A stretch of DNA of 64,000 bases from Thelephora terrestris (Eukaryota; Basidiomycota; Agaricomycetes; Thelephorales; Thelephoraceae), in contig WIUZ02000016.1 of the NCBI GenBank assembly GCA_015956445.1, forward strand, positions 558,001 to 622,000. The letters run 5' to 3'. Position numbers and translations under genes: made by a program. The notes beneath the pieces are model-generated. The model saw only the letters and a list, made by a program, of their open reading frames with translations, had not been told where the DNA came from and searched no databases. Below, in pieces: positions 1-64,000 of this stretch. Position 1 is the first letter of the stretch. Every line of letters starts with the position of its first letter.

Positions 1-1265
1 GTGGGAATCAAACGGCGTCGCATGAGAAACAGGAACCTGTGAGGATGGGATGCTGGGACCGAGAGCCTGCTCCGTATTGGACCTGTCGATTGAGGTTGTC
101 AACTCAGCCGGGGTGATGGGCAAAGATCCTGTCTCTGATGATTGGGAAGTTGAACGAGACCCCAGAGTGGAGGCAAACGGAGTAGTAACAAGGGATGATG
201 ACACAGTGCTGGGGGGAGGGAACTGTGTGTCCAAGGGGAGAACTGTGATATGAGCAGCGTGCGGTTTAGTTTCGTCGTCGAGGCATTTTTGCAGGGCGAT
301 ATCCAAGGCGTTTCGCTCCTCCCCCAAGTCTGAGCCCTGGAATTCAGGCATTTCAGTGGCCGCAAGGGCACTTGAAAACGACCATGAGCCAGGACAGCAG
401 GTGACGGGATTCAGAAAACATACCCTCCGTTTACAAAACTCGGCTCCAATCCGTCCACAACCACATCCGACTCTGAGTGCGACTCTACCCCAGCGACCTC
501 GATAGGTGCCTCCGGTTTATTCGTTCTGCGGGGCAGAGTGCTAAACTTTGGAGTAACCGGAAGCATTGTAATCTGACGCTTTGCCGCAGCGGTTTGGTGC
601 GGGGGTTTGGTCAATTCTACCACAAGTGGGACGCCCGTCGAGGATTCAACGGTTGGGCGTTGCTCAAAAGATGACTGGGGAGGATACTCGGAAACAGCAC
701 GGAGCAAGGATGTTTCAGGATGATATCGTACAGCCCATGTTTCGTCAAGTTCCAGTAGAGGGTTTCCTGAGGCACAAGTTGCCGATAAAGATTCCACAGG
801 TGGACCAGATCCCCCCTCTCTGATGCGGTTCCCGTCAAGTCTCCTCCCCTGAGGTCTGCGACGGCCGGTGGGGGCACCCTCTAGGTACAAACAAAGCATT
901 CCGTTCTTGTGGCATCGGGTACACGACGGAAGGTCCCTCGAGCATCGGCTCCCTTTTTCGGCAACACAGTTTTCGCAACGACTAGGAGATTTCGCCGCAC
1001 ACAAAAGCTCATCGGAAGAGACACGGTGAGAGTCTCGATGGGTAGTAGGAGATGCGCCAGAGCTAGCTTTCCTTGGCCGCAAGTTGTAGGGACCGGTCGC
1101 CCGGGAAGGCCTTTCACGTTTGATCCTAAGAGCCCCTATCGCCACGTCTGAGGCAGAGAGCGAAGGCAAGGGAGCAAGGAGAAGTATTTCCATCTGGTCA
1201 ATCGCCGCGACCAGCCAATCCTGTACCCGTCCTGGGCAAGACAAAGGGAGACGCTTGGCATCCAT
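1..1265 (-). CDS. Zn2Cys6 transcription factor, 3' end off window
   Basis: Likely a nuclear DNA-binding regulator. Seen: exon 1 is 424-1265 with ATG at 1263-1265; a 53-nt intron (371-423, GTATGT donor, CAAG acceptor) joins in frame to exon 2, which is open from 370 to the left edge. Near residue 97 a cysteine cluster has spacing C-x2-C-x7-C-x6-C-x2-C-x6-C, close to the fungal binuclear zinc cluster (C-x2-C-x6-C-x5-12-C-x2-C-x6-8-C), followed by a basic stretch (GRRRPQGRR). The rest is Ser/Pro/Thr-rich and low complexity, as in activation regions. The first linker is one residue longer than canonical. No fungal-specific regulator middle domain is visible in the part present. The family is fairly sure; targets are unknown. 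Confidence 0.8.
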
Positions 1266-1900
1266 CAGATATACAAAGCTGAGCGTGGAAGGAGAGAGAA
1301 AGGGGATGAAATCGGATCAATCGGTAAGCAAAGCTTTATCGCGCTTATAAGTACCGATCGAGTTTCCAATCATCCCCGTCTGCAAGCTTCGAACAAGTTG
1401 CAGGTACGTCGAGGGAGCAGGAAACCAAAGAGGATTGCGAAACACCATCAAAAGAACGTAAGCTTATTTCCCAGCCCTGGTTTCCAAAGCCACATGAAGG
1501 TTTGATCCGCCCCGAAGTCCACTTCTAGTCAAAAACACGCTCAACCAAATGTCCTTCAGGAGGGAGGAAACATTTGATTACAGATGACAAAGACGTGCGT
1601 TTGTGCAATCCAGAACGGTAGAATGAATGGGTATAAACGCGTGAAGAACTGGATCAACATTAAGAGGGCTAGTACCGCGGACCAGGTTAACACGATGAAC
1701 TAAGTAAGGATGTAGAGAAAGCGAGACCAAACAGAAAAGCAAAAGGCGGAACCGAGATCCGGGTCGTAACGTAGATGAGACGAAGTGAGAACATGAACTG
1801 CTATGCTAGCGTTCCCATGACATGATTCATGAGGTGATGAGAAAGGAGGAAACACCTGGGAAACTATTCGTAACGAGTCATCGCCATCGCATCCGGCCAC
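1266..1900. other. Intergenic, upstream of Zn2Cys6 gene
   Basis: About 635 bp without a supportable gene. It holds the promoter side of the zinc-cluster gene and, on the right, the presumed 3' untranslated region of the next minus-strand gene. I see no RNA gene or repeat in it. Confidence 0.5.
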
Positions 1901-3002
1901 TCAGGCAGCGGCGACCACGGGAGCGGGAGTAGCGTCAATGACCTTGGGGGGCTCGTTGGTCTCCTCGGTTTCTTTCTGAACAACCTCGGCGTTTGCAGGA
2001 GCGGAATCGGCAGCGGGGTTCTCAAGGGGAGCAACAGGAGTTGGCTCCTCAATCTTTGGTGGGGCCTCGTCAACCTTAGCGGGAGTGTTGACCTCCTTGG
2101 GCTTGGTCCTGAACAAGTCGGTAACACGAGCAGACAGACGGCGACTGATCTTGAGAGGCGATCGCTTGCCCTTCTCCTCCGTCTTGACTTCCTCGGGGGT
2201 AGCCTCAGGGACTGGGGCGTCGGACTGCTCAGGAGCGGGGGCTTCGGCCTCCTTCACCGGTTCCTCGGGAGCGGGAGCCGGCTCGGTAGACTCGGGAGCG
2301 GGTTTATCTTCCGCCTTGGCATCAGCTGGGGCAGGCTCCTCGGCAGGAACGGCGGGTTCCTCAGCGGGAGGCGCGGGCGCCTGGAAGAACAAAACCGGAT
2401 CAGACCACCAATGTGAATGAAAGGGGGAAGCAACAAACCTCATCCTTCTTCGCGTCATCCTTGGCCTTCACCTTCCCTTTCTTCTCGGACTTAACCTTGT
2501 CCTTTTCTTGCTTGAAAGGAGCAAGAATCCTGGAGAGAATGGATGGGCTCTTGGGCCTGTCCTCCTTCTTGGTAGAAGTCTCAGCCTAGGAAAGAAATGA
2601 GCGACAATCCCGGGGGTGAAAAAGCGAATGACAACACACAGGCTTGTCATCCCCCTTGGCTTCATCCTTTGAAGGCTCTGCAGGGGAAGCGTCCTCAGTG
2701 GCTGAGGGTTCGGCGGGAACCGCGGGAGTCTGGTCGAGGAATGACGCGTGAGCAAGGAGAGATAGTAAATGAACGAGCACTAGAAACATACCTCAGCCGT
2801 TACAGGCTCACTCTCCTTGACATCTTCTTTGGGCGCGTCCTGATAGGGTAAGGGTGAGAATGAAAAAGCGCCGGAGATTACGAGGAGAACAAACGGGAAC
2901 GGGAGCCTCAACCTTTGGCTCAGGTGAGGGCTCGACGGCGGGGGTAACCTCAGTTGGCTTGTCCTCGGGCTTGGGAACGGCGGCGGCGGTTGTGTCAGAC
3001 AT
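1901..3002 (-). CDS. Pro/Ala/Glu-rich low-complexity protein (290 aa)
   Basis: Function not recognised. Five exons read cleanly: 2895-3002, 2792-2839, 2640-2729, 2439-2585 and 1901-2380, with introns of 54-62 nt that all keep frame. The product begins MSDTTAAAVPKPEDKPTEV, is dominated by Pro, Ala, Glu and Lys, and should be largely disordered. Two short basic hydrophobic islands stand out: SPSILSRILAPFKQEK in exon 4 and SPLKISRRLSARVTDLFRTK in exon 5; these may be membrane-binding or protein-docking helices. No signal peptide or membrane segment is seen. The ATG at 3000-3002 is the first in frame. It is divergent from the PalI gene across 429 bp. Confidence 0.75.
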
Positions 3003-3431
3003 TATGCTTTGGGGAGGGAAGGGTTGAATACTGAATCGACCGAAAGCGAGAGATTGAAAGAGACCTACACGTATAGGTATTAAAAACAAGGAAGGGAGGG
3101 GAAATGTTGCCGCAGAGGGTAGACAGATAGAGGATAATAAAGAAGAAACCACTTGGGCTCGAGGGAGGGATGAAGTGGACGAACGAGAGAGAAGTGGTAA
3201 GGAACCCAGAATTGGTTTAAACCCTTATTTATCCTGTTTGGAGCGGACAAACAAAGACCCCGGAACCCTGATTATCTAATTATTTACCACTTCGCTTCCT
3301 TCCGGACTTCTTTTTCGCACGTTCACTCCTTCATTATCGTACGTCACACGATTGAGGGTGGAGACTACAAAGGGCACGAGCACAATGAGGACTCCGTAGT
3401 TACTCCTTGTACCGATACCCCCACCATACCC
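3003..3431. promoter_or_regulatory. Divergent promoter region
   Basis: This 429-bp gap lies between start codons of two genes pointing away from each other, so it must carry both promoters. It includes a short run ATTTATCCTG and AT-rich patches near 3220-3290. No specific binding site can be assigned with confidence. Confidence 0.5.
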
Positions 3432-4490
3432 ATGCTACCCTCTCTACTTGCGGTCTTTGCCACCTTTCTCGCCACTCTTCTTCTCCTTCTCGTCTCTCTC
3501 TCGGTGCCTATAATCAAGTCGATAGACCTCTTCACTCTCAGCATCAGCTATGGAAGTGGCACCCTCATAAACTCGAGTATCAACGCAGTGATGATGTTTG
3601 GCGTCTGGGGGTACTGTCATTCGAGCATCGAAGTATCGTAAGCCCACACCGCATCTATATATATCATACGCGCTCGAAATTCTCATCCTTTTCCGCTTAT
3701 CATTAGCTTGTTTGGAACGGGCACGCAAACGAAACCGTCCTGTTCCACCCCCAAACTCGGTTACCAACTCGATTCCGCCACAGCGCGCGCCCTGTACGTC
3801 CAACGCTCTTCTTACTCTACAGCTGTACCTGGAATTCACGTTTATTCCATACGAAAGTCAGCTCGCTGATCTTACCAACATTGTGTCAAAGGCGTTGACC
3901 GTCCCCCTTGTGCTCCACCCTATCGCCTGCGTGCTCGCGTTCCTGTCTTTCATCGTTACCCTTTTCGCCCTCTTCCGACGACGGCGCCACTTCGAGACGT
4001 ATGGGACCGAACGCGATGGTCGATCTCGCTTCACTTCGATCATCACTTTTGCAATCATCTTGCCAGCCGCCATCCTCACGACTGTGGTGTTCATTGTTGA
4101 TGTCGTCTTGGTAGCAATCGCTCGCAACAAATTACGTGACGCTTTGGACGGCAGTCGATCCATCCAGCTGACTTGGGATAGCGGAGTAAGCCCAAACATG
4201 TTCTCCTCGCCATCAAGTTAGATTGACGCCTGCCCTTCCTTGTATCACGCGCCTTGCTGGCATCATTATCGCTAGGTCTGGATGACTCTAGTGGCGACTC
4301 TCGCTCTCTGGTTCGCCCTCTTCGCCACCGTTTGCCCATGTGGCAGCCGACTCCGATATCGGTTCGTTTGAAATTCCGCTTTTGCCGGGTATCACTCCGT
4401 TCGCTTTGGCGACTTCGTCCTCTTCTTTTCACCCCCTTTCGGACAAATCTAACCCTTCCTTTCTCCAACAGGAAGCGAACGTACTACTGA
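3432..4490 (+). CDS. PalI/Rim9-type pH-sensing membrane protein
   Basis: Probable plasma-membrane component of the fungal ambient-pH (Pal/Rim) pathway, where PalI/Rim9 helps place the PalH/Rim21 sensor. Five exons: 3432-3637, 3707-3793, 3858-4185, 4276-4361 and 4472-4490, giving 241 residues with all joins in frame. The layout is that of the SUR7/PalI family: an N-terminal membrane helix (residues 3-27), an extracellular loop with the KPSCSTPKLGYQLD segment, then three helices (VLHPIACVLAFLSFIVTLFA, ITFAIILPAAILTTVVFIV, VWMTLVATLALWFALFATVC) and a very short cytosolic tail RKRTYY. The last coding exon is only 19 nt. Family assignment rests on topology and the loop signature. A generic SUR7 relative is the alternative. 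Confidence 0.8.
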
Positions 4491-5436
4491 GCGATTCGAC
4501 GAAGCCCCTTTTGACTGGTGATTGATGGGCTTGCCAACGGGTTGATGTGATGACCACTTGTTCTGATGTGTAGCTGTATTGCTGTTCATTAGTGTGCTCT
4601 AGCTATCTTGCCCCTTTCCGCTCTGGAAGCGTAAATAGACGGAGGATACTTGGATACACTGTCAGGAGTCCTCCTCTGGACCATGGTCTTGTGAGCCTCA
4701 AGTTACCGTTCGACCCATCTAGTTAGGCCTCCGCTCGATTGGAACCGTCGAGACTTGACTCGACGGAGAATCGAGAATCATCGGCTTTGCTTCGCCGACT
4801 CCGATCTCTTGCCGCGCGTGACCTCGACCTGACCCAAACGGAACAAAAGGAATGGTGCGCGAGTGCTTGTGGAGGATTTGCCACCGTCAGATGTTCCTTA
4901 TCTTTAACTCTGCTTATAATTAACTGGGACATGACCGACGTGGTCCACAAGGTTCTGATCTGCCCCTGGATTCGATACCGCAATACACCCAACGGTATTC
5001 ATCTGGATCATCTTTCCTGGCAAAACTGTGGATCAGACTGACCTCACCACGGGAATATGAATGGGCGTAGTCTAGCTGTAGCCTGGAGTCAAAAATGCCA
5101 AAGGATCTGATGGTTTCAGGGTCACCGCTGTTGGGCGGCCTTCTATAAGCCCTCTAGAGCTGATAGTGATTCCCGGATCTTGTCAGGGTTCAAACGTTCA
5201 CATTTTAACTTTGGAGATAGTGCAGAACGACCCAATAAACAGACGTTCCCAATACAACTCCTATGTGAGATGCGCAGCCTTACATAGAATCGCGGAACAC
5301 AATGGAGAGAACTGGACGGGTACTTCAGTTCCAACTAAGCACTAGAAGAATGGTCAGATGGGAAGCTTCTGTGAGTTCTGCGGTACGCTAGGGCCCTGCC
5401 GCCCTCGCAAATTGCCGAAGCATCTGCCCTTCCGTC
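4491..5436. other. Intergenic gap before PP4 gene
   Basis: About 950 bp with no convincing gene. It contains two small hairpin-forming palindromes, around 4746-4765 (CGTCGAG/CTCGACG) and 4781-4800 (TCGGC/GCCGA). Open frames here lack family resemblance or splice support. Confidence 0.4.
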
Positions 5437-6859
5437 ATGCCCAGCGATCTCGACCGGTCCTCCTCCAAACTTTCCCTTTTCATCTCTCACTTCTCTAACT
5501 CCACTTAGCCAGATCGCTCAACTCCAGCGCTGTGAACCTATAACCGAAGAAGAAGTCAAACAGCTCTGTCTAAAGGCAAGAGAAATCCTGATCGAGGAGG
5601 GAAACGTCCAGGTAGTCGATTCCCCCGTCACGGTGCGCGGTCTCGTTACTGGAAGTCGCGCCCTGGAACCGACTACGAGTTAGATATGCGGTGACATCCA
5701 TGGCCAGTTTTGGGATCTGCTTCAGCTTTTCAACGTCGGTGGCCAATGTCCAGAGACAAACTATCTCTTCATGGGTGCGTTCCACGCGACCGCCCATCCT
5801 CATACAGGCACCCATTAAACGTCATCTAGGCGACTTTGTCGACAGAGGGTTCAACTCGGTAGAAACCTTCCTTCTCCTTCTCGCCCTCAAAGTTCGTTAC
5901 CCAGAACGCATAACGCTCATCCGCGGAAACCACGAGTCTCGTCAAATCACACAGGTCTACGGATTTTACGACGAGTGTCAAAGAAAGTATTCGAGTTCGA
6001 ACGTTTGGAGGTGGTGTTGTGAGGTCTTTGATTATCTGGCCTTGGGGGCGATCGTGGACGGACGGGTATTCTGTGTTCATGGTGGACTCAGCCCGAACCT
6101 GCAAGCCATTGACCAAGTGCGTTTCTTCATCTGGCATGAGAGTATCACGTAGACCCGCGCATCCTGACAATGCGTCCTCAAGATTCGTGCGATTGACCGG
6201 AAACAAGAAGTCCCTCACGACGGTCCAATGTGCGACCTCCTCTGGTCAGATCCCGACGGTGAGCTCCAGCTTGTTCTGTCTGTTGTACACTATCGCTGAA
6301 ACATCGGGTTTTTCATCTCGTGCGTCTTTTCTAGACATCAGAGGATGGGGTGTATCCCCAAGGGGAGCCGGATATCTCTTTGGCGCCGACATTACGAAAC
6401 AGTTTGTCCACGATAATGCCATAGACCTCATCGCCCGCGCACATCAACTTGCCATGGAGGGTTACAAGTTGATGTTCGATAGGACCATCGTTACTGTTTG
6501 GAGTGCGCCGAACTACTGTTACCGGTGCGCCTCTCTCGTCATATTTGTTGCTTTCGCGCAGCCATTTCCAAATCTCGATCCACTCCTCGGATTCCTGCTA
6601 TTCTTATCCCCGTAGAGAACGTACGCTAAGAGAGTTATGGTCTAGATGCGGAAATGTGGCTTCAATTCTAGAGCTCGACGAATGGCTGGGCCAGGAGTAT
6701 AAGGTATTTACACACGCACCCCCGGTAAGTTCGCGTGACCTTCTGTATCTGGAATACTCCAAGAGCTTACTGATACCGGTGCTAATCCCCCGACGGTGAT
6801 TCATTCAGGATGTTCGTTCTATCCCAACTAAGCGGCCACCAGCTGACTATTTCTTGTAA
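5437..6859 (+). CDS. Protein phosphatase 4 catalytic subunit
   Basis: Serine/threonine phosphatase of the PPP family, acting with regulatory subunits in DNA-damage recovery and cell-cycle control (known for PP4/Pph3). Eight exons: 5437-5456, 5509-5632, 5684-5774, 5830-6116, 6183-6258, 6335-6524, 6646-6724 and 6809-6859; 305 residues, against 307 for human PP4c, with every join in frame. All metal and catalytic motifs are present: [27 protein letters not shown] and [11 protein letters not shown]. The C-terminus reads [12 protein letters not shown]; the YFL tail is the site methylated in PP2A-group enzymes, and the preceding residues resemble PP4 (IPSKKPVADYFL) rather than PP2A or PP6. The 20-nt first exon ends with a weak GTCCTC donor. 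Confidence 0.95.
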
Positions 6860-7184
6860 CTCGTGTAACACCGCCCCCGATTGCTGTATTCCTGTTCGTA
6901 TTATCAACACACAATACACCAGCTCACTGCTGATCATATCTTATTCGTGCTCTTTGATTCATCTGAAGTCGCCTTGGCGACGCCACTTGGTGTTATTGGC
7001 AAATCGGAACCTTTTGGGCGTTTGAAGAGGTTTCGTTATCTTATCTCACACACAACATCTTATTTCGTCATCGCACGAGCACACATACACACAGTCGACT
7101 TCTCGAGCACGGTTTTACGATGAAACGCGACGATGGCGGAAGAACAAAACGGGGGATCAAGACAGTATTGCGTCGTAGTTACGA
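6860..7184. other. Convergent 3' region
   Basis: The 325-bp gap lies between two genes whose ends face each other. It is presumed to hold both 3' untranslated regions and poly(A) sites. Nothing else is seen. Confidence 0.5.
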
Positions 7185-8767
7185 TTAACCCCAAGCGAGC
7201 GAGTTAGCCTTCGCGCCGGGGTAACGATCCCCATGGACTTGGTGCTGTTTCAAGATGGCGTGGATCTCGCTGAGCTCGTCTTGACTTAACGTGACGTTTA
7301 CAGAGGCGAGGTTCTCCAAGACCCTCGACTTGTGGGAAGAACCTGGGATGGGGATGACATGGGAACCTGGACGCAGCAGGAGCAACCTTCCGTTAGCAGC
7401 CTCTTGACCCTCAACCCCAGTTGGGTAGTGCTAGTCAGAGCAACCTACCTAAGTATCGAACCCAGGCAAGGCAGAGCTGAGCGGGGGTGATTCCCTTCCT
7501 TTCAGCCATCTTCGTAAGTTCTTCGACGATCTTGACGTTGTGTTTTATGTTCTAAATTCAAGTAACGCGTCAGTGGACACGGGTTTAATCCGTGGGTTTC
7601 GAGTGTCTAACCTCCTCGAAGAAACGCTCGAAAGCGAGACGATGGTCGTTCTTGTCGAGGTCTGCGCGAGATTTGATCTTTCCGGTGAGGAAACCTTGAC
7701 CGAGAGGAGAATAGGCGACGACCGCGACTCCGAGATCTTTAGCTGTAGCGATGACTTGAGGAATAGAACAGGGAAAGCATCAACACGACTGGGTTTGGGG
7801 GCAAGAGAACAATTGGTGAAACATCCGCTTACCTTTCTTCGTTTCTTCCTCGTAGGACCACGGGCTGACCTCGATTTCTACAGCCGCGATGGGGTGTACC
7901 TTTCATTTCGAGTATACATGGGTGAGACGCATCTCGTGCGTACGAAGGAACAAACGTACCGCATTAGCTTTCCTGAGCGTCTTGGCACTACACTCAGACA
8001 ACCCGATATAATCGAATTTGCCCTCCTCGACGAGCTCTGCGAGGGTCTTGATCGCTTCTTCGATGGGCACCTTTGGATCCACTCGCGCGCTTTCGAAGAG
8101 GTCGAGTTTTTTGAGGCCTTTGAGGTGTTTGTTGATGTCGTCGACGCTCCTGCGCAGGTTTTCTGGGCTATTGTACGTTCGTCAGATGGGCGTGTGGACA
8201 GTGGGATTTGAACGAGGGAACGTACGATGAATCGGGAGCAAGTTTCCCCGGCGCGAGACCTCCCTAAGCGAAGGTTAGTCCATTAGTTCGTCGCCCAGCG
8301 ACACACCTCGCCGGGTAACGGAGAAGGGACAGTACCTTTACAGATAGAAAAGTCTTGTCTGCATAATCGGGGTACTTCTCGTAGAACGCAGCGAGGAGGT
8401 CAAGGTTCGCCGGACCGAAATCGTTTGCGTAGAATTCCCCTGTAGATTCGGGCAAACCATCGTCAGTTGTTTCCATTCCCCGAAAAAGATAGTGGTCCAT
8501 TCTACGCACCGCTGTTCAAGAACATCTTGACTCCGGGCGGGAGGTTGTCGATGCCGGCCTTGATCGTCTCAAACGCTTGCTCGTAAGGGACAGGGTTGGG
8601 GGTCCAGGTGAGCATCATCAAGCCATGCTGAATGAGTGAAGGGAGCCGTCAGATCCAAGATCCTTTCGTGAACCAACATCGAGTATGGTGTTACGGACAG
8701 CGAGTTGGCCGACGGTGACACCGGAAGTGAGTGTCCCGATGTGAACGGTATGAGCCTCGGTCGACAT
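7185..8767 (-). CDS. Aldo/keto reductase, pyridoxal reductase type
   Basis: NADPH-dependent cytosolic oxidoreductase with a TIM-barrel fold. Nine exons (8699-8767, 8510-8627, 8336-8439, 8226-8263, 7960-8167, 7833-7899, 7612-7754, 7449-7551, 7185-7366) give 343 residues with all joins in frame. The start MSTEAHTVHIGTLTSG, the GLMMLTW core, the FLNSGEFY segment (barrel Tyr) and the DKTFLSVKGG segment (Lys) match the yeast pyridoxal reductase (AKR8) branch, as does HVIPIPGSSHKSRVLENL near the end, which forms the cofactor phosphate pocket. Substrate by analogy is pyridoxal to pyridoxine in vitamin B6 salvage. A broader AKR activity cannot be excluded. Exon 4 is only 38 nt. Confidence 0.88.
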
Positions 8768-9545
8768 CTTTGGTTACAACTTTCTCCTGAAGGAATATTT
8801 GTGAGACTTTTCCTGTACAGAGAGCCGAGTGTCGAGTTCTGAGGTGGAAGATGCGGTATTATCAGAGTGATGATAGAGCAGAAGCAGAAGCAGGTTCCGT
8901 TTGTCCCCTGAGCCTTCTAGATCTGGGTCTTTATATGCTGGAAGAAAAACCCACTGCCGGATCGGATTTCCAACCAATGTCATGTTGAGGTTCATAGAGC
9001 GGAGCGCGGGGCGGCGCGATGACGATCAGATCGCACGGCCCTCGATTCGCATCCGCGAAAACAGCTTCTGTGGATTGTTTTCCCCCACGTGTAAGTCACC
9101 ATTCCCTACCCCCCTTCCTATCCATTTCTTGCTCATTCGTTCAAGGAAACTCTCAGGGGAGCAGAAGCGAGATTGCAAAATCTCCCTGACGCCGACTCAC
9201 ACCCAAGGTTCGATCACAGAACATTGCGAAGGCGTTGCTAGCCAGATGGGCATGAAACGCTCTTACCGATACAACTCTCGATGAAAAGTGGGTCAACGGG
9301 GTAACCACACTCGTCCGAGGTCTCCAGAAAGCCCTCCGACACTAGTGCCGCAGATCGGCACGCGCGGACTCGCCCGTTTGACGATTTTTGAAAGCACCCA
9401 AAGTCCTGGAAGCCAACAAAGCCCTTGTAGGGTTTCCCATACATATAAATGCTCTCTCCAACATTCGAGAGGATCAGCTCGGAGACCTTTCCCTCCCCTT
9501 ACCTTGTTCATCACACCTCCCGTTCCAGGTCAGGGACAATTTGCC
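8768..9545. promoter_or_regulatory. Divergent promoter region (AKR / nucleoside transporter)
   Basis: About 780 bp separate two start codons pointing away from each other, so both promoters lie here. Open frames inside show no family resemblance. No specific operator was recognised. Confidence 0.45.
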
Positions 9546-11658
9546 ATGAGTGCATTTCAAGCGAACAATGAGCAGCAGAGCGTCGTTGAGAAGGAGCAAT
9601 CCACCTCCGAGTTTTCCACCGTTCTCGGGGATACCAATCTTTCTGGAGTCGAGAAAGGCACACCCAAAGAAGTCGTCGAGGAGAGCAAGGGACACTCAGG
9701 GATCAATTATAGACGTCTCCGTCCTTTTATCTTGGTCGGCCTCGCCCTCCTAATTTTGGGTTGGTGGATTTCGTCGATTGTTCTCCCGGAAACCCGCCAC
9801 AGATGGTTTGTGTCTCAAATACCAAACCTAGCTGTTTGCCTTTGCCTGACCTCGACCCGTTTCTGGCTCCGCTCTTTCCTCCAGGGTCGTACAGACTTTC
9901 TGGGCCTGGACCTTCATTCTGTGAGTAGAGCAAAAGCTTCCTCTGTCGACGCTCGTTGAATCAATTCCTTCATGTTCAATTGACTCGGTTAATTTCTCGT
10001 TTCCCCAGGATCATTGCCTTCCAGTTCATTCCAAACTCTGTTGTGAGCGAACCGATTGCCTATGTCTGGGGTCCACTAGTCGCAGAGCCATTTGGCCGCC
10101 TTCCAAGGCATATCAAATTAGGCCTCGGTTGGCTGGCTCTCCTCGCCATCGTTTTCGGCTCTGCTTTTGGTTTCCCTCTCCCTGAGGTGAGTCCCCGCTC
10201 CATGTGATGCACGCTATGACGAGTTGGGCCACTAATTTGATTCTGTCGCAACAGGGAACCTCGTACGGAGATCGTGCCATCTCCGTTCTTGGCCTTTTTG
10301 TCTTCCAGTTTTTCTTTTGGTTAACCTCCCACGAACGTTCCCAGGTCCCATGGTAGGTCCCTTTACCTTTGGTTTTTCGGAACGATCAGTGAACTGGACC
10401 TGTACCAGGCAAACGGTCATCGTCGGTCTCTTCTTCCAACAGGCTATCGCCCTCTTTGTCCTCAAGACCGATGCCGGCTTCGCAAGCTTCAGGTGGCTTA
10501 CTTTCCTCGCTTCTGACTTCTTGGAGCAATCCGAAATCGGTGTGGCCTTTTTCTTCGATGAGGAAACCATCAACAAGCACTGGTTCTTCACCAGTGTTTT
10601 GAGCGCCATCATCTTTTTCACCGCCTTCATACAAATGATGTACTACCTCGGTGTCATGCAGTGGATCATCAAGCATTTGTACGCCGACTTTATGACGCCT
10701 TTCCCGCCTCACGTCTGATGTGGTTACCTAGCGCCTGGTTCTTCTTCAAGACCATGAATGTCTCGGGTGCCGAAGCCGTCGTTGCCGCTTCCTCCCCCTT
10801 TGTTGGTATGGGAGTGTCTGCATGTCTAGTCAGGCCCTACGTCGACCTCATGACCAACTCCGAGATTCACCTGGCCATGACCTCTGGTTTCTCCACTATT
10901 TCGGGTTCCGTCTTGCTCGCTTACATCGGTCTTGGTGTTCCCGCCCAAAACCTTATCACCTCCTCAGTCATGAGCATCCCAGCCTCAATTGCCGTTTCCA
11001 AAATGCGCTACCCAGAAACTGATGTGCCCGTCACCCGTGGTAGCATCATTGTCGACAGGGGTGACCCCGGCCCTGATGCCCCCGCCAACACCCTCCACGC
11101 TTTCTCCCAGGGTGCTGTCTTTGGCCTCGTCGTCGCCGGTCTCATCCTTGCCAACGTCTTAACCATCTTGTCCCTTCTCGCTGCCATCAACGGTTTACTC
11201 ACCTGGATCGGGAAGGGGTTTTCTATCGACAACCTCACCATCCAGCTGATCCTCGGATACGTCCTCTACCCCATCACCTTCCTCCTCGGTGTCCCACACG
11301 GAGAGATCATCCACGTTTCTCGTCTCCTCGCTACTAAGTTGATCGCCAACGAGTTCTCCGCATACTCGAGCCTTCATGCGATTATGAATAGCGATAATCC
11401 CCTCTCTTACCGCGCTTGGGTCATCGCTCAGTACGCCCTTTGCGGATTTGCCAACTTTGGATCCGTCGGTATTCAGATCAGTGTGCTCGGTACCATCGCT
11501 CCTTCCAAGTCCAAGATCATCTCTAGTATTGCCCTCTCTGCCATGATCTGTGGTTTCATCACGTAAGTTTCGCCTCGTCCCACGCTCTTATTGGAACTCA
11601 CTCGATGCGACTACACAGGACCATGCAGACCGCTGGTATCGCAGGAATGCTCGTATGA
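9546..11658 (+). CDS. Concentrative nucleoside transporter (CNT family)
   Basis: Integral plasma-membrane symporter that imports nucleosides using an ion gradient. Seven exons (9546-9805, 9885-9920, 10009-10186, 10255-10352, 10409-10678, 10732-11562, 11619-11658) give 570 residues in frame. After a hydrophilic N-terminus of about 60 residues come many membrane helices. The CNT core is clear: the [20 protein letters not shown] stretch, then [18 protein letters not shown] (nucleoside-binding region), and the gate-like [20 protein letters not shown] near the end. It finishes at GIAGMLV, encoded by a 40-nt last exon. Its direction is opposite to the neighbouring reductase. Confidence in family is high; ion and substrate preference are not readable. 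Confidence 0.93.
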
Positions 11659-12018
11659 AGTACACTGTAAGGACTCTTTATGTGTTTTCTCTCTGGGCAC
11701 AATCAAGGATATGCCATCTTCTAGGCAGGTTCGATACGCTTTGTTTCAGTCTCCTAGTTTCACAGGCCAATCTCAGACACTTGTGAATGTAGTAATGATT
11801 TCTGGAGCGGAGCCCTGCTGATTCTGGAGGCTTGGGTCAAACGGAAGCAAATGCGTAGATGATGGTCAACAATGGGTAACGCTGTAAGATAAGCGCATGG
11901 GGTGGTGAATCGCGAATTACAATTTATTGGGAACACAATGTTATAACGAGATTTAGGAAGATATAAGGCTGAAGAGCGACGGTACGTATTTTATTGTACA
12001 AGGATTGAAACCAAAAGG
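11659..12018. other. Convergent 3' region
   Basis: The 360-bp gap between facing gene ends is AT-rich near 11900-12000. Probably untranslated 3' sequence of both genes; nothing else is seen. Confidence 0.45.
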
Positions 12019-13872
12019 TTAGATTGATATGGCACCGGATTCGAGGCCGAGGACCACATGTTTCAACTGATCTTTCAGGCTCCGTCCAGCCAGGTCCCGT
12101 TCACGAATCTCTTGCGCGTGGGCAGTCTTCGCGACCTTCAATTCGGTCTCCACACCTGCCCTATTCTTCCTCTCTTCGTCGAGTTGACCCTGGACCTCTC
12201 GCAACGTCGATTGTTCCTGAGCAAGTCGAGCGTGCATACCCACGAGTTTCTCCCTAATGTTATCGATCTCGGCGTCCTTCTTGCGCAACTCCCCTGGAAG
12301 TCTTCCGGCCAGTGCCCACATCCGAGCTATCCAACGGCGTCTGCTTTGTGCGATCTCGATGCGATCTCCCTTAGCCCTCTCGAGCTTGCCCTGTATGCGC
12401 GCGATCTCCCCTTGCAAACCGGTGATCCCGGATTCAAGACGCGTGATGACTGCCTTCAGCTCTTGGTTCTCGGCACGAAGCTCGTCACGCTGCCGGACCG
12501 CTCGATCTGCAACGGCCTCGATGTTGGAAATGGTACCCTGTCCGTTCCGAGAGAGTGTTCGTAGGACGTATTCCTCTTTCCGTAGGAGTGTTGCATTTTC
12601 CTGCATCAAGGCAGAAATTCGATCCTCGAGTGTGTTCACGACACCGGGCTGAGACTGGCCTGCTCGTGGAGTGGGTGAATCAAAACTGGGACTGGGACCG
12701 GGACCGGGAGAGAAAACGGAGGAGGAATCGTGATGATCTGCGACGGCGTCATCCATCCCGACATCTTGTTCGCCAGCGTTACAAATCATCTACGAAAGCA
12801 CGGAGGAGTAAGTCGAGTGTGATGAGTGTGTGTTTTGTAAACGAACATGATTTCCGGGCGCTTTGGCGGGAGTGACTCCGGGGGTAACAAGTCCATATGC
12901 AATCTCAGTTCCATGAAGGGTAGTCGTGCGATGTACGGGCTGTTGTCGGGAGGGTCCTGGATTTCCCGCAACGCGTGCTTCAGAGACTCGAGGTACTTCG
13001 ACGGTGATGGCCTCGGGCTCATCGTTTGCGGCTTCTGGGAGCGACTGGGCGCTTTTTGGGTCGATTAACTCAATGCACAATTTTGGAACCGTCCTGTCCC
13101 TTACCTTTGTGGTTGGGAGTTACCGACGGTGGGAAGATCTGCCGTCACCTCTTGGGAAGCGTTCTGGTTCCAATGCTGCTACGAGAGGGGTCAGAGATTG
13201 CACACTTGAGTTGTATAGAAGATGAGGCGGGCGCACCGAATGTGAACTTCGAGACGATAGCGGAGAGGTAGATCCTGTGACGGTGGCAACGACTTCCAAA
13301 ACAGATCGATCACGCGTAATCATCCTTGTTCTTAAGACCCCGGCAAGTTTGTTAACGTGTCTCGTTAGTTTTTTGCCAGTGATACTGGGGTCGGAAAGAA
13401 CAAGGTTCATGCTAGTCGTGTGGTATATCAGTAAAACCAAGAGATTCAGCGGGAATATGACTCACGCCTTCCGTGCCTGAGGAGATAGCTTCATATGCCC
13501 CTTCTTCAAGGGTATAATGTTTCCTGTATCGCGCTGTGAAATGTTGGCAAAGGAGATCTCCACAGACCACGCTAGCGGGGCGACGCACCATCTCGTGGAC
13601 ACAATTTCTGCTGATAGTTATGTAACGTTTGGTTGTCTCCCCATTATGAACGCGGCCTGAGGATTTGAGTCAGTGAGGACACGAGCTGGAAACATGAACG
13701 AGGTACGTTCTGCGCGGATGGTGTTGATATGCGTTGACTTGCGGGGTCGTCCGTGCAGTGTTGAAACAACCTCTGACGATGGTATTGAGAATAGGACTAG
13801 ATCGGTGGAAAGGATATGCTCACGACCGTCAATGTTCAAATCCTTGTACGGGACCCTATGGGTGTCCCGAGC
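12019..13872 (-). CDS. Unrecognised protein with C-terminal coiled coil
   Basis: I do not recognise the family. The last exon (12019-12789, about 256 residues) encodes an acidic Ser/Pro linker and then a long coiled coil starting near NTLEDRISALMQENATLLRK. Upstream exons are partly resolved. One joins at about 12849 (donor GTTCGT) and runs up to about 13100, encoding KLCIELIDPKSAQSLPEAAN. A 55-nt intron precedes it, and before that is an exon near 13150-13270 encoding IVSKFTFGAPASSSIQLK. Further up, 13480-13600 can encode VCGDLLCQHFTARYRKHYTL. The likely start is ATG at 13872 (MARDTHRVPYKDLNIDG). Two exon joins between 13270 and 13600 are unresolved, so total length is uncertain. It is divergent from the syntaxin gene. 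Confidence 0.5.
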
Positions 13873-14275
13873 CATCCTGGTATCAGTAGGGGAGTAGGTG
13901 GGGAGAGGAGGAGGTCTTGCGCAGAGGAAATTTCTTGGGTGGTGAAATCGCTTTATATACTGAAACAGAAGTCCGCGTTCTGAAAGAGCCACTCTCAGTG
14001 GCTCATCTTCCTTTCTACTTTCTCGTCAAACGAGCCCACGCGGCGAACAAAGCGTTCCATTTACGTAGCAACTCCAGAGAAGAGCCGAGCGGTATCCCAA
14101 GCATTTGCCAGGCGTGAGATGGGGGTGAAAGGATGAGCAAGGGTGGGACAGAGTTTCCTAAAATGGGAATGCAGCGCCATTCCCGCAGTGGGACAAAAAC
14201 AAGCGGTGGTCAGACGCGACCCCTTTCACCACCGCCGTCTGCGACTGCGACTTACTCCTCTTCAGCGCTTCAACC
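13873..14275. promoter_or_regulatory. Divergent promoter region (coiled-coil gene / syntaxin)
   Basis: About 400 bp between diverging genes, so both promoters should be here. No specific binding site was identified. Confidence 0.4.
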
Positions 14276-15611
14276 ATGGCCATGGATCGTCTCGCCGCTT
14301 TGAGGGTATTTTTCTTTCTCTCCTTACTTTCAAAAACTTTTGCGCTCACCTCCTTTCAAAGGCCCAGCGACAGCCCCAGGACAGTTATGAGTTGAATCCT
14401 ACTCAACAGACAACCGACTACGCTAACAACCAGAGCTCAAACTATGGAAACGACGCTGGGAACGGTTCATCCGACAACTTTTTTGACGAGGTAAGTCCTC
14501 GTGCCGGCCCAATTTCACACAGGGTCACGCCGCTCACCAGGGATTCTCCTGCTTAGGTCTCGAATGTCCAGGGATTGATCAACCAGTTCAACAGCGACGT
14601 CGCTCGGATCACAGAACTTCAAGGAAGGTCGCTGAACGTTGTCGACGAGTCCAGCCAGAACCTCGCGCAGCTCGATGACCAGGTCGCTCAGACTCGGGAT
14701 CTTGGAAATCAAATCAAGCGACGGATTGAAGCCCTTAAAAAGCAGCCCGTCCCTCGCGGTCAGGAGGCTCGAAAGAACCAGGTGCGCCGCCTTCGCGCTC
14801 GTGCCGTCTCCTGAATGGTCTTTTGAATGCGGTACTCCCACTCAACAGGTCAACGTTGTCGCCAAGCAGTTCATGACGGCTCTTCAAAACTACACGCAAG
14901 TTGAAAAGGACTATCGCCAGAAACAACGTGCCCGGGTCGAGAGACAGTTCAAGATTGGTCAGTGGCGGCGATGGACCGGGGCTAGATATAAAGCAGCGCT
15001 GAATCTTTTCCCGTAGTCAAACCCGACGCCACCCCCGAAGAGGTCGCCGCTGTAGTCGACAACACTGATGGGGCTGGTGGTCAAGTCTTCTCCCAAGCTG
15101 TACGTTCTATGGTCCCCGCTCGCTTCAACAACGCTTACCAAACAATGGTCTCGAAAGCTTTCCAGCTCGACCAGGTATGGTCAGTCCAGAACAGCATACA
15201 AGGAAGTCCAGGATCGTCAGGAAGACATCAAGAAGATTGAGCGCACGCTCGAGGAGCTCGCTCAGTTGTTCAATGACGTAAGCCCCCTTTTCCTGCTCCC
15301 CAATACCCTCACTGACATGTGATTTCAGATGAGCGTCCTGGTCGCTCAACAGGACGAGTCGATAGACTACATCCAGAATACAGCCCATGACATTGAGCAG
15401 GATGCTTCAAAGGGGTGCGTCACACTTACGATCCGTGCCTCCATGTCGTTGACGCCATCTCCTCAGAGTTGACCACACGGATAAGGCGGTCGTGTCTGCC
15501 CGGGCTGCTCGCAAAAAGCGATGGATCTGCTTCGGTCTTTTCGTTCTCTTACTAGCTATCGTTGCTGCCATCGTCGCTGGTATTGTTGTCACCAACAACA
15601 ATAAGAAGTAA
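14276..15611 (+). CDS. Plasma-membrane syntaxin, Sso1/Sso2 type t-SNARE
   Basis: Qa-SNARE that pairs with Sec9- and Snc-type partners to fuse secretory vesicles at the plasma membrane. Eight exons: 14276-14305, 14362-14490, 14557-14781, 14849-14957, 15017-15099, 15158-15277, 15329-15414 and 15467-15611; 308 residues in frame. The N-terminal Habc bundle starts at about residue 60 (GLINQFNSDVARITELQGRS). The SNARE motif runs from KEVQDRQEDIKKIERTLEEL to DKAVVSARAARKKRWICF; the ionic-layer glutamine fits the QQDESIDYIQ stretch. It ends with a single tail anchor (LFVLLLAIVAAIVAGIVV) and TNNNKK. An ATG two codons downstream (14282) is an alternative start. Confidence 0.93.
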
Positions 15612-16188
15612 TCGTCGTCGGCCTATTTTCTTTATACAGCACACGTATCATCTTCTACGACCATTTATGTTTATCACTTCCCTCTCTATTCTTGGCCGTT
15701 TACTAGCACACGGCCAGTTCTAAAGGACATCCTGATCATCATGAGCCATATACCTCTCCTTTTTCCTTTCCCTCGTATTTATTGTTAACCTTACGGTCGG
15801 CTGCAGTAATATTCGGTACGATGGCCTTTGACGGGATGAAGACGTACATGCCTCAGTAGCTTCTAAGTATCGCACGAGTTCTCCTGGTAAATTGAACTCC
15901 ACACTTTGTGTTGGGCCAAGGTGGCGCTTGGATGGATTTTCCGGCTAGCGACGTTCAAGCCTGGTGATGGCCACAGAATCTTCAAGTTTCCACATTCATC
16001 CGGACGTTTCGCATCGAAGCCACCAGGGCAGATGTATAACCCATCACTTTCGTCATTATGTACCTCAGTGGCGGTCTTCCCTAACGGTCATCGGTGCACT
16101 CTACTAATAGCGACACGCATAAAAGCGGGACAGTCTGTGCAGCTTGATTCTCCACCGCCCCTCCTACACACACTTCACGCCTTTTCCC
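15612..16188. other. Intergenic, start of accessory region
   Basis: 577 bp hold the 3' untranslated region of the syntaxin gene and the promoter of the alpha-galactosidase. No gene or repeat was found here. Confidence 0.45.
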
Positions 16189-18362
16189 ATGAAGCCGGTC
16201 TTCGATTGGCTGAGCCTCCTGCTTCTGATTCCGGGGGTGGTGGTCGGGTACAATAATGGACTCGCTCGAACCCCACAGATGGGGTGGAACACTTGGAACA
16301 GGTTCGGATGCGATATCGACGAGGAGCTCATCGTTGAATCCGCAAAAGTTGTGGCTGGGAGATTGGCGGTCTATGGGTACCAATGTACGCTTCATTCTCT
16401 GCACATCAATACACCCCGGACCCGAGTGGCAATTTTCGCTGATGTTTTCGAATGCAGATGTTGTGATGGACGATTGTCCGCGTTTCTACCAGCTTCAGCC
16501 CGCCGATATTGATATTTGAAGTCGTTCTATAGGTTGGCATGATGTCTCGAGACACCCAGACACCGGTGCCCCTAGGCCGGACCCTGAAAGATTCCCAAGA
16601 GGGATTAAGGCCGTTTCCGACGAAGTGCACGCCCTTGGACTGAAGGTAACTGTTTCGAAGCTCAAGTCATTTCTCTGCAAGTGTTGTTTAACATTGGCGC
16701 GTTAGATTGGAATCTATAGCAGCGCGGGAATGTAGGCGTCGAAGCTATGCTTGTCGGGAATCTATTTGACTGGAATCGAAAGGTATACCTGCGCTGGTCG
16801 GTTCGGTTCACTAGGGTACGAGGAAATCGATGCCAAGACCTACGCCGAGTGGGGAATCGACTATCTTAGTGAGTTATCAAGTGACTCCTTTCCTCTGGGT
16901 AGAGTGCTGAGCAGCCCCCCCCCCCCCCCCCCCCCCCCCCCCACCAGAGTATGACAACTGTTTCAACGAGGGCCAGAGTGGGACTCCGCTCCTTTCGTTT
17001 AACCGGTACGCGATGATGTCTCGCGCACTGAACGCGACCGGACGTCCCATCTTGTATTCCATGTGTAATTGGGGTGAAGACCAACCATGGAACTTTGCAA
17101 CGGTCAGCGGTCAGAGTTTCAACTGCAGCGTGACTGACGCTAACTAGCTGTGGAACAGACCATCGCGAATAGCTGGAGGATGTCCGGGGACATAAGTGAT
17201 GTAAGTGTTCTTTTCCGAACACGGTCAGGTGGAAGTTTGCTGACCGCACGTTACTGTAGCGATTCAATGATTTTGACGAACGGTGTCCGTGCACCAGCAT
17301 GTTAGATTGCAAGCTTCCTGGATTTCGTGAGATCGTGATGGTGTTTGTCTCCGACCTTCTCGGGCTGACGACAATCGATTTTCCTGTCACCTTTAGACTG
17401 CTCTATGGCTCGCATAGTTGACTTCGCTGCTCCCCTAGGACAGAAGGCGGGCCCTGGACAGTGGAACGATCTTGATATGCGTGAGCCTCTTCCCAGGAAT
17501 CTTAGTACCCGATCTCATGTCGGAGTCCACAGTTCAGATCGGGTAGAAATCACGTCTCTCCTCCCTACTCCAACAATGCCTCTGACACTCGCACAGAAAC
17601 GGTGGAATGACGTTTGATGAATATGGTAAGCTTTACGCCTTTTGGTATGCATGATGGACCGCTCTTATAAAGGCCTTCAGTGACACACTTCTCGATGTGG
17701 GCGCTGCTGAAGAGCCCGTTGATACTGGGTAACGATTTGCTCAACATGGTGCGTGCTGTGGGATGCGAAGTAAACGCCCCATAGTATTCATTTCCGCTCT
17801 ACCCTCCAGTCGAACGAAACTTGGACCGTTATCACGAATACAGCGATCATCGCGGTAAATCAAGATCTGAATGGGCAGCCAGGGATACGGCTGTGGAAGA
17901 CGCTGGTCCCTGAGGGCGGCGACTTGCAGTTGTGGAGGAGTGAACTGGTAAACAGGCAAGGGAAATCCTGACAGGTACTCGGCCATTGCCTCATGGTCAT
18001 CTTCCTCAGCTCCTTCGCGGTCGCTCTCATGAACGCCTCTCCCGAAGAACATGTTATAGACGTTTCGTTTACGGACGCCTTCAGAGATATGGTATGTAGA
18101 GAACTCTTCTTGTTGGTTCGGTGAATTCGAGCTGATCCACCCACCCAAGGACAAGTACTGGTGGGAAGCCACCTACACCGTTTATGATTTATGGGAGAAG
18201 GACGGGGAAGGGGAATGGGGGCGGAGTCTTGGAACTATGTCGGGCGGTATACGAGGGGTCACTGTTGCAAGCCACCAGACAAAGGTCTGGAGGTTGGTTC
18301 CGGTTTCTCAGCCACAACGCAAGCGTGGAAAGCACGCGCATTGCTATCTTCCTCGACTTTGA
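16189..18362 (+). CDS. Secreted GH27 alpha-galactosidase, many small exons
   Basis: Extracellular enzyme releasing terminal alpha-galactose from plant oligosaccharides and galactomannan. Residues 1-20 ([20 protein letters not shown]) form a signal peptide. GH27 marks follow: [31 protein letters not shown] (nucleophile Asp), SWRMSGDI (acid/base Asp) and GQWNDLDM. Exons to 17748: 16189-16384, 16458-16475, 16533-16645, 16706-16731, 16783-16868, 16948-17102, 17159-17200, 17260-17326, 17397-17480, 17533-17542, 17597-17625, 17681-17748; the sum is a whole number of codons. Next is 17810 to about 18091, then 18150-18362 (ending [14 protein letters not shown]). Between 17948 and 18010 I could not find a splice that avoids the in-frame TGA at 17969-17971, so the C-terminal beta domain may be altered or the gene may be damaged. 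Confidence 0.85.
16915..16942 (+). repeat. 28-bp poly-C run next to a splice acceptor
   Basis: A pure run of 28 C lies inside the fifth intron of the alpha-galactosidase gene and ends only five bases before exon 6 (acceptor ACCAG). It replaces the usual polypyrimidine tract. Its exact length may be an assembly estimate. Confidence 0.9.
17533..17542 (+). other. 10-nt microexon of the alpha-galactosidase gene
   Basis: The ten bases TTCAGATCGG are flanked by CACAG and GTAGAA and by introns of normal size (52 and 54 nt). Including them restores the family-conserved stretch after NDLDM as LQIGNGGM (usual form LEVGNGGM) and keeps frame with the next exon. Skipping them breaks the frame. The broken copy at 35 kb keeps the ten bases (35381-35390 region) but its acceptor reads CACAA. 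Confidence 0.85.
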
Positions 18363-18712
18363 TTCTGTGTATCGTTCAATTGATGAACAGTGTCCGGACA
18401 CCAACCTGGGAGAATCTGGGAAATGGCCTGATGAAGCTGATTTACGCTTTCTCCAAAATTCGATCGGCACCAACGGAAGAGGGGACTCCCCTCGCTTGTC
18501 AGAGTCAGACTATCAGCCCTCTTGTCTCTCACCCCCCCCCACCTCTCGCCCTCTCAGTTTTTCTGCTGTCGCTTATCAATTTTGTGGACGGCAGGGTCAA
18601 ACTCCCTGTTTTGAAAATATCTGGTCCTGTGACAAATTTGAACCTGCCCCACGGTTCACGATTCCACCTTCCCCGCTACCTTCTGGTTTGAACCACAAGA
18701 ATTATTTAAGAA
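18363..18712. promoter_or_regulatory. Gap between alpha-galactosidase and FunK1 kinase
   Basis: 350 bp, including a C-rich run near 18531-18541. It presumably holds the promoter of the kinase gene. No separate gene is supported. Confidence 0.4.
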
Positions 18713-21172
18713 ATGGCACTTGTCGACTTTAATGGGCTCGTCTTCCTACATAACTTGGTCTACAGCGATGCGGGGATCATCACAAACGCCTCCGACCGCG
18801 TTAGAAAATACGATAGCAACGACTACAAGCGATTTATCGTTCGGGATTTCGAGCATCATCGGGTTTTCGTCGACATAGAAGATTTCATGAAGCATGTTCT
18901 GCACGTCCCCGACAATTGGAAGACCGAATGGGCGCCGGCAATCAAGAAAATCAAGAACGACAGGTCTTTTAGATCCGAATTCAAGGGCTATCGTGAGCAA
19001 TGCAACGCCTTTGGTTCCCAGGAGAAAGAATTCTACCTACAGCTGGTGGATACGCTCAACACAATTCTCGACGTCGCCCGCAAGTCCTCCATCAAGCTAG
19101 AAACCCCTCAGCGGTACATTGTGAATGACCCCAAAAGGCTCCACTTTGGGGTATTGAACGAAGCCAATCTCACACCCGATGTCATCTCCCTCCACGAAAA
19201 CCTCCATTGCAACCTCCAAAAGGACGAGATAGAGAAGCGGCGCCGGGATGGGACGCCTCTCACCTGGGCAAGTCCACTGCAGGTGCTAGAAGTTAAGCAC
19301 TTTGATACCGCCCTAGTTGACGGGTCACACATGCCAAGGTTGAAGATGAATGGTAAGCATACAATATCTCTTGTTAATGTTTCCTGAATGATGGGAGACC
19401 ACAGGAAAGGACCCGAAGACCAGTCACGCTGGACCGCCGACGAAGTGCCGGTACAAGCCCCTCCCTGTGCAAACAACCAGTAAACCACCGAAGCGTGCTC
19501 TGGATGGGTCGTCCAGGCCCAGTCGCAAGGCACAGAAGCAGGGTCCGAAGTCAACCCCCAATCGCACAAGTGTCCAGTCTGAAGAAGAAGAGCCGTACCC
19601 ATCAGAAGAGCTGCCTCGCACAAAAGAGACGGGTCGTCAGAAGGAGGTGTATATCCAGATTGGAAAATACCTCTTCGAGCAATTGTCCATCCCGGCCTTC
19701 CGCTCGCACACCACCGTTGGCCTGGTGGACCGCGATCGTATTCAGCTCTATCACGCAAACCGCTCCGTCATTCTCGTTTCGTCCGCAATCAACTTTGGGT
19801 CAACCGACAAGGCAGATGGGCTGGATAAGCTGATTGCGATTGTGATTGCCTTCAGCCGTCTTTCCCTACGCGACGGTGGTATCCTCCATAACCTTGACAA
19901 CGGCAACCTCTTCCAGGACAATGAGAAGCTGCCTATGACCAGGATCAATACACAGCTCGGGGTTTTGCGTGTCCAGGAGAACGAGCTGGAGCTCAAAAAA
20001 GATGGGAAAACTCTGACTCTTCAATATCACGAGGTTGCCTCTCACGAGCCTTCACTGATCGGACGATCGACGGCGGTGCTGCACGCGACGTCTTCGGAGT
20101 GGCAGGACAAGGATCTGGTCGTGAAGATCAGCTGGCCTGGCGCTGACAGGGTCTCCGAAGCCAAATTCCTCAAGAGGGCGATAGAAAAAGCAAAATGTAC
20201 CCCCAATGAATGGGCTGTCAACCACCTCCCTGACCACCTCTTCGATCTCGATGTTGATTTCGACTCGGAGTCAACGCACGGGAAGGTTGCAAGAATGTTC
20301 AAGCGTGCCGAGTTTGTGGAAAGTGAATACAAGTATGAACGGCGTGCGCTCCGGATCATCGTCCAAGGATGCCTGTACCCCCTCAATACATTGACGGACG
20401 TGAAGGAAATCGCTCAGGTCCTGTTGGATGTCGCGTGTAGTGCGTACTTTCATTCACCTCCCGGTTACCGTGTGCTGATCTTGATTTAGTCCACCGATGG
20501 CTTTACGAGAAGGTTGGAATCCTCCACTGCGACCTGAGCCTGAAAAACATCATGTATCGGAAAATCAATGGGAAGGTCTACGGTGTATTAAACGACTTTG
20601 ATCTTTCATCGTGGACGGCCTCTTTGACCTCCGACTACACAAGAACCTCACAGCAAAGGACAGGGACTCCACCCTATATGGCTGCTGGATTGCTCATGGG
20701 GACCGACACCCTCCATCTTTACAGGCACGACGTGGAATCTCTTTTCTACATCATGTTGGTGCTGGCCTCACACCACGAGATACAGCAGGATGGGGTACGA
20801 ACACGGCGTGGACTCGAAACACTACCCTTCGAAGAGTGGTTTGACCAGCCGTCGTATAAAACCCTTGGTTCCCTAAAGCAGAGTTTCTTGATGATGTTGC
20901 CTCCTCTTGATCTGTCTCCAACCTTCGAGGACTTTCGTGACTGGTTGCAGGAGCTCCGCTTTTCTCTCCATAAGGGCATACTTTCAGAATGTCAATACAA
21001 GGGCAAGGTGACTCGGCAAGAGGAAGGGCACGGGGCTGGGCCATCGCGGGTCATCCCACCTGACGAGGAGATTTTGGGAGGATCGATCTGCTATTCTGCG
21101 CTGATCAGCCCAGCCCGTAACCTCAAGGGAAAGCTTGAAGGTCTCATCGTCCGTTACGAGTCCGAGTCATGA
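18713..21172 (+). CDS. FunK1-type protein kinase, paralogue 1
   Basis: Member of the fungal-specific FunK1 kinase family, expanded in mushroom-forming basidiomycetes; substrates unknown. Three exons (18713-19352, 19405-20439, 20490-21172) give 785 residues in frame. A conserved N-terminal region opens MALVDFNGLVFLHNLV. A Ser/Lys-rich linker spans about 215-275. The kinase part has a VVKISWP segment near 450 (ATP-site Lys), HCDLSLKNI near 571 (usually HRDLSLNNI) and NDFDLSSW in place of DFG. The first residue after H is Cys here and Arg in the two paralogues at 26 and 44 kb, so catalytic strength may differ. It lacks the roughly 70-residue Pro-rich insert that the other two have after residue 20. 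Confidence 0.92.
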
Positions 21173-21283
21173 TCTTCTGATACATTTTCTTTCTATCCTC
21201 GTTGTGTATATGTTTTAGCATTATTGACCTGAGCATCCGTACCAACGCAATCTCGTCGTCGGAAATATACCACTTCTCGACTT

Positions 21284-21450
21284 CTCGACCGTGACCTTCC
21301 CGTCACGCGGAAAGGCGTCGATTCTGTTTGGTTGGGAGGGAATGAGGCGAACGTCGAGCAGGGAAAATGAAGGGGTCTCCGGAGCTCCTCGTACCGGTCG
21401 GTCGGTGTTGCGGGAGGATGGAGAACTTTCTAGACCAGCGGAAGCGGTGG
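21284..21450. repeat. Repeat R2, copy 1
   Basis: A stretch beginning near CGTCACGCGGAAAGGCGTCG is closely matched at 36995-37125. The two copies share most bases, including GAACGTCGAGCAGGGAAAAT. It encodes nothing recognisable. Confidence 0.7.
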
Positions 21451-21809
21451 AATTGGTACTTCTTGGTACTTGTATAGACCGCTTTTCCCATTGAAGAAGG
21501 CTTCGCTCTGCAGCTATCCCATCTGCAATGAGTGTGCCGATATCGTGAAGCGAACCAATAGTGGGGGTCTAGGGGACAAGTTACCGGTAGTGGGGTGGTA
21601 CCAGAGACCTTTCGTTGTCGGTGTATCCTACTATACATAAACGATGGCGTTGTGTGCCTTCAAGTTCCTATTCACGCGTACGACCAACTCCCTCGGCAGT
21701 TTCCGACGCCCTTGGTTCTTGACTCCCACCCAATCACTTGGTCTGTCGTCGCCGTATAGTCTCGTTGATGGAAGTATGGTATCTCATTCGTGCACCGCAT
21801 GAGCTTACG

Positions 21810-22330
21810 CGCCATGAGTACGTTCTAGACCTCGGGTCCTCTTTGCAACGATCACTCGGCACTCTCAGAAAGGCGAACTCGTTTCTCAAACGGGGGCCCA
21901 TACCTGACCTCAAGAAAGACGGCGAGGATGTGCACCATAGAAGTCAAGTAGGTAGCTTGCTGATCATCTGCGCCCAGGGGTAGATCCCTTGTCCAACTTG
22001 AACCGAGACCAAGCCCGCCGGAAGAAACAAAGAATACACTGCGAAGGCTGACAATTCCCAATCTCCGCCCAAGCTAGAAACATGAGTCGGGCGAGGAGCG
22101 TGCGCGTTCTCAAACCAATATTCGACATGGGTGACACCAGTGGGAGGCGAGGATACTAATACAGAGCCGAGGGCGATAGCATCCACATGCAACAGCCCTT
22201 GGATGGTGGAGGAGCGGGTTGATTGGAAGGGCCCCCGACACTCGGAACGTGTGTGGCCGACGTCGACCAAACAAGAAGGGAAGTTCGACGATACAGGTGC
22301 ATGCAGCACAGTTGTTTGATATGTGCGTGG
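21810..22330 (-). pseudogene. Fragment of three-helix membrane protein family
   Basis: Clear nucleotide similarity to the gene at 49350-50538: the run around 21944-21990 encodes the same PLGADDQQATYLTSMVH segment. The rest of the match continues to about 22250 with frame breaks. The 21810-21930 end resembles the 3' fragments found at 24.9, 43.0 and 48.0 kb. It is a decayed copy lacking an intact reading frame. Confidence 0.65.
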
Positions 22331-22770
22331 GTTGTGGTGATCTTTCACCGGGACAGCATCATTTATGTATGTCGATAGAAAGCAAAACTTGGGTGAAACA
22401 CATACTTAGATGCGATCAAGGCGTCGGTTCTTGACGTAGTACTGATCATCAACTTTTTTTAACAGCTTCGACCCTGCAATCAGATACGAGTCTCTTAGTT
22501 GAGATTCTCTGATACTACATCGTACGTTTGTAGTATGTAAGGCGTCGATTCTACTCAAGATCATGTTCCAACTTTGCCTGTGTCCGCCTCCTCTACTAGT
22601 TGCCCGGTACCCTTATGTCCTCAGCACTAGACGAGCTTGTCCAGGGTGGACAAGACATGTGCGTCCTTTGCCTTCCCCTCGCGACAGTGTTCATCCTGAC
22701 CCCACTGCCGCCAGTACCTCTATTAAGGTAAGCCTAGGTCGTGTGTTTGTTAGTGTCTCAGACTTGATAG
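22331..22770. other. Gap before DUF6533 gene, possible first exon
   Basis: About 440 bp. A first exon of the next gene could lie at about 22563-22731, ending at a GTAAGC donor, but its frame is not certain. Nothing else is seen. Confidence 0.35.
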
Positions 22771-24419
22771 AGCCCACAGTACTACTGGGTGGCTCTTACA
22801 ACCCTCTTATTCTACGACTACTTTCTAACTCTAAAGGACGAAGTACATGTGTTTGGCACTTTCCGCTTAAGGTTCCTTTGTTGACTTCCTCTAGGTGCGA
22901 TATGCGTGGAAAGGGGAAAAGTCATGGGGTAAGTTATTCAGGTTAAGGACCCTCTGTTCACTTCGTTGAACCAGTGAAAGCCTCCGCGATATTCTTTATG
23001 GTGCGCATCGTGGATCCCCTCGAGCCTCCTCGATCTCCGGACTCATCCCTCACATAGAACAGGTATCTACCGATTGTTTACGCAATATGGGCTACTGTGT
23101 GTACGTGTTTCAGGCAACGTTAATGACGCACACACTCAAGGTATTCTATTAAAGCGAACTTTTCGTGGAATTACACCCATGAGGTGAGAGCTTGGCCGTT
23201 AGTTTTTCCACTGGTAAATGGATCTGACGGGTTGTCTTCCCCGCCGTAGATGTGCGTTTGAATGCCAATAGATGTTTGCGCCGGCCCACACGGCGTCCCT
23301 GATGCGCCAAATTTACTTTATGCTTATAGGTGCAACAAGTCTGCATTCATCGGGGTCCTTTTCTTCGTTTGGTGCACATTTATCGCTCAGATCGTCCTGA
23401 ACTTGAGGTACGAAACCGGACCACCTCCCTAGTATGCCTTGATCCTCATTGTGGCGCCCGCCTTCACCTTCGCGGTGCAATAGGCTATACGCCATCACGA
23501 TGAAGAGTTTGATTGTTACAGGCTTCTTCGCGTGCATAACAGCCTCTCAGTTTGTGTTGGGTCTATACTTGACGAATCTGACAGCGAAAGCTCCAGGTAT
23601 TACCCTCTGCGAACATCTCGACAGCGATTACTGATGTTCGTTTTCCAAGCGCAACAACTCCCTCCTATCCACCTTATGGCATATCAGTTGTGTATCTTCA
23701 CCAGGCATCGGAAGGTGGAAATGGCCTACACAGCGATGTCGCTTGCATACGGTCCGATTTTTTTCCAAAGTTCCTGTCACCGACCGCTAACATACTGATA
23801 GACTTTCTGGCATTCCTTATTATCGTTGCCTCCGCAGTCTGGTCCACAAGCGGAGGCTTTAAGATGCCTCACATCCTTCGAACTATTGTCAGAGACTCAA
23901 CTGTGTACTTCTTGATTATCTTCACGTCTCACCTTGTGCTCGAAATGACGCTGTTATTGGCGAGGGTGAGTACACCTGTTCAAGGTTATGTAAACTATGC
24001 TGAAAAACCTTCAAGTTGAACCTCCAACTCTTGCCGGCTATGTAAGCACCCATCTCGACACCTATGTATGATTAGGGTCTCACCATCTGCCCTTACGTGC
24101 GCTGATACATAGCGGGAACGTCGTGTACGTGTTAATGCTTTCGGTGGTTGCCCTTTGGTGGTGCTCACGAAACTGCCCTTCCCATAGGTATCTACCTATA
24201 ATGATAGGCCGTTTAATGCTTTCCTTGAAGAAAGCGGTGGATACCTCACAGGCCAGCGAATGGTCGCTTACGAGCGCCACCCATACCTCGCACCCAGGGG
24301 TTCACACAATGAAACACCCGTACAACATGCGTTTCGTCTCAAGGTCTGATGAAGACACCGTTGTACCCGCTGAAGGAGACTCCCCTCTCGCAACTGCATG
24401 GATCAGTATTGGAGAGTGA
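22771..24419 (+). CDS. DUF6533-type multi-pass membrane protein
   Basis: Member of a large Agaricomycete membrane family of unknown function. Exons read include 22771-22842 (ending LLFYDYFLTLKDE), 22895-22928, 22975-23000, 23058 to about 23093, 23330-23407, 23484-23596, about 23802-23965, 24016-24042 and 24113-24419. The family pattern is plain: YDYFLTLKDEVRYAW, then FFMNRYLPIVYAIW, IAQIVLNLRLYAITM, an IVRDSTVYFLIIF segment and a final hydrophilic tail. Six to seven membrane helices are expected. The N-terminal exon and the joins between 23093-23330 and 23596-23802 are not fixed. The gene may be intact, but this is unproven. Confidence 0.65.
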
Positions 24420-24715
24420 ACCGATAACGGCGGCCTAAGAGGACGTCATTCTCTCATTACGCACGCTTTGATTTCTCTTGCCCTCTACACCCACATCTCC
24501 ATTCTGTCAAGTACGTTGACTGTCCCTCTTAGCGGCCTGGAACACGCCGACTTTCAGAAATGGCATATAAATAAATATGTAGTCAGCAGTCGGGTTCAAG
24601 TGTTTGATGCATACCCAATCGATTTGGATTCAGCTACCGGTAGTGAGATGATAAGAGCGACCTTTCGTTGTCGGGAATCTGTATCATACCACACAAACAC
24701 TGGCGTCATGCGCCT

Positions 24716-25050
24716 GACAATTCACGACCCGATCGCCCGCCTGGGCCCTCCGCAGCGGCTTCCTTCCCCACGCAACCCGGTTTGCCGCCATTGTATACTC
24801 TCATCGATGGAAGTGGGCCGCTCAATCTTTCAAGCCATGGGATCGCATTCCCTCCAGTCTACTTGCAAGTGGCAAAAAGAGGTCCACATCCACATCCTTG
24901 GCACCGGCTAATCACATGAGTTTAAGCAACTGCGAGCACGTTCTAGATCTCGAACACCCATTGAATCGATCGCCGTTCGACACTGGGCGCCCTCAGAAAG
25001 GCCAACTTGATCCTCCATTGGAGCCCCAACTCGATCTCAGGAAGGGGGCG
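24716..25050 (-). pseudogene. 3' fragment of membrane protein family (R1, copy 1)
   Basis: About 330 bp closely matched at 42890-43160 and 47731-48065. In the minus direction it encodes EIELGLQWRIKLAFLRAPSV, which continues the protein that breaks off as PPGIEL in the gene at 49.35 kb, so it is a dispersed 3' end of that family. It lies just past the 3' end of FunK1 paralogue 2. Confidence 0.6.
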
Positions 25051-25220
25051 TACACTGATTACGACGGGCAGAAACCGACGCAGTTGGGATTCGTAACCCC
25101 CTGGTTTATACTTGCGTCCAGTGGAAAACGTCGTAAGCAGTCTCATTATGAACGCCCATGCTACGTGAACAAATCTAAGATACATCTTTGGAAGTTTACA
25201 AGCGTCAACTAGAGAGGAAC

Positions 25221-27985
25221 TTAAGCGTCGGCTGCATCTACGCCAGCAGGAGTCGTATCGTAGCGAACAATGAGACCTTCAAGCTCTCCCCTGAGACCAC
25301 GAGCCGAGTCGATCAGCATAGAATAACCCACATGTCCTCCCAACGTCTCGCCGTCGAATGTTGGAGCAACCCCGCTGGCACCCGATTGTTTATTCCTCGA
25401 TTTCTGAAAATCCTGCAAGCGATACTTGTGGCCCTCGCGGGCATACAAGCCTTTTTGAAAAGAGCTCTGAATGGACTCTATCCAATCCCGGAAATCTTCG
25501 AAGCTCGGAGATAGATCCAATTCCGCGGGGTCCCTCAAAAAACGATACTTGGCATCGGCAAGAGCCTCGTACAAAGGTTGATCAAACCACCGTGCGTAGG
25601 GCAGCCTTTTGATATCCGGTCGCATTCGCACCCCTCCTGCCTCCTTCTTCATGTCCTGAGGAATATGAATCTCGTGGTGGGAGGCCAGTATCAACATGAT
25701 GTAGAAAAGGGATTCAACATCATGCCTGTAAAGGTGGAGGTTCTCGGTTCCCTTGAGCAATTCGTACGCCATGTAGGGAGGGGTCCCGGTTCTCTGTTGC
25801 GAAGTGCTTTTGTAGTCGCCAGTTAAAGAAGCCGTCCATGATGAAAGATCAAAGTCTGTCAGAACTCCATAGACTTTCCCGTTGATCCTCCGATACATGA
25901 TGTTGTTGAGGCTGAGGTCGCGGTGCAGAATCCCGACTTTCTCACGCAGCCACCAGTGGACTAAATCAACGTGAGAGTGTGACAACGAGAAGATGAATGA
26001 AAGTACGCACTGCATGCAATATCTAGCAGGACCTGAGCGATTTCCTTCACGTCCGTCAACGTCTTGAGAGCATATAGGCGTTCTTGGACGAGGATCCGCA
26101 GGACGCGCCGTTCGTACTTGTATTCTTTCTCTGTCTCCACGAACTCGGCGCCCTCGAGCATACTGGCGACTTTCCCGTGCGTAGAATCCTTGTCGAAATC
26201 AACATCGAAGTCAAACAGGAGGCCAGGAAGGTGGTTGACAGCCCATTGGTCGGGGGTCCGTTTTGCTTCTTCTATCGCCTTCTTGAGGAATTCGCTTTCC
26301 GAGGTCCTGCGAGCGCCAGGCCAGCTGATCTTCACAACCAGGTCCTTGTCCTGCCACTTCGGAGACGTCGCGTGTAGCACCGCCGTCGCTCGGCCGACCA
26401 GCGAAGGCTCGTGAGAAATAACATCGCCATAGGTAAGCGTCAGAGATTTCCCATCTTTTTCGAGTTCCAGCTTCCTCCCCTTCTGGACGCTCAAAACCTT
26501 GGACTTCTCATTGGACGTAACCAGCTGCTGGTTGTCCTGAAAGAGTTTACTGCCGGTGAGGTTGTGGAGGATACCGTTGTCGCATAGCGAGAGACGGGTG
26601 AAGGCAATCATGATCGCGATCAGTTTGTCCAACCCATCTCCTTTGTCATTCGACGTAAACTTGATTGCGGATGAAACGAGAATGACGGAGCGGTTGGCGT
26701 GATACAGCTGGATGCGATCGCGGTCGATCAGGCCGATAGTTGCGTGGGAGCGGAAGGCGGGGATGGAGAACTGTTCCAAGAGGTATTTTCCGATTTGAAC
26801 GTACACCTCCTTTTGACGGTCTGTCTCTACCGTCCGAGGACTTGCTACGAGTTGACCGGACAGAACTTGATGTGTCTTTCCTTCGGTCGCTGCACTCGCG
26901 CCACCAGGGGTCGATTTTTGAGACTTCTTCGGCGCCTTGCGGCTCGTCCCGGACGACTCATCGGCAGGCCGCTTCACCGCTTGACTGACAGGTTGCGGTG
27001 GAGCGGAGGCAGACTCTTTGGGTGCATCCTTCTTTTTCGGGTGCCGCGAGTTCTTCGTAGATTCGGCATGGTTCGACATTGGGTCACATCCTTCTGTCTC
27101 CTTGTCATTAAAAGCCCGTCGGGAGAAGAAAGCTGCGAGCGTACCTTTCATCCGTAAACGCGGCATGTACGTTCCATCCACCAGGGCAGTGTTGAAGTGC
27201 TTAACTTCTAGAACCTGCAGAGGATGTGCCCAGGTGATAAACGACGTATCGAGCTGCCCATTCTCCCTCTCCTCCGATTTGAGCTTGTTGTAGCGGTCCT
27301 CGTGGAGAGCGATGATATCCGGCGAGAGATTGGCTTTGTCAAGTACCCCATGGTAAAGCTTTTGGGGGTCGTTCCTGATGAACCGTTGGGGGGTCTTTGG
27401 CTTGACGGCGTCCACTGTGGACTTGCAGGTGACTTCGAGAAGGGAGTTGATCATCTTCACCAAGGGTCCGTATAACGCATCCTCCTTGAAACCTGTGGCT
27501 CCGCACTTCTCGGAGTAAGCCGAAAGGCAGGCGTCAAAATGCTCGTTGAGTTTGACTTCCTTGATCGCCTCTGCCCATTGGGACTTCCAATCGTCGGGGA
27601 CGTGCAGGACCTGCTTCATGAAATCATCCATGCCCACGAAAACACGATGACGTTCAAAATCCTGAATAATAAATTGCCTGTAGTCGTCGCTGTTGTATTT
27701 TCCACCATCATCGGTGTCGACATCCTGCTTCTGTCGGATAGAGGACCCCTTTGCGATCGGCGTACTGTTCGGCGCAGAGTGAATGACAAAGCGGGATTGG
27801 CGTTTCGGGGTATCGAATTGAGACTTTGTAGGGCGAGGTTGAGAGCCCTCGACTGAGGGGGAGGGTGGTCGTATGGGTTTGGGGGCAGGCATCGGAGGGG
27901 GACGTGAGGGGTTTGTGGTGCTCCCCACGTTGCTTGGAGCCAGCTTATATAGGGAGACGAGTCCATGGAAGTCGACAAGAGCCAT
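25221..27985 (-). CDS. FunK1-type protein kinase, paralogue 2
   Basis: Three exons (27145-27985, 26011-27090, 25221-25960) give 886 residues in frame; the 54-nt first intron has no stop and is a multiple of three, so retention would still leave an open frame. After MALVDFHGLVSLYKLA comes a Pro-rich insert (RPPPMPAPKPIRPPSPSVEG). The kinase core has VVKISWPG, HRDLSLNNIMYR and TDFDLSSW, and a threonine-containing activation loop (QQRTGTPPYMA). The tail ends RYDTTPAGVDAADA. It is far closer to paralogue 3 (43.5 kb) than to paralogue 1. The promoter side is also duplicated with paralogue 3, so the copied unit exceeds the gene. Confidence 0.93.
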
Positions 27986-28593
27986 GGATGAGTAATTTGA
28001 GGGAATTAGACAGATTCGGGCCAGACGGTGGCGGAGAGGGTGGAAGGGTTCGACCGTGAGACGCGTTGGATTTCATCACGGGATCGATCGCCATGATCGT
28101 TGAACAAAGGAACTCAACATTCATTCTCCAAACATGACCAAACAACGCCAGAGGGGACGAACGCAACGAACCAGACGGTGTCCAGGTGTTCTGTGCGCTC
28201 TGCAGAGCTCATACGGTGTTGTCATTCGTCTCGGGGTCAATGCACTTTGCGGCACGCTTTTTTCGGACGGTGTATTGGGGTTTTTATTTGCAACGATGCA
28301 AGCCGTCTCAAATCCCCCAGCGGTGACAAGCCACCCATTTCAATTAGTCAAGCAGCCGAGCAATGTCGCGTGCATGGATCTTTTACTTGTGGGATCGCCA
28401 CTACTTTCCCAGACTCCGTTCCGTGGTCCACGGTCCACCACTCGGAGCTAGTGTGACTCGTGTTTCGGGCCTGGACTACTGGTCACCGAAACGGCCTCAC
28501 GGACCGCTCATGGTTCAGAGAAGTTCGTGGAGACACCATGTCATCGTGAGCCGATTGGCTACCAAAAAAATCCCTCGGGTTGCTTCTATTCAA
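27986..28593. repeat. Duplicated upstream region of FunK1 paralogue 2
   Basis: From the start codon to about 28570 this sequence matches 46320-46900 upstream of paralogue 3, for example the run starting GAACAAAGGAACTCAACATT. It holds the kinase promoter on the minus strand. The similarity stops around GGCTACCAAAAAAATC. No gene is supported. Confidence 0.75.
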
Positions 28594-28667
28594 CGAGTGT
28601 TCTTTTCCGGACACGGTCAGGTGGAAATTTGCTGACCGCACGTTACTGTGGCGATTCAATGGTTTCG
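28594..28667 (+). pseudogene. Broken alpha-galactosidase copy, left part
   Basis: These bases match the intact gene from about 17205 through the following splice site into exon 8 (GATTCAATG). The match begins abruptly inside an intron, so the 5' half of this copy is missing. The exon is interrupted at 28668 by a transposon and resumes at 35123. Confidence 0.85.
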
Positions 28668-29534
28668 TATGCCGGTCAAAGTGCACAAAAAATAAATTCA
28701 CCCGCGCGATGCAACCACTTCGCGCGAAACCTGTCACCCCGCACGAAACTCAACACTCACCTCGCGCGAAACTCGTCAGCCGCCTCGCGCGTTTTATCTC
28801 GCACCTCGCACGAACAGTGAGAGACCCCCTAAGGGGAATTTCGACCCTTGTCCAGGCAAATGCAAAGGCAGGCAGACTTTTCCGCCGGTTTGTATGTTGT
28901 ATAGAGGTAGTTTCGGGGCAGTATTCCCATTTTTCTGGGCTTCGGAACGGCGTCGGGATTTTCCGAGACCCGTGATCCGCTCAACATCGCCGCAAACCGA
29001 CATTGGGAAACCCACCGGGGCGTTACTTATGTTGTTGCTGAGACTCCTATTATAATATGTTCGAGTCCATATTTTTACCCCTCTAAGTCTCGTGATACCC
29101 TTCCTATGTTTGTTTTTATCTTATGTTATTTTTGACATATATTAGCAGTTAGAAGGAGTGCGTGGGATTGTGTCTAGATAGAAAACAATCTCAGTGCAAA
29201 GAAATAAGAGTAACACCGAGGGGTCGAAGCGGGTGAACCATAGCGGGGTTATCTACTGAGCGGGAAGCAGAATGACTCAGAATGGGATGCAGTCAAGGCG
29301 GAAAACGGCCAAACAAATGATAAATAATATGTCGAAAATAACATAAGATAAAAACAAACATAGGAAGGGTATCACGAGACTTAGAGGGGTAAAAATATGG
29401 ACTCGAACATATTATAATAGGAGTCTCAGCAACAACATAAGTAACGCCCCGGTGGGTTTCCCTATGGCGGTCGAAGTGCACAAAAAATACTTTCGCACGC
29501 GCGATGTACTCACCTCGCACGAAAGTCAGCACCT

Positions 29535-29743
29535 CGCACGAAACCCGTCGTCGCACCGCACGAAACCCGTCGTCGCACCGCACGAAACCCGTCGTCGCAC
29601 CGCACGAAACCCGTCGTCGCACCGCACGAAACCCGTCGTCGCACCGCACGAAACCCGTCGTCGCACCGCACGAAACCCGTCGTCGCACCGCACGAAACCC
29701 GTCGTCGCACCGCACGAAACCCGTCGTCGCACCGCACGAAACC
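29535..29743 (+). repeat. 22-bp tandem array in the left end of the inner element
   Basis: Nine uniform copies of a 22-bp unit beginning CGCACGAAACCCGTCGTCGC, plus a partial tenth. The right end of the element holds only about one unit in inverted orientation (34680-34710), so the array expanded on one side. Related CGCACGAAAC and CGCGCGAAAC motifs recur in the outer element's arms. Such subterminal repeats are typical transposase-binding arrays. Confidence 0.9.
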
Positions 29744-29832
29744 TTGTCAATTGTATCGCACGTTCTGTCTTGTCGCACGTCCGGGTGTACACCTCACGCG
29801 TTCAACATGATTGGAGAAGGAAATAGTGTCAA

Positions 29833-30829
29833 TTACAAGCTGAGCTTGGCCAATGCAGCGGTAGATACTTTATGTACGTAGTCAAAAGCGTCACCCTCGA
29901 TGGTCCTTTCAACCGTCAACTCAAGACAACGCTTGGACATTCCAGGCACAACCAGTCCCCTGATGGCGTCTGCTGCTTGATAAGGCTGAAGCTGGAACAA
30001 AGGGTCAACGTGCACCACCTTACGGCCGATGGCTAAGATCCATGCGGCCATCCACGCCTCGCTGCACTTTTCTCGTTGGTGTCGTCCGCAGTTTTCATGG
30101 TGGCTAACAGGAGGGGGAAGGGTGGCAAGCCGACGTTGTTCGCGGGAGATGATGTCCCGTGTTTTTATAACGAGATCAACAATCTCTAAGGACAGGTCAT
30201 AGCAAGCGAGGAGGGGGAGGTCCCCGAGTTTCCAATCTGTGCTGACGAGCACGTCAAATGCCGGGCGAGTCCACTGGGGGACATTGTACTTAATCGAAGC
30301 GTAGAACTTGAGGAGATTTGAGAAATTCGTGCTGCGGTCCCCAAGATAATAAATTGCGCGCTCCCTGCCATCTTCCGATCCCCATCTCGTCGACAGCTTA
30401 AGAACCGAAAGGAGAAAAGGAACGGGATAAGGCGGTGCAGTCCACCTGGTGTGTCACTCAGCTAAAAACATATGTGGATGAGAAATGAGAACGCACTGGC
30501 CATAGATATGTTTGATCAGTGCCTCGAAGTCCTCGCGGACTGCAATTCCGTCATCAATCTGAACGGCGTGGTTGTCATCTTGGCCATCCTCAGGTTGGCG
30601 CTGACCATTTGACATCATGAACATCCTGCCAAAAAGGTCGAGCCGTGCGGCCAAAACTGACTTATGAAGTCGATAAAGAACGTTGGAAACCTGTCAATGG
30701 CGGCGCTCGCATCAGCGGTTAGGGCAACTCGGTAAGGGGAGAAAACGAGCGGACTTGGAATACAACATTTCCGTCGGTGTAGTAGAACTCTAGGGACCTG
30801 ACAGGTGGAGTTGGGGGTGGTAGATCCAT
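29833..30829 (-). CDS. BTB/POZ-domain protein carried by transposon
   Basis: Three exons (30755-30829, 30497-30690, 29833-30445) join in frame to 293 residues. The start MDLPPPTPPVRSLEFYYTDG leads into the BTB fold: DGNVVFQVSNVLYRLHKSVL, then ARLDLFGRMF, a variable acidic loop, REDFEALIKHIYG and PYPVPFLLSVLKLSTRWG. The second half is the extension common in fungal BTB proteins (YASIKYNVPQWTRPAFDVLV) with a CGRHQREKCSEAW Cys/His patch and VVPGMSKRCLELTVE near the end. BTB proteins usually dimerise or recruit cullin-3. The coding frame is open throughout. A host-derived passenger or an element-encoded accessory factor are both possible. Confidence 0.82.
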
Positions 30830-30897
30830 GCAGGACTTGCTTGGCTAGCCACATCTTTATATGACAGGGTCAGACGAGGTTGAATGATCGACCGACC
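30830..30897. promoter_or_regulatory. 68-bp divergent promoter inside the transposon
   Basis: The start codons of the BTB gene (30829, minus) and the integrase gene (30898, plus) are only 68 bp apart. The gap contains CTTTATATGA, a plausible TATA-like element. Both genes must share this control region. Confidence 0.6.
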
Positions 30898-32844
30898 ATG
30901 GCCCTTCCACCAGTCCTTCCATCACCACCCACTCACCTCGAGCCCGATGTGCTCCGTGCGAACGAAATCCTTGCGAAAGGGTACCACATGGCTCGAAATA
31001 TCCTACAAATTACACAACCCGACCTCCACCAAGTCCATTACCACCGGGAACGCATCCTGTCAGAACTTATTCCGCTTCTTGACCTCGTGCTGCAAACCGC
31101 TTCCGATGCGGCTACATGTTCCTGGTGTCACGCAGTTACTGTCATCATTGCGGACTTATTTAATCAGCTGACTGAACGCGAGGCCTCAGCACAACATAGG
31201 TGCGTAATCTCACATGCCTTCGATAACAACTAGAATGGACGTTGACAAATGTTCGGCAGTGAAAATACCTCCATCGCTGCTGTCCACCCGGTGACAGTCG
31301 AGCGCCATTCATGCGAAAGAGGCCGCCCCCGTAAGGTCATTGACGCAGCATATCTGCGGGAGGCGATGCACCCATCGCGGGGCATCTCGAAGACTCAACT
31401 TGCCATGGCTCTGGGGATCCACAGAAACACATTGAAGAAGAGAATGGATGAGTCCGGAGTATACTACAAGTACTCGTCCATTGAAGATCGAGACCTTGAT
31501 GCACTAGTCAAGGCATACAAGGATCAAAAACCCGATGCGGGCTCCCGCTACGTTCGCGGCCACCTCCGTTCAACTGGAGTACGTGTGCAGAAGCAACGCG
31601 TCTTGGACTCAATGAAGCGTGTCGACCGCATTGGGCGGTTCATCCGAAGGCGCACTGTGATTCGTAGGCGAAAGTATTTCAGCTCCCGTCCGAATGCGCT
31701 GTGGCACTGTGACGGGCACCACAAGTTAATCAAATATGGATTTGTTATCCATGGATTCATTGACGGTAACTGCCGCACGGCACGTTCTGATTTTACTCTT
31801 GTGTCTCAATTCTCAGTCTGATCATGACTTCAGATCACCGCCCTCCGTGCAAATACAAATAACTATGCAAGCACGGTCCTTGAGCTTTTCCTCTTTGCTG
31901 TGGCGATATACGGCCATCCGTCTCGTGTTCGTGGAGATCGTGGTGGAGAAAATGTCCTTGTTTCAGCTTACATGATTATGAAACGTGGCCCGAACCGGGG
32001 GTCATTTTTGTGGGGGAGGTTAGTGACATCAAGCACATACGTGTATTTATTTCTGATGCCGCACTCTTAGCTCCACTCACAATACCCGTATTGAGAGATT
32101 GTGGGTGGAGGTTGGCCGAAATTTCTGCCGCAGCTGGCGCGCCTTTTTTGGTCGCCTTGAAGACCAATTTGGGTTGGATTGCTCCAGACCCAATCACATA
32201 TGGCTCCTTCAAACCCTCTTTCTTGACGACATAAACACTGATTGTGATTTGTTTGTTCAAGAGTGGAACTCGCACCCGATATCTGGTCCTGAAACAAATG
32301 ACAGGAGTCCACGTGTTTGTTTCCAAAAAGATTTCATCAGCACGCTCATCTAAAGCCAGCACAGGACTTACGTTTTCTTCGACAAACCCAGCTGGGCATT
32401 TACAACGAGGACGATTGCGAAGGTGTTCACCCTGATACTATTCAGGAGTACTATGGTACAACTCAAGATCGTGTTCAGCATCGGGTGGGCCAAACCGGTG
32501 CTGGCCATCCACCCGAAGAACTTGACCTCGTCAATGAAGTAGTCCAGGATCAGGACTTGGACATCCGCCATGATTCCATTCCCACTGCCGACCATGAAGC
32601 ACCACCGATGCCACCTGAACACTTGACACTATTTTTGAACTGTCTGGCTTCCCTTCAAAATGATAATCAAGGTGATCTTTTACGTTCAGTGGCTGGTGAA
32701 CTTTTCGTGTGGGATCCGGTGGAAGTGATGAAGGTTGGCCGCCGACGGCAGAAGGAACTGGTTATCTCCCTCGTGGATGCTGCATGGGAGAGAAGGGCCC
32801 TCATATGGCTAGCAGCGATTCGCGTATTAGATAGTCTTTTATAA
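30898..32844 (+). CDS. Integrase-type transposase (rve core)
   Basis: Probable transposase of the inner element. Exon 1 is 30898-31199 (MALPPVLPSPPTHLEPDVLR). A second exon from 31260 has a helix-turn-helix-like segment (ISKTQLAMALGIHRNTLKKR) followed by the integrase core. The acidic triad is visible: LWHCDGHHKLIKYGF (first Asp), SRVRGDRGGENV (second Asp) and HNTRIERLWVEVG (Glu), then INTDCDLFVQEWNSHPISG. A C-terminal part with LGIYNEDDCEGVHPDTIQEY runs to the stop near 32844. Similar integrases are common in Agaricomycete and fish genomes. I did not close all exon joins between 31770 and 32350. Confidence 0.75.
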
Positions 32845-32892
32845 ATACCTCTGTGGGCGATGCAAGACTCCCGCCACCTCCCCCTCTCAGGT

Positions 32893-34382
32893 CATGCATT
32901 GCTGCTCAGCCTTAATCGGCCGTTTGCCATGCCCCTGCAACAGGTTCCAGGGTGGGGCCAACGCAAATGTCTGTGACAATTGCGTGCACTCGTTGTCCCA
33001 TCACGTCCTTCCAACTTCTTCCGATCCAAAACCTGAACCAAGTGCCCAGGCGATTGGTCAAACCCCTCTGCAGGCTCGGTCGGTCACGTCTCTTTTCCAG
33101 TCGCTTCTTAGGTCGACACCAAGCGGGTCACTGGCCATTCAAGAAACATCAGCTGGACTTCGTAAATCCGGAACTAATATCACGGCCGTATGTCTTGGTC
33201 ATATTTTATCGAACGACCTCTAACTCCTATCATAGAGTTCTTCTCGTCAACGAGGACAGTCGATACGTCAGACAAGCATTCAAGCCAAGAACACAAACAC
33301 AACCTTCCGATTCCGTTCAGTTGTCTTCGTTTCGTGTGGCCTTGAGGCTGATGAATCAGTGAGCATCTTTGTCTATGTCTCAGAGGAAAACACTCTCTGA
33401 TTGTAGCACGTTATAGTCAGGAACAGTTGCGCTCAAGTGCAAAACTCCCCTCCTCAATAACCACATGATACAGATTGCGATCCGAAATGGTCTCGGGATC
33501 ACCGCCCCGAACGAGCGCAACCTTTTCGAACTAGACCGCAGTGGTTCCTTGCCGGACATGAACAACTTTCTACGACCTCGAATGCCAAAGCTATTCAAAC
33601 ATTTCGCCAAGACTAACCCTTGGATTTCGACGATCAACACTCCAAGCTGGGTGGATGGCGATCGTCTGTGGCCATATGTGCTATTAGCTCGGGACAGTCG
33701 TAGCCTTGTCCCTGCAATCTTGAATGGGCACACTGACCCTACTGTTTCCGATTTTCGAGACAACAGCGGAAGGATAAGCTGCCCCGATGGAGAGCGGGTC
33801 GTCTTCCTTGGTAAGGGTTATTCGCCAGCCCAGGTGGCTCATGTGATCACTTACTTGTTGTGCTGCAGCTGCGGTTCAGCCTATTAGCGAGAAAACAATG
33901 TCAAAGTGGGCAGTCTCATCAAGTCCTGGTATGTTGATTATCCTTTCTGTCTCCTATCGCTGACGACACTCTCGTAGAGGACGAACTGACCGGTTCGAGC
34001 GAAGAAGATATGTCAATCGAGGTCATCAGCCCGCCTCGCCGACCCGTCACCCGTTCGGTCTCTGCAAAACGAGCCGCAGAGGAGGTGGAACTTGAAGACA
34101 ACGATGCTCTATTTATTTCTTCCCCGCCACGTCCCAGGAAGGTCCGGAGGGTTACTGGGATGTCTGGTGCGTCATGTTTCATTTCCTGTGGTGATCGCTT
34201 TTGACCAGGCTTCAGGAGAATTTTCGAGCAATGCTCCATTGTTTGCGTGCTCCCAAAGCCCTGAGCCGATCACCGGGGGCGGTACTATCTCTGACGCAAT
34301 AGGTACAGATGTACCCTCCCACCTTGACAAGGATTACTTTGAATCAGAGAACCCTTGGGAGGAGATTATCGCATACTTTTAA
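32893..34382 (+). CDS. Second transposon gene or 3' part, unrecognised
   Basis: Open segments downstream of the integrase include about 33465-33880 (MIQIAIRNGLGITAPNERNL; ILNGHTDPTVSDFRDNSGR) and 33980-34160 (MSIEVISPPRRPVTRSVSAK), with an acidic nuclear-protein-like composition at the end (AAEEVELEDNDA). A Cys/His stretch near 32900-33000 may be a zinc-binding motif. Whether these are exons of a second gene or of the same transcript as the integrase is not settled. Confidence 0.4.
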
Positions 34383-35122
34383 TTCCACAAACACGGACTG
34401 AAACAACCCTTTTGTTCCTACTTTCCCTCCCTACCCTTTCTATCTTAATTCACCCTGGTTTAATGACCGTGGCAAACACCTCTTTCCGGCTAGATTACTC
34501 TTTTACACCCCCTACGCCGTAACTACTGTTGGCTCTAATCTCCTTAGCCATAGCAACCCTTATCCTACCTGCTTTATTTGAATGTCCTACCCTCACGCGC
34601 GCGAGAATACAAGGTGTGCGACGTGACTGGCATGTTTTGTGTGAGGAGATTAACAGGCCTTGTGCGACATGATTGGTTTCGTGCGGTGCGACGACGGGTT
34701 TCGTGCGAGGTGCTGACTTTCGTGCGAGGTGAGTACATCGCGCGTGCGAAAGTATTTTTTGTGCACTTCGACCGCCATATTTCCCAATGTCGGTTTGCGG
34801 CGATGTTGAGCGGATCACGGGTCTCGGAAAATCCCGACGCCGTTCCGAAGCCCAGAAAAATGGGAATACTGCCCCGAAACTACCTCTATACAACATACAA
34901 ACCGGCGGAAAAGTCTGCCTGCCTTTGCATTTGCCTGGACAAGGGTCGAAATTCCCCTTAGGGGGTCTCTCACTGTTCGTGCGAGGTGCGAGATAAAACG
35001 CGCGAGGCGGCTGACGGGTTTCGCGCGAGGTGAGTGTTGAGTTTCGTGCGGGGTGACAGGTTTCGCGCGAAGTGGTTGCATCGCGCGGGTGAATTTATTT
35101 TTTGTGCACTTTGACCGGCATA

Positions 35123-36225
35123 GTTTCGGCGAACGGGTGTTCGTGCACCAGCAAGCTCCCTGGATTTCGCGAGATCGCGATGGTGTTTATCTCCGACCTT
35201 CTCGGGCTGACGACAATCGATTTTCCTATCACCTTTAGTCTACTCTATGGCTTGCATAATTGATTTCACTGCTCCCCTAGGACAGAAGGCGGGCCCTGGA
35301 CAGTGGAACGATCTTGATATGCGTGAGCCTCTTCCCAGGATGCCTCGTCTTAGTACACGATCTCATGCTGGAGTCCACAATTCAGATCGGGTGTGACTAG
35401 AGATCACTTCTCTCCTCCCTACTCCAACAATGCCTCTGACAATCGGGCAGGAACGGTGGAATGTCGTTTGATGAATAAGGTAAGCTTTATGTCTTTGGAT
35501 TTACATTATGGACCGCTCTTATAAAGGCTTTAGTGACATACTTTTGAATGTGGGCTCTGCTGGAGAGCCCGTTGATATTGGGTACATGGTCTGTGTCTTG
35601 CGGGACGCGAAGTAAACGTCCGATAGTATTCATTTCCGCTCTACCCTCTAGTAGAACGAAACTTGGACCGTTATCACGAATACAGCGATCATCGCGATAA
35701 ATCAAGATCTGAATGGGCAGCCAGGGATACGGCTGTGGAAGACGCTGGTCCCTGAGGGCGGCGACTTGCAGTTGTGGAGGACTGAACCGGTAAACAGGCT
35801 AGGGAAATCCTGACAGGTGCTCGGCCGTTGCCTCATGGTCATCTTCCCCAGCTCCTTCGCGGTCGTTCTCATGAACACCTCTCCCGAAGAACGTGTCATA
35901 GACGTTTCGTTTACGGACGTCTTTAGAGATACGGTACGTAGAGAACTCTTCTTGTTGGTTCGGTGGTTCATAGCTGATCCACCCACCCAAGGACAAGTAT
36001 TGGTGGGAAGCCACCTACACCGTTTATGATTTATGGGAGAAGGACGGGGAAGGGGTATGGGGGCGGGACTTTGGAACTATGTCGGGCGGTATACGAGGGG
36101 TCACTGTTGCAACTCACCAAACGAAGGTCTAGAAGTTGGTCCCGGTTTCTCAGCCACAACGCAAGTGTGGAATGCACGCGTCGCAATCTTCCTTGAATTT
36201 GACTCTGTATCATCGAATTGACGAA
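35123..36225 (+). pseudogene. Broken alpha-galactosidase copy, right part
   Basis: Matches the intact gene from exon 8 to its 3' end (17270-18365) with scattered substitutions and small indels. Recognisable pieces include [14 protein letters not shown] and the exon encoding TNTAIIA. The microexon survives as sequence, but its upstream acceptor has lost the AG. The final exon lacks the intact gene's reading frame after the WRLVP region. The in-frame TGA seen near 17969 in the intact gene is also present here (about 35808), so it predates the duplication. With the transposon insertion and missing 5' half, this copy cannot make enzyme. Confidence 0.88.
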
Positions 36226-37440
36226 CAACAATATGGCCACAGACGTGGAACCTGCTAAGCCACGGTAGCTTCTCAAATAGTCCGCGGCTATGGCCACAAC
36301 GTGAAAGCGGGTACGGTTCCAGAAGAACAATTCCAACCTTATGAGACATCGCACACTCATCGACCCGACGTCCTGTCCGACAGAGACGGCTAATGGAGAA
36401 TACACGGTTCGACGCCACTACTGGGGTTCCTCAATGAATTCTTCCCAAAATTTCTCCCCTCACTGTATCGGTGTCGACTGGGAGTTTGAACAGGAAGGGG
36501 TCGAATACGGCGAAGCTGGCTTTTCCCCTGATCCCGACTCCGGGCGGGGAAGAAGAGATGCGTGGAGGGCGTGCGGGTTGAGAGGTATCGAACACGGCCT
36601 TGAGAGGTTCTGTGTTGACCAGGGGCTGGGACGAAGGCCGAGCAACGGAACAAGAATGATGGGGTGATTTGGGTACGGTCAGGAAACACCGCAGTGCCCA
36701 CTATTTTTAAGCCATCGTACGGTGGTCACCGGATCGTCTAGGGCGTTGCGACGTTCTGTAGGCCCGATACCGCAACCCTCTGAGATGGGCGACAGGGAGG
36801 ATATAAATCCAACGGAATCTCTTGTGGAATCTCTTGTTCATTCTTCCCTGCGCTGGTAGATGGCTCCATTCCAATTGAATACATCACCTCCTCACTCTCG
36901 TCTTCTTGGCTACGGGTACAGATCAGTACGAATGGATTTACGCGTTGTCGGAACTATCTCACTTCCGATCGGCGTGAACTTCCTTTGACTAGCCGTCACG
37001 CGTAAAGGCGTAGATTCGGTTTGGTTGGGAGGGGATGAGGTGAACGTCGAGCAGGGAAAATGGGGGGGGGGGTCTCTGGAGCTCCTTGTACCAGTCGGGC
37101 GGCGTTGCGGGAGGATGTAGTACTTGTATTGATCCAGCCGACGAAGCACAAGCCCGTGGGTGTGTAAACGGAGATAGCGACTCGAAATGAGAAACGCGAC
37201 GAGGGACGAGGCCTACGGACCCAGCACTCGTCCCCAGTTGAGACGGCAACAGATGCAGGAAGGAAGGTGGAACATTCGTCGAAGGTTCAGCAGAGCACGG
37301 ATGAGGCTGACGGTCTGCTGCGGTGAATTTGGGCGCTTGAGCGATCACACCGCTTTCAGTTTCACCCAGTCCTATGCTCGCATGGGACACCTTGACGCCC
37401 CTCCGGCGCGCATCTCCAGCGTTCGGGTTTTCCCTCACCG
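36226..37440. other. Spacer with repeat R2 copy 2 and an orphan frame
   Basis: Contains repeat R2 copy 2 (about 36995-37125, matching 21284-21450) with an 11-G run at 37062-37072. On the minus strand 36438-36670 is open with coding-like composition (FAVFDPFLFKLPVDTDTVRG), but it has no start or partner exon that I can identify. Otherwise no gene is supported. Confidence 0.45.
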
Positions 37441-37446
37441 ACATTG

Positions 37447-40426
37447 TGCCGTACAACTTCCTCGCAGCTGCCACGCGTTTCGAAAACGGCCACCAATTCC
37501 TCACATCTGACGGAAGGGCGCGATAGGGCTCTTTCCTCGCTGGCCGCATCCATCGGAGCTCTGAATCTCGCTGAGCAGGACTCGGGCATCAGACCAGCCA
37601 AGACCGTTTTCGGTTCAGCCGGCGTTCTTTTGGACACGATCAGGGTAAACTCCCCGCTCTGCGATGATGACCTTGTTCATATTTTCTAGGACTCGGCGGC
37701 CAATGACCAAGAGTACGTCAAGCTTGGGCTGTCCTGCGCCAATGTATGTCGAGCGCTCGACCGGGGGTTGAATGGGAGACGAACGGAGGACCTCGGCGGA
37801 TACCTCCTTGGGATGATTGAGACGCTGACAACGTGAGTTGAACCAGCAACGAGTACGTCGAGCGACCCAGTTCCTGAGATACCAATCGCAGGACTGTGGC
37901 AATTATCCAGAAGGCAATCATCAAGCAGGGTAAACAAGGCCCAGCCTCACCTCCCTTCCACCCGAAGCACGATAAAGAGAAGATCGCCGCTTGGGAGAGG
38001 GACCTGGACAGGATTCTCCTTATCTTCAACGTGCGTTCAGCTTGCCCCGTTCGACAATCACTCATAGTTTCGCTTTCAGACCGAGTTGGCGATCGATACC
38101 CATGTGATGGTTGCGGGTACCTATAAAAATGTATTGGCGATCCATGAAGGTGCTCACTTGGTCAGTGTAACTTCCTCCCCCTCCCCGCCTACACAAGACC
38201 ACCAACCACCACGTGGGTCCAAGCTAGGTCAGCGACAACAAATACAATGATATCCATAGTCATGTCGCAAAAAATCTGAGATTATAATTCGATTATAATC
38301 GATTATAATTGGAGCCATTGGCGGGGCTCCACGGGTCTCTTTGATTAAAATTGATTATAATTACGTCTATTTTTTTTCCGACATTCTTATATCTTGATAG
38401 CACCCCTCCCGGAGAGTTACCTCCTCCAGCGCCGAAGGCCTTTTTCGGACGCGGTGCGCTAATCGAGGAGGTTGTCGGTCATGCCGAAAAGCTCGAGTCC
38501 ATCGCTCTCGTCGGTGCAGGGGGAATCGGGAAGACATCAATCGCCCTCACTGTCCTCGACGATGACCGCATCAAGGCACGATTCGGAGATAACCGTCGAT
38601 TCATTCGCTGCGAGCAGTTCCTCGCTTCGCGTGTTCATTTCCTCGCTCGGCTGTCCAAGGTCATCGGTGCGGGGGTCGAAAACCCTGAGGATCTGACACC
38701 CCTGCGTCCTCTTCTTTCCTCCAAAGGGATGATCATAGTTCTCGACAACGCCGAGTCTATACTTGATCCCCAGGCAACAAATCATGAAGAGATATACGCA
38801 GTGGTGAACGAACTATGTCAGTTCAAGACTGTGTGCCTCTGTATCACTTCCCGCATCACAATGGTCCCCCGGTACTGCAAACGCCCACGAATTCCAACAT
38901 TATCAACGGAGGCCGCGCGCGAAATCTTCTACGGTATCTACGGTAACGACGAGCGGTCTGAGACAATCGACAACCTTCTCCAGCGTCTGGACTTTCATGC
39001 TCTCTCGATAACGCTGCTCGCCACCGCCGCATCCGACAATGTTTGGGATCACGATCGACTGGCCAAGGAGTGGGACGAACGACGGGCGCAGGTGCTTCGG
39101 ACGGATCACAACGAGAGCCTAGCAGCAACGATCGAGTTATCACTCACCTCTCCCACGTTCCGAAAACTTGGCCCTGACGCCCATGACCTCCTCGGAGTGG
39201 TCGCTTTCTTTCCACAGGGTGTGGGTGAGAAAAACCTTGACTGGCTTTTCCCCACCATCTCCGGCAGAGCGAACATCTTTGACAAGTTCTGCGCTCTCTC
39301 GTTGACGCACCGAAGCAGTGGCTTCATCACGATGTTGGCGCCGATTCGGGACCACTTCCATCCCCGAGACCCAAAAGCGTCTCCGTTCCTCTGTGCAACC
39401 AGGGACCATTATTTCACCCGGTTGTCTGTCAATCCTGAACCTGACCAACCCTTGTTTGGAGAAACCCAGTGGATTGTGCGAGAGGATGTGAACGTTGAGC
39501 ACCTGCTCGACGTTTTCACGTCGATTGACACAAGCGCAGTCAATGTCTGGGATGCTTGCGGTAACTTCCTACACCACCTTCATTGGCATAAACCACGGCA
39601 AACCACGTTGGGAACAAAGATTCAAGGCCTTCCGGATGGTCATCCCTCCAAGGCTCAATGCCTGCTCAGGCTCGCACAGTTGTCCGGATCAACGAGAAAC
39701 CACGCTGAATGCAAATCTCTCCTTCTCCACACCCTAACCCTTGAGCGAGAGCGGGGAAATGACTTCGGGGTTGCTGAAACCCTACAACATCTGTCTTATG
39801 CAAATCGGAGTCTCGGAATTTATAAGGAAGGAATACAACAGGCGAAGGAAGCATTGGAGATATTTAACCGGCTCGGGGACGTGGGGGAACAATTAAATTG
39901 TCTGCAGAGCCTCGCTCGCTTGTTTCTTTTTGACAGCCGGCTCGATGCCGCTGAAGACACCGTGTCACGCAAGATCGAGCTTCTCCCGGAGAAAGGCCAA
40001 GAATTTCACCTCTGCCAATCTCATTCCCTTCTTGGCGAGATATATCTTCGCAAGGGAGAGAAGGAGAAGGCCGTTTCCCATTTCAAGACAGCCCTAACGA
40101 TCGCATCCCATTTCAATTGGCAAGTCGAAGTATTTTGGATTCATTACGAGATGGCAGCGATATTTCGCGATGAAGGGGAGTTCGACGACGCAAACGCCCA
40201 CATCGAACAAGCCAAATCGCACGCGGCTCACGATGCACACAGCCTGGCTCATGGGATGGAAATGCAGGCTGATATCTGGTATCGGCAACACAGGCTGGAT
40301 GATGCGAGGTCCGAGGCGTTGCGCGCACTCGGGACTTTTGAGAAGCTTGGTGCAGCGGAGGATGTGGGGCGCTGCCAATGTCTCCTCCAAATGATCGAAC
40401 AAGCTGGTCTATCTCGAGTGGATTAG
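37447..40426 (+). CDS. NB-ARC/TPR STAND protein (NLR-like)
   Basis: Signal-transducing ATPase resembling fungal NLR receptors used in non-self recognition. Exons: one ending 37644 (GIRPAKTVFGSAGVLLDTIR), 37690-37832, 37892-38030, 38080 to about 38160, and 38401-40426. The N-terminal helical region resembles other Agaricomycete NB-ARC/TPR proteins (YVKLGLSCANVCRALDRGL). The ATPase has a P-loop GAGGIGKTSIALTVL, kinase-2 GMIIVLDNAES and CLCITSR (sensor-like). After a winged-helix-like stretch come TPR-type helices (IYKEGIQQAKEALEIFNRLG; GEKEKAVSHFKTALTIA) to residue SRVD. The first Met is not located, as the exon ending at 37644 has no ATG. The large exon is open for over 670 codons. Confidence 0.85.
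38260..38370 (+). repeat. AT-rich GATTATAATT repeats in NLR intron
   Basis: The last intron (about 38161-38400, 240 nt) is several times longer than others in the window. It contains repeated GATTATAATT/C units at 38279-38310 and 38343-38362, separated by a GC-rich palindrome-like part (GGAGCCATTGGCGGGGCTCC). This looks like a small insertion or a foldback. Confidence 0.6.
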
Positions 40427-41930
40427 ATCCAGATGGTGAGCTTTGTGGATTCCATCCCTTACTCCTGCTAATTCCGTCCCGCTTAGCGTACATATTGGAC
40501 AGCACCCAGCACCCCGTTGGAAGGCTTTCAAGATTTTGACCGGGGATCAGAACGGGTGTCCCAGCCCTGAACGCAATATTGTTCCTTCTCTTTTTTTACT
40601 TAAGGCCATTCTAGACCGTGCTAGCTGGCCGCTTGTATTCATTCATCACTGTATGTGTTATCGCTCTACCTTTCGCCGTTGATATGTACCATGTACCCTC
40701 TGACCGCACGTTCTGCTGGTAGTCTTATTGACACCCCTCCTTTTTTCTTCTGGATACTCGTTTACTCTGCAGATGTAGAATACCAGATGTAGGATACCTT
40801 CGTCGCAGACGTTCCGCTATCAACTCTATTCTACTCTTTGCGACCCCAAGGTAGACCTAGTTCATTCAACTGGAGGCTGACGGAGATGTGGTGGAAAGCG
40901 TAAGAACGAAGACAACAACTGGCACGTACTCGTTATCCGCGTGTATGCGGGACTTTACAAGTCATGCGGGACCCTCATTGTGCCGCGCTTGGGCGGGGGC
41001 ACGCAGCAGATTTGGCCACCCAAGTTATTTCGTTCCGAGTCATGGATCGACGATACAGTTGCGACGAGCTTCGAGAGTCTCTGGAAGGGATTTACGACGC
41101 TGTGAAAAATGCTCGCAAGGTCCCAAAGCTATCGTCCTTAGCATGTTCGGTGCGTCCCCCGGGGACTGACCTACGCGAAGAGAGTGGTCGAGAAGGGAAG
41201 GAAATGTGCCATCATCACTTGACCCTCATTAAGTGGGCCATTCGTTCGCGCCTCCGGGTGTCAAGCTTGGGCGAACCCCACTCACGAGGTTACGGTGAGG
41301 TAAACGTGTTGGAGTGATGTGGATACCTGTAACTGCCAAAACTTAGTGCCGTGCAGAAATATAGGGTGAGTTCGTTAGCGCCCACCGAACCAGGAGTCGT
41401 TACGTCTCACTGAAAGGTTTGGGCTCGTGTAAACCTGTGTCTAACATCGCCAGAAGTTGCTCGCACGAGATTATCCACTGCTCAGCGCAGTTCACGCGAC
41501 AGAACCAAAGCCTCACGTGAGACCGCGCACCGCATTAATGATTAAGCTCGGCCAGAATCCAGCCAAGATGAGGTGCTCCGACGACGAAGCCCTAGGTCCT
41601 GTTGTTCTTCTCACATAACCGGAAGCGCATGGGGTGACCTGGAGGGAAAGATATGGCCGCTGCTAGGGTGATGGGTAAGCCAAAGATTCACCTGGCTGGC
41701 AAAGGACTGATGACGTTTCACAAGGAAACTGTGCACTGTAAGAAAAACGTAGTTCTGGTGTGGTGGAGGATAGAACCCGTCATCGCGATGCATACTGGGC
41801 CACTTAGATCGTCACTGGATCGACTCACCGCCTTGCGCCGCGTGCCTATATCAGCGACCCCCAAAGTTCGCCTGGAGAGGTCGACATCGCTATTCCCACC
41901 CTCCCTAATCACCAATCTCTCATGGTCTAC
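40427..41930. other. Gap after NLR gene
   Basis: About 1.5 kb with no gene I can support. The frame at 41031-41150 (CDELRESLEGIYDAVKNARK) looks peptide-like and may be a relic exon. No RNA gene or repeat is obvious. Confidence 0.35.
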
Positions 41931-42890
41931 GTTCCCTGCATAACAAGGCTCTCGTCCGACGCAAAGGAGGAGGGAAGAAAAAGGGTGGCGGATCCGGCCC
42001 ACGCACCTCTTCATCAAAAAAGTCTCCGAACAGTACCAGCAATCTCCCGTTGGGAAAGAGGTCGGCGCCGATGTACGGAAATGGTGGCGGGTCCGTCAGG
42101 AAAATATCGTCGGGGGTCTTTGCGGGGAGGACCGCCGGTGGTGGAACGTGGAACCCGAGCTGATGTCTACGAAAACAGGCGATCTTTTGTCACTCGATGA
42201 GCTTATTTTAACGCGCCATGGGATGCTTTGCTCGTGCATAGGAAATACGGAAGCGGTTACCCTGGATATCCCATCGGCGTAGCTGGGTACGGATTCCCGT
42301 TCTTCTGGCCCTTGGCCTTTGGCGGGAACGGTGCAAACTACGTTCAGAGCAACGAGGTGAGCGCAGCCAATTTCTCTCCTTTGGTGATCACTCACGGCAT
42401 CTTCACAGTATGGAAGTCCGGACGACTCTACTCGGCCTGGAGGCCCAATGTTCACCTCGACGTATGCATCAAACACTCAAAACGACGTTCTATTTTGTCG
42501 CAGATAATGACACCGCGACCGCCATTGTTCCTATCCTCCGGCAGAATTGCTTGTCAGTCCTTGATTCGGGTGTCTCCAACACGCCGGTACCCTATAATCT
42601 TAGTGATCCCAATGCGCCTAAACCAGAGCAAGCTGTCCAGTACTACCAGGCCAGCAGCGCTGCGTTGATGCTCACGGGGTATAGCAACGCTGCTCAACTG
42701 CCAGATAACACGAGTCTACCGGACCCGACAAACATCGATACGGGCCTGCCGGCGTGTCTGAAACAGACGATCGTGGCTATCCCTTTCGTTGACGCTGCGA
42801 ATCCTGTCGCGTGGAATTTTGGTGTCACCTTGAGCGTGTGTACGTTAAGCGGCCTCTGGTTTCTTCACTATGTTCTCTCTGGGATATTGT
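41931..42890 (+). pseudogene. Gly-rich membrane/secreted protein gene, probably frameshifted
   Basis: Exons include a Gly/Ser-rich part (41950-42140), KYGSGYPGYPIGVAGYGFPF at about 42240, and a longer part 42411-42890 with VADNDTATAIVPILRQNCL and QAVQYYQASSAALMLTGYSN, ending in a hydrophobic helix. This order matches a known Agaricomycete hypothetical family of small membrane proteins. Near 42475-42500 the frame shifts: TSTYASNTQND is followed in another frame by TTFYFVADND, consistent with a 2-nt loss. The 3' end runs into repeat R1. Either it is a pseudogene or one short intron was missed. Confidence 0.5.
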
Positions 42891-43160
42891 ATACTCTCAT
42901 CGATGGGAGTGGGCTCCTCGGATCACACTCCCTCCAGTCTACTTGCAAGTGGCAAAAAGAGGTCCACACCCACATCCTTGGCACCAGCTGATCGCATAAG
43001 TTTGAGCAACTGCGCGAACTCGGCGAGAACGTTCTTAATCTCGAGCCCTCCTCGAAACGATCGCCGTTCGACACTGGGCGCCCTCAGAAAGGCCCACTCG
43101 ATCCTCCAATGGAGTCCCAACTCGATCTCAGAAAGGGGGCGTACACTGATTACGGACACC
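42890..43160 (-). pseudogene. 3' fragment of membrane protein family (R1, copy 2)
   Basis: Best preserved of the fragments. In the minus direction it encodes EIELGLHWRIEWAFLRAPSV, then FRGGLEIKNVLAEFAQLLKL and ends DLFLPLASRLEGV. It matches 24716-25050. It lies past the 3' end of FunK1 paralogue 3, as copy 1 does for paralogue 2. Confidence 0.65.
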
Positions 43161-43367
43161 CTGCATCGAAGCAACCATAGCCTAGTATTGACTGGAGCAT
43201 TAAATAGGTGGGTTGCGGGTATCGAACATGCGGCGTGTACATGGGAAGCCAGCATAATAGAGGGTGGTCAGGGCGGAGCAGGAGGAGAGAACATGCGAAG
43301 GCCTGGAAAGGGTTCAACGACCCAAAGAAACAGAAAGTTGGGCGTGAAAAATTGTTTGATGGATACG
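43160..43367. repeat. About 208-bp insertion absent from the sister copy
   Basis: The sequence before (GTACACTGATTACG) and after (ACGGGCAGAAACCGACG) is continuous at 25050-25070 downstream of FunK1 paralogue 2. The intervening bases exist only here. Short similarity ATTACG/GATACG at the edges could be a target duplication, but no terminal repeats were found. Confidence 0.55.
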
Positions 43368-43523
43368 GGCAGAAACCGACGCAGTTGGGATTCGTACTAC
43401 CCCCTGGTTTATACTTGCGTCCAGTGGACAACTTCGTAAGCAGTCTCATTATGAACGCCCGTGCTACGTGAACAAATCTAAAATACATCTTTGGAACTTT
43501 ACAAGCATCAAGTAAGGAGGAAC

Positions 43524-46319
43524 TCAAGCGTTGGCTGCATCTACGCCAGCAGGAGTCGTATCGTAGCGAACAATGAGACCTTCAAGCTTTCCCCTGAGAC
43601 CACGAGCCGAGTTGATCAGCATAGAATAACACACATACCCTCCCAACGTCTCGCTGTCGAATGTTGGAGCAACCCCGCTGTCACCCGATTCCTCAAAATC
43701 CTCCAATTTAGACTTGTGGATATCGTGGGCAAGCACGCCTCGTCGAAAAGACCGATGAATGGACTTTATCCAATCCCGGAAGTCTTCGAAGCTCGGAGTC
43801 AGATCCAATTTCGTGCGGTAGTCCCTCAAAAAGGAAGACTTGAAATCGGCAAGAGCCTCGTACAAAGGTTGATCGAACCACCGTTCGTAGGGCAGCCCTT
43901 CGGCATACGGTCGCATTCGCACCCCTCCTGCCTCCTTCTTCGTGTCCTGAGGAATATGAATCTCGTGGTGGGAGGCCAGTATCAACATGATGTAGAAAAG
44001 GGATTCAACATCATGTCTGTAAAGGTGGACGCTGTCGGTTCCCTTGAGTATTCCGCGGGCCATGTAGGGAGGGGTCCCGGTTCTCTGTTGCGAAGCGCTT
44101 TTGTAGTCGCCGGTTAAAGAAGCCGTCCATGATGAAAGATCAAAGTCGGTCAGAACTCCATAGACTTTCCCGTTGATCCTCCGATACATGATGTTGTTGA
44201 GGCTGAGGTCGCGGTGCAGAATCCCGACTTTCTCACGCAGCCACCAGTGGACTAAATCAACGTGAGCGTGTGACAACGAGAAGATGAATGAAAGTACGCA
44301 CTGCATGCAATATCTAGCAGGACCTGAGCGATTTCCTTCACGTCCGTCAACGTCTTGAGAGCATATAGGCATTCTTGGACGAGGATCCGCAGGACGCGCC
44401 GTTCGTACTTGTATTCTCCATTCACGAACTTGGCGTCCTCGAACATACTGGCGACATTCCTGTGCGTCGAATCCGAGTCGAAATCGACATCGAGGTCAAA
44501 CAGGAGGCCAGGAAGGTGGTTGACAGCCCATTGGTCGGGGGTCAGTTTTGCTTCTTCTATCGCCTTCTTGAGGAATTCGCTTTCCGAGGTCCTGCAAGCG
44601 CCAGGCCAGCTGATCTTCACAACCAGGTCCTTGTCCTGCCACTTCGGAGACGTCGCATGTAGCACCGTCGTCGCTCGGCCGACCAGCGAAGGCTCATGAG
44701 AGATGACCTCGCCATAGGTAAGCGTCAGAGACTCCCCATCTTTTTCGAGTTCCAGCTTATTTCCTGTCTGAACCCTCAAAATCACGGACTTCCCATTGGC
44801 CATAGCCAGCTGCTGGTTGTCCTGGAAGAGTTTTCTGCCGGTGAGGTTGTGGAGGATACCGTTGTCGCATAGCGAGAGACGGGTGAAGGCAATCATGATC
44901 GCGATCAGTTTGTCCAACCCACCTCCTTCGCTATCCGACGTAAACTTGATTGCGGATGAAACGAGAATGACGGAGTGGTTGGCGTGATACAGCTGGATGC
45001 GATCGCGGTCGATCAGGCCGATAGTTGCGTGGGAGCGGAAGGCGGGGATGGAGAACTGTTCCAAGACATATTTTCCGATTTGAACGTACACCTCCTTTTG
45101 ACCGTCTGTCTCTTCCGCCCGACGACTACGACGTGCCCCGATTCGACCGTACAGAGGTCGATCTGTCCGATTTCCTTCGGTCTCTACACTCGCACCACCA
45201 GGGGTCGATTTGTAAGACTTCTTCTGCGCCTTGCGGCTCGTCTCGGACGATTCATCGGCAAGCCGCTTTACCGCTTTACTGAGAATTTCCGGAGGAGGAG
45301 CGGAGGCAGGCTCTTTGGTCGCACCCTTCTTTTTCAGGTGCCGCAAGATCTTCGAAGGACCGGCATGGTTCAGCTTCGGGTCCCGTCCTGATGTCTCCCG
45401 TCATTAAAAAACACCAAGAGAGGAAAGCTGCGAGCGTACCGTTCATCTGTAACCGCGGCATGCACGATCCATCCACCAGGGCGGTGTCAAAGTGCTTAAC
45501 TTCTAGGACCTGTAGAGGATGTGCCCAGGTGATAAACGACGTATCGAGCCTCCCATTCTCAACCTCCTCCCGTTTGAGCTTGCGGTAGAGGTCATCGTAG
45601 AAAGCGCCGATATCCGGCGTGAGACCGGCTTCGTTGAGTACCCCATGGTGAAGCTTTTTGGGATCGTTCCTGATGAACCGTTTGAAGGACTTCTGCTTGA
45701 CGGCCTCCAGCGTGGGCTCGCAGGTGACTGTGAGAATGGAATTGATCATCCCCACCAGGGGTCCGTACAACGCTGCCTCGTTGATACCGTTGGTTCCGCA
45801 CTTATTGGAGTAAAGCAAATGGTGGGTATAAAAGTCCCTGTTGAGTTTGACTTCCTGGATTGCCTCTGCCCATCGGGTCTTCCAATCGTCGGGGACGTGC
45901 AGGACCTGCTTCATAAAATCATCCATGCCCACGAAAACCCGATGACGTTCAAAGTCCTGAATGATATGCTGCTTGTAGTCGTCGGTGTCGGATTCTCCAG
46001 CGTCGTCGGTGTCGTATTCTCCAGTGTCGTCAGTGTCGTACTCTACAGCGTCGTCGGTGTCGAGATCCTGCTTCGAGGTCCCCTTTGCGATCGGCGTAGT
46101 GTCCGGTGCAGAGTGAATGACAGGGCTGGGTTGGCGTTTCGTGATATCAGATTGAGACTTAGTAGGACGAAGTTGAAAGCCCTCAACTGAGGGCGAGGGT
46201 GGCCGTATGAGTTTGGGGGCAGGCATCGGAGGGGGACGTGAGGGGTTTGGGGTGCTCCCCACACTGTTTCGAGCCAGCTTATATAGGGAGATGAGTCCAT
46301 GGAAGTCGAGAAGGGCCAT
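43524..46319 (-). CDS. FunK1-type protein kinase, paralogue 3
   Basis: Three exons (45440-46319, 44302-45387, 43524-44251) give 897 residues in frame. It is the close sister of paralogue 2: same Pro-rich N-terminal insert, same intron positions (first intron 52 nt, second 50 nt), VVKISWPG, HRDLSLNNIMYR and TDFDLSSW. Unlike its sister, the first intron contains an in-frame stop, so splicing is required. An acidic repeat expansion (EYDTDD units) lies at about residues 85-115. The linker has a novel EGNRTDRPLYGRIGARRSRR stretch. The tail ends DTTPAGVDAANA. High similarity including flanks indicates a recent block duplication. Confidence 0.93.
45976..46070 (-). repeat. 24-bp in-frame repeat in FunK1 paralogue 3
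   Basis: Four near-identical 24-bp units encode EYDTDDxG-type acidic repeats (VEYDTDDTGEYDTDDAGESD). Paralogue 2 has the equivalent of a single unit (DTDDGGKYNSDD). Confidence 0.85.
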
Positions 46320-46900
46320 ATATGAGTACTTTTTGGGAACTAGACAGATTCGGGGCGGCGAAGAGAGTGGAAGGGTTCGCCCGTGAACCGTGAGATGCGT
46401 CGGATTTCATCACGGGATCGATCGCCATGATCATTGAACAAAGGAACTCAACATTCATTCTCCAAACATGACCAAACAACGCCAGAGGGGACGAACGCAA
46501 CGAACCAGACGATGTCCAGGTGTTCTGTGCGCTCTGCAGAGCACGTATGGTGTTGTCATTCGTCTAGGTATCAATTCATCTTGCGGTACGCTTTTTTTCG
46601 GACGATGTATCGGGGTTTTTTTTGCAACGATACACGCCATCTCAAATCCCCCAGCGGTGGTAAGCCACCCATTTCAACTAGTCAAGCATCCGGACAATGT
46701 CGCGTGCATGGCTCTTTCACTTCTGGGGTCACCACTACTTGCCCAGATCCCGTTCCGTGGTCCACGGTCCACCACTCAAAGCTAGTTCGTGTTTCGGGCC
46801 TGGATTACCTGGTCACTGAAGCGGCCTCACGGACCGCTCATCGTCCAGGGAAGTTCGCGGAGACCATGGCATCGTGACTCAATCGGCTACCAAAAAAATC
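46320..46900. repeat. Duplicated upstream region of FunK1 paralogue 3
   Basis: Counterpart of 27986-28570, including GAACAAAGGAACTCAACATT and the stretch of T near 46590-46625. It holds the minus-strand kinase promoter. Confidence 0.75.
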
Positions 46901-47730
46901 ACTCAGCTGTGGGCAACGTGAGAATAACATAGATGTCGATTTACTACTCGGTCTGAGTCGTCATCAAAAGTCAAACGGAATCGGACGAACTACGTCGAAG
47001 ACGCGAGGGACCCTGGTGAGGTCCTGCCTCCAAGCGGCAATCCCATAGTACTTTCCGTCCTCGCATGGGACAGTCGAGAAACCATGTTTCGCTTACCTAC
47101 TTGATAACAATCCTTCCGAGTCTCTGCCACATGTAATTTTGTCGATTATGACGGGCAGCGCGATTCGGTGACCGAGAATGTTGACGATTTATACACATGT
47201 AGTCACCGGCAATTCGCGCCTGGTTCTTACTCGTGAGCAACTAGAAAACATTATACATTCCGTTCTAGTCCAGTAGTGTTCGCTAGCTGGTGCTAGCATT
47301 TCACTTCTTTTTTGGATCGACAGCGACGCTGAACGAATCCGATGGAACCAACCTCCTCTCTTCCGAGCCTACTACCCCTCCTGTCAACAACCTTGCTGTT
47401 GTGAACCCTTATCCCTGTAGTGTTATCAGTACTCCACCATAATGTTCAGTCCCAAGATCTGGTCTCTAGTTCCGAGGCCAAAACGAGGCCCACCGCCACT
47501 CCCAAAACTACCCCTAGCGCCGAAACGAGAGCGACACCTCAACCACTTCACGTGCCATTAAATCCATCCCAATTGTAACCGCAAATGTTTTCAATGCAAT
47601 TCCTGAAGTACCCGACTCGCACGACGATATTGTCATTCAAACCCCAAGCACGGCAACTACTGTCTCTCTACTGACCAACGCATAGGGAGTCCGGAAATAT
47701 CGTTTCAGTAGTATGCGCCTTACATAATAC
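46901..47730. other. Gap with a Thr/Ser/Pro-rich relic
   Basis: 830 bp without a supportable gene. 47340-47690 has a Thr/Pro/Ser-rich coding-like composition (LLSSEPTTPPVNNLAVVNPY) with several frame changes and may be a relic of a cell-wall-type protein. Confidence 0.35.
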
Positions 47731-48080
47731 AAGTACAATTCACGACCCGATCGCCCGCCTCCCACGGCAACTTCCGACCCCTTTTCTTCCCCACGCAACT
47801 CGGTCTACCGCCATTGTGTACTCTCATCGATGGAAGTGGGCTCCTCTATCTTCCAAGCCACGGTATTGCATTCCCTCCAGTCTACTTGCAAGTGGCAAAA
47901 AGATGTCCACATCCACATCCTTGTACCGGCCCATCACATGAGTTTGAGCAACTGCGAGCACATTCTCGATCTCGAGCCTTCCTCGAAACGATCACCGTTC
48001 GACACTGGGCGCCCTCAGAAAGGCGAACTTGATTCTACAACGGAGCCCCAACCAGATCCCAGGAAAGGGGGCGAAGACGC
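47731..48080 (-). pseudogene. 3' fragment of membrane protein family (R1, copy 3)
   Basis: Matches 24716-25050 and 42890-43160. Together with the gene at 49350-50538 it brackets the Zn2Cys6 gene, as if the membrane gene's last exon had been split from its body. On the plus strand it contributes the first roughly 80 codons of the Zn2Cys6 open frame. Confidence 0.6.
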
Positions 48081-49134
48081 GGATTTAGGACATCTGGAAC
48101 ACGCTGCCAGGGTGCAACATCAAGCTCCTGCTTTGGATAACCTTTGCCCCGGTTCTTTTGGCGAATGTACTGGGCCCCCGTCCTGGTGTCAGACTCACTT
48201 CAAGCTTGATCGTCTTTCGCCTCCCGATGCCTTCCCTCTTACCCCTTTCCTCTCCCAATCTACCCGGAACAACCTCCAACAACGTAAATCGTGCGAATTT
48301 TGTCGCTTTCGAAAGAAAAAGTGCTCCGGTCACAGTGCCTGCGTCCGATGCTCCCGCGCCGGTATTGACTGCGTATACATGCCCGATCTCATTGCGAAAC
48401 GCACGACCGACCGTCTGCTGGAGACCCGCCTGCTACCTGGATCGCACTTACCCACCTCAGTGACTGGGAGTTGCGACGGACAACTTTCTCGAGGGACGAA
48501 AAGAAGGAAGAGAGCCCCGAATGGATCTGCGAAGCGCCAGAAGAGGTTGCGAGCTGGGACTCATCCTTTAGATTTCAGCCCTAGTCAGTCTATCCCTCTT
48601 AGAGACGACTCCGCCTCTTCTCCTACAGGTTCAGGGTCTCTGTACGTGGAATTAGCGAAATGCTTAGCCGACAGCGTACTTGGCACTGCAGCGGAAGACA
48701 TGGATCCCATGACTAGCGGCCCACAATGCGTTAGCCTCGGTGTTCTCGATCGAAGGATCTACGTTTTGTCTGTCCCTAGATCCTGGGATGCCTCTCAACC
48801 AGAGGTCTTCGGTGACACTCCCACAATGCGACCAGGATACACAAAGAACGATAGAAACACGACCAGGCTTGACGAATCTTCCATGGACGTAGGTGCCACC
48901 GGAGCAGAAACGTCCAATAGCTTGGGATCTGACCTTTTACCCCACATGGAAAGCGGGTTGTTCCTGGAGTCGCCCAGCAATTTGCCTGCACAGTCGACTT
49001 TTTACTCCTCTCCTGTCCCACCATCATCAAGCTCGACCGTGCCATTAGAAAAGGCAGTTGATTGCGACCTTGCATCGTCTTGGACCACGGATGACTGGTT
49101 AGAATGGTATGGATCTACCTTGTTCTCATGGTGA
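47830..49134 (+). CDS. Zn2Cys6 transcription factor, N-terminus from repeat
   Basis: Probable DNA-binding regulator. One open frame of 434 codons. The cluster is canonical: Cys 155, 158, 165, 171, 174 and 181 (C-x2-C-x6-C-x5-C-x2-C-x6-C; CEFCRFRKKKC...CVRC...C). A basic linker follows (RGTKRRKRAPNGSAKRQKRL). The C-terminal half is Ser/Pro/Thr-rich and ends in acidic-aromatic DDWLEWYGSTLFSW, as in activators. The first 80 residues are translated repeat R1 on its non-coding strand, so the true start may lie downstream (for example in a separate 5' exon joining just before FLSQSTRNNL at about residue 140). Confidence 0.75.
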   Translation: MEVGSSIFQATVLHSLQSTCKWQKDVHIHILVPAHHMSLSNCEHILDLEPSSKRSPFDTGRPQKGELDSTTEPQPDPRKGGEDADLGHLEHAARVQHQAPALDNLCPGSFGECTGPPSWCQTHFKLDRLSPPDAFPLTPFLSQSTRNNLQQRKSCEFCRFRKKKCSGHSACVRCSRAGIDCVYMPDLIAKRTTDRLLETRLLPGSHLPTSVTGSCDGQLSRGTKRRKRAPNGSAKRQKRLRAGTHPLDFSPSQSIPLRDDSASSPTGSGSLYVELAKCLADSVLGTAAEDMDPMTSGPQCVSLGVLDRRIYVLSVPRSWDASQPEVFGDTPTMRPGYTKNDRNTTRLDESSMDVGATGAETSNSLGSDLLPHMESGLFLESPSNLPAQSTFYSSPVPPSSSSTVPLEKAVDCDLASSWTTDDWLEWYGSTLFSW

Positions 49135-49349
49135 TCATGATACTCATGCATCCCCACCCCAGGGCGAAGGAGATTCTTCCCGGAATAGAGCGAGACTTAT
49201 ACGACACCGATACCCCCTGGTCAACAGACCTTTAAATCGAGCGGTTTTTGGCCGGCAGGATCGTTGTAATTTAATGGCTTGTAATTTTCTACTGTACTGC
49301 ATCCTTAATCTAGAATAGTGATATGGGCGACTCCGGGACTTGCATGACC

Positions 49350-50538
49350 TCAGTTGCGTAATAGCATACCCCTGCTGAGTTCGATACCAGGGGGGAGATC
49401 TACGAGTGATCCGTCTCTAGCCCTAAACCGATGTCCATCTCCAAGAGTGTGCACCACAGAAGTCAAGTAGACGGCTTGCTGATCATCTGCGCCCAGGGGT
49501 ATCTCCTTGTCCAGCTCAAAATGAGACCAGGCTCGCCAGAAAAGACAAAGAACGATTGCAAGGACGGAGAATCCGAGGTCTAGTCTCCACCAAATCAAGA
49601 AACACAAGCCAGCGAGGAAAGTGCACACATGGGGGATGGCGTTCTCAGCCCAGTATCCAAAACGGGCGATGTCAGAGGGAGGTGGAGACACGAAACCGGA
49701 GCCAAAAGCGATAACATCCAGATGGGTGGTCGGTGAGAGGAGAATACAACCTCCAACGGCGAAAGTCCAGACGGGGAAGCAGATAGCTAGGAGAAGAGTA
49801 TGCGATAGCCATTGGATAGTACGGGGAGCATATTGATGGGAAACTTCATCTCTAGCTGCATCCGATATCTGGCTTTGTTGACGTGCCGAGGATAGAGGAC
49901 GAGGGAGGCAGGGAGTAGTCGTGGATCCTAAATAGTCAAAGCTTCCTATAGACGCCTGATACGGTGGTTAGTTTGAGACATGGCGAGAGGGTTACGGTTG
50001 CAAACCAGAGCGGGAGACGCCAAGGAGGGCGATTCCATGATCATACGATGAACAGCCTCAGTAGACCCCCTAACTTCGTATGAGAACTGTAGGAATATCC
50101 AAGAATCGTTGGCTCTCGAAGAATGCGGAAGAACTTGAGGGTTAAACGGACCGTATCGCTTGTAGTCACTGACGCCTCCTCGAATTCTACCTGGCCCACA
50201 CCATCCTCCCGCCTGACAACCGACTGACGCTACACAGGGGTTAGAATCATTGTGGGAAAGAACCACGACTACCAAACCTTTTTGAGTCTCTTCGGGGTCT
50301 CGAAAACCGACTTGGCCGCCTCCTTCGCCTTAGACATGACCCTGGAGAGCGGGCCCTTCCGCGTGTGCTTCAGGAAGGTTTCCTGAGAGGCAAAGCCACC
50401 CAATTGCCTTGGAGTTTCGCCTTCTATGACCGGGGAGAACAGGGTGTGGCTGGGCTCTTCATCGTTTGGGGTTGTGAGGCCAGAAGCGAAAGGAGAACTG
50501 GTTGTGGTTTTGTCGCTGTACAGCGATTCGCCAGTCAA
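49350..50538 (-). CDS. Three-helix membrane protein, 3' truncated
   Basis: Family not named. Exon 1 starts at 50538 (MTGESLYSDKTTTSSPFASG) and ends KRLKK at about 50276. Exon 2 continues in frame (RQSVVRREDGVGQVEFEEAS). The last exon encodes SARQQSQISDAARDEV and three membrane helices (WLSHTLLLAICFPVWTFAVG, CTFLAGLCFLIWWRLDLGFS, VLAIVLCLFWRAWSHFELD), then IPLGADDQQAVYLTSVVHTL. The frame stops soon after DLPPGIELSRGMLLRN, where fragments elsewhere continue EIELGLxWRI, so this copy has probably lost its native C-terminus. Fragments of the family occur at 21.8, 24.7, 42.9 and 47.7 kb. The exon 2-3 join is provisional. Confidence 0.6.
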
Positions 50539-51723
50539 CGAAGGCTGATCTTTTCTGTTGAGCGAACTGATCTGCGGAGCGTGCTATCGACTTACCAGCC
50601 GAGATATGGCGGACATTGCAGGAGGGGCTTCGACCGTTGACGTTCAGAGGAAGAGTCGGGGATCGGACCGGCCCGAGACTGAGGCCGAGGAGAGTTGATC
50701 GCGGAAGGATTGCCGCGTCGGTTGAACTTTCTCTCCAGTCGAGGGCATGTAAGATGGAAATCGTCGCCCAGGTTCGGTAAGAGGACATCTGCGGCTTTCC
50801 GTACACTTATCCGCGCGGCGCAGGTCGATTGTGCCTGAGGGCCACGAAATTGCGGCGGAAGGGGGTTTTAACTCGCGATTCATCGCAACTCGTCCCGTAC
50901 TAGCTGATATTCGCCCTCTGGGAGTCAGCCAGGAAGACGGAATTATTGGAACATTAAAACCAATCAGGCCGTGGGGTGGCAGCGATTTCGCCGCGGACGA
51001 CTTCGGTCCCATCATGCCATTTGGAGATTTTTGTCTGAAGCCAGCCTATTTGTTGGCGAAGTCCAACTCCCCACCAGGTCCGCATAAGAAATCCCGAGAG
51101 CTTATCTATGCGTATCTTGAACCCTACGCGTGCCCACGGAGAATCATTATTGTCTCCTGCGAATCCCGTTCTCGCTATTACCGGAAGGTCTACCACCTGT
51201 ACGTTCATCCGATTGGTGCATCCCCGTAGTGATGCGGGAACTGGGCGCTTAATAACTCTGACCAGCGCGACGGCTTAACAAGAAAGAAGGGTCTGGGTGC
51301 CACTGAACCTCCTATCGGGTTTTGCAGCGACCTGTTGCAACACATCCCTATATTCATTGCCTGTCCCGTGGGCAGCGATTTCTTGACATGACATCGCGCT
51401 TTCCGGGTGTGTGGAGGGTTGCATCGGACATAGATTGATGCAAGTACGAGTTCCCGAGCCTCACTATACGGCCAAACGCCTCAGTAAGTTCTCACTTCTG
51501 GACAACGCACGGAAAGTAAAGGGGATGGGGCCAGGCCTATTCATGCCGGTGGTAGTTGCTCAGGGTGACCACTCTTAGGGACGAGTGACCACGGCCCACT
51601 TTCCTATAGGGAAAGGCCATGTTGCGGGGGTAACAGGTCATTCATCATCCTCGTACAGGGAAGCAATGTTAATCATCCATTCTATCCTTCCTACAACCAT
51701 CACCAATACTGGTACATAACTCG
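50539..51723. other. Gap between membrane gene and dehydrogenase
   Basis: 1.2 kb with no gene I can support. Open frames at 50831-51229 lack family resemblance. The right end is the 3' side of the dehydrogenase gene. Confidence 0.4.
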
Positions 51724-53051
51724 TTAGATGGCGCAGTAACCTCCGTCTATGAGGAGGTCTGTCCCCGTCATAAATTTCGACGCGTCACTTGCGAGGAAGA
51801 CAATTGCACCCTGTAGGCAGTAAACCGTGAAATGTCAGATTCTTCCTGTGTTCTTCTCCGTCTACTTACAGCCAAATCACCGGGCTCTGCCAGCTAGGGT
51901 AGCACAAACGTCGGCATAAACACTCTAGTACGAGGTCACGGGAAACGCACTCTTCCCATCGGCGTGAGCCCTTCCCAAGTCTCCTTCAGTTCCGGTGCTC
52001 CAGCCAGAATCGTCCTGGTGAGCTTCGTAAGGGTATAACCAGGGCTAGGGCCACGTTTTGTCGGTAAGCCTGGACACCCGAGTTCCATTTTCGGCTTGCC
52101 TCAGGGAGTTCACACGAACCCCAGTTTTTGCCCATTCAACGGCTAAACTTGTTGCCATGTGTTTCACGGCTACAGGAGTAAGTATCACACTACTCGGAAC
52201 CAAGTGTCACGGAGGCGTACCAGCTTTTGACGCGTTATAGGGAGTTTGCAGCTACAATAGTAAGGGCTGTGCGTTGCCTTGTATGGTGCAATTGAACGGT
52301 ACTTACTTGTGGGAAATTGACGATCTGCATGAGTTACGTTCACATTAGAGCAGTTCAATCATGGAAGCGAATCGTGCTGACCGATGCACTCATGCTAGCA
52401 ATTAGAACAATGCTCCCCCCTCCGTTAGGTATCATGATCTTTGCGGCTTCACGAGCGGTGAGATAAACCCCGTGTACATTGATATCGAAGAGCTTCCTAG
52501 CCCGATCGAGGGGGTATCTACAAGTAGCAAACGGTGAACTCCTTATTCAAGAGAAAGAAAGGCCTTCGAGCATACTCAAGGGCAGAGTAGTTCTCCACGA
52601 TGCCTTTGAAAAGTAAGCCATGAAATGCCGCGACGTGGAAAGGAAACACACCAGCTGATGCAACCACCGCATCTACCCTCCCAAACTTCTTCTTCATCTG
52701 CTCGAATGCGCTCACAACCGATTCCTCAGATGCCACGTCACACTCAATGGCTATCAACTCAAAGCCAGTGGTATCGATTCCGTTCTCCCGAGCGGACTCT
52801 AGAAGTTCTTTTATTGCAGCGTCCGCCTCAAGTTGCTTGAGGTCCAAGATGGCCAGTTGGGTACAGCCTCTGGAGTCACCACGTGGCTGGTTCAGAGTCT
52901 AACCGACCACAAAGTGAAGTCAACTGACGAATTAACAAAAGCATGGGCAAACTCGAGACCGAGCCCCCGAGCCCCACCTGTGATAAGGCAGACCTGCACT
53001 GATCGGCGCCCACACGAATCAGCAATAATCAGGGGAGGCACGTACTTTATC
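51724..53051 (-). CDS. Short-chain dehydrogenase/reductase with microexons
   Basis: NAD(P)-dependent oxidoreductase of the classical SDR family. Exons: 52929-52993, 52652-52869, 52576-52603, 52382-52517, 52307-52324, 52221-52251, 52100-52169, 51951-52044, 51870-51893 and 51724-51810; a GATAAA piece at 53046-53051 may be the end of an earlier exon. Motifs: [15 protein letters not shown] (cofactor glycine motif), [42 protein letters not shown] (Ser), [13 protein letters not shown] (Tyr-x3-Lys), LIDGGYCAI at the end. Four exons are only 18-31 nt. The intron at 52045-52099 uses a GC donor (GCAAGC). The first exon and start are unresolved. Substrate unknown. Confidence 0.85.
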
Positions 53052-53832
53052 CTGCATAGAGAAACATGGAAGTGTCCTTTTTTGACCCGAGAACATTTCC
53101 GCCAGGTAGATGGATTTCGGGCGATGGGCAGGTTGGCTTGGGGAGTGAAAGTGAGGCCAATAGATCCCGAGCGTGGCTGTGAGGCGCCATATAGTTCCGA
53201 CGGGTTGTGAATAAGTATTGGCCCCCCGGCAGTCGCAAATTCATCCCGTTCATTGAACTTTTAGCCTTCAGGGTGCCTGCCGGTGTATAATATGTATGTG
53301 CCATTATCAGTGTCACCAACAAGCGGCGAAGCCCACGACCGAGTTTGAGAAGCCTGCTCATTCTCATGGATGGACATGAATTCAAGGCAATAATCGAATG
53401 GAGTGGGTCCCTATGTCTATCGGAATGAAATACTGACTTAGCCGTGTGCGAAGGGAGGCACGCTATTACATCCGCAGAGAAACCTCGGAGTATAGAATTC
53501 TCTTCTGGCTCTGTCTACTATCTCGTACATGCAGTGATGTTCGGTGGAAAAAAATGGCCATAACAGAAATTGAAAACCAAGGTATTATCTCGAATTACGC
53601 CTTAAGAGGGTATCCAACTATACACAAGAACGAACACATCAATGAGTGTAGGCACAGGAAACAATGAGGGTGAGAAGTGAGGGAAGAGCGAAGGTCATAA
53701 GTCAGGCTGAGAAATCATACGAAACAATGGGGCAGAAAGGGCAACGAAGACAAGATATGCAACAGTGCGGGATTGCGGGAAGGTGACAATGGCAAAGAGG
53801 GTGGGATCCAGCCAGTAGTGATATACCGTGGA
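53052..53832. other. Gap before kinesin gene
   Basis: About 780 bp. The right part is the 3' flank of the kinesin gene. The left part should include the missing first exon and promoter of the dehydrogenase. Nothing else is seen. Confidence 0.4.
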
Positions 53833-56800
53833 TTACAAGCAAACAAACTTAGATTTGCGTTTCTGGACTTCCTCCATTCGGCTATCGAGCTGAGCGCGAA
53901 CACGTTCTTTTGCTCTTCTCTCCTCGTCCAATCGATTTTCGAGTGACTGTTTTTCCTCCACCACGGAACGTCGGACGATTGTAACCTCGCGTTTCGCCTC
54001 TTCTAGGTCATTTCGAAGGGAAGCCATCTGGGCATTGAGCGAATCCCGTTCGCGTGCCAGTTCGGTGGCATGCATGCGCGCTTTTCGGACTGGGAAGAAA
54101 AATCAAAACTAAGGTCTGGAGACGGTTGGAATCAAACGTACGATTCTTTTCCGAATCGGCAAGGGTGTTCTCCAATCGATTGACCTCATCCATATGTGTC
54201 TGGAGGTCAGACTCACAGTGCGTGAGTTGTTTGTTGAGGGTCTTGATCATCGCCGCCTGTTCTCCGATGGTCTTCGTCTGCTGGTCGAGTTGTTGGACGA
54301 CCTTAGGATCGACAGCTGGGATGGTAGAATCCTGGAGCGATGGAGCAAGAGATGTCGCAGGCGTAGCTGGTGAATCTAGGTTCAGCTCCCTCGAAGAAGT
54401 CATTGAATTAATAGTCGAGAGAGGGGAGGCCGTAGCGAAGGTATCCAATCTCGGGGCAGGCGGGGGTGGAATGGAGGGAGGGGGTGTAGGAGGAGGGGGT
54501 TTCGCGGGAGGAATCATGGTTTGTCGCGATCGAGGAGTATTGTTGGGCGGAGAGGGACTGCGAGTGACCTGAACCTGGAGATCACGAAGGAGTGCCTCCT
54601 GCTTGTTTTTCTCCAGTTGGATTGCGTCCTTCTCGTCCTTGACCTTCTGCAGCCACTCCTGGGTTTCCGCAAGCACGGAACGATGCTTCTCGAGTTCATC
54701 TACAAGGCTCTGGCGCTTGGCAGCCTCATTGAGCAGTGTAGACTGTTCGCGGCTCGCCTTCTCCAACTCCTCTCGTAACCGCGAGAGCTCTAGGGCAAGG
54801 TCATCCCGTTCTGCTTGGGTGTCCTTGAGTTCCGACTCCTTAGCAGCGAGATCCTGCAGATAGCGTTCGTGGAGGGCGGTTGCTTCGGAAGACGAAGAGC
54901 TAAGGACGGTCAGTTCCTTGGTGATAGAGCTGAGTTCCTGATTATGTCGAGCCTCCAGCTCAGCGATAGAAGCTTTCCATTTCTCCTGTTCCCGTGTCAG
55001 GTTGTCGCCGTGCTCGGTACGTAGCTTTTCGATAGCCTGTAGATGTTGAGCCTCGAGAGCCGCCAAAGCCGATTGCCTGTTCTCGGCTGCAGACTGCTGG
55101 TCGGAAAGGAGCTGGGCGATGGCTCCCTCATGTGACCTGTTCAAATCGGCGAGCTCCTGGGCGCTTCGATTATCCGCATCAGCGAGCGCCAGTTTGTGTC
55201 CAGCTGCAAGGCTCTCGAGTTCCCTGGAGTGGGTATCGATCAAAGCAGAACGCTCGTTCTCGAATCTTTCCTCAGACTGCGAGAGGGCCAGGTTGTACTT
55301 GGATTCCAACTCTGAAACGTGACTAGAATGGGCATCGATGAGGGACTGATGTTGCCGTTCAACTTCAGCTTCGAAGTCCTGCCGGTCCTGCGTATGGGAA
55401 GCGAGCAGGGTAGCCTTGAGCTCAGCGAGAGCGACGGTGTGATCCTCTTTAAGCCTATCGACCTCTTGCAGATGGGACTGGTGGAGTTTGGCCTGCTCGT
55501 CGAGAGCCTTCCTCTCAGCCTCCCGAAGTGCCGTTTGGTGAGAGCCCTTGAGCTTGTTGATAACTTGCTCGTGACCGCGCTCGACTTCTTGGAGGATGAG
55601 GACCTGCTGTTCGGCAGCGTCCTTCTGGCTGGCTTCGAGTCTTTCCGCAACCTGTCGTTCAAAAACGGCCAAGCCGGCCTTAGCGTCTTCCACCAGTTTC
55701 CCCAGTCGCGTCGATTCCGCCTGAGATTCCGCCTGTAGCTTGGACAATGCCGCAGCGTGATCAGATCGGGCCTTTTCCAAGGCAGAAGTGTGGAGTTCGA
55801 CAGTAGAAGACAGAACCTTCTCATGTTCGGCTTTGAGTCTCTCCAGGTCCTGCGTAAAGTTCGCTTCTTTCTGGGAAATGGCCTTGGAGTGAGCTTCCCG
55901 CAGCTCCCGGATAACCTTCTCCTGGGCGGACTGAGATTCCGAGAGTGAGCCATCCCTTGAGATTTCGGCAACTTGGAGCTGGCTGGCGTGTTCTTCCTTA
56001 AGCCGTTCCATGGCAATCGAGGCCTCGTTAACCTGCCTCTCGATAGCCTCGGAGTGGTCTTGGCGGAGCTTGGTGAGAACGTCGTAGTGTTCCTCCTCGG
56101 TCTTCGCGACCTTTTCAGAGAGTTCGGAATCCTTTGCCTTGAGGGACACAGCGTGATCGGCCGCAAGTACCTCCAAAGCAGTCGAATGCTCCGACTTGGC
56201 GGTCCGAACCGCTTTCTCGGCTTCTTCAAGACGTTTCTGAGCAGCAGCGTACTGGTTGTCCTTGAGCGAAATGACAGAGGCATGAGAGGCAAGGGCGGCG
56301 GCTAAACTCTCCTCATGAGCTTGCTTCTCCTTGGCCAAAAGCTCCTGAATCTCCTCATCGCGGCGTTTCAATTCCTCCTCGTGCTCGGCCTTGAGTTTTC
56401 CGAATGCCTCAGCGTGATCTTTGTGAGCCTTCTCCAGGTCTGCGGCGGCTGCAGCCAACTGTTGGAGGAGAATCTCCTCATGCTCGGCCTTGAGACGGTT
56501 GATGAGCTCGTCGACCTCAACTTCCTTCAGCTTCAGCGCCTCCGCGTGTTGAGCTCGAAGGGCCTCGACCTCGGCGGCGTGGGTCTCCTGCGCCTTGCGT
56601 ATGGATTCCGTTAATTCGGCCTCGCGGCATGCGACTTCCTCTAGTTTGGCTAGGGCTTCTGTGTGCTTGGAACCAATTGCCTCGATCTCGGCGGACATGT
56701 TGTGTATCTGACGTGCTCAACCGTGAAAAGGTGTGCTTTTAGAAGAAAGGGGTACACACCTGATCACGAGATAGCGTTTGCAGTTCGTCGTGTTGCTTCT

Positions 56801-59800
56801 TGACCTGATATAACTGACCGTTGAGATCATCCACAACCTCCTTATGGGATGACTCCTTTTGGGCCATCGACCTGTGTCAAGCACATCAATGATCGAATCT
56901 ACGCAATCAAAGTCAATGAGTCCTACCGCATCAACTCATTCAATCTTTCCAATAGATTGTCTTGTCCCAAGGAGGGCACTGAATCAACACCATCGGGCTC
57001 GCCAAAGTCTAAGCTGCTTCTGATCGCCCTGAATTGATTCATCGTCTTGGGGGACAGGTTTACCGAAGGAATCGGAGACGAAGAGACAGGCGTCGTCCTC
57101 CCGCCTCTGTTCTCGCATTCAGAATGGTCCCCAGTGGGCGTCACATCCTCGCTGTCTCCAGATTCGACATGAAGCAGAGGCGGGGTGATCGCGGAGCCAT
57201 TGACATTGATAGCGGCGGGGAGGTGATTTGCCTTGGTCTCCGAGGCCTTCAACGACTCTTCTAAGAGGGCGATCTCAGCCTCTCGCTCCTTTAAGACATC
57301 CTGTAGGCGCATAATCTCCTTCTCGAGGCTTGCAGCACTTTTGCCGCTGTTAACTGCAGAACCGTCCACACCATTCGCACCGTCCAATAAACTTGAAGGG
57401 GAGACAGAGATGGAGAGATTGGGGCGGGAAGAGAAAGAGCTCGAAGGGGAGTGCGATATGGGGCTATTGCTTCCGTGACTGCTGGAAAAGAAGGGTTTGT
57501 GCGATTTGGCCGAGGACAGCTCCTGCGAGAGCGATTGCGATTGCGAAAGCGACCTGGATGGAAGACCGGCGGAAATCAGTATCATTCGGTGAGGCATTGG
57601 AGATATTTGTTGACCTCGAATGGAGAGATTCCGCCGAGGCCGCGTGCCTGAAAAAAGGGCGGCGGGTGCCAGAGCCATCGCTCGTGTTCCTCACGGGTTT
57701 CCTCCTCACTGCCCCAGAAGTGTTTCCCAAGGTGTCCAGTGTCCCGCTTCTCTCCAGAGATTCTGAGGGAGCAAGGCCTTGCGAAAGTTTGACCTCCTCG
57801 AGTTGTGACGAGAGATCTTGAATTTCCCGCAAAGCATCACGGTACTTGGCGGTAACATTGGAGAGATCCGCTAGGGTTGCGGTGTGGGTTTGTTGGAGAG
57901 TAAGGAGTTGAGCGTCGGCATTACCCTCGGCAAGGGTTTGTGGCGTTTCGGATGGGGGTGCGGTGGAGACGGGGGTATCAGGACGTGATGAACCAACAGA
58001 CACAAGGCCAGAGCCGTTGATCGTAATGCCCTTGGGAAGTTGTAGACTCCGTCTAGCTTTCGCAACCTCCTCCACAATTTCTCCGAGGCGTGCTCGCTCC
58101 TCGGCCGCATCATTTTTCTTGGTCTCCAGCTCGATCATCTTTCTCTCCAAATCCTTCACCCGTTCCTCCCTTTCTTCCAGATCATCTCTCCAACTCTGAC
58201 CATCCTTTGCGAGGGAGGTAAGTCGATTCTGAAGGACTTCAACCTCCTCACGACGGCGGCCAGCCTCCTTCTCGAGATGCTCCACGGCCTGCTGGAGATC
58301 GAGAATAGACTCATCTGCGCGGAGGAGACGAGATTCGAGGTCGGCGATGTACTGCGCGGAGTGAGTTTCTGCTTCCTTGTACTGTGTAATTTCCCTCTTG
58401 AGGGAGCCCATTGACTCGGAAGAAGTCAGGCTGGACTCGTCGTATTGCTTCAGCCGCTCTTCCAGATCCCTGACATATGCCTGGAAGGTGAAGATAACAT
58501 TGTGAGGTAAATAAGGGACACGACAAAAGAAGACTTGCCTCCGTAGAAGCTTCCCTCTCTGCCAGTCTCGCTGCACGACTCCTCAGCTCTTCAACGTACA
58601 TCTCAGTTGCTGAGTGTCGCTCCTGGAGAGTAGAAAACTCCTCCTCTTTCTCGTCATACATCTCGTTGGTGTGCCTCAACGCGGCCCGATTCAAGCTCAA
58701 TTCCGCCTCCATGGCGCTGATCGTCTTCTCGTACTCCTCGATCACTGGTCCAACAATCTCTTCATATCGGTTCATTTGGCCACCAACATTTGAAGATCTT
58801 GAAGACTTTTCGGCCAACTCCCTTCGGAGGCGAGTGAGCTCTTCGGTGCGTTGTGTGAACTGCTCCCGGAGGTCCTCGTAGTTGTTCCTGAGTTCTGCCA
58901 TTTGAGCTAGCATCCTCCCGGAAGCGGGGGTGGTGTGAGACTCGGAGGAGGTGATTGTGGCGATCGAAGATGCGGGAGTATGGCCCAATTTGAAAGAACT
59001 GGGTGCGCCGGAATCGCTTTGGTTCGCTGGACCTCCTTCCTTGAGACCCTTGAGCTCCTTCCTCAGCCTGGTCACCATGTTCTGCAACCATTCGACGTCA
59101 TCCCACCCTTCTTCCCGCTCATTCACGACGGCCCGATTCTTGATGTTCCTCGCACGATTCGCGTACTTGAGGGTGTTGATCGTTTCGGCCGCGTTCCACT
59201 CCGTTGGACTAACACAGGCGATCATGAGGGTATGCGCATTGCCACCCAGCGAATCTTGCAGCAACCTGGTGAGTTTGGAGTCTCGGTACGGGACGTAAGA
59301 GGCAGTGTTTGACTTGACCCTGGAGGGGTCCCCCAGTGCAGAGATGACGTTCCCAAGAGCAAGAAGCCCACTATTTATGGAGATACCCTCCTTGATACGG
59401 TCACCTTGAGCGGCAGTACGTTTCAACTGCACATACAAAGTGAGACTGATGAAGAAGAAGCAAAAAAGAAGCGTGACGTACCCTCTCGGAACCGGCAAGG
59501 TCGACAAAGTGAAATTTGGACACTACAGTTACCCAATCGCCGTCGGCCGAAGCGATGGACTCGGCTGAATCGTGATCGGCGTGGTGGAAACCTAGAGAAC
59601 TCGGAGGCCTGAGACCGCTTGCTTGGAGACTGGATCTGTTCAGGGCAGCGCTGAAGCTTGGGGTGCCAGGTCTTCCGGGGGTGGGGGAAGAAACTCTATT
59701 TGAAGGCCCGGCGATCATAGATCCCGGACGCGCCAAACGGGATGGAGACCTTCCTGGTCCACCGGGTGGAAGTGGGGAAGATGACCGAGGAGGAAGGGGG

Positions 59801-60794
59801 TTTGTGCCCACGTACTTCTTCTGAATGAGAGTGAGGGAAAAGATGGCGTGAGACCGAGAAGATTGCGCATTCATGTCTGTTTCGTTTGTCCGGCGGATGG
59901 AAGTACCTTTACGGAGCAAGCTAGAAATGGAAGAGTAAGGATCAGAGAGATGTCAAGAGAGATCGGCGAAGCGGAAAATATTGGCAGTGAAGGAAAGGCG
60001 AGTTCAAGAAAGGATGGATGTGTGCAAAGGACACTCACGTCATGACTTCGGGGGTGTTTTTCACGTTGACTTCCCGGAGACCGTCCCAGATAATAGTACC
60101 ACGCTTGTCTTCACGAATTTGAACATCACGGCGACCATTAGCAGAGTGTTCGTCGGCAAGCAAGTCGAGAAGATCTTCGTTGTAGATTTCGATGAAGGAA
60201 CCCTTGATATTGAAATTCCAGGCACCAGCTCGTTCCTCCCGAAGTTCCCGTGCGCGGGCAAAGATTGTTGCTACAGCCCTCGGGATGATGCCCATACCGT
60301 TGTCAGGATCGGTAGGATTGGCGTCGAGGTCGATACCAGTCATTGTATGCGTTTTTCCGGAACTGGTCTGTCCATAGGCGAGGATGGTGCAGTTAAAGCC
60401 CTCCAGGAACCTTGAGATGAGAGGATTCGCTGTGGAAGTAAAGACGGCATGCTGGGTTGTATTAGGGCCGTGAACCTGATCAAAAGTGAACTGTTGTTTC
60501 TTGGAGGCGACGGTTTGGGGGGCGGACGGGGTTGAGTTTTGGGCGGAATTGGCGGACAGCGGGTCGACAGAGACGGAAGTTGCAGAAAGGGGATTAACGA
60601 TAGTCCGCTGGAAACGAGGGGGTATGGTGGCGATATCATGGTTGTTTGTAGGACGGATCCTCAAAGCTGGATTTGAAGGTATGAACGATGGAATGTGTGT
60701 GGTCGGGGAGACGGGAAGACTTACCGACTTGAACGCTCGTTGTTGTTCCTGTCGCGCCGTTGGACTGAGCCAACGACGAGGGCTGTGGAGCCAT
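53833..60794 (-). CDS. Kinesin-4-like motor with giant coiled-coil stalk
   Basis: Plus-end-directed microtubule motor, probably of the KIF4/KIF21 class. Nine exons (60725-60794, 60039-60666, 59482-59920, 58539-59426, 57615-58480, 56927-57553, 56760-56871, 54142-56707, 53833-54089) sum to 6,453 nt, exactly 2,151 codons. The motor has [11 protein letters not shown]-loop [13 protein letters not shown] near residue 127, [26 protein letters not shown] (switch I), [11 protein letters not shown] (switch II) and [13 protein letters not shown] (neck). A roughly 90-residue Ser/Pro insert follows [10 protein letters not shown] before switch II. The tail is almost all coiled coil, with a Pro-rich break ([18 protein letters not shown]). 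One intron (58481-58538) has a GC donor. No C-terminal WD40 domain is present. Confidence 0.92.
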
Positions 60795-61201
60795 ATACAG
60801 ATAAGTGAAGCGGGTATGTACGGATTATAAGGAAGGGGGGGCGGGAGAGGGAAGAGAGGGAGGAGGGTGAGGTGAGGGTGTTGGCCGAAACGATGGCAAG
60901 TCCCAAGTTCGGTAAGCTCAAAACTCGGCATCTTTTGTTGCGCTTTTTCTCATTCTTTTTTCTTGCCTCTCGTACGCTCTCGTCGGACACACGCGTGTTG
61001 AATCTCATTCGCTCTCATAGCCTGGTTTCCTGAGGTTAAATGCCTCCAGTGAGTGTCGCTGCCACCAACGTCGCGTTCGACCCATGGCGACGCCAATCAC
61101 ACGTTGTGATGCCCAACGTCAACGTTTTAGCGGCAGCAAAACATGTGGTAAAACATAGTAGGCTTCGATATTATCATACAGATCAGAAAGAAATCCGAAA
61201 T
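60795..61201. promoter_or_regulatory. Upstream region of kinesin gene
   Basis: About 400 bp that include the kinesin promoter (minus direction) and the 3' flank of the next minus-strand gene. No specific element is recognised. Confidence 0.4.
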
Positions 61202-61534
61202 TTAGATTTCCTCCTCCCCGACCTCCTCCTCCCCGACCTCCCTCACCTCTGCTACTTCCCTTTCTTCCCTCGTCTCCGTCGCCTCTTTCCCTTCTTCTGC
61301 CCGTTCTTTCGCTTCTCTCTTGGCCCGTTCACACTGTTCCTGCAGCGCTCTCAGTTGTCTTTCCAAACCCTCCAGCTCTTTTACCAGCTTCTTCAGCTCC
61401 TCTGCCTCTCGCTCTTGTTCCCTCAACCTCTCCGCGAGCTTGATGGCTTCGTGATAAACCTCTGCAAGCCGCCATAAATAGGGGGAGAGACAGTCAAGAT
61501 CGCGATCCTGATCGTCATCCACCGGCACAACCAT
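61202..61534 (-). CDS. Small acidic coiled-coil protein
   Basis: Not recognised as a named family. 110 codons from ATG at 61534 (MVVPVDDDQDRDLDCLSPYL), then a Glu/Lys/Arg-rich heptad region (KLAERLREQEREAEELKKLV) and an acidic repeat tail (REVGEEEVGEEEI). An upstream segment at 61590-61660 (MLETIRKAARFVFWLDE followed by a GTAAGT donor) looks like a first exon, but I could not join it in frame. The low-complexity composition makes homology hard to judge. Confidence 0.5.
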   Translation of the reverse strand: MVVPVDDDQDRDLDCLSPYLWRLAEVYHEAIKLAERLREQEREAEELKKLVKELEGLERQLRALQEQCERAKREAKERAEEGKEATETREEREVAEVREVGEEEVGEEEI

Positions 61535-62805
61535 CCCCAGCAGCTCAAATGACTACCAGGGCTGCAAGGATAGAGCAGGTTTTAAAAGGCACTTACGTTC
61601 GTCTAGCCAAAATACGAACCGTGCGGCCTTTCGGATCGTTTCAAGCATCCTAGTTGGCTTACCAGAATCGAGAATCGAGGGTATGAGTGGACGGACTGCC
61701 TATGACTGACTACCGATAACGGTAAGCTTCAAATGTTCGAGACTGACGGTGAGGGTAGAAGTAGTGGGGTAAGGGCGCTCTGGGTGGGGCTGGGTTCGCG
61801 GGGTACTGGGTGTTGCCTCCCTAAGTGCTGTGGCGCTCACATTTATAATCATCTGAGGACAGTATCATGGGCCACGAAGGTCCTAACGTGGTGTACCTAC
61901 CGAGGAGCCACTGGAATCACCTCAACCAAACTCTTGACCGACGGTTATGGATGATCGAGATAAGTGAGAGAAAGCTGTTGTCGATCGTACTGACGTAGAT
62001 AAGACAGGATACAATAAGACCCCATCTTGTCCTTTTGAAAGATAGCACGGCCAATATGAACGTCGCCTCGTGTACACCAACAGTAAACAAGTGCCCGACA
62101 ATAGATGCAACTTGCGATGACCCATTCAGAGTCAGGTCATCGGTCGATAAACGGACAATGAATGAACTCAACCTTACCTACTAAAGCTAAGGCACCCCGC
62201 TCAGCGCCATCTCGGTTCCGCGCGGCAAAAAGATACGAGCAAAAGTCGTCTACCGAGCTACTAACACGAAACGGAATGCTAGGGGTCTGTACATGCCACA
62301 GTAAAGTATAACGCACCAGGATGGATATGAATTCGTATACAAGACAACATGCGAACAAGCGATGGTCCATGTCCGTCCGTTCACTGTCCCTTGGCTGTCC
62401 GTATCCAAAGACTAGTCTGGTCATACAAAACGAGATAGCAAACGTTGAGAGAGGGTGCAAGACAAAAGATGGAAGATCGCAACGTGATCATAAGCAAAAA
62501 CCGATAGGCGATAGAAATGTAACAATTCTGGGAGAATTATCAAGGCGGCGGACCGAGAGGGAAACTCACGAGTGGAGTTCATGAAAGAGAAACTAATAAC
62601 AAAGCGCATATAAGAGAGGCGGGCCGGCGACCTTGGGAGAGCAAATGGTGATACAAATTTAGGAAAGAAAGATGGTAGCTGGCAGTTAGAGCACGAAAAC
62701 TGTGGTCACAGTACAGAAAGATTCTGCCTCCGAAGAATCCAGGATCAACGAGGAGAGAAGGTTGTGGGAGTTGTGGACGTACCGTCGTCGGAGGTTGGAT
62801 TAACA
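61535..62805. other. Intergenic gap left of YTH gene
   Basis: About 1.27 kb. It probably includes the 3' untranslated region of the YTH gene at the right and a possible 5' exon of the small coiled-coil gene at the left. No RNA gene or repeat was identified. Confidence 0.4.
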
Positions 62806-64000
62806 TCAAAACTGTCCGCTCATGTTCATAAATCCACTGCCCTGACCATGCATACCCGCCGGTCCAGGGCTCGAGTTTCTCATCACACTCTGCATCGCGG
62901 CTGGATTGTTGAACTGGTTCGTCATACCCATCCCCATCTGCATCTGTAACATGGGGTTGAACATATTCATACCGAGGCTTCCAAGTCCCGGTGCACCCAT
63001 GTTCATGCCCATACCCATACCGCTCGCTCCCATTTGCTGGGTGGCGAAGGCGAGAGCACTTGGGTTGGACATCGCAAACGGATGCTGTTGGTGACCGTTC
63101 TGGTCAGTCGCCTGGCTGCCTGGTTGCACAGGACTCGATAGGCCTGTGGGCTGTGAAGAAGCATTTTGCACCTGATTCTTTTGCATGGCCTGGAGCTGGA
63201 AGCGAAAAACGTGAGAATGAACCCACGATTGGATGTAACGCCCGAACCTCGTAGAAAGCGAAATCTTGCAATAAGGACGTCCTAGCGGGGTGCGTATGAA
63301 AAATCCGTAACATTTCTTGACCAGCCTCCGGCAGCAGTTCTTGAGTATCTCGAGAGTTGGTGACAGGTTTGCGCTCCTGGGTGTTGCTTGCATCGCAAGC
63401 GTCACTTCACGTCAACGTCAACTAGGATTTACCACGACTTACTTGAGGCGAATGTGACGAAGGCCCGTGTTTGGGATGTCTCTCACAAAGACCCACCTGA
63501 CTTTGAAGACACCCTTCCATTTGTCGGATGCCCACACGGTGCTGCTTCGCGTGTAGTCGACCTGAGTGGAAAGAACCGTCATCAGGGATTCATGTGGTGT
63601 CGGAGCGAGTGGTACTCACCGGCGTTAACATCTCCGCCATCCCACAGAAGTGACCACTGCCAAGCGTCAGGTTTCCATATGATAATGATCGCAGCCGCAT
63701 TTACTGACCTGGCGTTGACACTAAAGAATAGGTAAATAGGTCCCCTCCCGTTTGTTTCCTTAAACGCCTTATCCAATCGCTTGTTGCCGGGATCAGTAGA
63801 GCTCCATATTTCGTACTTCAAGGATTTGTGGACGTCATCTTCCGTGTAGGACTTGATGACGAAGTACCTCGCCTGATGAACTCCAGTCAGTGTGATTTTT
63901 CTGGTAGGCCACAGACACTCACGCAAGGTGGTTTGATGTCGAAATCAACAGGATTGTAGCCCTTCGTAGCCAAAAGGGTCGGAATATCCACAGGAGAGGT
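62806..64000 (-). CDS. YTH-domain m6A reader, 5' end off window
   Basis: RNA-binding protein recognising N6-methyladenosine in mRNA, by family. Exons seen: 63923 to beyond 64000, 63709-63872, 63620-63656, 63443-63561, 63248-63386 and 62806-63195, all in frame. The YTH domain runs from ARYFVIKSYTEDDVHKSLKY through KGPIYLFF-like GRGPIYLFFSVNASGHFCGM, VWASDKWKGVFKVRWVFVRD to LLPEAGQEMLRIF. Three cage tryptophans are present (EIWSST, VWASDKW: both W). The C-terminal 120 residues are Met/Gly/Asn/Gln-rich (MGMGMNMGAPGLG), a likely condensate-forming tail. The spacing of the cage residues resembles YTHDF proteins. The N-terminal part lies off the right edge. Confidence 0.93.

Follow-up and report, generated by a model that had tools for sequence, protein, structure and literature searches.

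How did a transposon come to lie within a related transposon within a damaged enzyme gene, and did the family of the inner element mobilise the outer one? These questions are raised by a locus in the 64,000-nucleotide stretch of Thelephora terrestris DNA analysed here (the window). The reading we favor, with a probability of about 0.82, is that two members of one IS3EU-like group of DNA transposons are nested, the outer having inserted first and the inner, which carries a transposase and a BTB/POZ gene, later. The nested insertion is real, and all of its coordinates matched when re-read in the window sequence. As originally predicted, two sets of 6-bp target site duplications (TSDs) can be read directly. 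The outer TSD, GTTTCG, occupies 28662..28667 and 35123..35128 and bounds an element that starts at 28668 with TATGCCGGTC and ends at 35122. The inner TSD, TTTCCC, occupies 29457..29462 and 34780..34785 and bounds an IS3EU-like transposon of 5317 bp with 105-bp terminal inverted repeats (29463..34779, forward strand) and TATGGCGG ends, the left one at 29463 and the right one, TATGGCGGTC, at 34779. The left palindrome arm of the outer element (28668..29140, forward strand, 473 bp, with the TATGCCGG end) is separated by a unique spacer (29141..29326, forward strand) from a right arm on the reverse strand, which is split into an inner part whose last bases are the left inner TSD (29327..29462) and an outer part ending in CCGGCATA (34786..35122). 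The inner site is empty in an outer copy elsewhere in the genome (C14), where both inner-type insertion points are uninterrupted, supporting the predicted order of a related transposon inserted into a transposon already in place.

The host locus is a duplicated alpha-galactosidase (GH27) gene. Its paralogue in the window (16270..18389, forward strand) aligns across the outer insertion site, with 17204..18389 as the unoccupied counterpart of that site. The duplicate consists of a left remnant, comprising intron and exon start (28596..28661, forward strand), and a right part (35129..36227, forward strand) that is 88% identical to 17204..18389. The stretch homologous to the paralogue reaches no more than 66 bp upstream of the outer element (28596 corresponds to 17204), and hence the interrupted copy lacks the gene part in which the four genomic matches to the GH27 profile lie. 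The proposed broken enzyme gene is thus borne out as an interrupted alpha-galactosidase duplicate, but a once-complete second gene is unsupported, the copy being 5'-truncated and perhaps already broken before the outer insertion. The outer element would have jumped into this C-terminal remnant, and a complete inner element would later have jumped into the right arm of the outer one.

Once the inner element and one TSD copy are set aside, the outer element measures 1132 bp; its two arms, 473 bp each with 2 mismatches between them, flank a 186-bp spacer. None of six reading frames in it reached the Pfam cut-off (best E 0.15), in agreement with its first description as a 1.13-kb near-palindrome without genes. 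Three more outer-type copies (C60, C14, and C12) are present in the genome, diverging by 3.2–3.4% from the window copy and by 0.2–0.5% among themselves. The same palindrome stands without interruption in C60 and C14 and recurs, nested, in C12, and misassembly is therefore rejected as its sole source. The notion that the outer element arose from the inner one simply by losing internal sequence was also rejected, because only the first ~110 bp match.

The inner element does carry a transposase, as expected from the original reading of this roughly 5.3-kb insertion. The gene (31249..32844, forward strand; predicted exons 31249-31779, 31834-32018, 32071-32314, and 32365-32844) would encode 479 amino acids, and an extra 5' exon is possible within 30880-31233. 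The predicted protein matches Pfam rva_4 (E 2.5e-55) and, below the rve cut-off, rve (1.7e-4), and it presents catalytic residues D155/D212/E247, spaced as D(56)D(34)E, in a reading frame without stop. An HHCC zinc-finger model found no match in the transposase, and N-terminal helix-turn-helix matches were weak. Purifying selection is indicated over 150 codons (dN 0.10, dS 1.36), an estimate from one pair of copies with dS above 1 and near saturation. The first intron requires a GC donor, which is GT in two relatives, and the inner element may for this reason be inactive. Antiparallel to the transposase gene lies the BTB/POZ gene (29833..30829, reverse strand; predicted exons 30829-30755, 30690-30497, and 30445-29833; 293 aa), and the pieces scanned for a third gene at 32.9–34.4 kb gave no Pfam match above cut-off.

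The ends of both elements recur across the 40.6-Mb genome. Allowing for up to 2 mismatches, TATGCCGGTCAAAGTGCAC occurs at 40 places, 35 of them fitting TATGSCGGTCRAAGTGCAC exactly, and a chance origin of the ends is rejected by the 0 matches of a reversed control. The relatedness of outer and inner ends is supported by their first 27 bp, which differ at two bases, and further copies with such ends and TSDs, whose absence the original prediction had named as telling against it, were found. An exact TATGCCGG end occurs eight times, in every case on one of four short non-autonomous copies. A related end, TATGCCGTTCG, occurs on a third relative, damaged but with pieces of a transposase (C23:861782), and on elements in C11 and C56. 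The right end of a formerly autonomous relative in C23, whose left end is lost, combines the two end types. All 14 elements examined start with TAT and end with ATA, the termini being TATGG in the inner element, TATGC in the outer, and TATCC in a second family described below. Perfect 6-bp TSDs flank nine of the 14 (outer, inner, and seven more), two have imperfect ones (the C12 outer copy, 5/6, and C58, a 5-bp match), and three have none. Outer and inner elements also have in common a strand-specific subterminal motif, CGCRCGAAA, of constant orientation relative to the end, with three occurrences per outer end, 11 at the left and 3 at the right inner end, 0 in the middle of the inner element, and 2 in the remaining 57.5 kb of the window. 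A 22-bp tandem array holding this motif, CGCACGAAACCCGTCGTCGCAC (29535..29743, forward strand), likely represents a set of putative transposase-binding sites.

Judged by its features and the rva_4 domain, the inner element appears to fit best in the IS3EU superfamily of Repbase, which includes the fungal families of Kojima 2025 (PMC12730594). The likeness comprises 6-bp TSDs, TA..TA termini, an integrase-type DDE transposase, and a second gene on the opposite strand. As far as that paper's account of rust fungi goes, TET+ IS3EU elements have TAYGG..CCRTA termini and an antiparallel alpha-kinase gene, with TET/JBP in between (PMC12730594). The inner element (TATGG) fits these termini, whereas the outer element and the second family do not, and its antiparallel gene is BTB/POZ rather than alpha-kinase, for which no match was found among the 11 inner frames and pieces scanned. 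The second family also differs in having TSDs of 6 or 8 bp, whereas those of IS3EU are usually 6 bp. By description alone, TSD length, TA..TA termini, and transposase core also resemble GingerRoot, an element of clubmoss portrayed as having 6-bp TSDs, mostly TA..TA termini, and a related transposase core, and left unseparated from IS3EU in the published tree (PMC10045372). IS481EU, which according to the same source makes TSDs of ~4, ~15, or ~25 bp and terminates in TNT..AYA (PMC10045372), has in common with these elements a DDE transposase related to IS481/IS3; membership is rejected on the 6-bp TSDs and the TATGG/TATGC ends. The outer element, for its part, is short, non-coding, nested, and has ends resembling those of an autonomous family. 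These are properties of MITEs and foldback-type non-autonomous elements, which are short and non-coding, have the ends of an autonomous family, and are found nested. At 1.1 kb with 473-bp arms, however, it exceeds a typical MITE, and its arms co-vary between copies.

Mechanistically, the DD34E integrase-type transposase of the inner element would most likely bind the repeated CGCRCGAAA motif near the ends, cut at TA..TA, and insert the element at positions staggered by 6 bp on the two target strands, which would account for the 6-bp duplications. With the same motif near the outer ends, the two elements most likely depend for their movement on a transposase of this group. Of the original proposal that the inner family mobilises the outer one, the relatedness is upheld and mobilisation itself is, on indirect evidence, likely, since ends, subterminal motif, and TSD length are alike, the exact TATGCCGG ends belong to non-autonomous copies, and the formerly autonomous C23 relative has both end types. 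Alternatively, the outer element might have been moved by a different autonomous family with TATGCCGG ends, lost or distant, the inner having landed there by chance. We hold this possible, at odds clearly below even: the genome yielded no autonomous element whose ends are exactly TATGCCGG, the outer arms lack a match to the inner element beyond their shared start, and TATGCCGTTCG belongs to the damaged relative at C23:861782 and the C11 and C56 elements; yet roughly the outermost 390 bp of the arm align, as read from the alignment, with the arms of small TATGGCGG-ended elements, and both the common subterminal motif and the two end types of the formerly autonomous C23 relative tie outer and inner together. 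Between the window outer element and a sister copy, 30 of 32 arm differences are mirrored, presumably through arm-to-arm copying, and the spacer is kept with only 4 changes. Homogenisation as a general rule is rejected, as left arms cluster together, and right arms likewise, in the small elements C8:501238, C59, and C56:1239113; C16 and C58, too, have two distinct arms in common, 4.6–4.9% apart. A single rebuilding of the palindrome by template switch, in place of repeated gene conversion, is a contender we rate only slightly short of even: diverged arms persist in other small elements, and seven of the 15 mirrored changes cluster in a 28-bp stretch (150-177), which a single patch event could explain, but the other eight are scattered over positions 195-421 and the spacer was retained.

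The BTB/POZ protein scores 20.8 bits against PF00651, barely above the curated cut-off of 20.5, and the corresponding exon of the C23 copy scores 18.7, just under it. Beyond the element's own family, its first 91 residues have 15 matches (E up to 1), ten of which are PF00651 places, and these host BTB places support the assignment. Its full-length matches are restricted to IS3EU-type loci, with no full-length host-gene match among the 17 loci scored, and in the reverse direction a 244-aa piece of the second IS3EU-like family likewise matches full-length only at such loci. This second family comprises five copies with both ends (14–21 kb), all of which contain a transposase and an adjoining BTB homologue; transposases of the two families are 46–47% identical and BTB proteins 23–24%. 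The second family's full-length BTB matches are crossed by one or two stop codons, reflecting either introns or damage, its BTB-like pieces, the 244-aa one included, have no Pfam match, and five frames scanned for more cargo in the 14-kb element, of 35 listed, gave the transposase only. Among solved structures, the best match to the BTB protein was the BTB domain of ZBTB5, which fell short of significance (E 1.4). The 64-aa BTB exon was predicted to form two helices at a mean pLDDT of 63, a model not used as evidence.

Conserved in two families and under purifying selection (58-codon exon, dN 0.06, dS 1.16, from one copy pair with dS near saturation), the BTB protein probably has a role in the transposon's own machinery, such as that of an accessory or anti-silencing factor. 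Passenger capture is common among transposons, the genome holds at least 45 BTB matches, and the PF00651 score is borderline, all of which would suit an ordinary host gene captured by chance and drifting; the selection on the exon, the homologous full-length gene next to the second family's transposase, and the restriction of full-length matches to IS3EU-type loci make such a capture improbable. Kin nesting is more evenly poised. Four of the 14 elements lie inside kin, or three of 13 without the window's inner element, and kin make up about 0.09% of the genome by a rough hand sum of pieces; the P values for the three of 13, rough and from a small, post hoc count, are 2e-7 under uniform insertion, 2e-4 with a 10-fold bias, and 0.02 with a 50-fold bias. 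The first two speak for a targeting preference, yet nests build up where insertion does no harm and the enrichment weakens if kin occupy favored regions, so that we give even odds to TE-rich islands or survival bias. It is doubtful, though conceivable, that all these traits form one two-gene system, in which a dedicated ancestral BTB/POZ protein aids the transposase, the element targets its own palindromic kin, and the arms are kept identical by copying; BTB might then recruit a host ubiquitin ligase to silencing factors or steer integration.

IS3EU, for which 45 Repbase families were counted in 2022 (PMC10045372), is a eukaryotic superfamily that has seen little study so far. A conserved BTB/POZ partner would join alpha-kinase and TET/JBP as a new type of IS3EU accessory protein, and it hints that a fungal transposon may counter host defence by ubiquitin- or chromatin-based means. 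The palindromic kin offer a natural test case for the homogenisation of long inverted repeats, and the nests open self-targeting to direct test. As a separate lead, noticed first and tested afterwards, TTT/AAA appears preferred in the TSDs (6 of 10, P 2e-4), counting the nine perfect TSDs and the left copy at C12, with C58, C60, C8:501238, and C56:1239113 set aside.

The two nested elements were read in the sequence at the positions, and with the two target-site duplications (TSDs) and two sets of ends, that had been claimed for them. The outer element (window 28668-35122, TSD GTTTCG), described in the original prediction as a gene-less near-palindrome of 1.13 kb, comprises 1132 bp once the inner element and one TSD copy are set aside, with two 473-bp arms (2 mismatches between them) flanking a 186-bp spacer and nothing above cut-off in a Pfam scan of its six reading frames. 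The inner element, an IS3EU-like transposon nested in its right arm (29463-34779, TSD TTTCCC), is 5317 bp long and carries terminal repeats of 105 bp and, at its left side, a 22-bp tandem array. Across the source genome (40.6 Mb, 60 contigs, here C3, C5 and so on), the outer-end pattern was found at 40 places with up to 2 mismatches, against 0 in a reversed control; 35 of these match TATGSCGGTCRAAGTGCAC exactly, and perfect 6-bp TSDs surround 9 of the 14 elements with both ends, confirming that further copies with these ends and duplications exist. The TSD of the C12 outer matches at 5 of 6 bases, a C58 element shows a shifted 5-bp match, and none was found at C60, C8:501238 and C56:1239113. 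Exact TATGCCGG ends (n = 8) make up four outer-type copies, located in the window (which is C8:558001-622000) and at C12:396398-398691, C14:302669-303799 and C60:409275-410406; the last three show 2-6 differences among themselves, and the window outer shows 36-38 differences from them over ~1132 positions. Three related elements form a scrambled cluster at C56:1237779-1241612 (stretches L020, L025-L027), in which TACAAC borders two ends pointing away from each other, as after tandem duplication or end-swapping.

The differences among outer-type copies are not scattered at random over the palindrome. Comparison of the window outer with the C12 copy shows 36 differences over 1132 positions, of which 4 fall in the spacer and 32 in the arms; 30 of these 32 form 15 exactly mirrored pairs, with the identical change on each arm, whereas random placing yields a mean of 0.5 and a maximum of 5 such pairs in 20,000 trials. 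Because of this excess, we infer that, once the copies had diverged, one arm served as the template for rewriting the other, via conversion or template switch. The two remaining arm differences, at positions 465 and 1027, affect one arm only, and 2 of the 3 arm differences between the C12 and C60 copies are mirrored. Mirrored change is not general, since the arms remain distinct in three small TATGGCGG elements.

The proposal that the inner family mobilises the outer element finds partial support. Clustered subterminal motifs are typical transposase-binding sites, as in Ac/Ds and CACTA elements, and the motif CGCRCGAAA occurs three times at each outer end and 11 and 3 times at the ends of the inner, in constant sense relative to the end throughout, with 0 occurrences in the middle of the inner and 2 in the remaining 57.5 kb of the window. 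Furthermore, a transposase-bearing relative on C23 that has lost its left end shows a tandem pair of end motifs at its right end (C23:2685875-2685950, L061), with a TATGCCGG-type end (1 mismatch in 19) lying 57 bp inside the TATGGCGG end. While the common motif and this relative with both end types favour the proposal, a genome search for the end pattern revealed exact TATGCCGG ends on no autonomous element, and we regard cross-mobilisation of the outer by the inner's group as likely (about 0.65) on these sequence features.

The inner does carry a transposase, as originally predicted. Comparison with two relatives on C23 predicts four exons (31249-32844, 479 aa, no stop) encoding an rva_4 integrase core (E 2.5e-55; D155, D212, E247). 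Its activity seems uncertain, because the first intron (31780-31833) begins with GC in the inner and with GT in both relatives, which may point to decay or to an intron of the rare GC-AG type. On the opposite strand, a second gene (30829-29833; three predicted exons, GT..AG introns, 293 aa) was assigned to BTB/POZ at a Pfam score of 20.8 bits, where the cut-off is 20.5; its first 91 residues match 15 places outside its own element family (E up to 1), 10 of which are PF00651 places of the genome. When the inner is compared with the C23 relative, identity is 53-55% at third codon positions and 85-98% at first and second positions, with dN/dS of ~0.05 over a 58-codon BTB exon and ~0.07 over 150 transposase codons, at dS >1 in both cases; a stop in the C23 copy of the long BTB exon prevented a ratio for that exon.

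A transposase and BTB pair is also present in a second, larger IS3EU-like family. Six loci encode transposases 46-47% identical to that of the inner, and five are enclosed by paired TATCCTGTAC ends 14.0-20.9 kb apart; the end pattern itself, allowing up to 3 mismatches, occurs at 18 places, against 1 in a reversed control. The TSDs are of 6 bp at C3:296790-317701 (GATCAT), C23:1462492-1476504 (GTGATA) and C5:68141-83166 (GGCTAC), and of 8 bp at C12:1687254-1703091 (CCGAGTGA) and C58:1739764-1753766 (GTCAGCAT), the last being the one copy read end to end; such mixed lengths within one family look unusual. All five copies with paired ends have a BTB homologue on the strand opposite to the transposase; at the sixth locus, on C24, the BTB gene is in two pieces. 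The midpoints of the two matches lie 1.3-2.3 kb apart in the seven loci measured (these five, the window and C23). The BTB gene is most likely common to both families by descent, because the full-length protein matches the five copies from residue 23 to 279-288 (E 3e-8 to 5e-7 at 23-24% identity, with one or two stop codons, from introns or damage, inside every match), matches to host places are confined to the BTB domain (best E 2e-6), and, reciprocally, a 244-aa piece of the second-family protein has no match at E <=0.01 beyond its own copies, the inner and C23. A Pfam scan of the second-family BTB-like pieces alone gave no match, and the gene order of the pair is divergent in the inner and convergent in the second family.

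The inner fits IS3EU as described in the available text of two accounts, which report TA..TA ends, TSDs usually of 6 bp and no HHCC motif (PMC10045372) and, for the TET+ IS3EU of rust fungi, 6-bp TSDs and TAYGG..CCRTA ends and, in all TET+ families, a TET/JBP gene flanked by a transposase gene and an alpha-kinase gene that lie antiparallel (Kojima, 2025, PMC12730594). The BTB gene, the palindromic relatives with mirrored arms and the 6- or 8-bp TSDs of the second family go beyond what that text covers (PMC12730594, PMC10045372). No paper joining IS3EU with BTB was found among the literature matches listed, which is weak evidence.

Nesting within a relative is recurrent, involving 4 of the 14 elements. 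Besides the inner of the window, C12:397268-398423 lies in an outer-type copy (TSD GAAAAA) and C56:2291607-2292934 in a deletion derivative of a C11 element (TSD CACTGA), while the C60 outer-type copy, with no TSD, directly adjoins a small TATGGCGG element at that element's position 306; the 305 bases before this point are absent on the other side of the copy. Both the inner's insertion site and that of the C12 nest are uninterrupted in the C14 copy. Leaving out the window's inner, 3 of 13 elements in relatives that occupy ~0.09% of the genome, a rough share, give post hoc P values of 2e-7 for uniform targets, 2e-4 under a ten-fold regional bias and 0.02 under a fifty-fold one. The excess fits targeting as well as survival, and the test cannot separate them. 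The C11 element (C11:76339-81549; L062, L030) has asymmetric ends, the TSD CATATC and an insert of 3.66 kb, possibly an LTR retrotransposon judging from solo-LTR-like pieces adjoining related elements at C13 and C23. Near a damaged IS3EU relative, C23:855300-857746 (L064 1-2447) is an inverted repeat whose two arms, of 1187 bp, share 99.5% identity and which contains telomere-repeat-like CCTAAA/CCTAACC runs.

The broken enzyme gene of the original prediction is indeed a duplicate of the alpha-galactosidase gene at window 16270-18389. Joined with one GTTTCG kept, the flanks of the outer align to window 17204-18389 at 88% overall identity, with no break where they meet, the paralogue having ATTTTG in place of the duplicated GTTTCG. 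The four profile matches to GH27 (PF16499) found in the genome lie at 16270-17105, in the paralogue, and homology of the interrupted copy begins just 66 bp upstream of the insertion; the part with these matches is therefore absent from it. The interrupted copy may have been a partial duplicate from the start or have lost its front later, and truncation may have come before or after the insertion of the outer. Together with the introns, a fungal-type kinase (PF17667) in the window indicates a fungal source, probably a basidiomycete. Diverged copies of a fungal protein kinase gene region (PF17667) occupy window 25961-27985, 43365-46904 and 18713-20784, one of them adjoining the truncated duplicate, and window 38351-40426 encodes a STAND-type NTPase with tetratricopeptide repeats.
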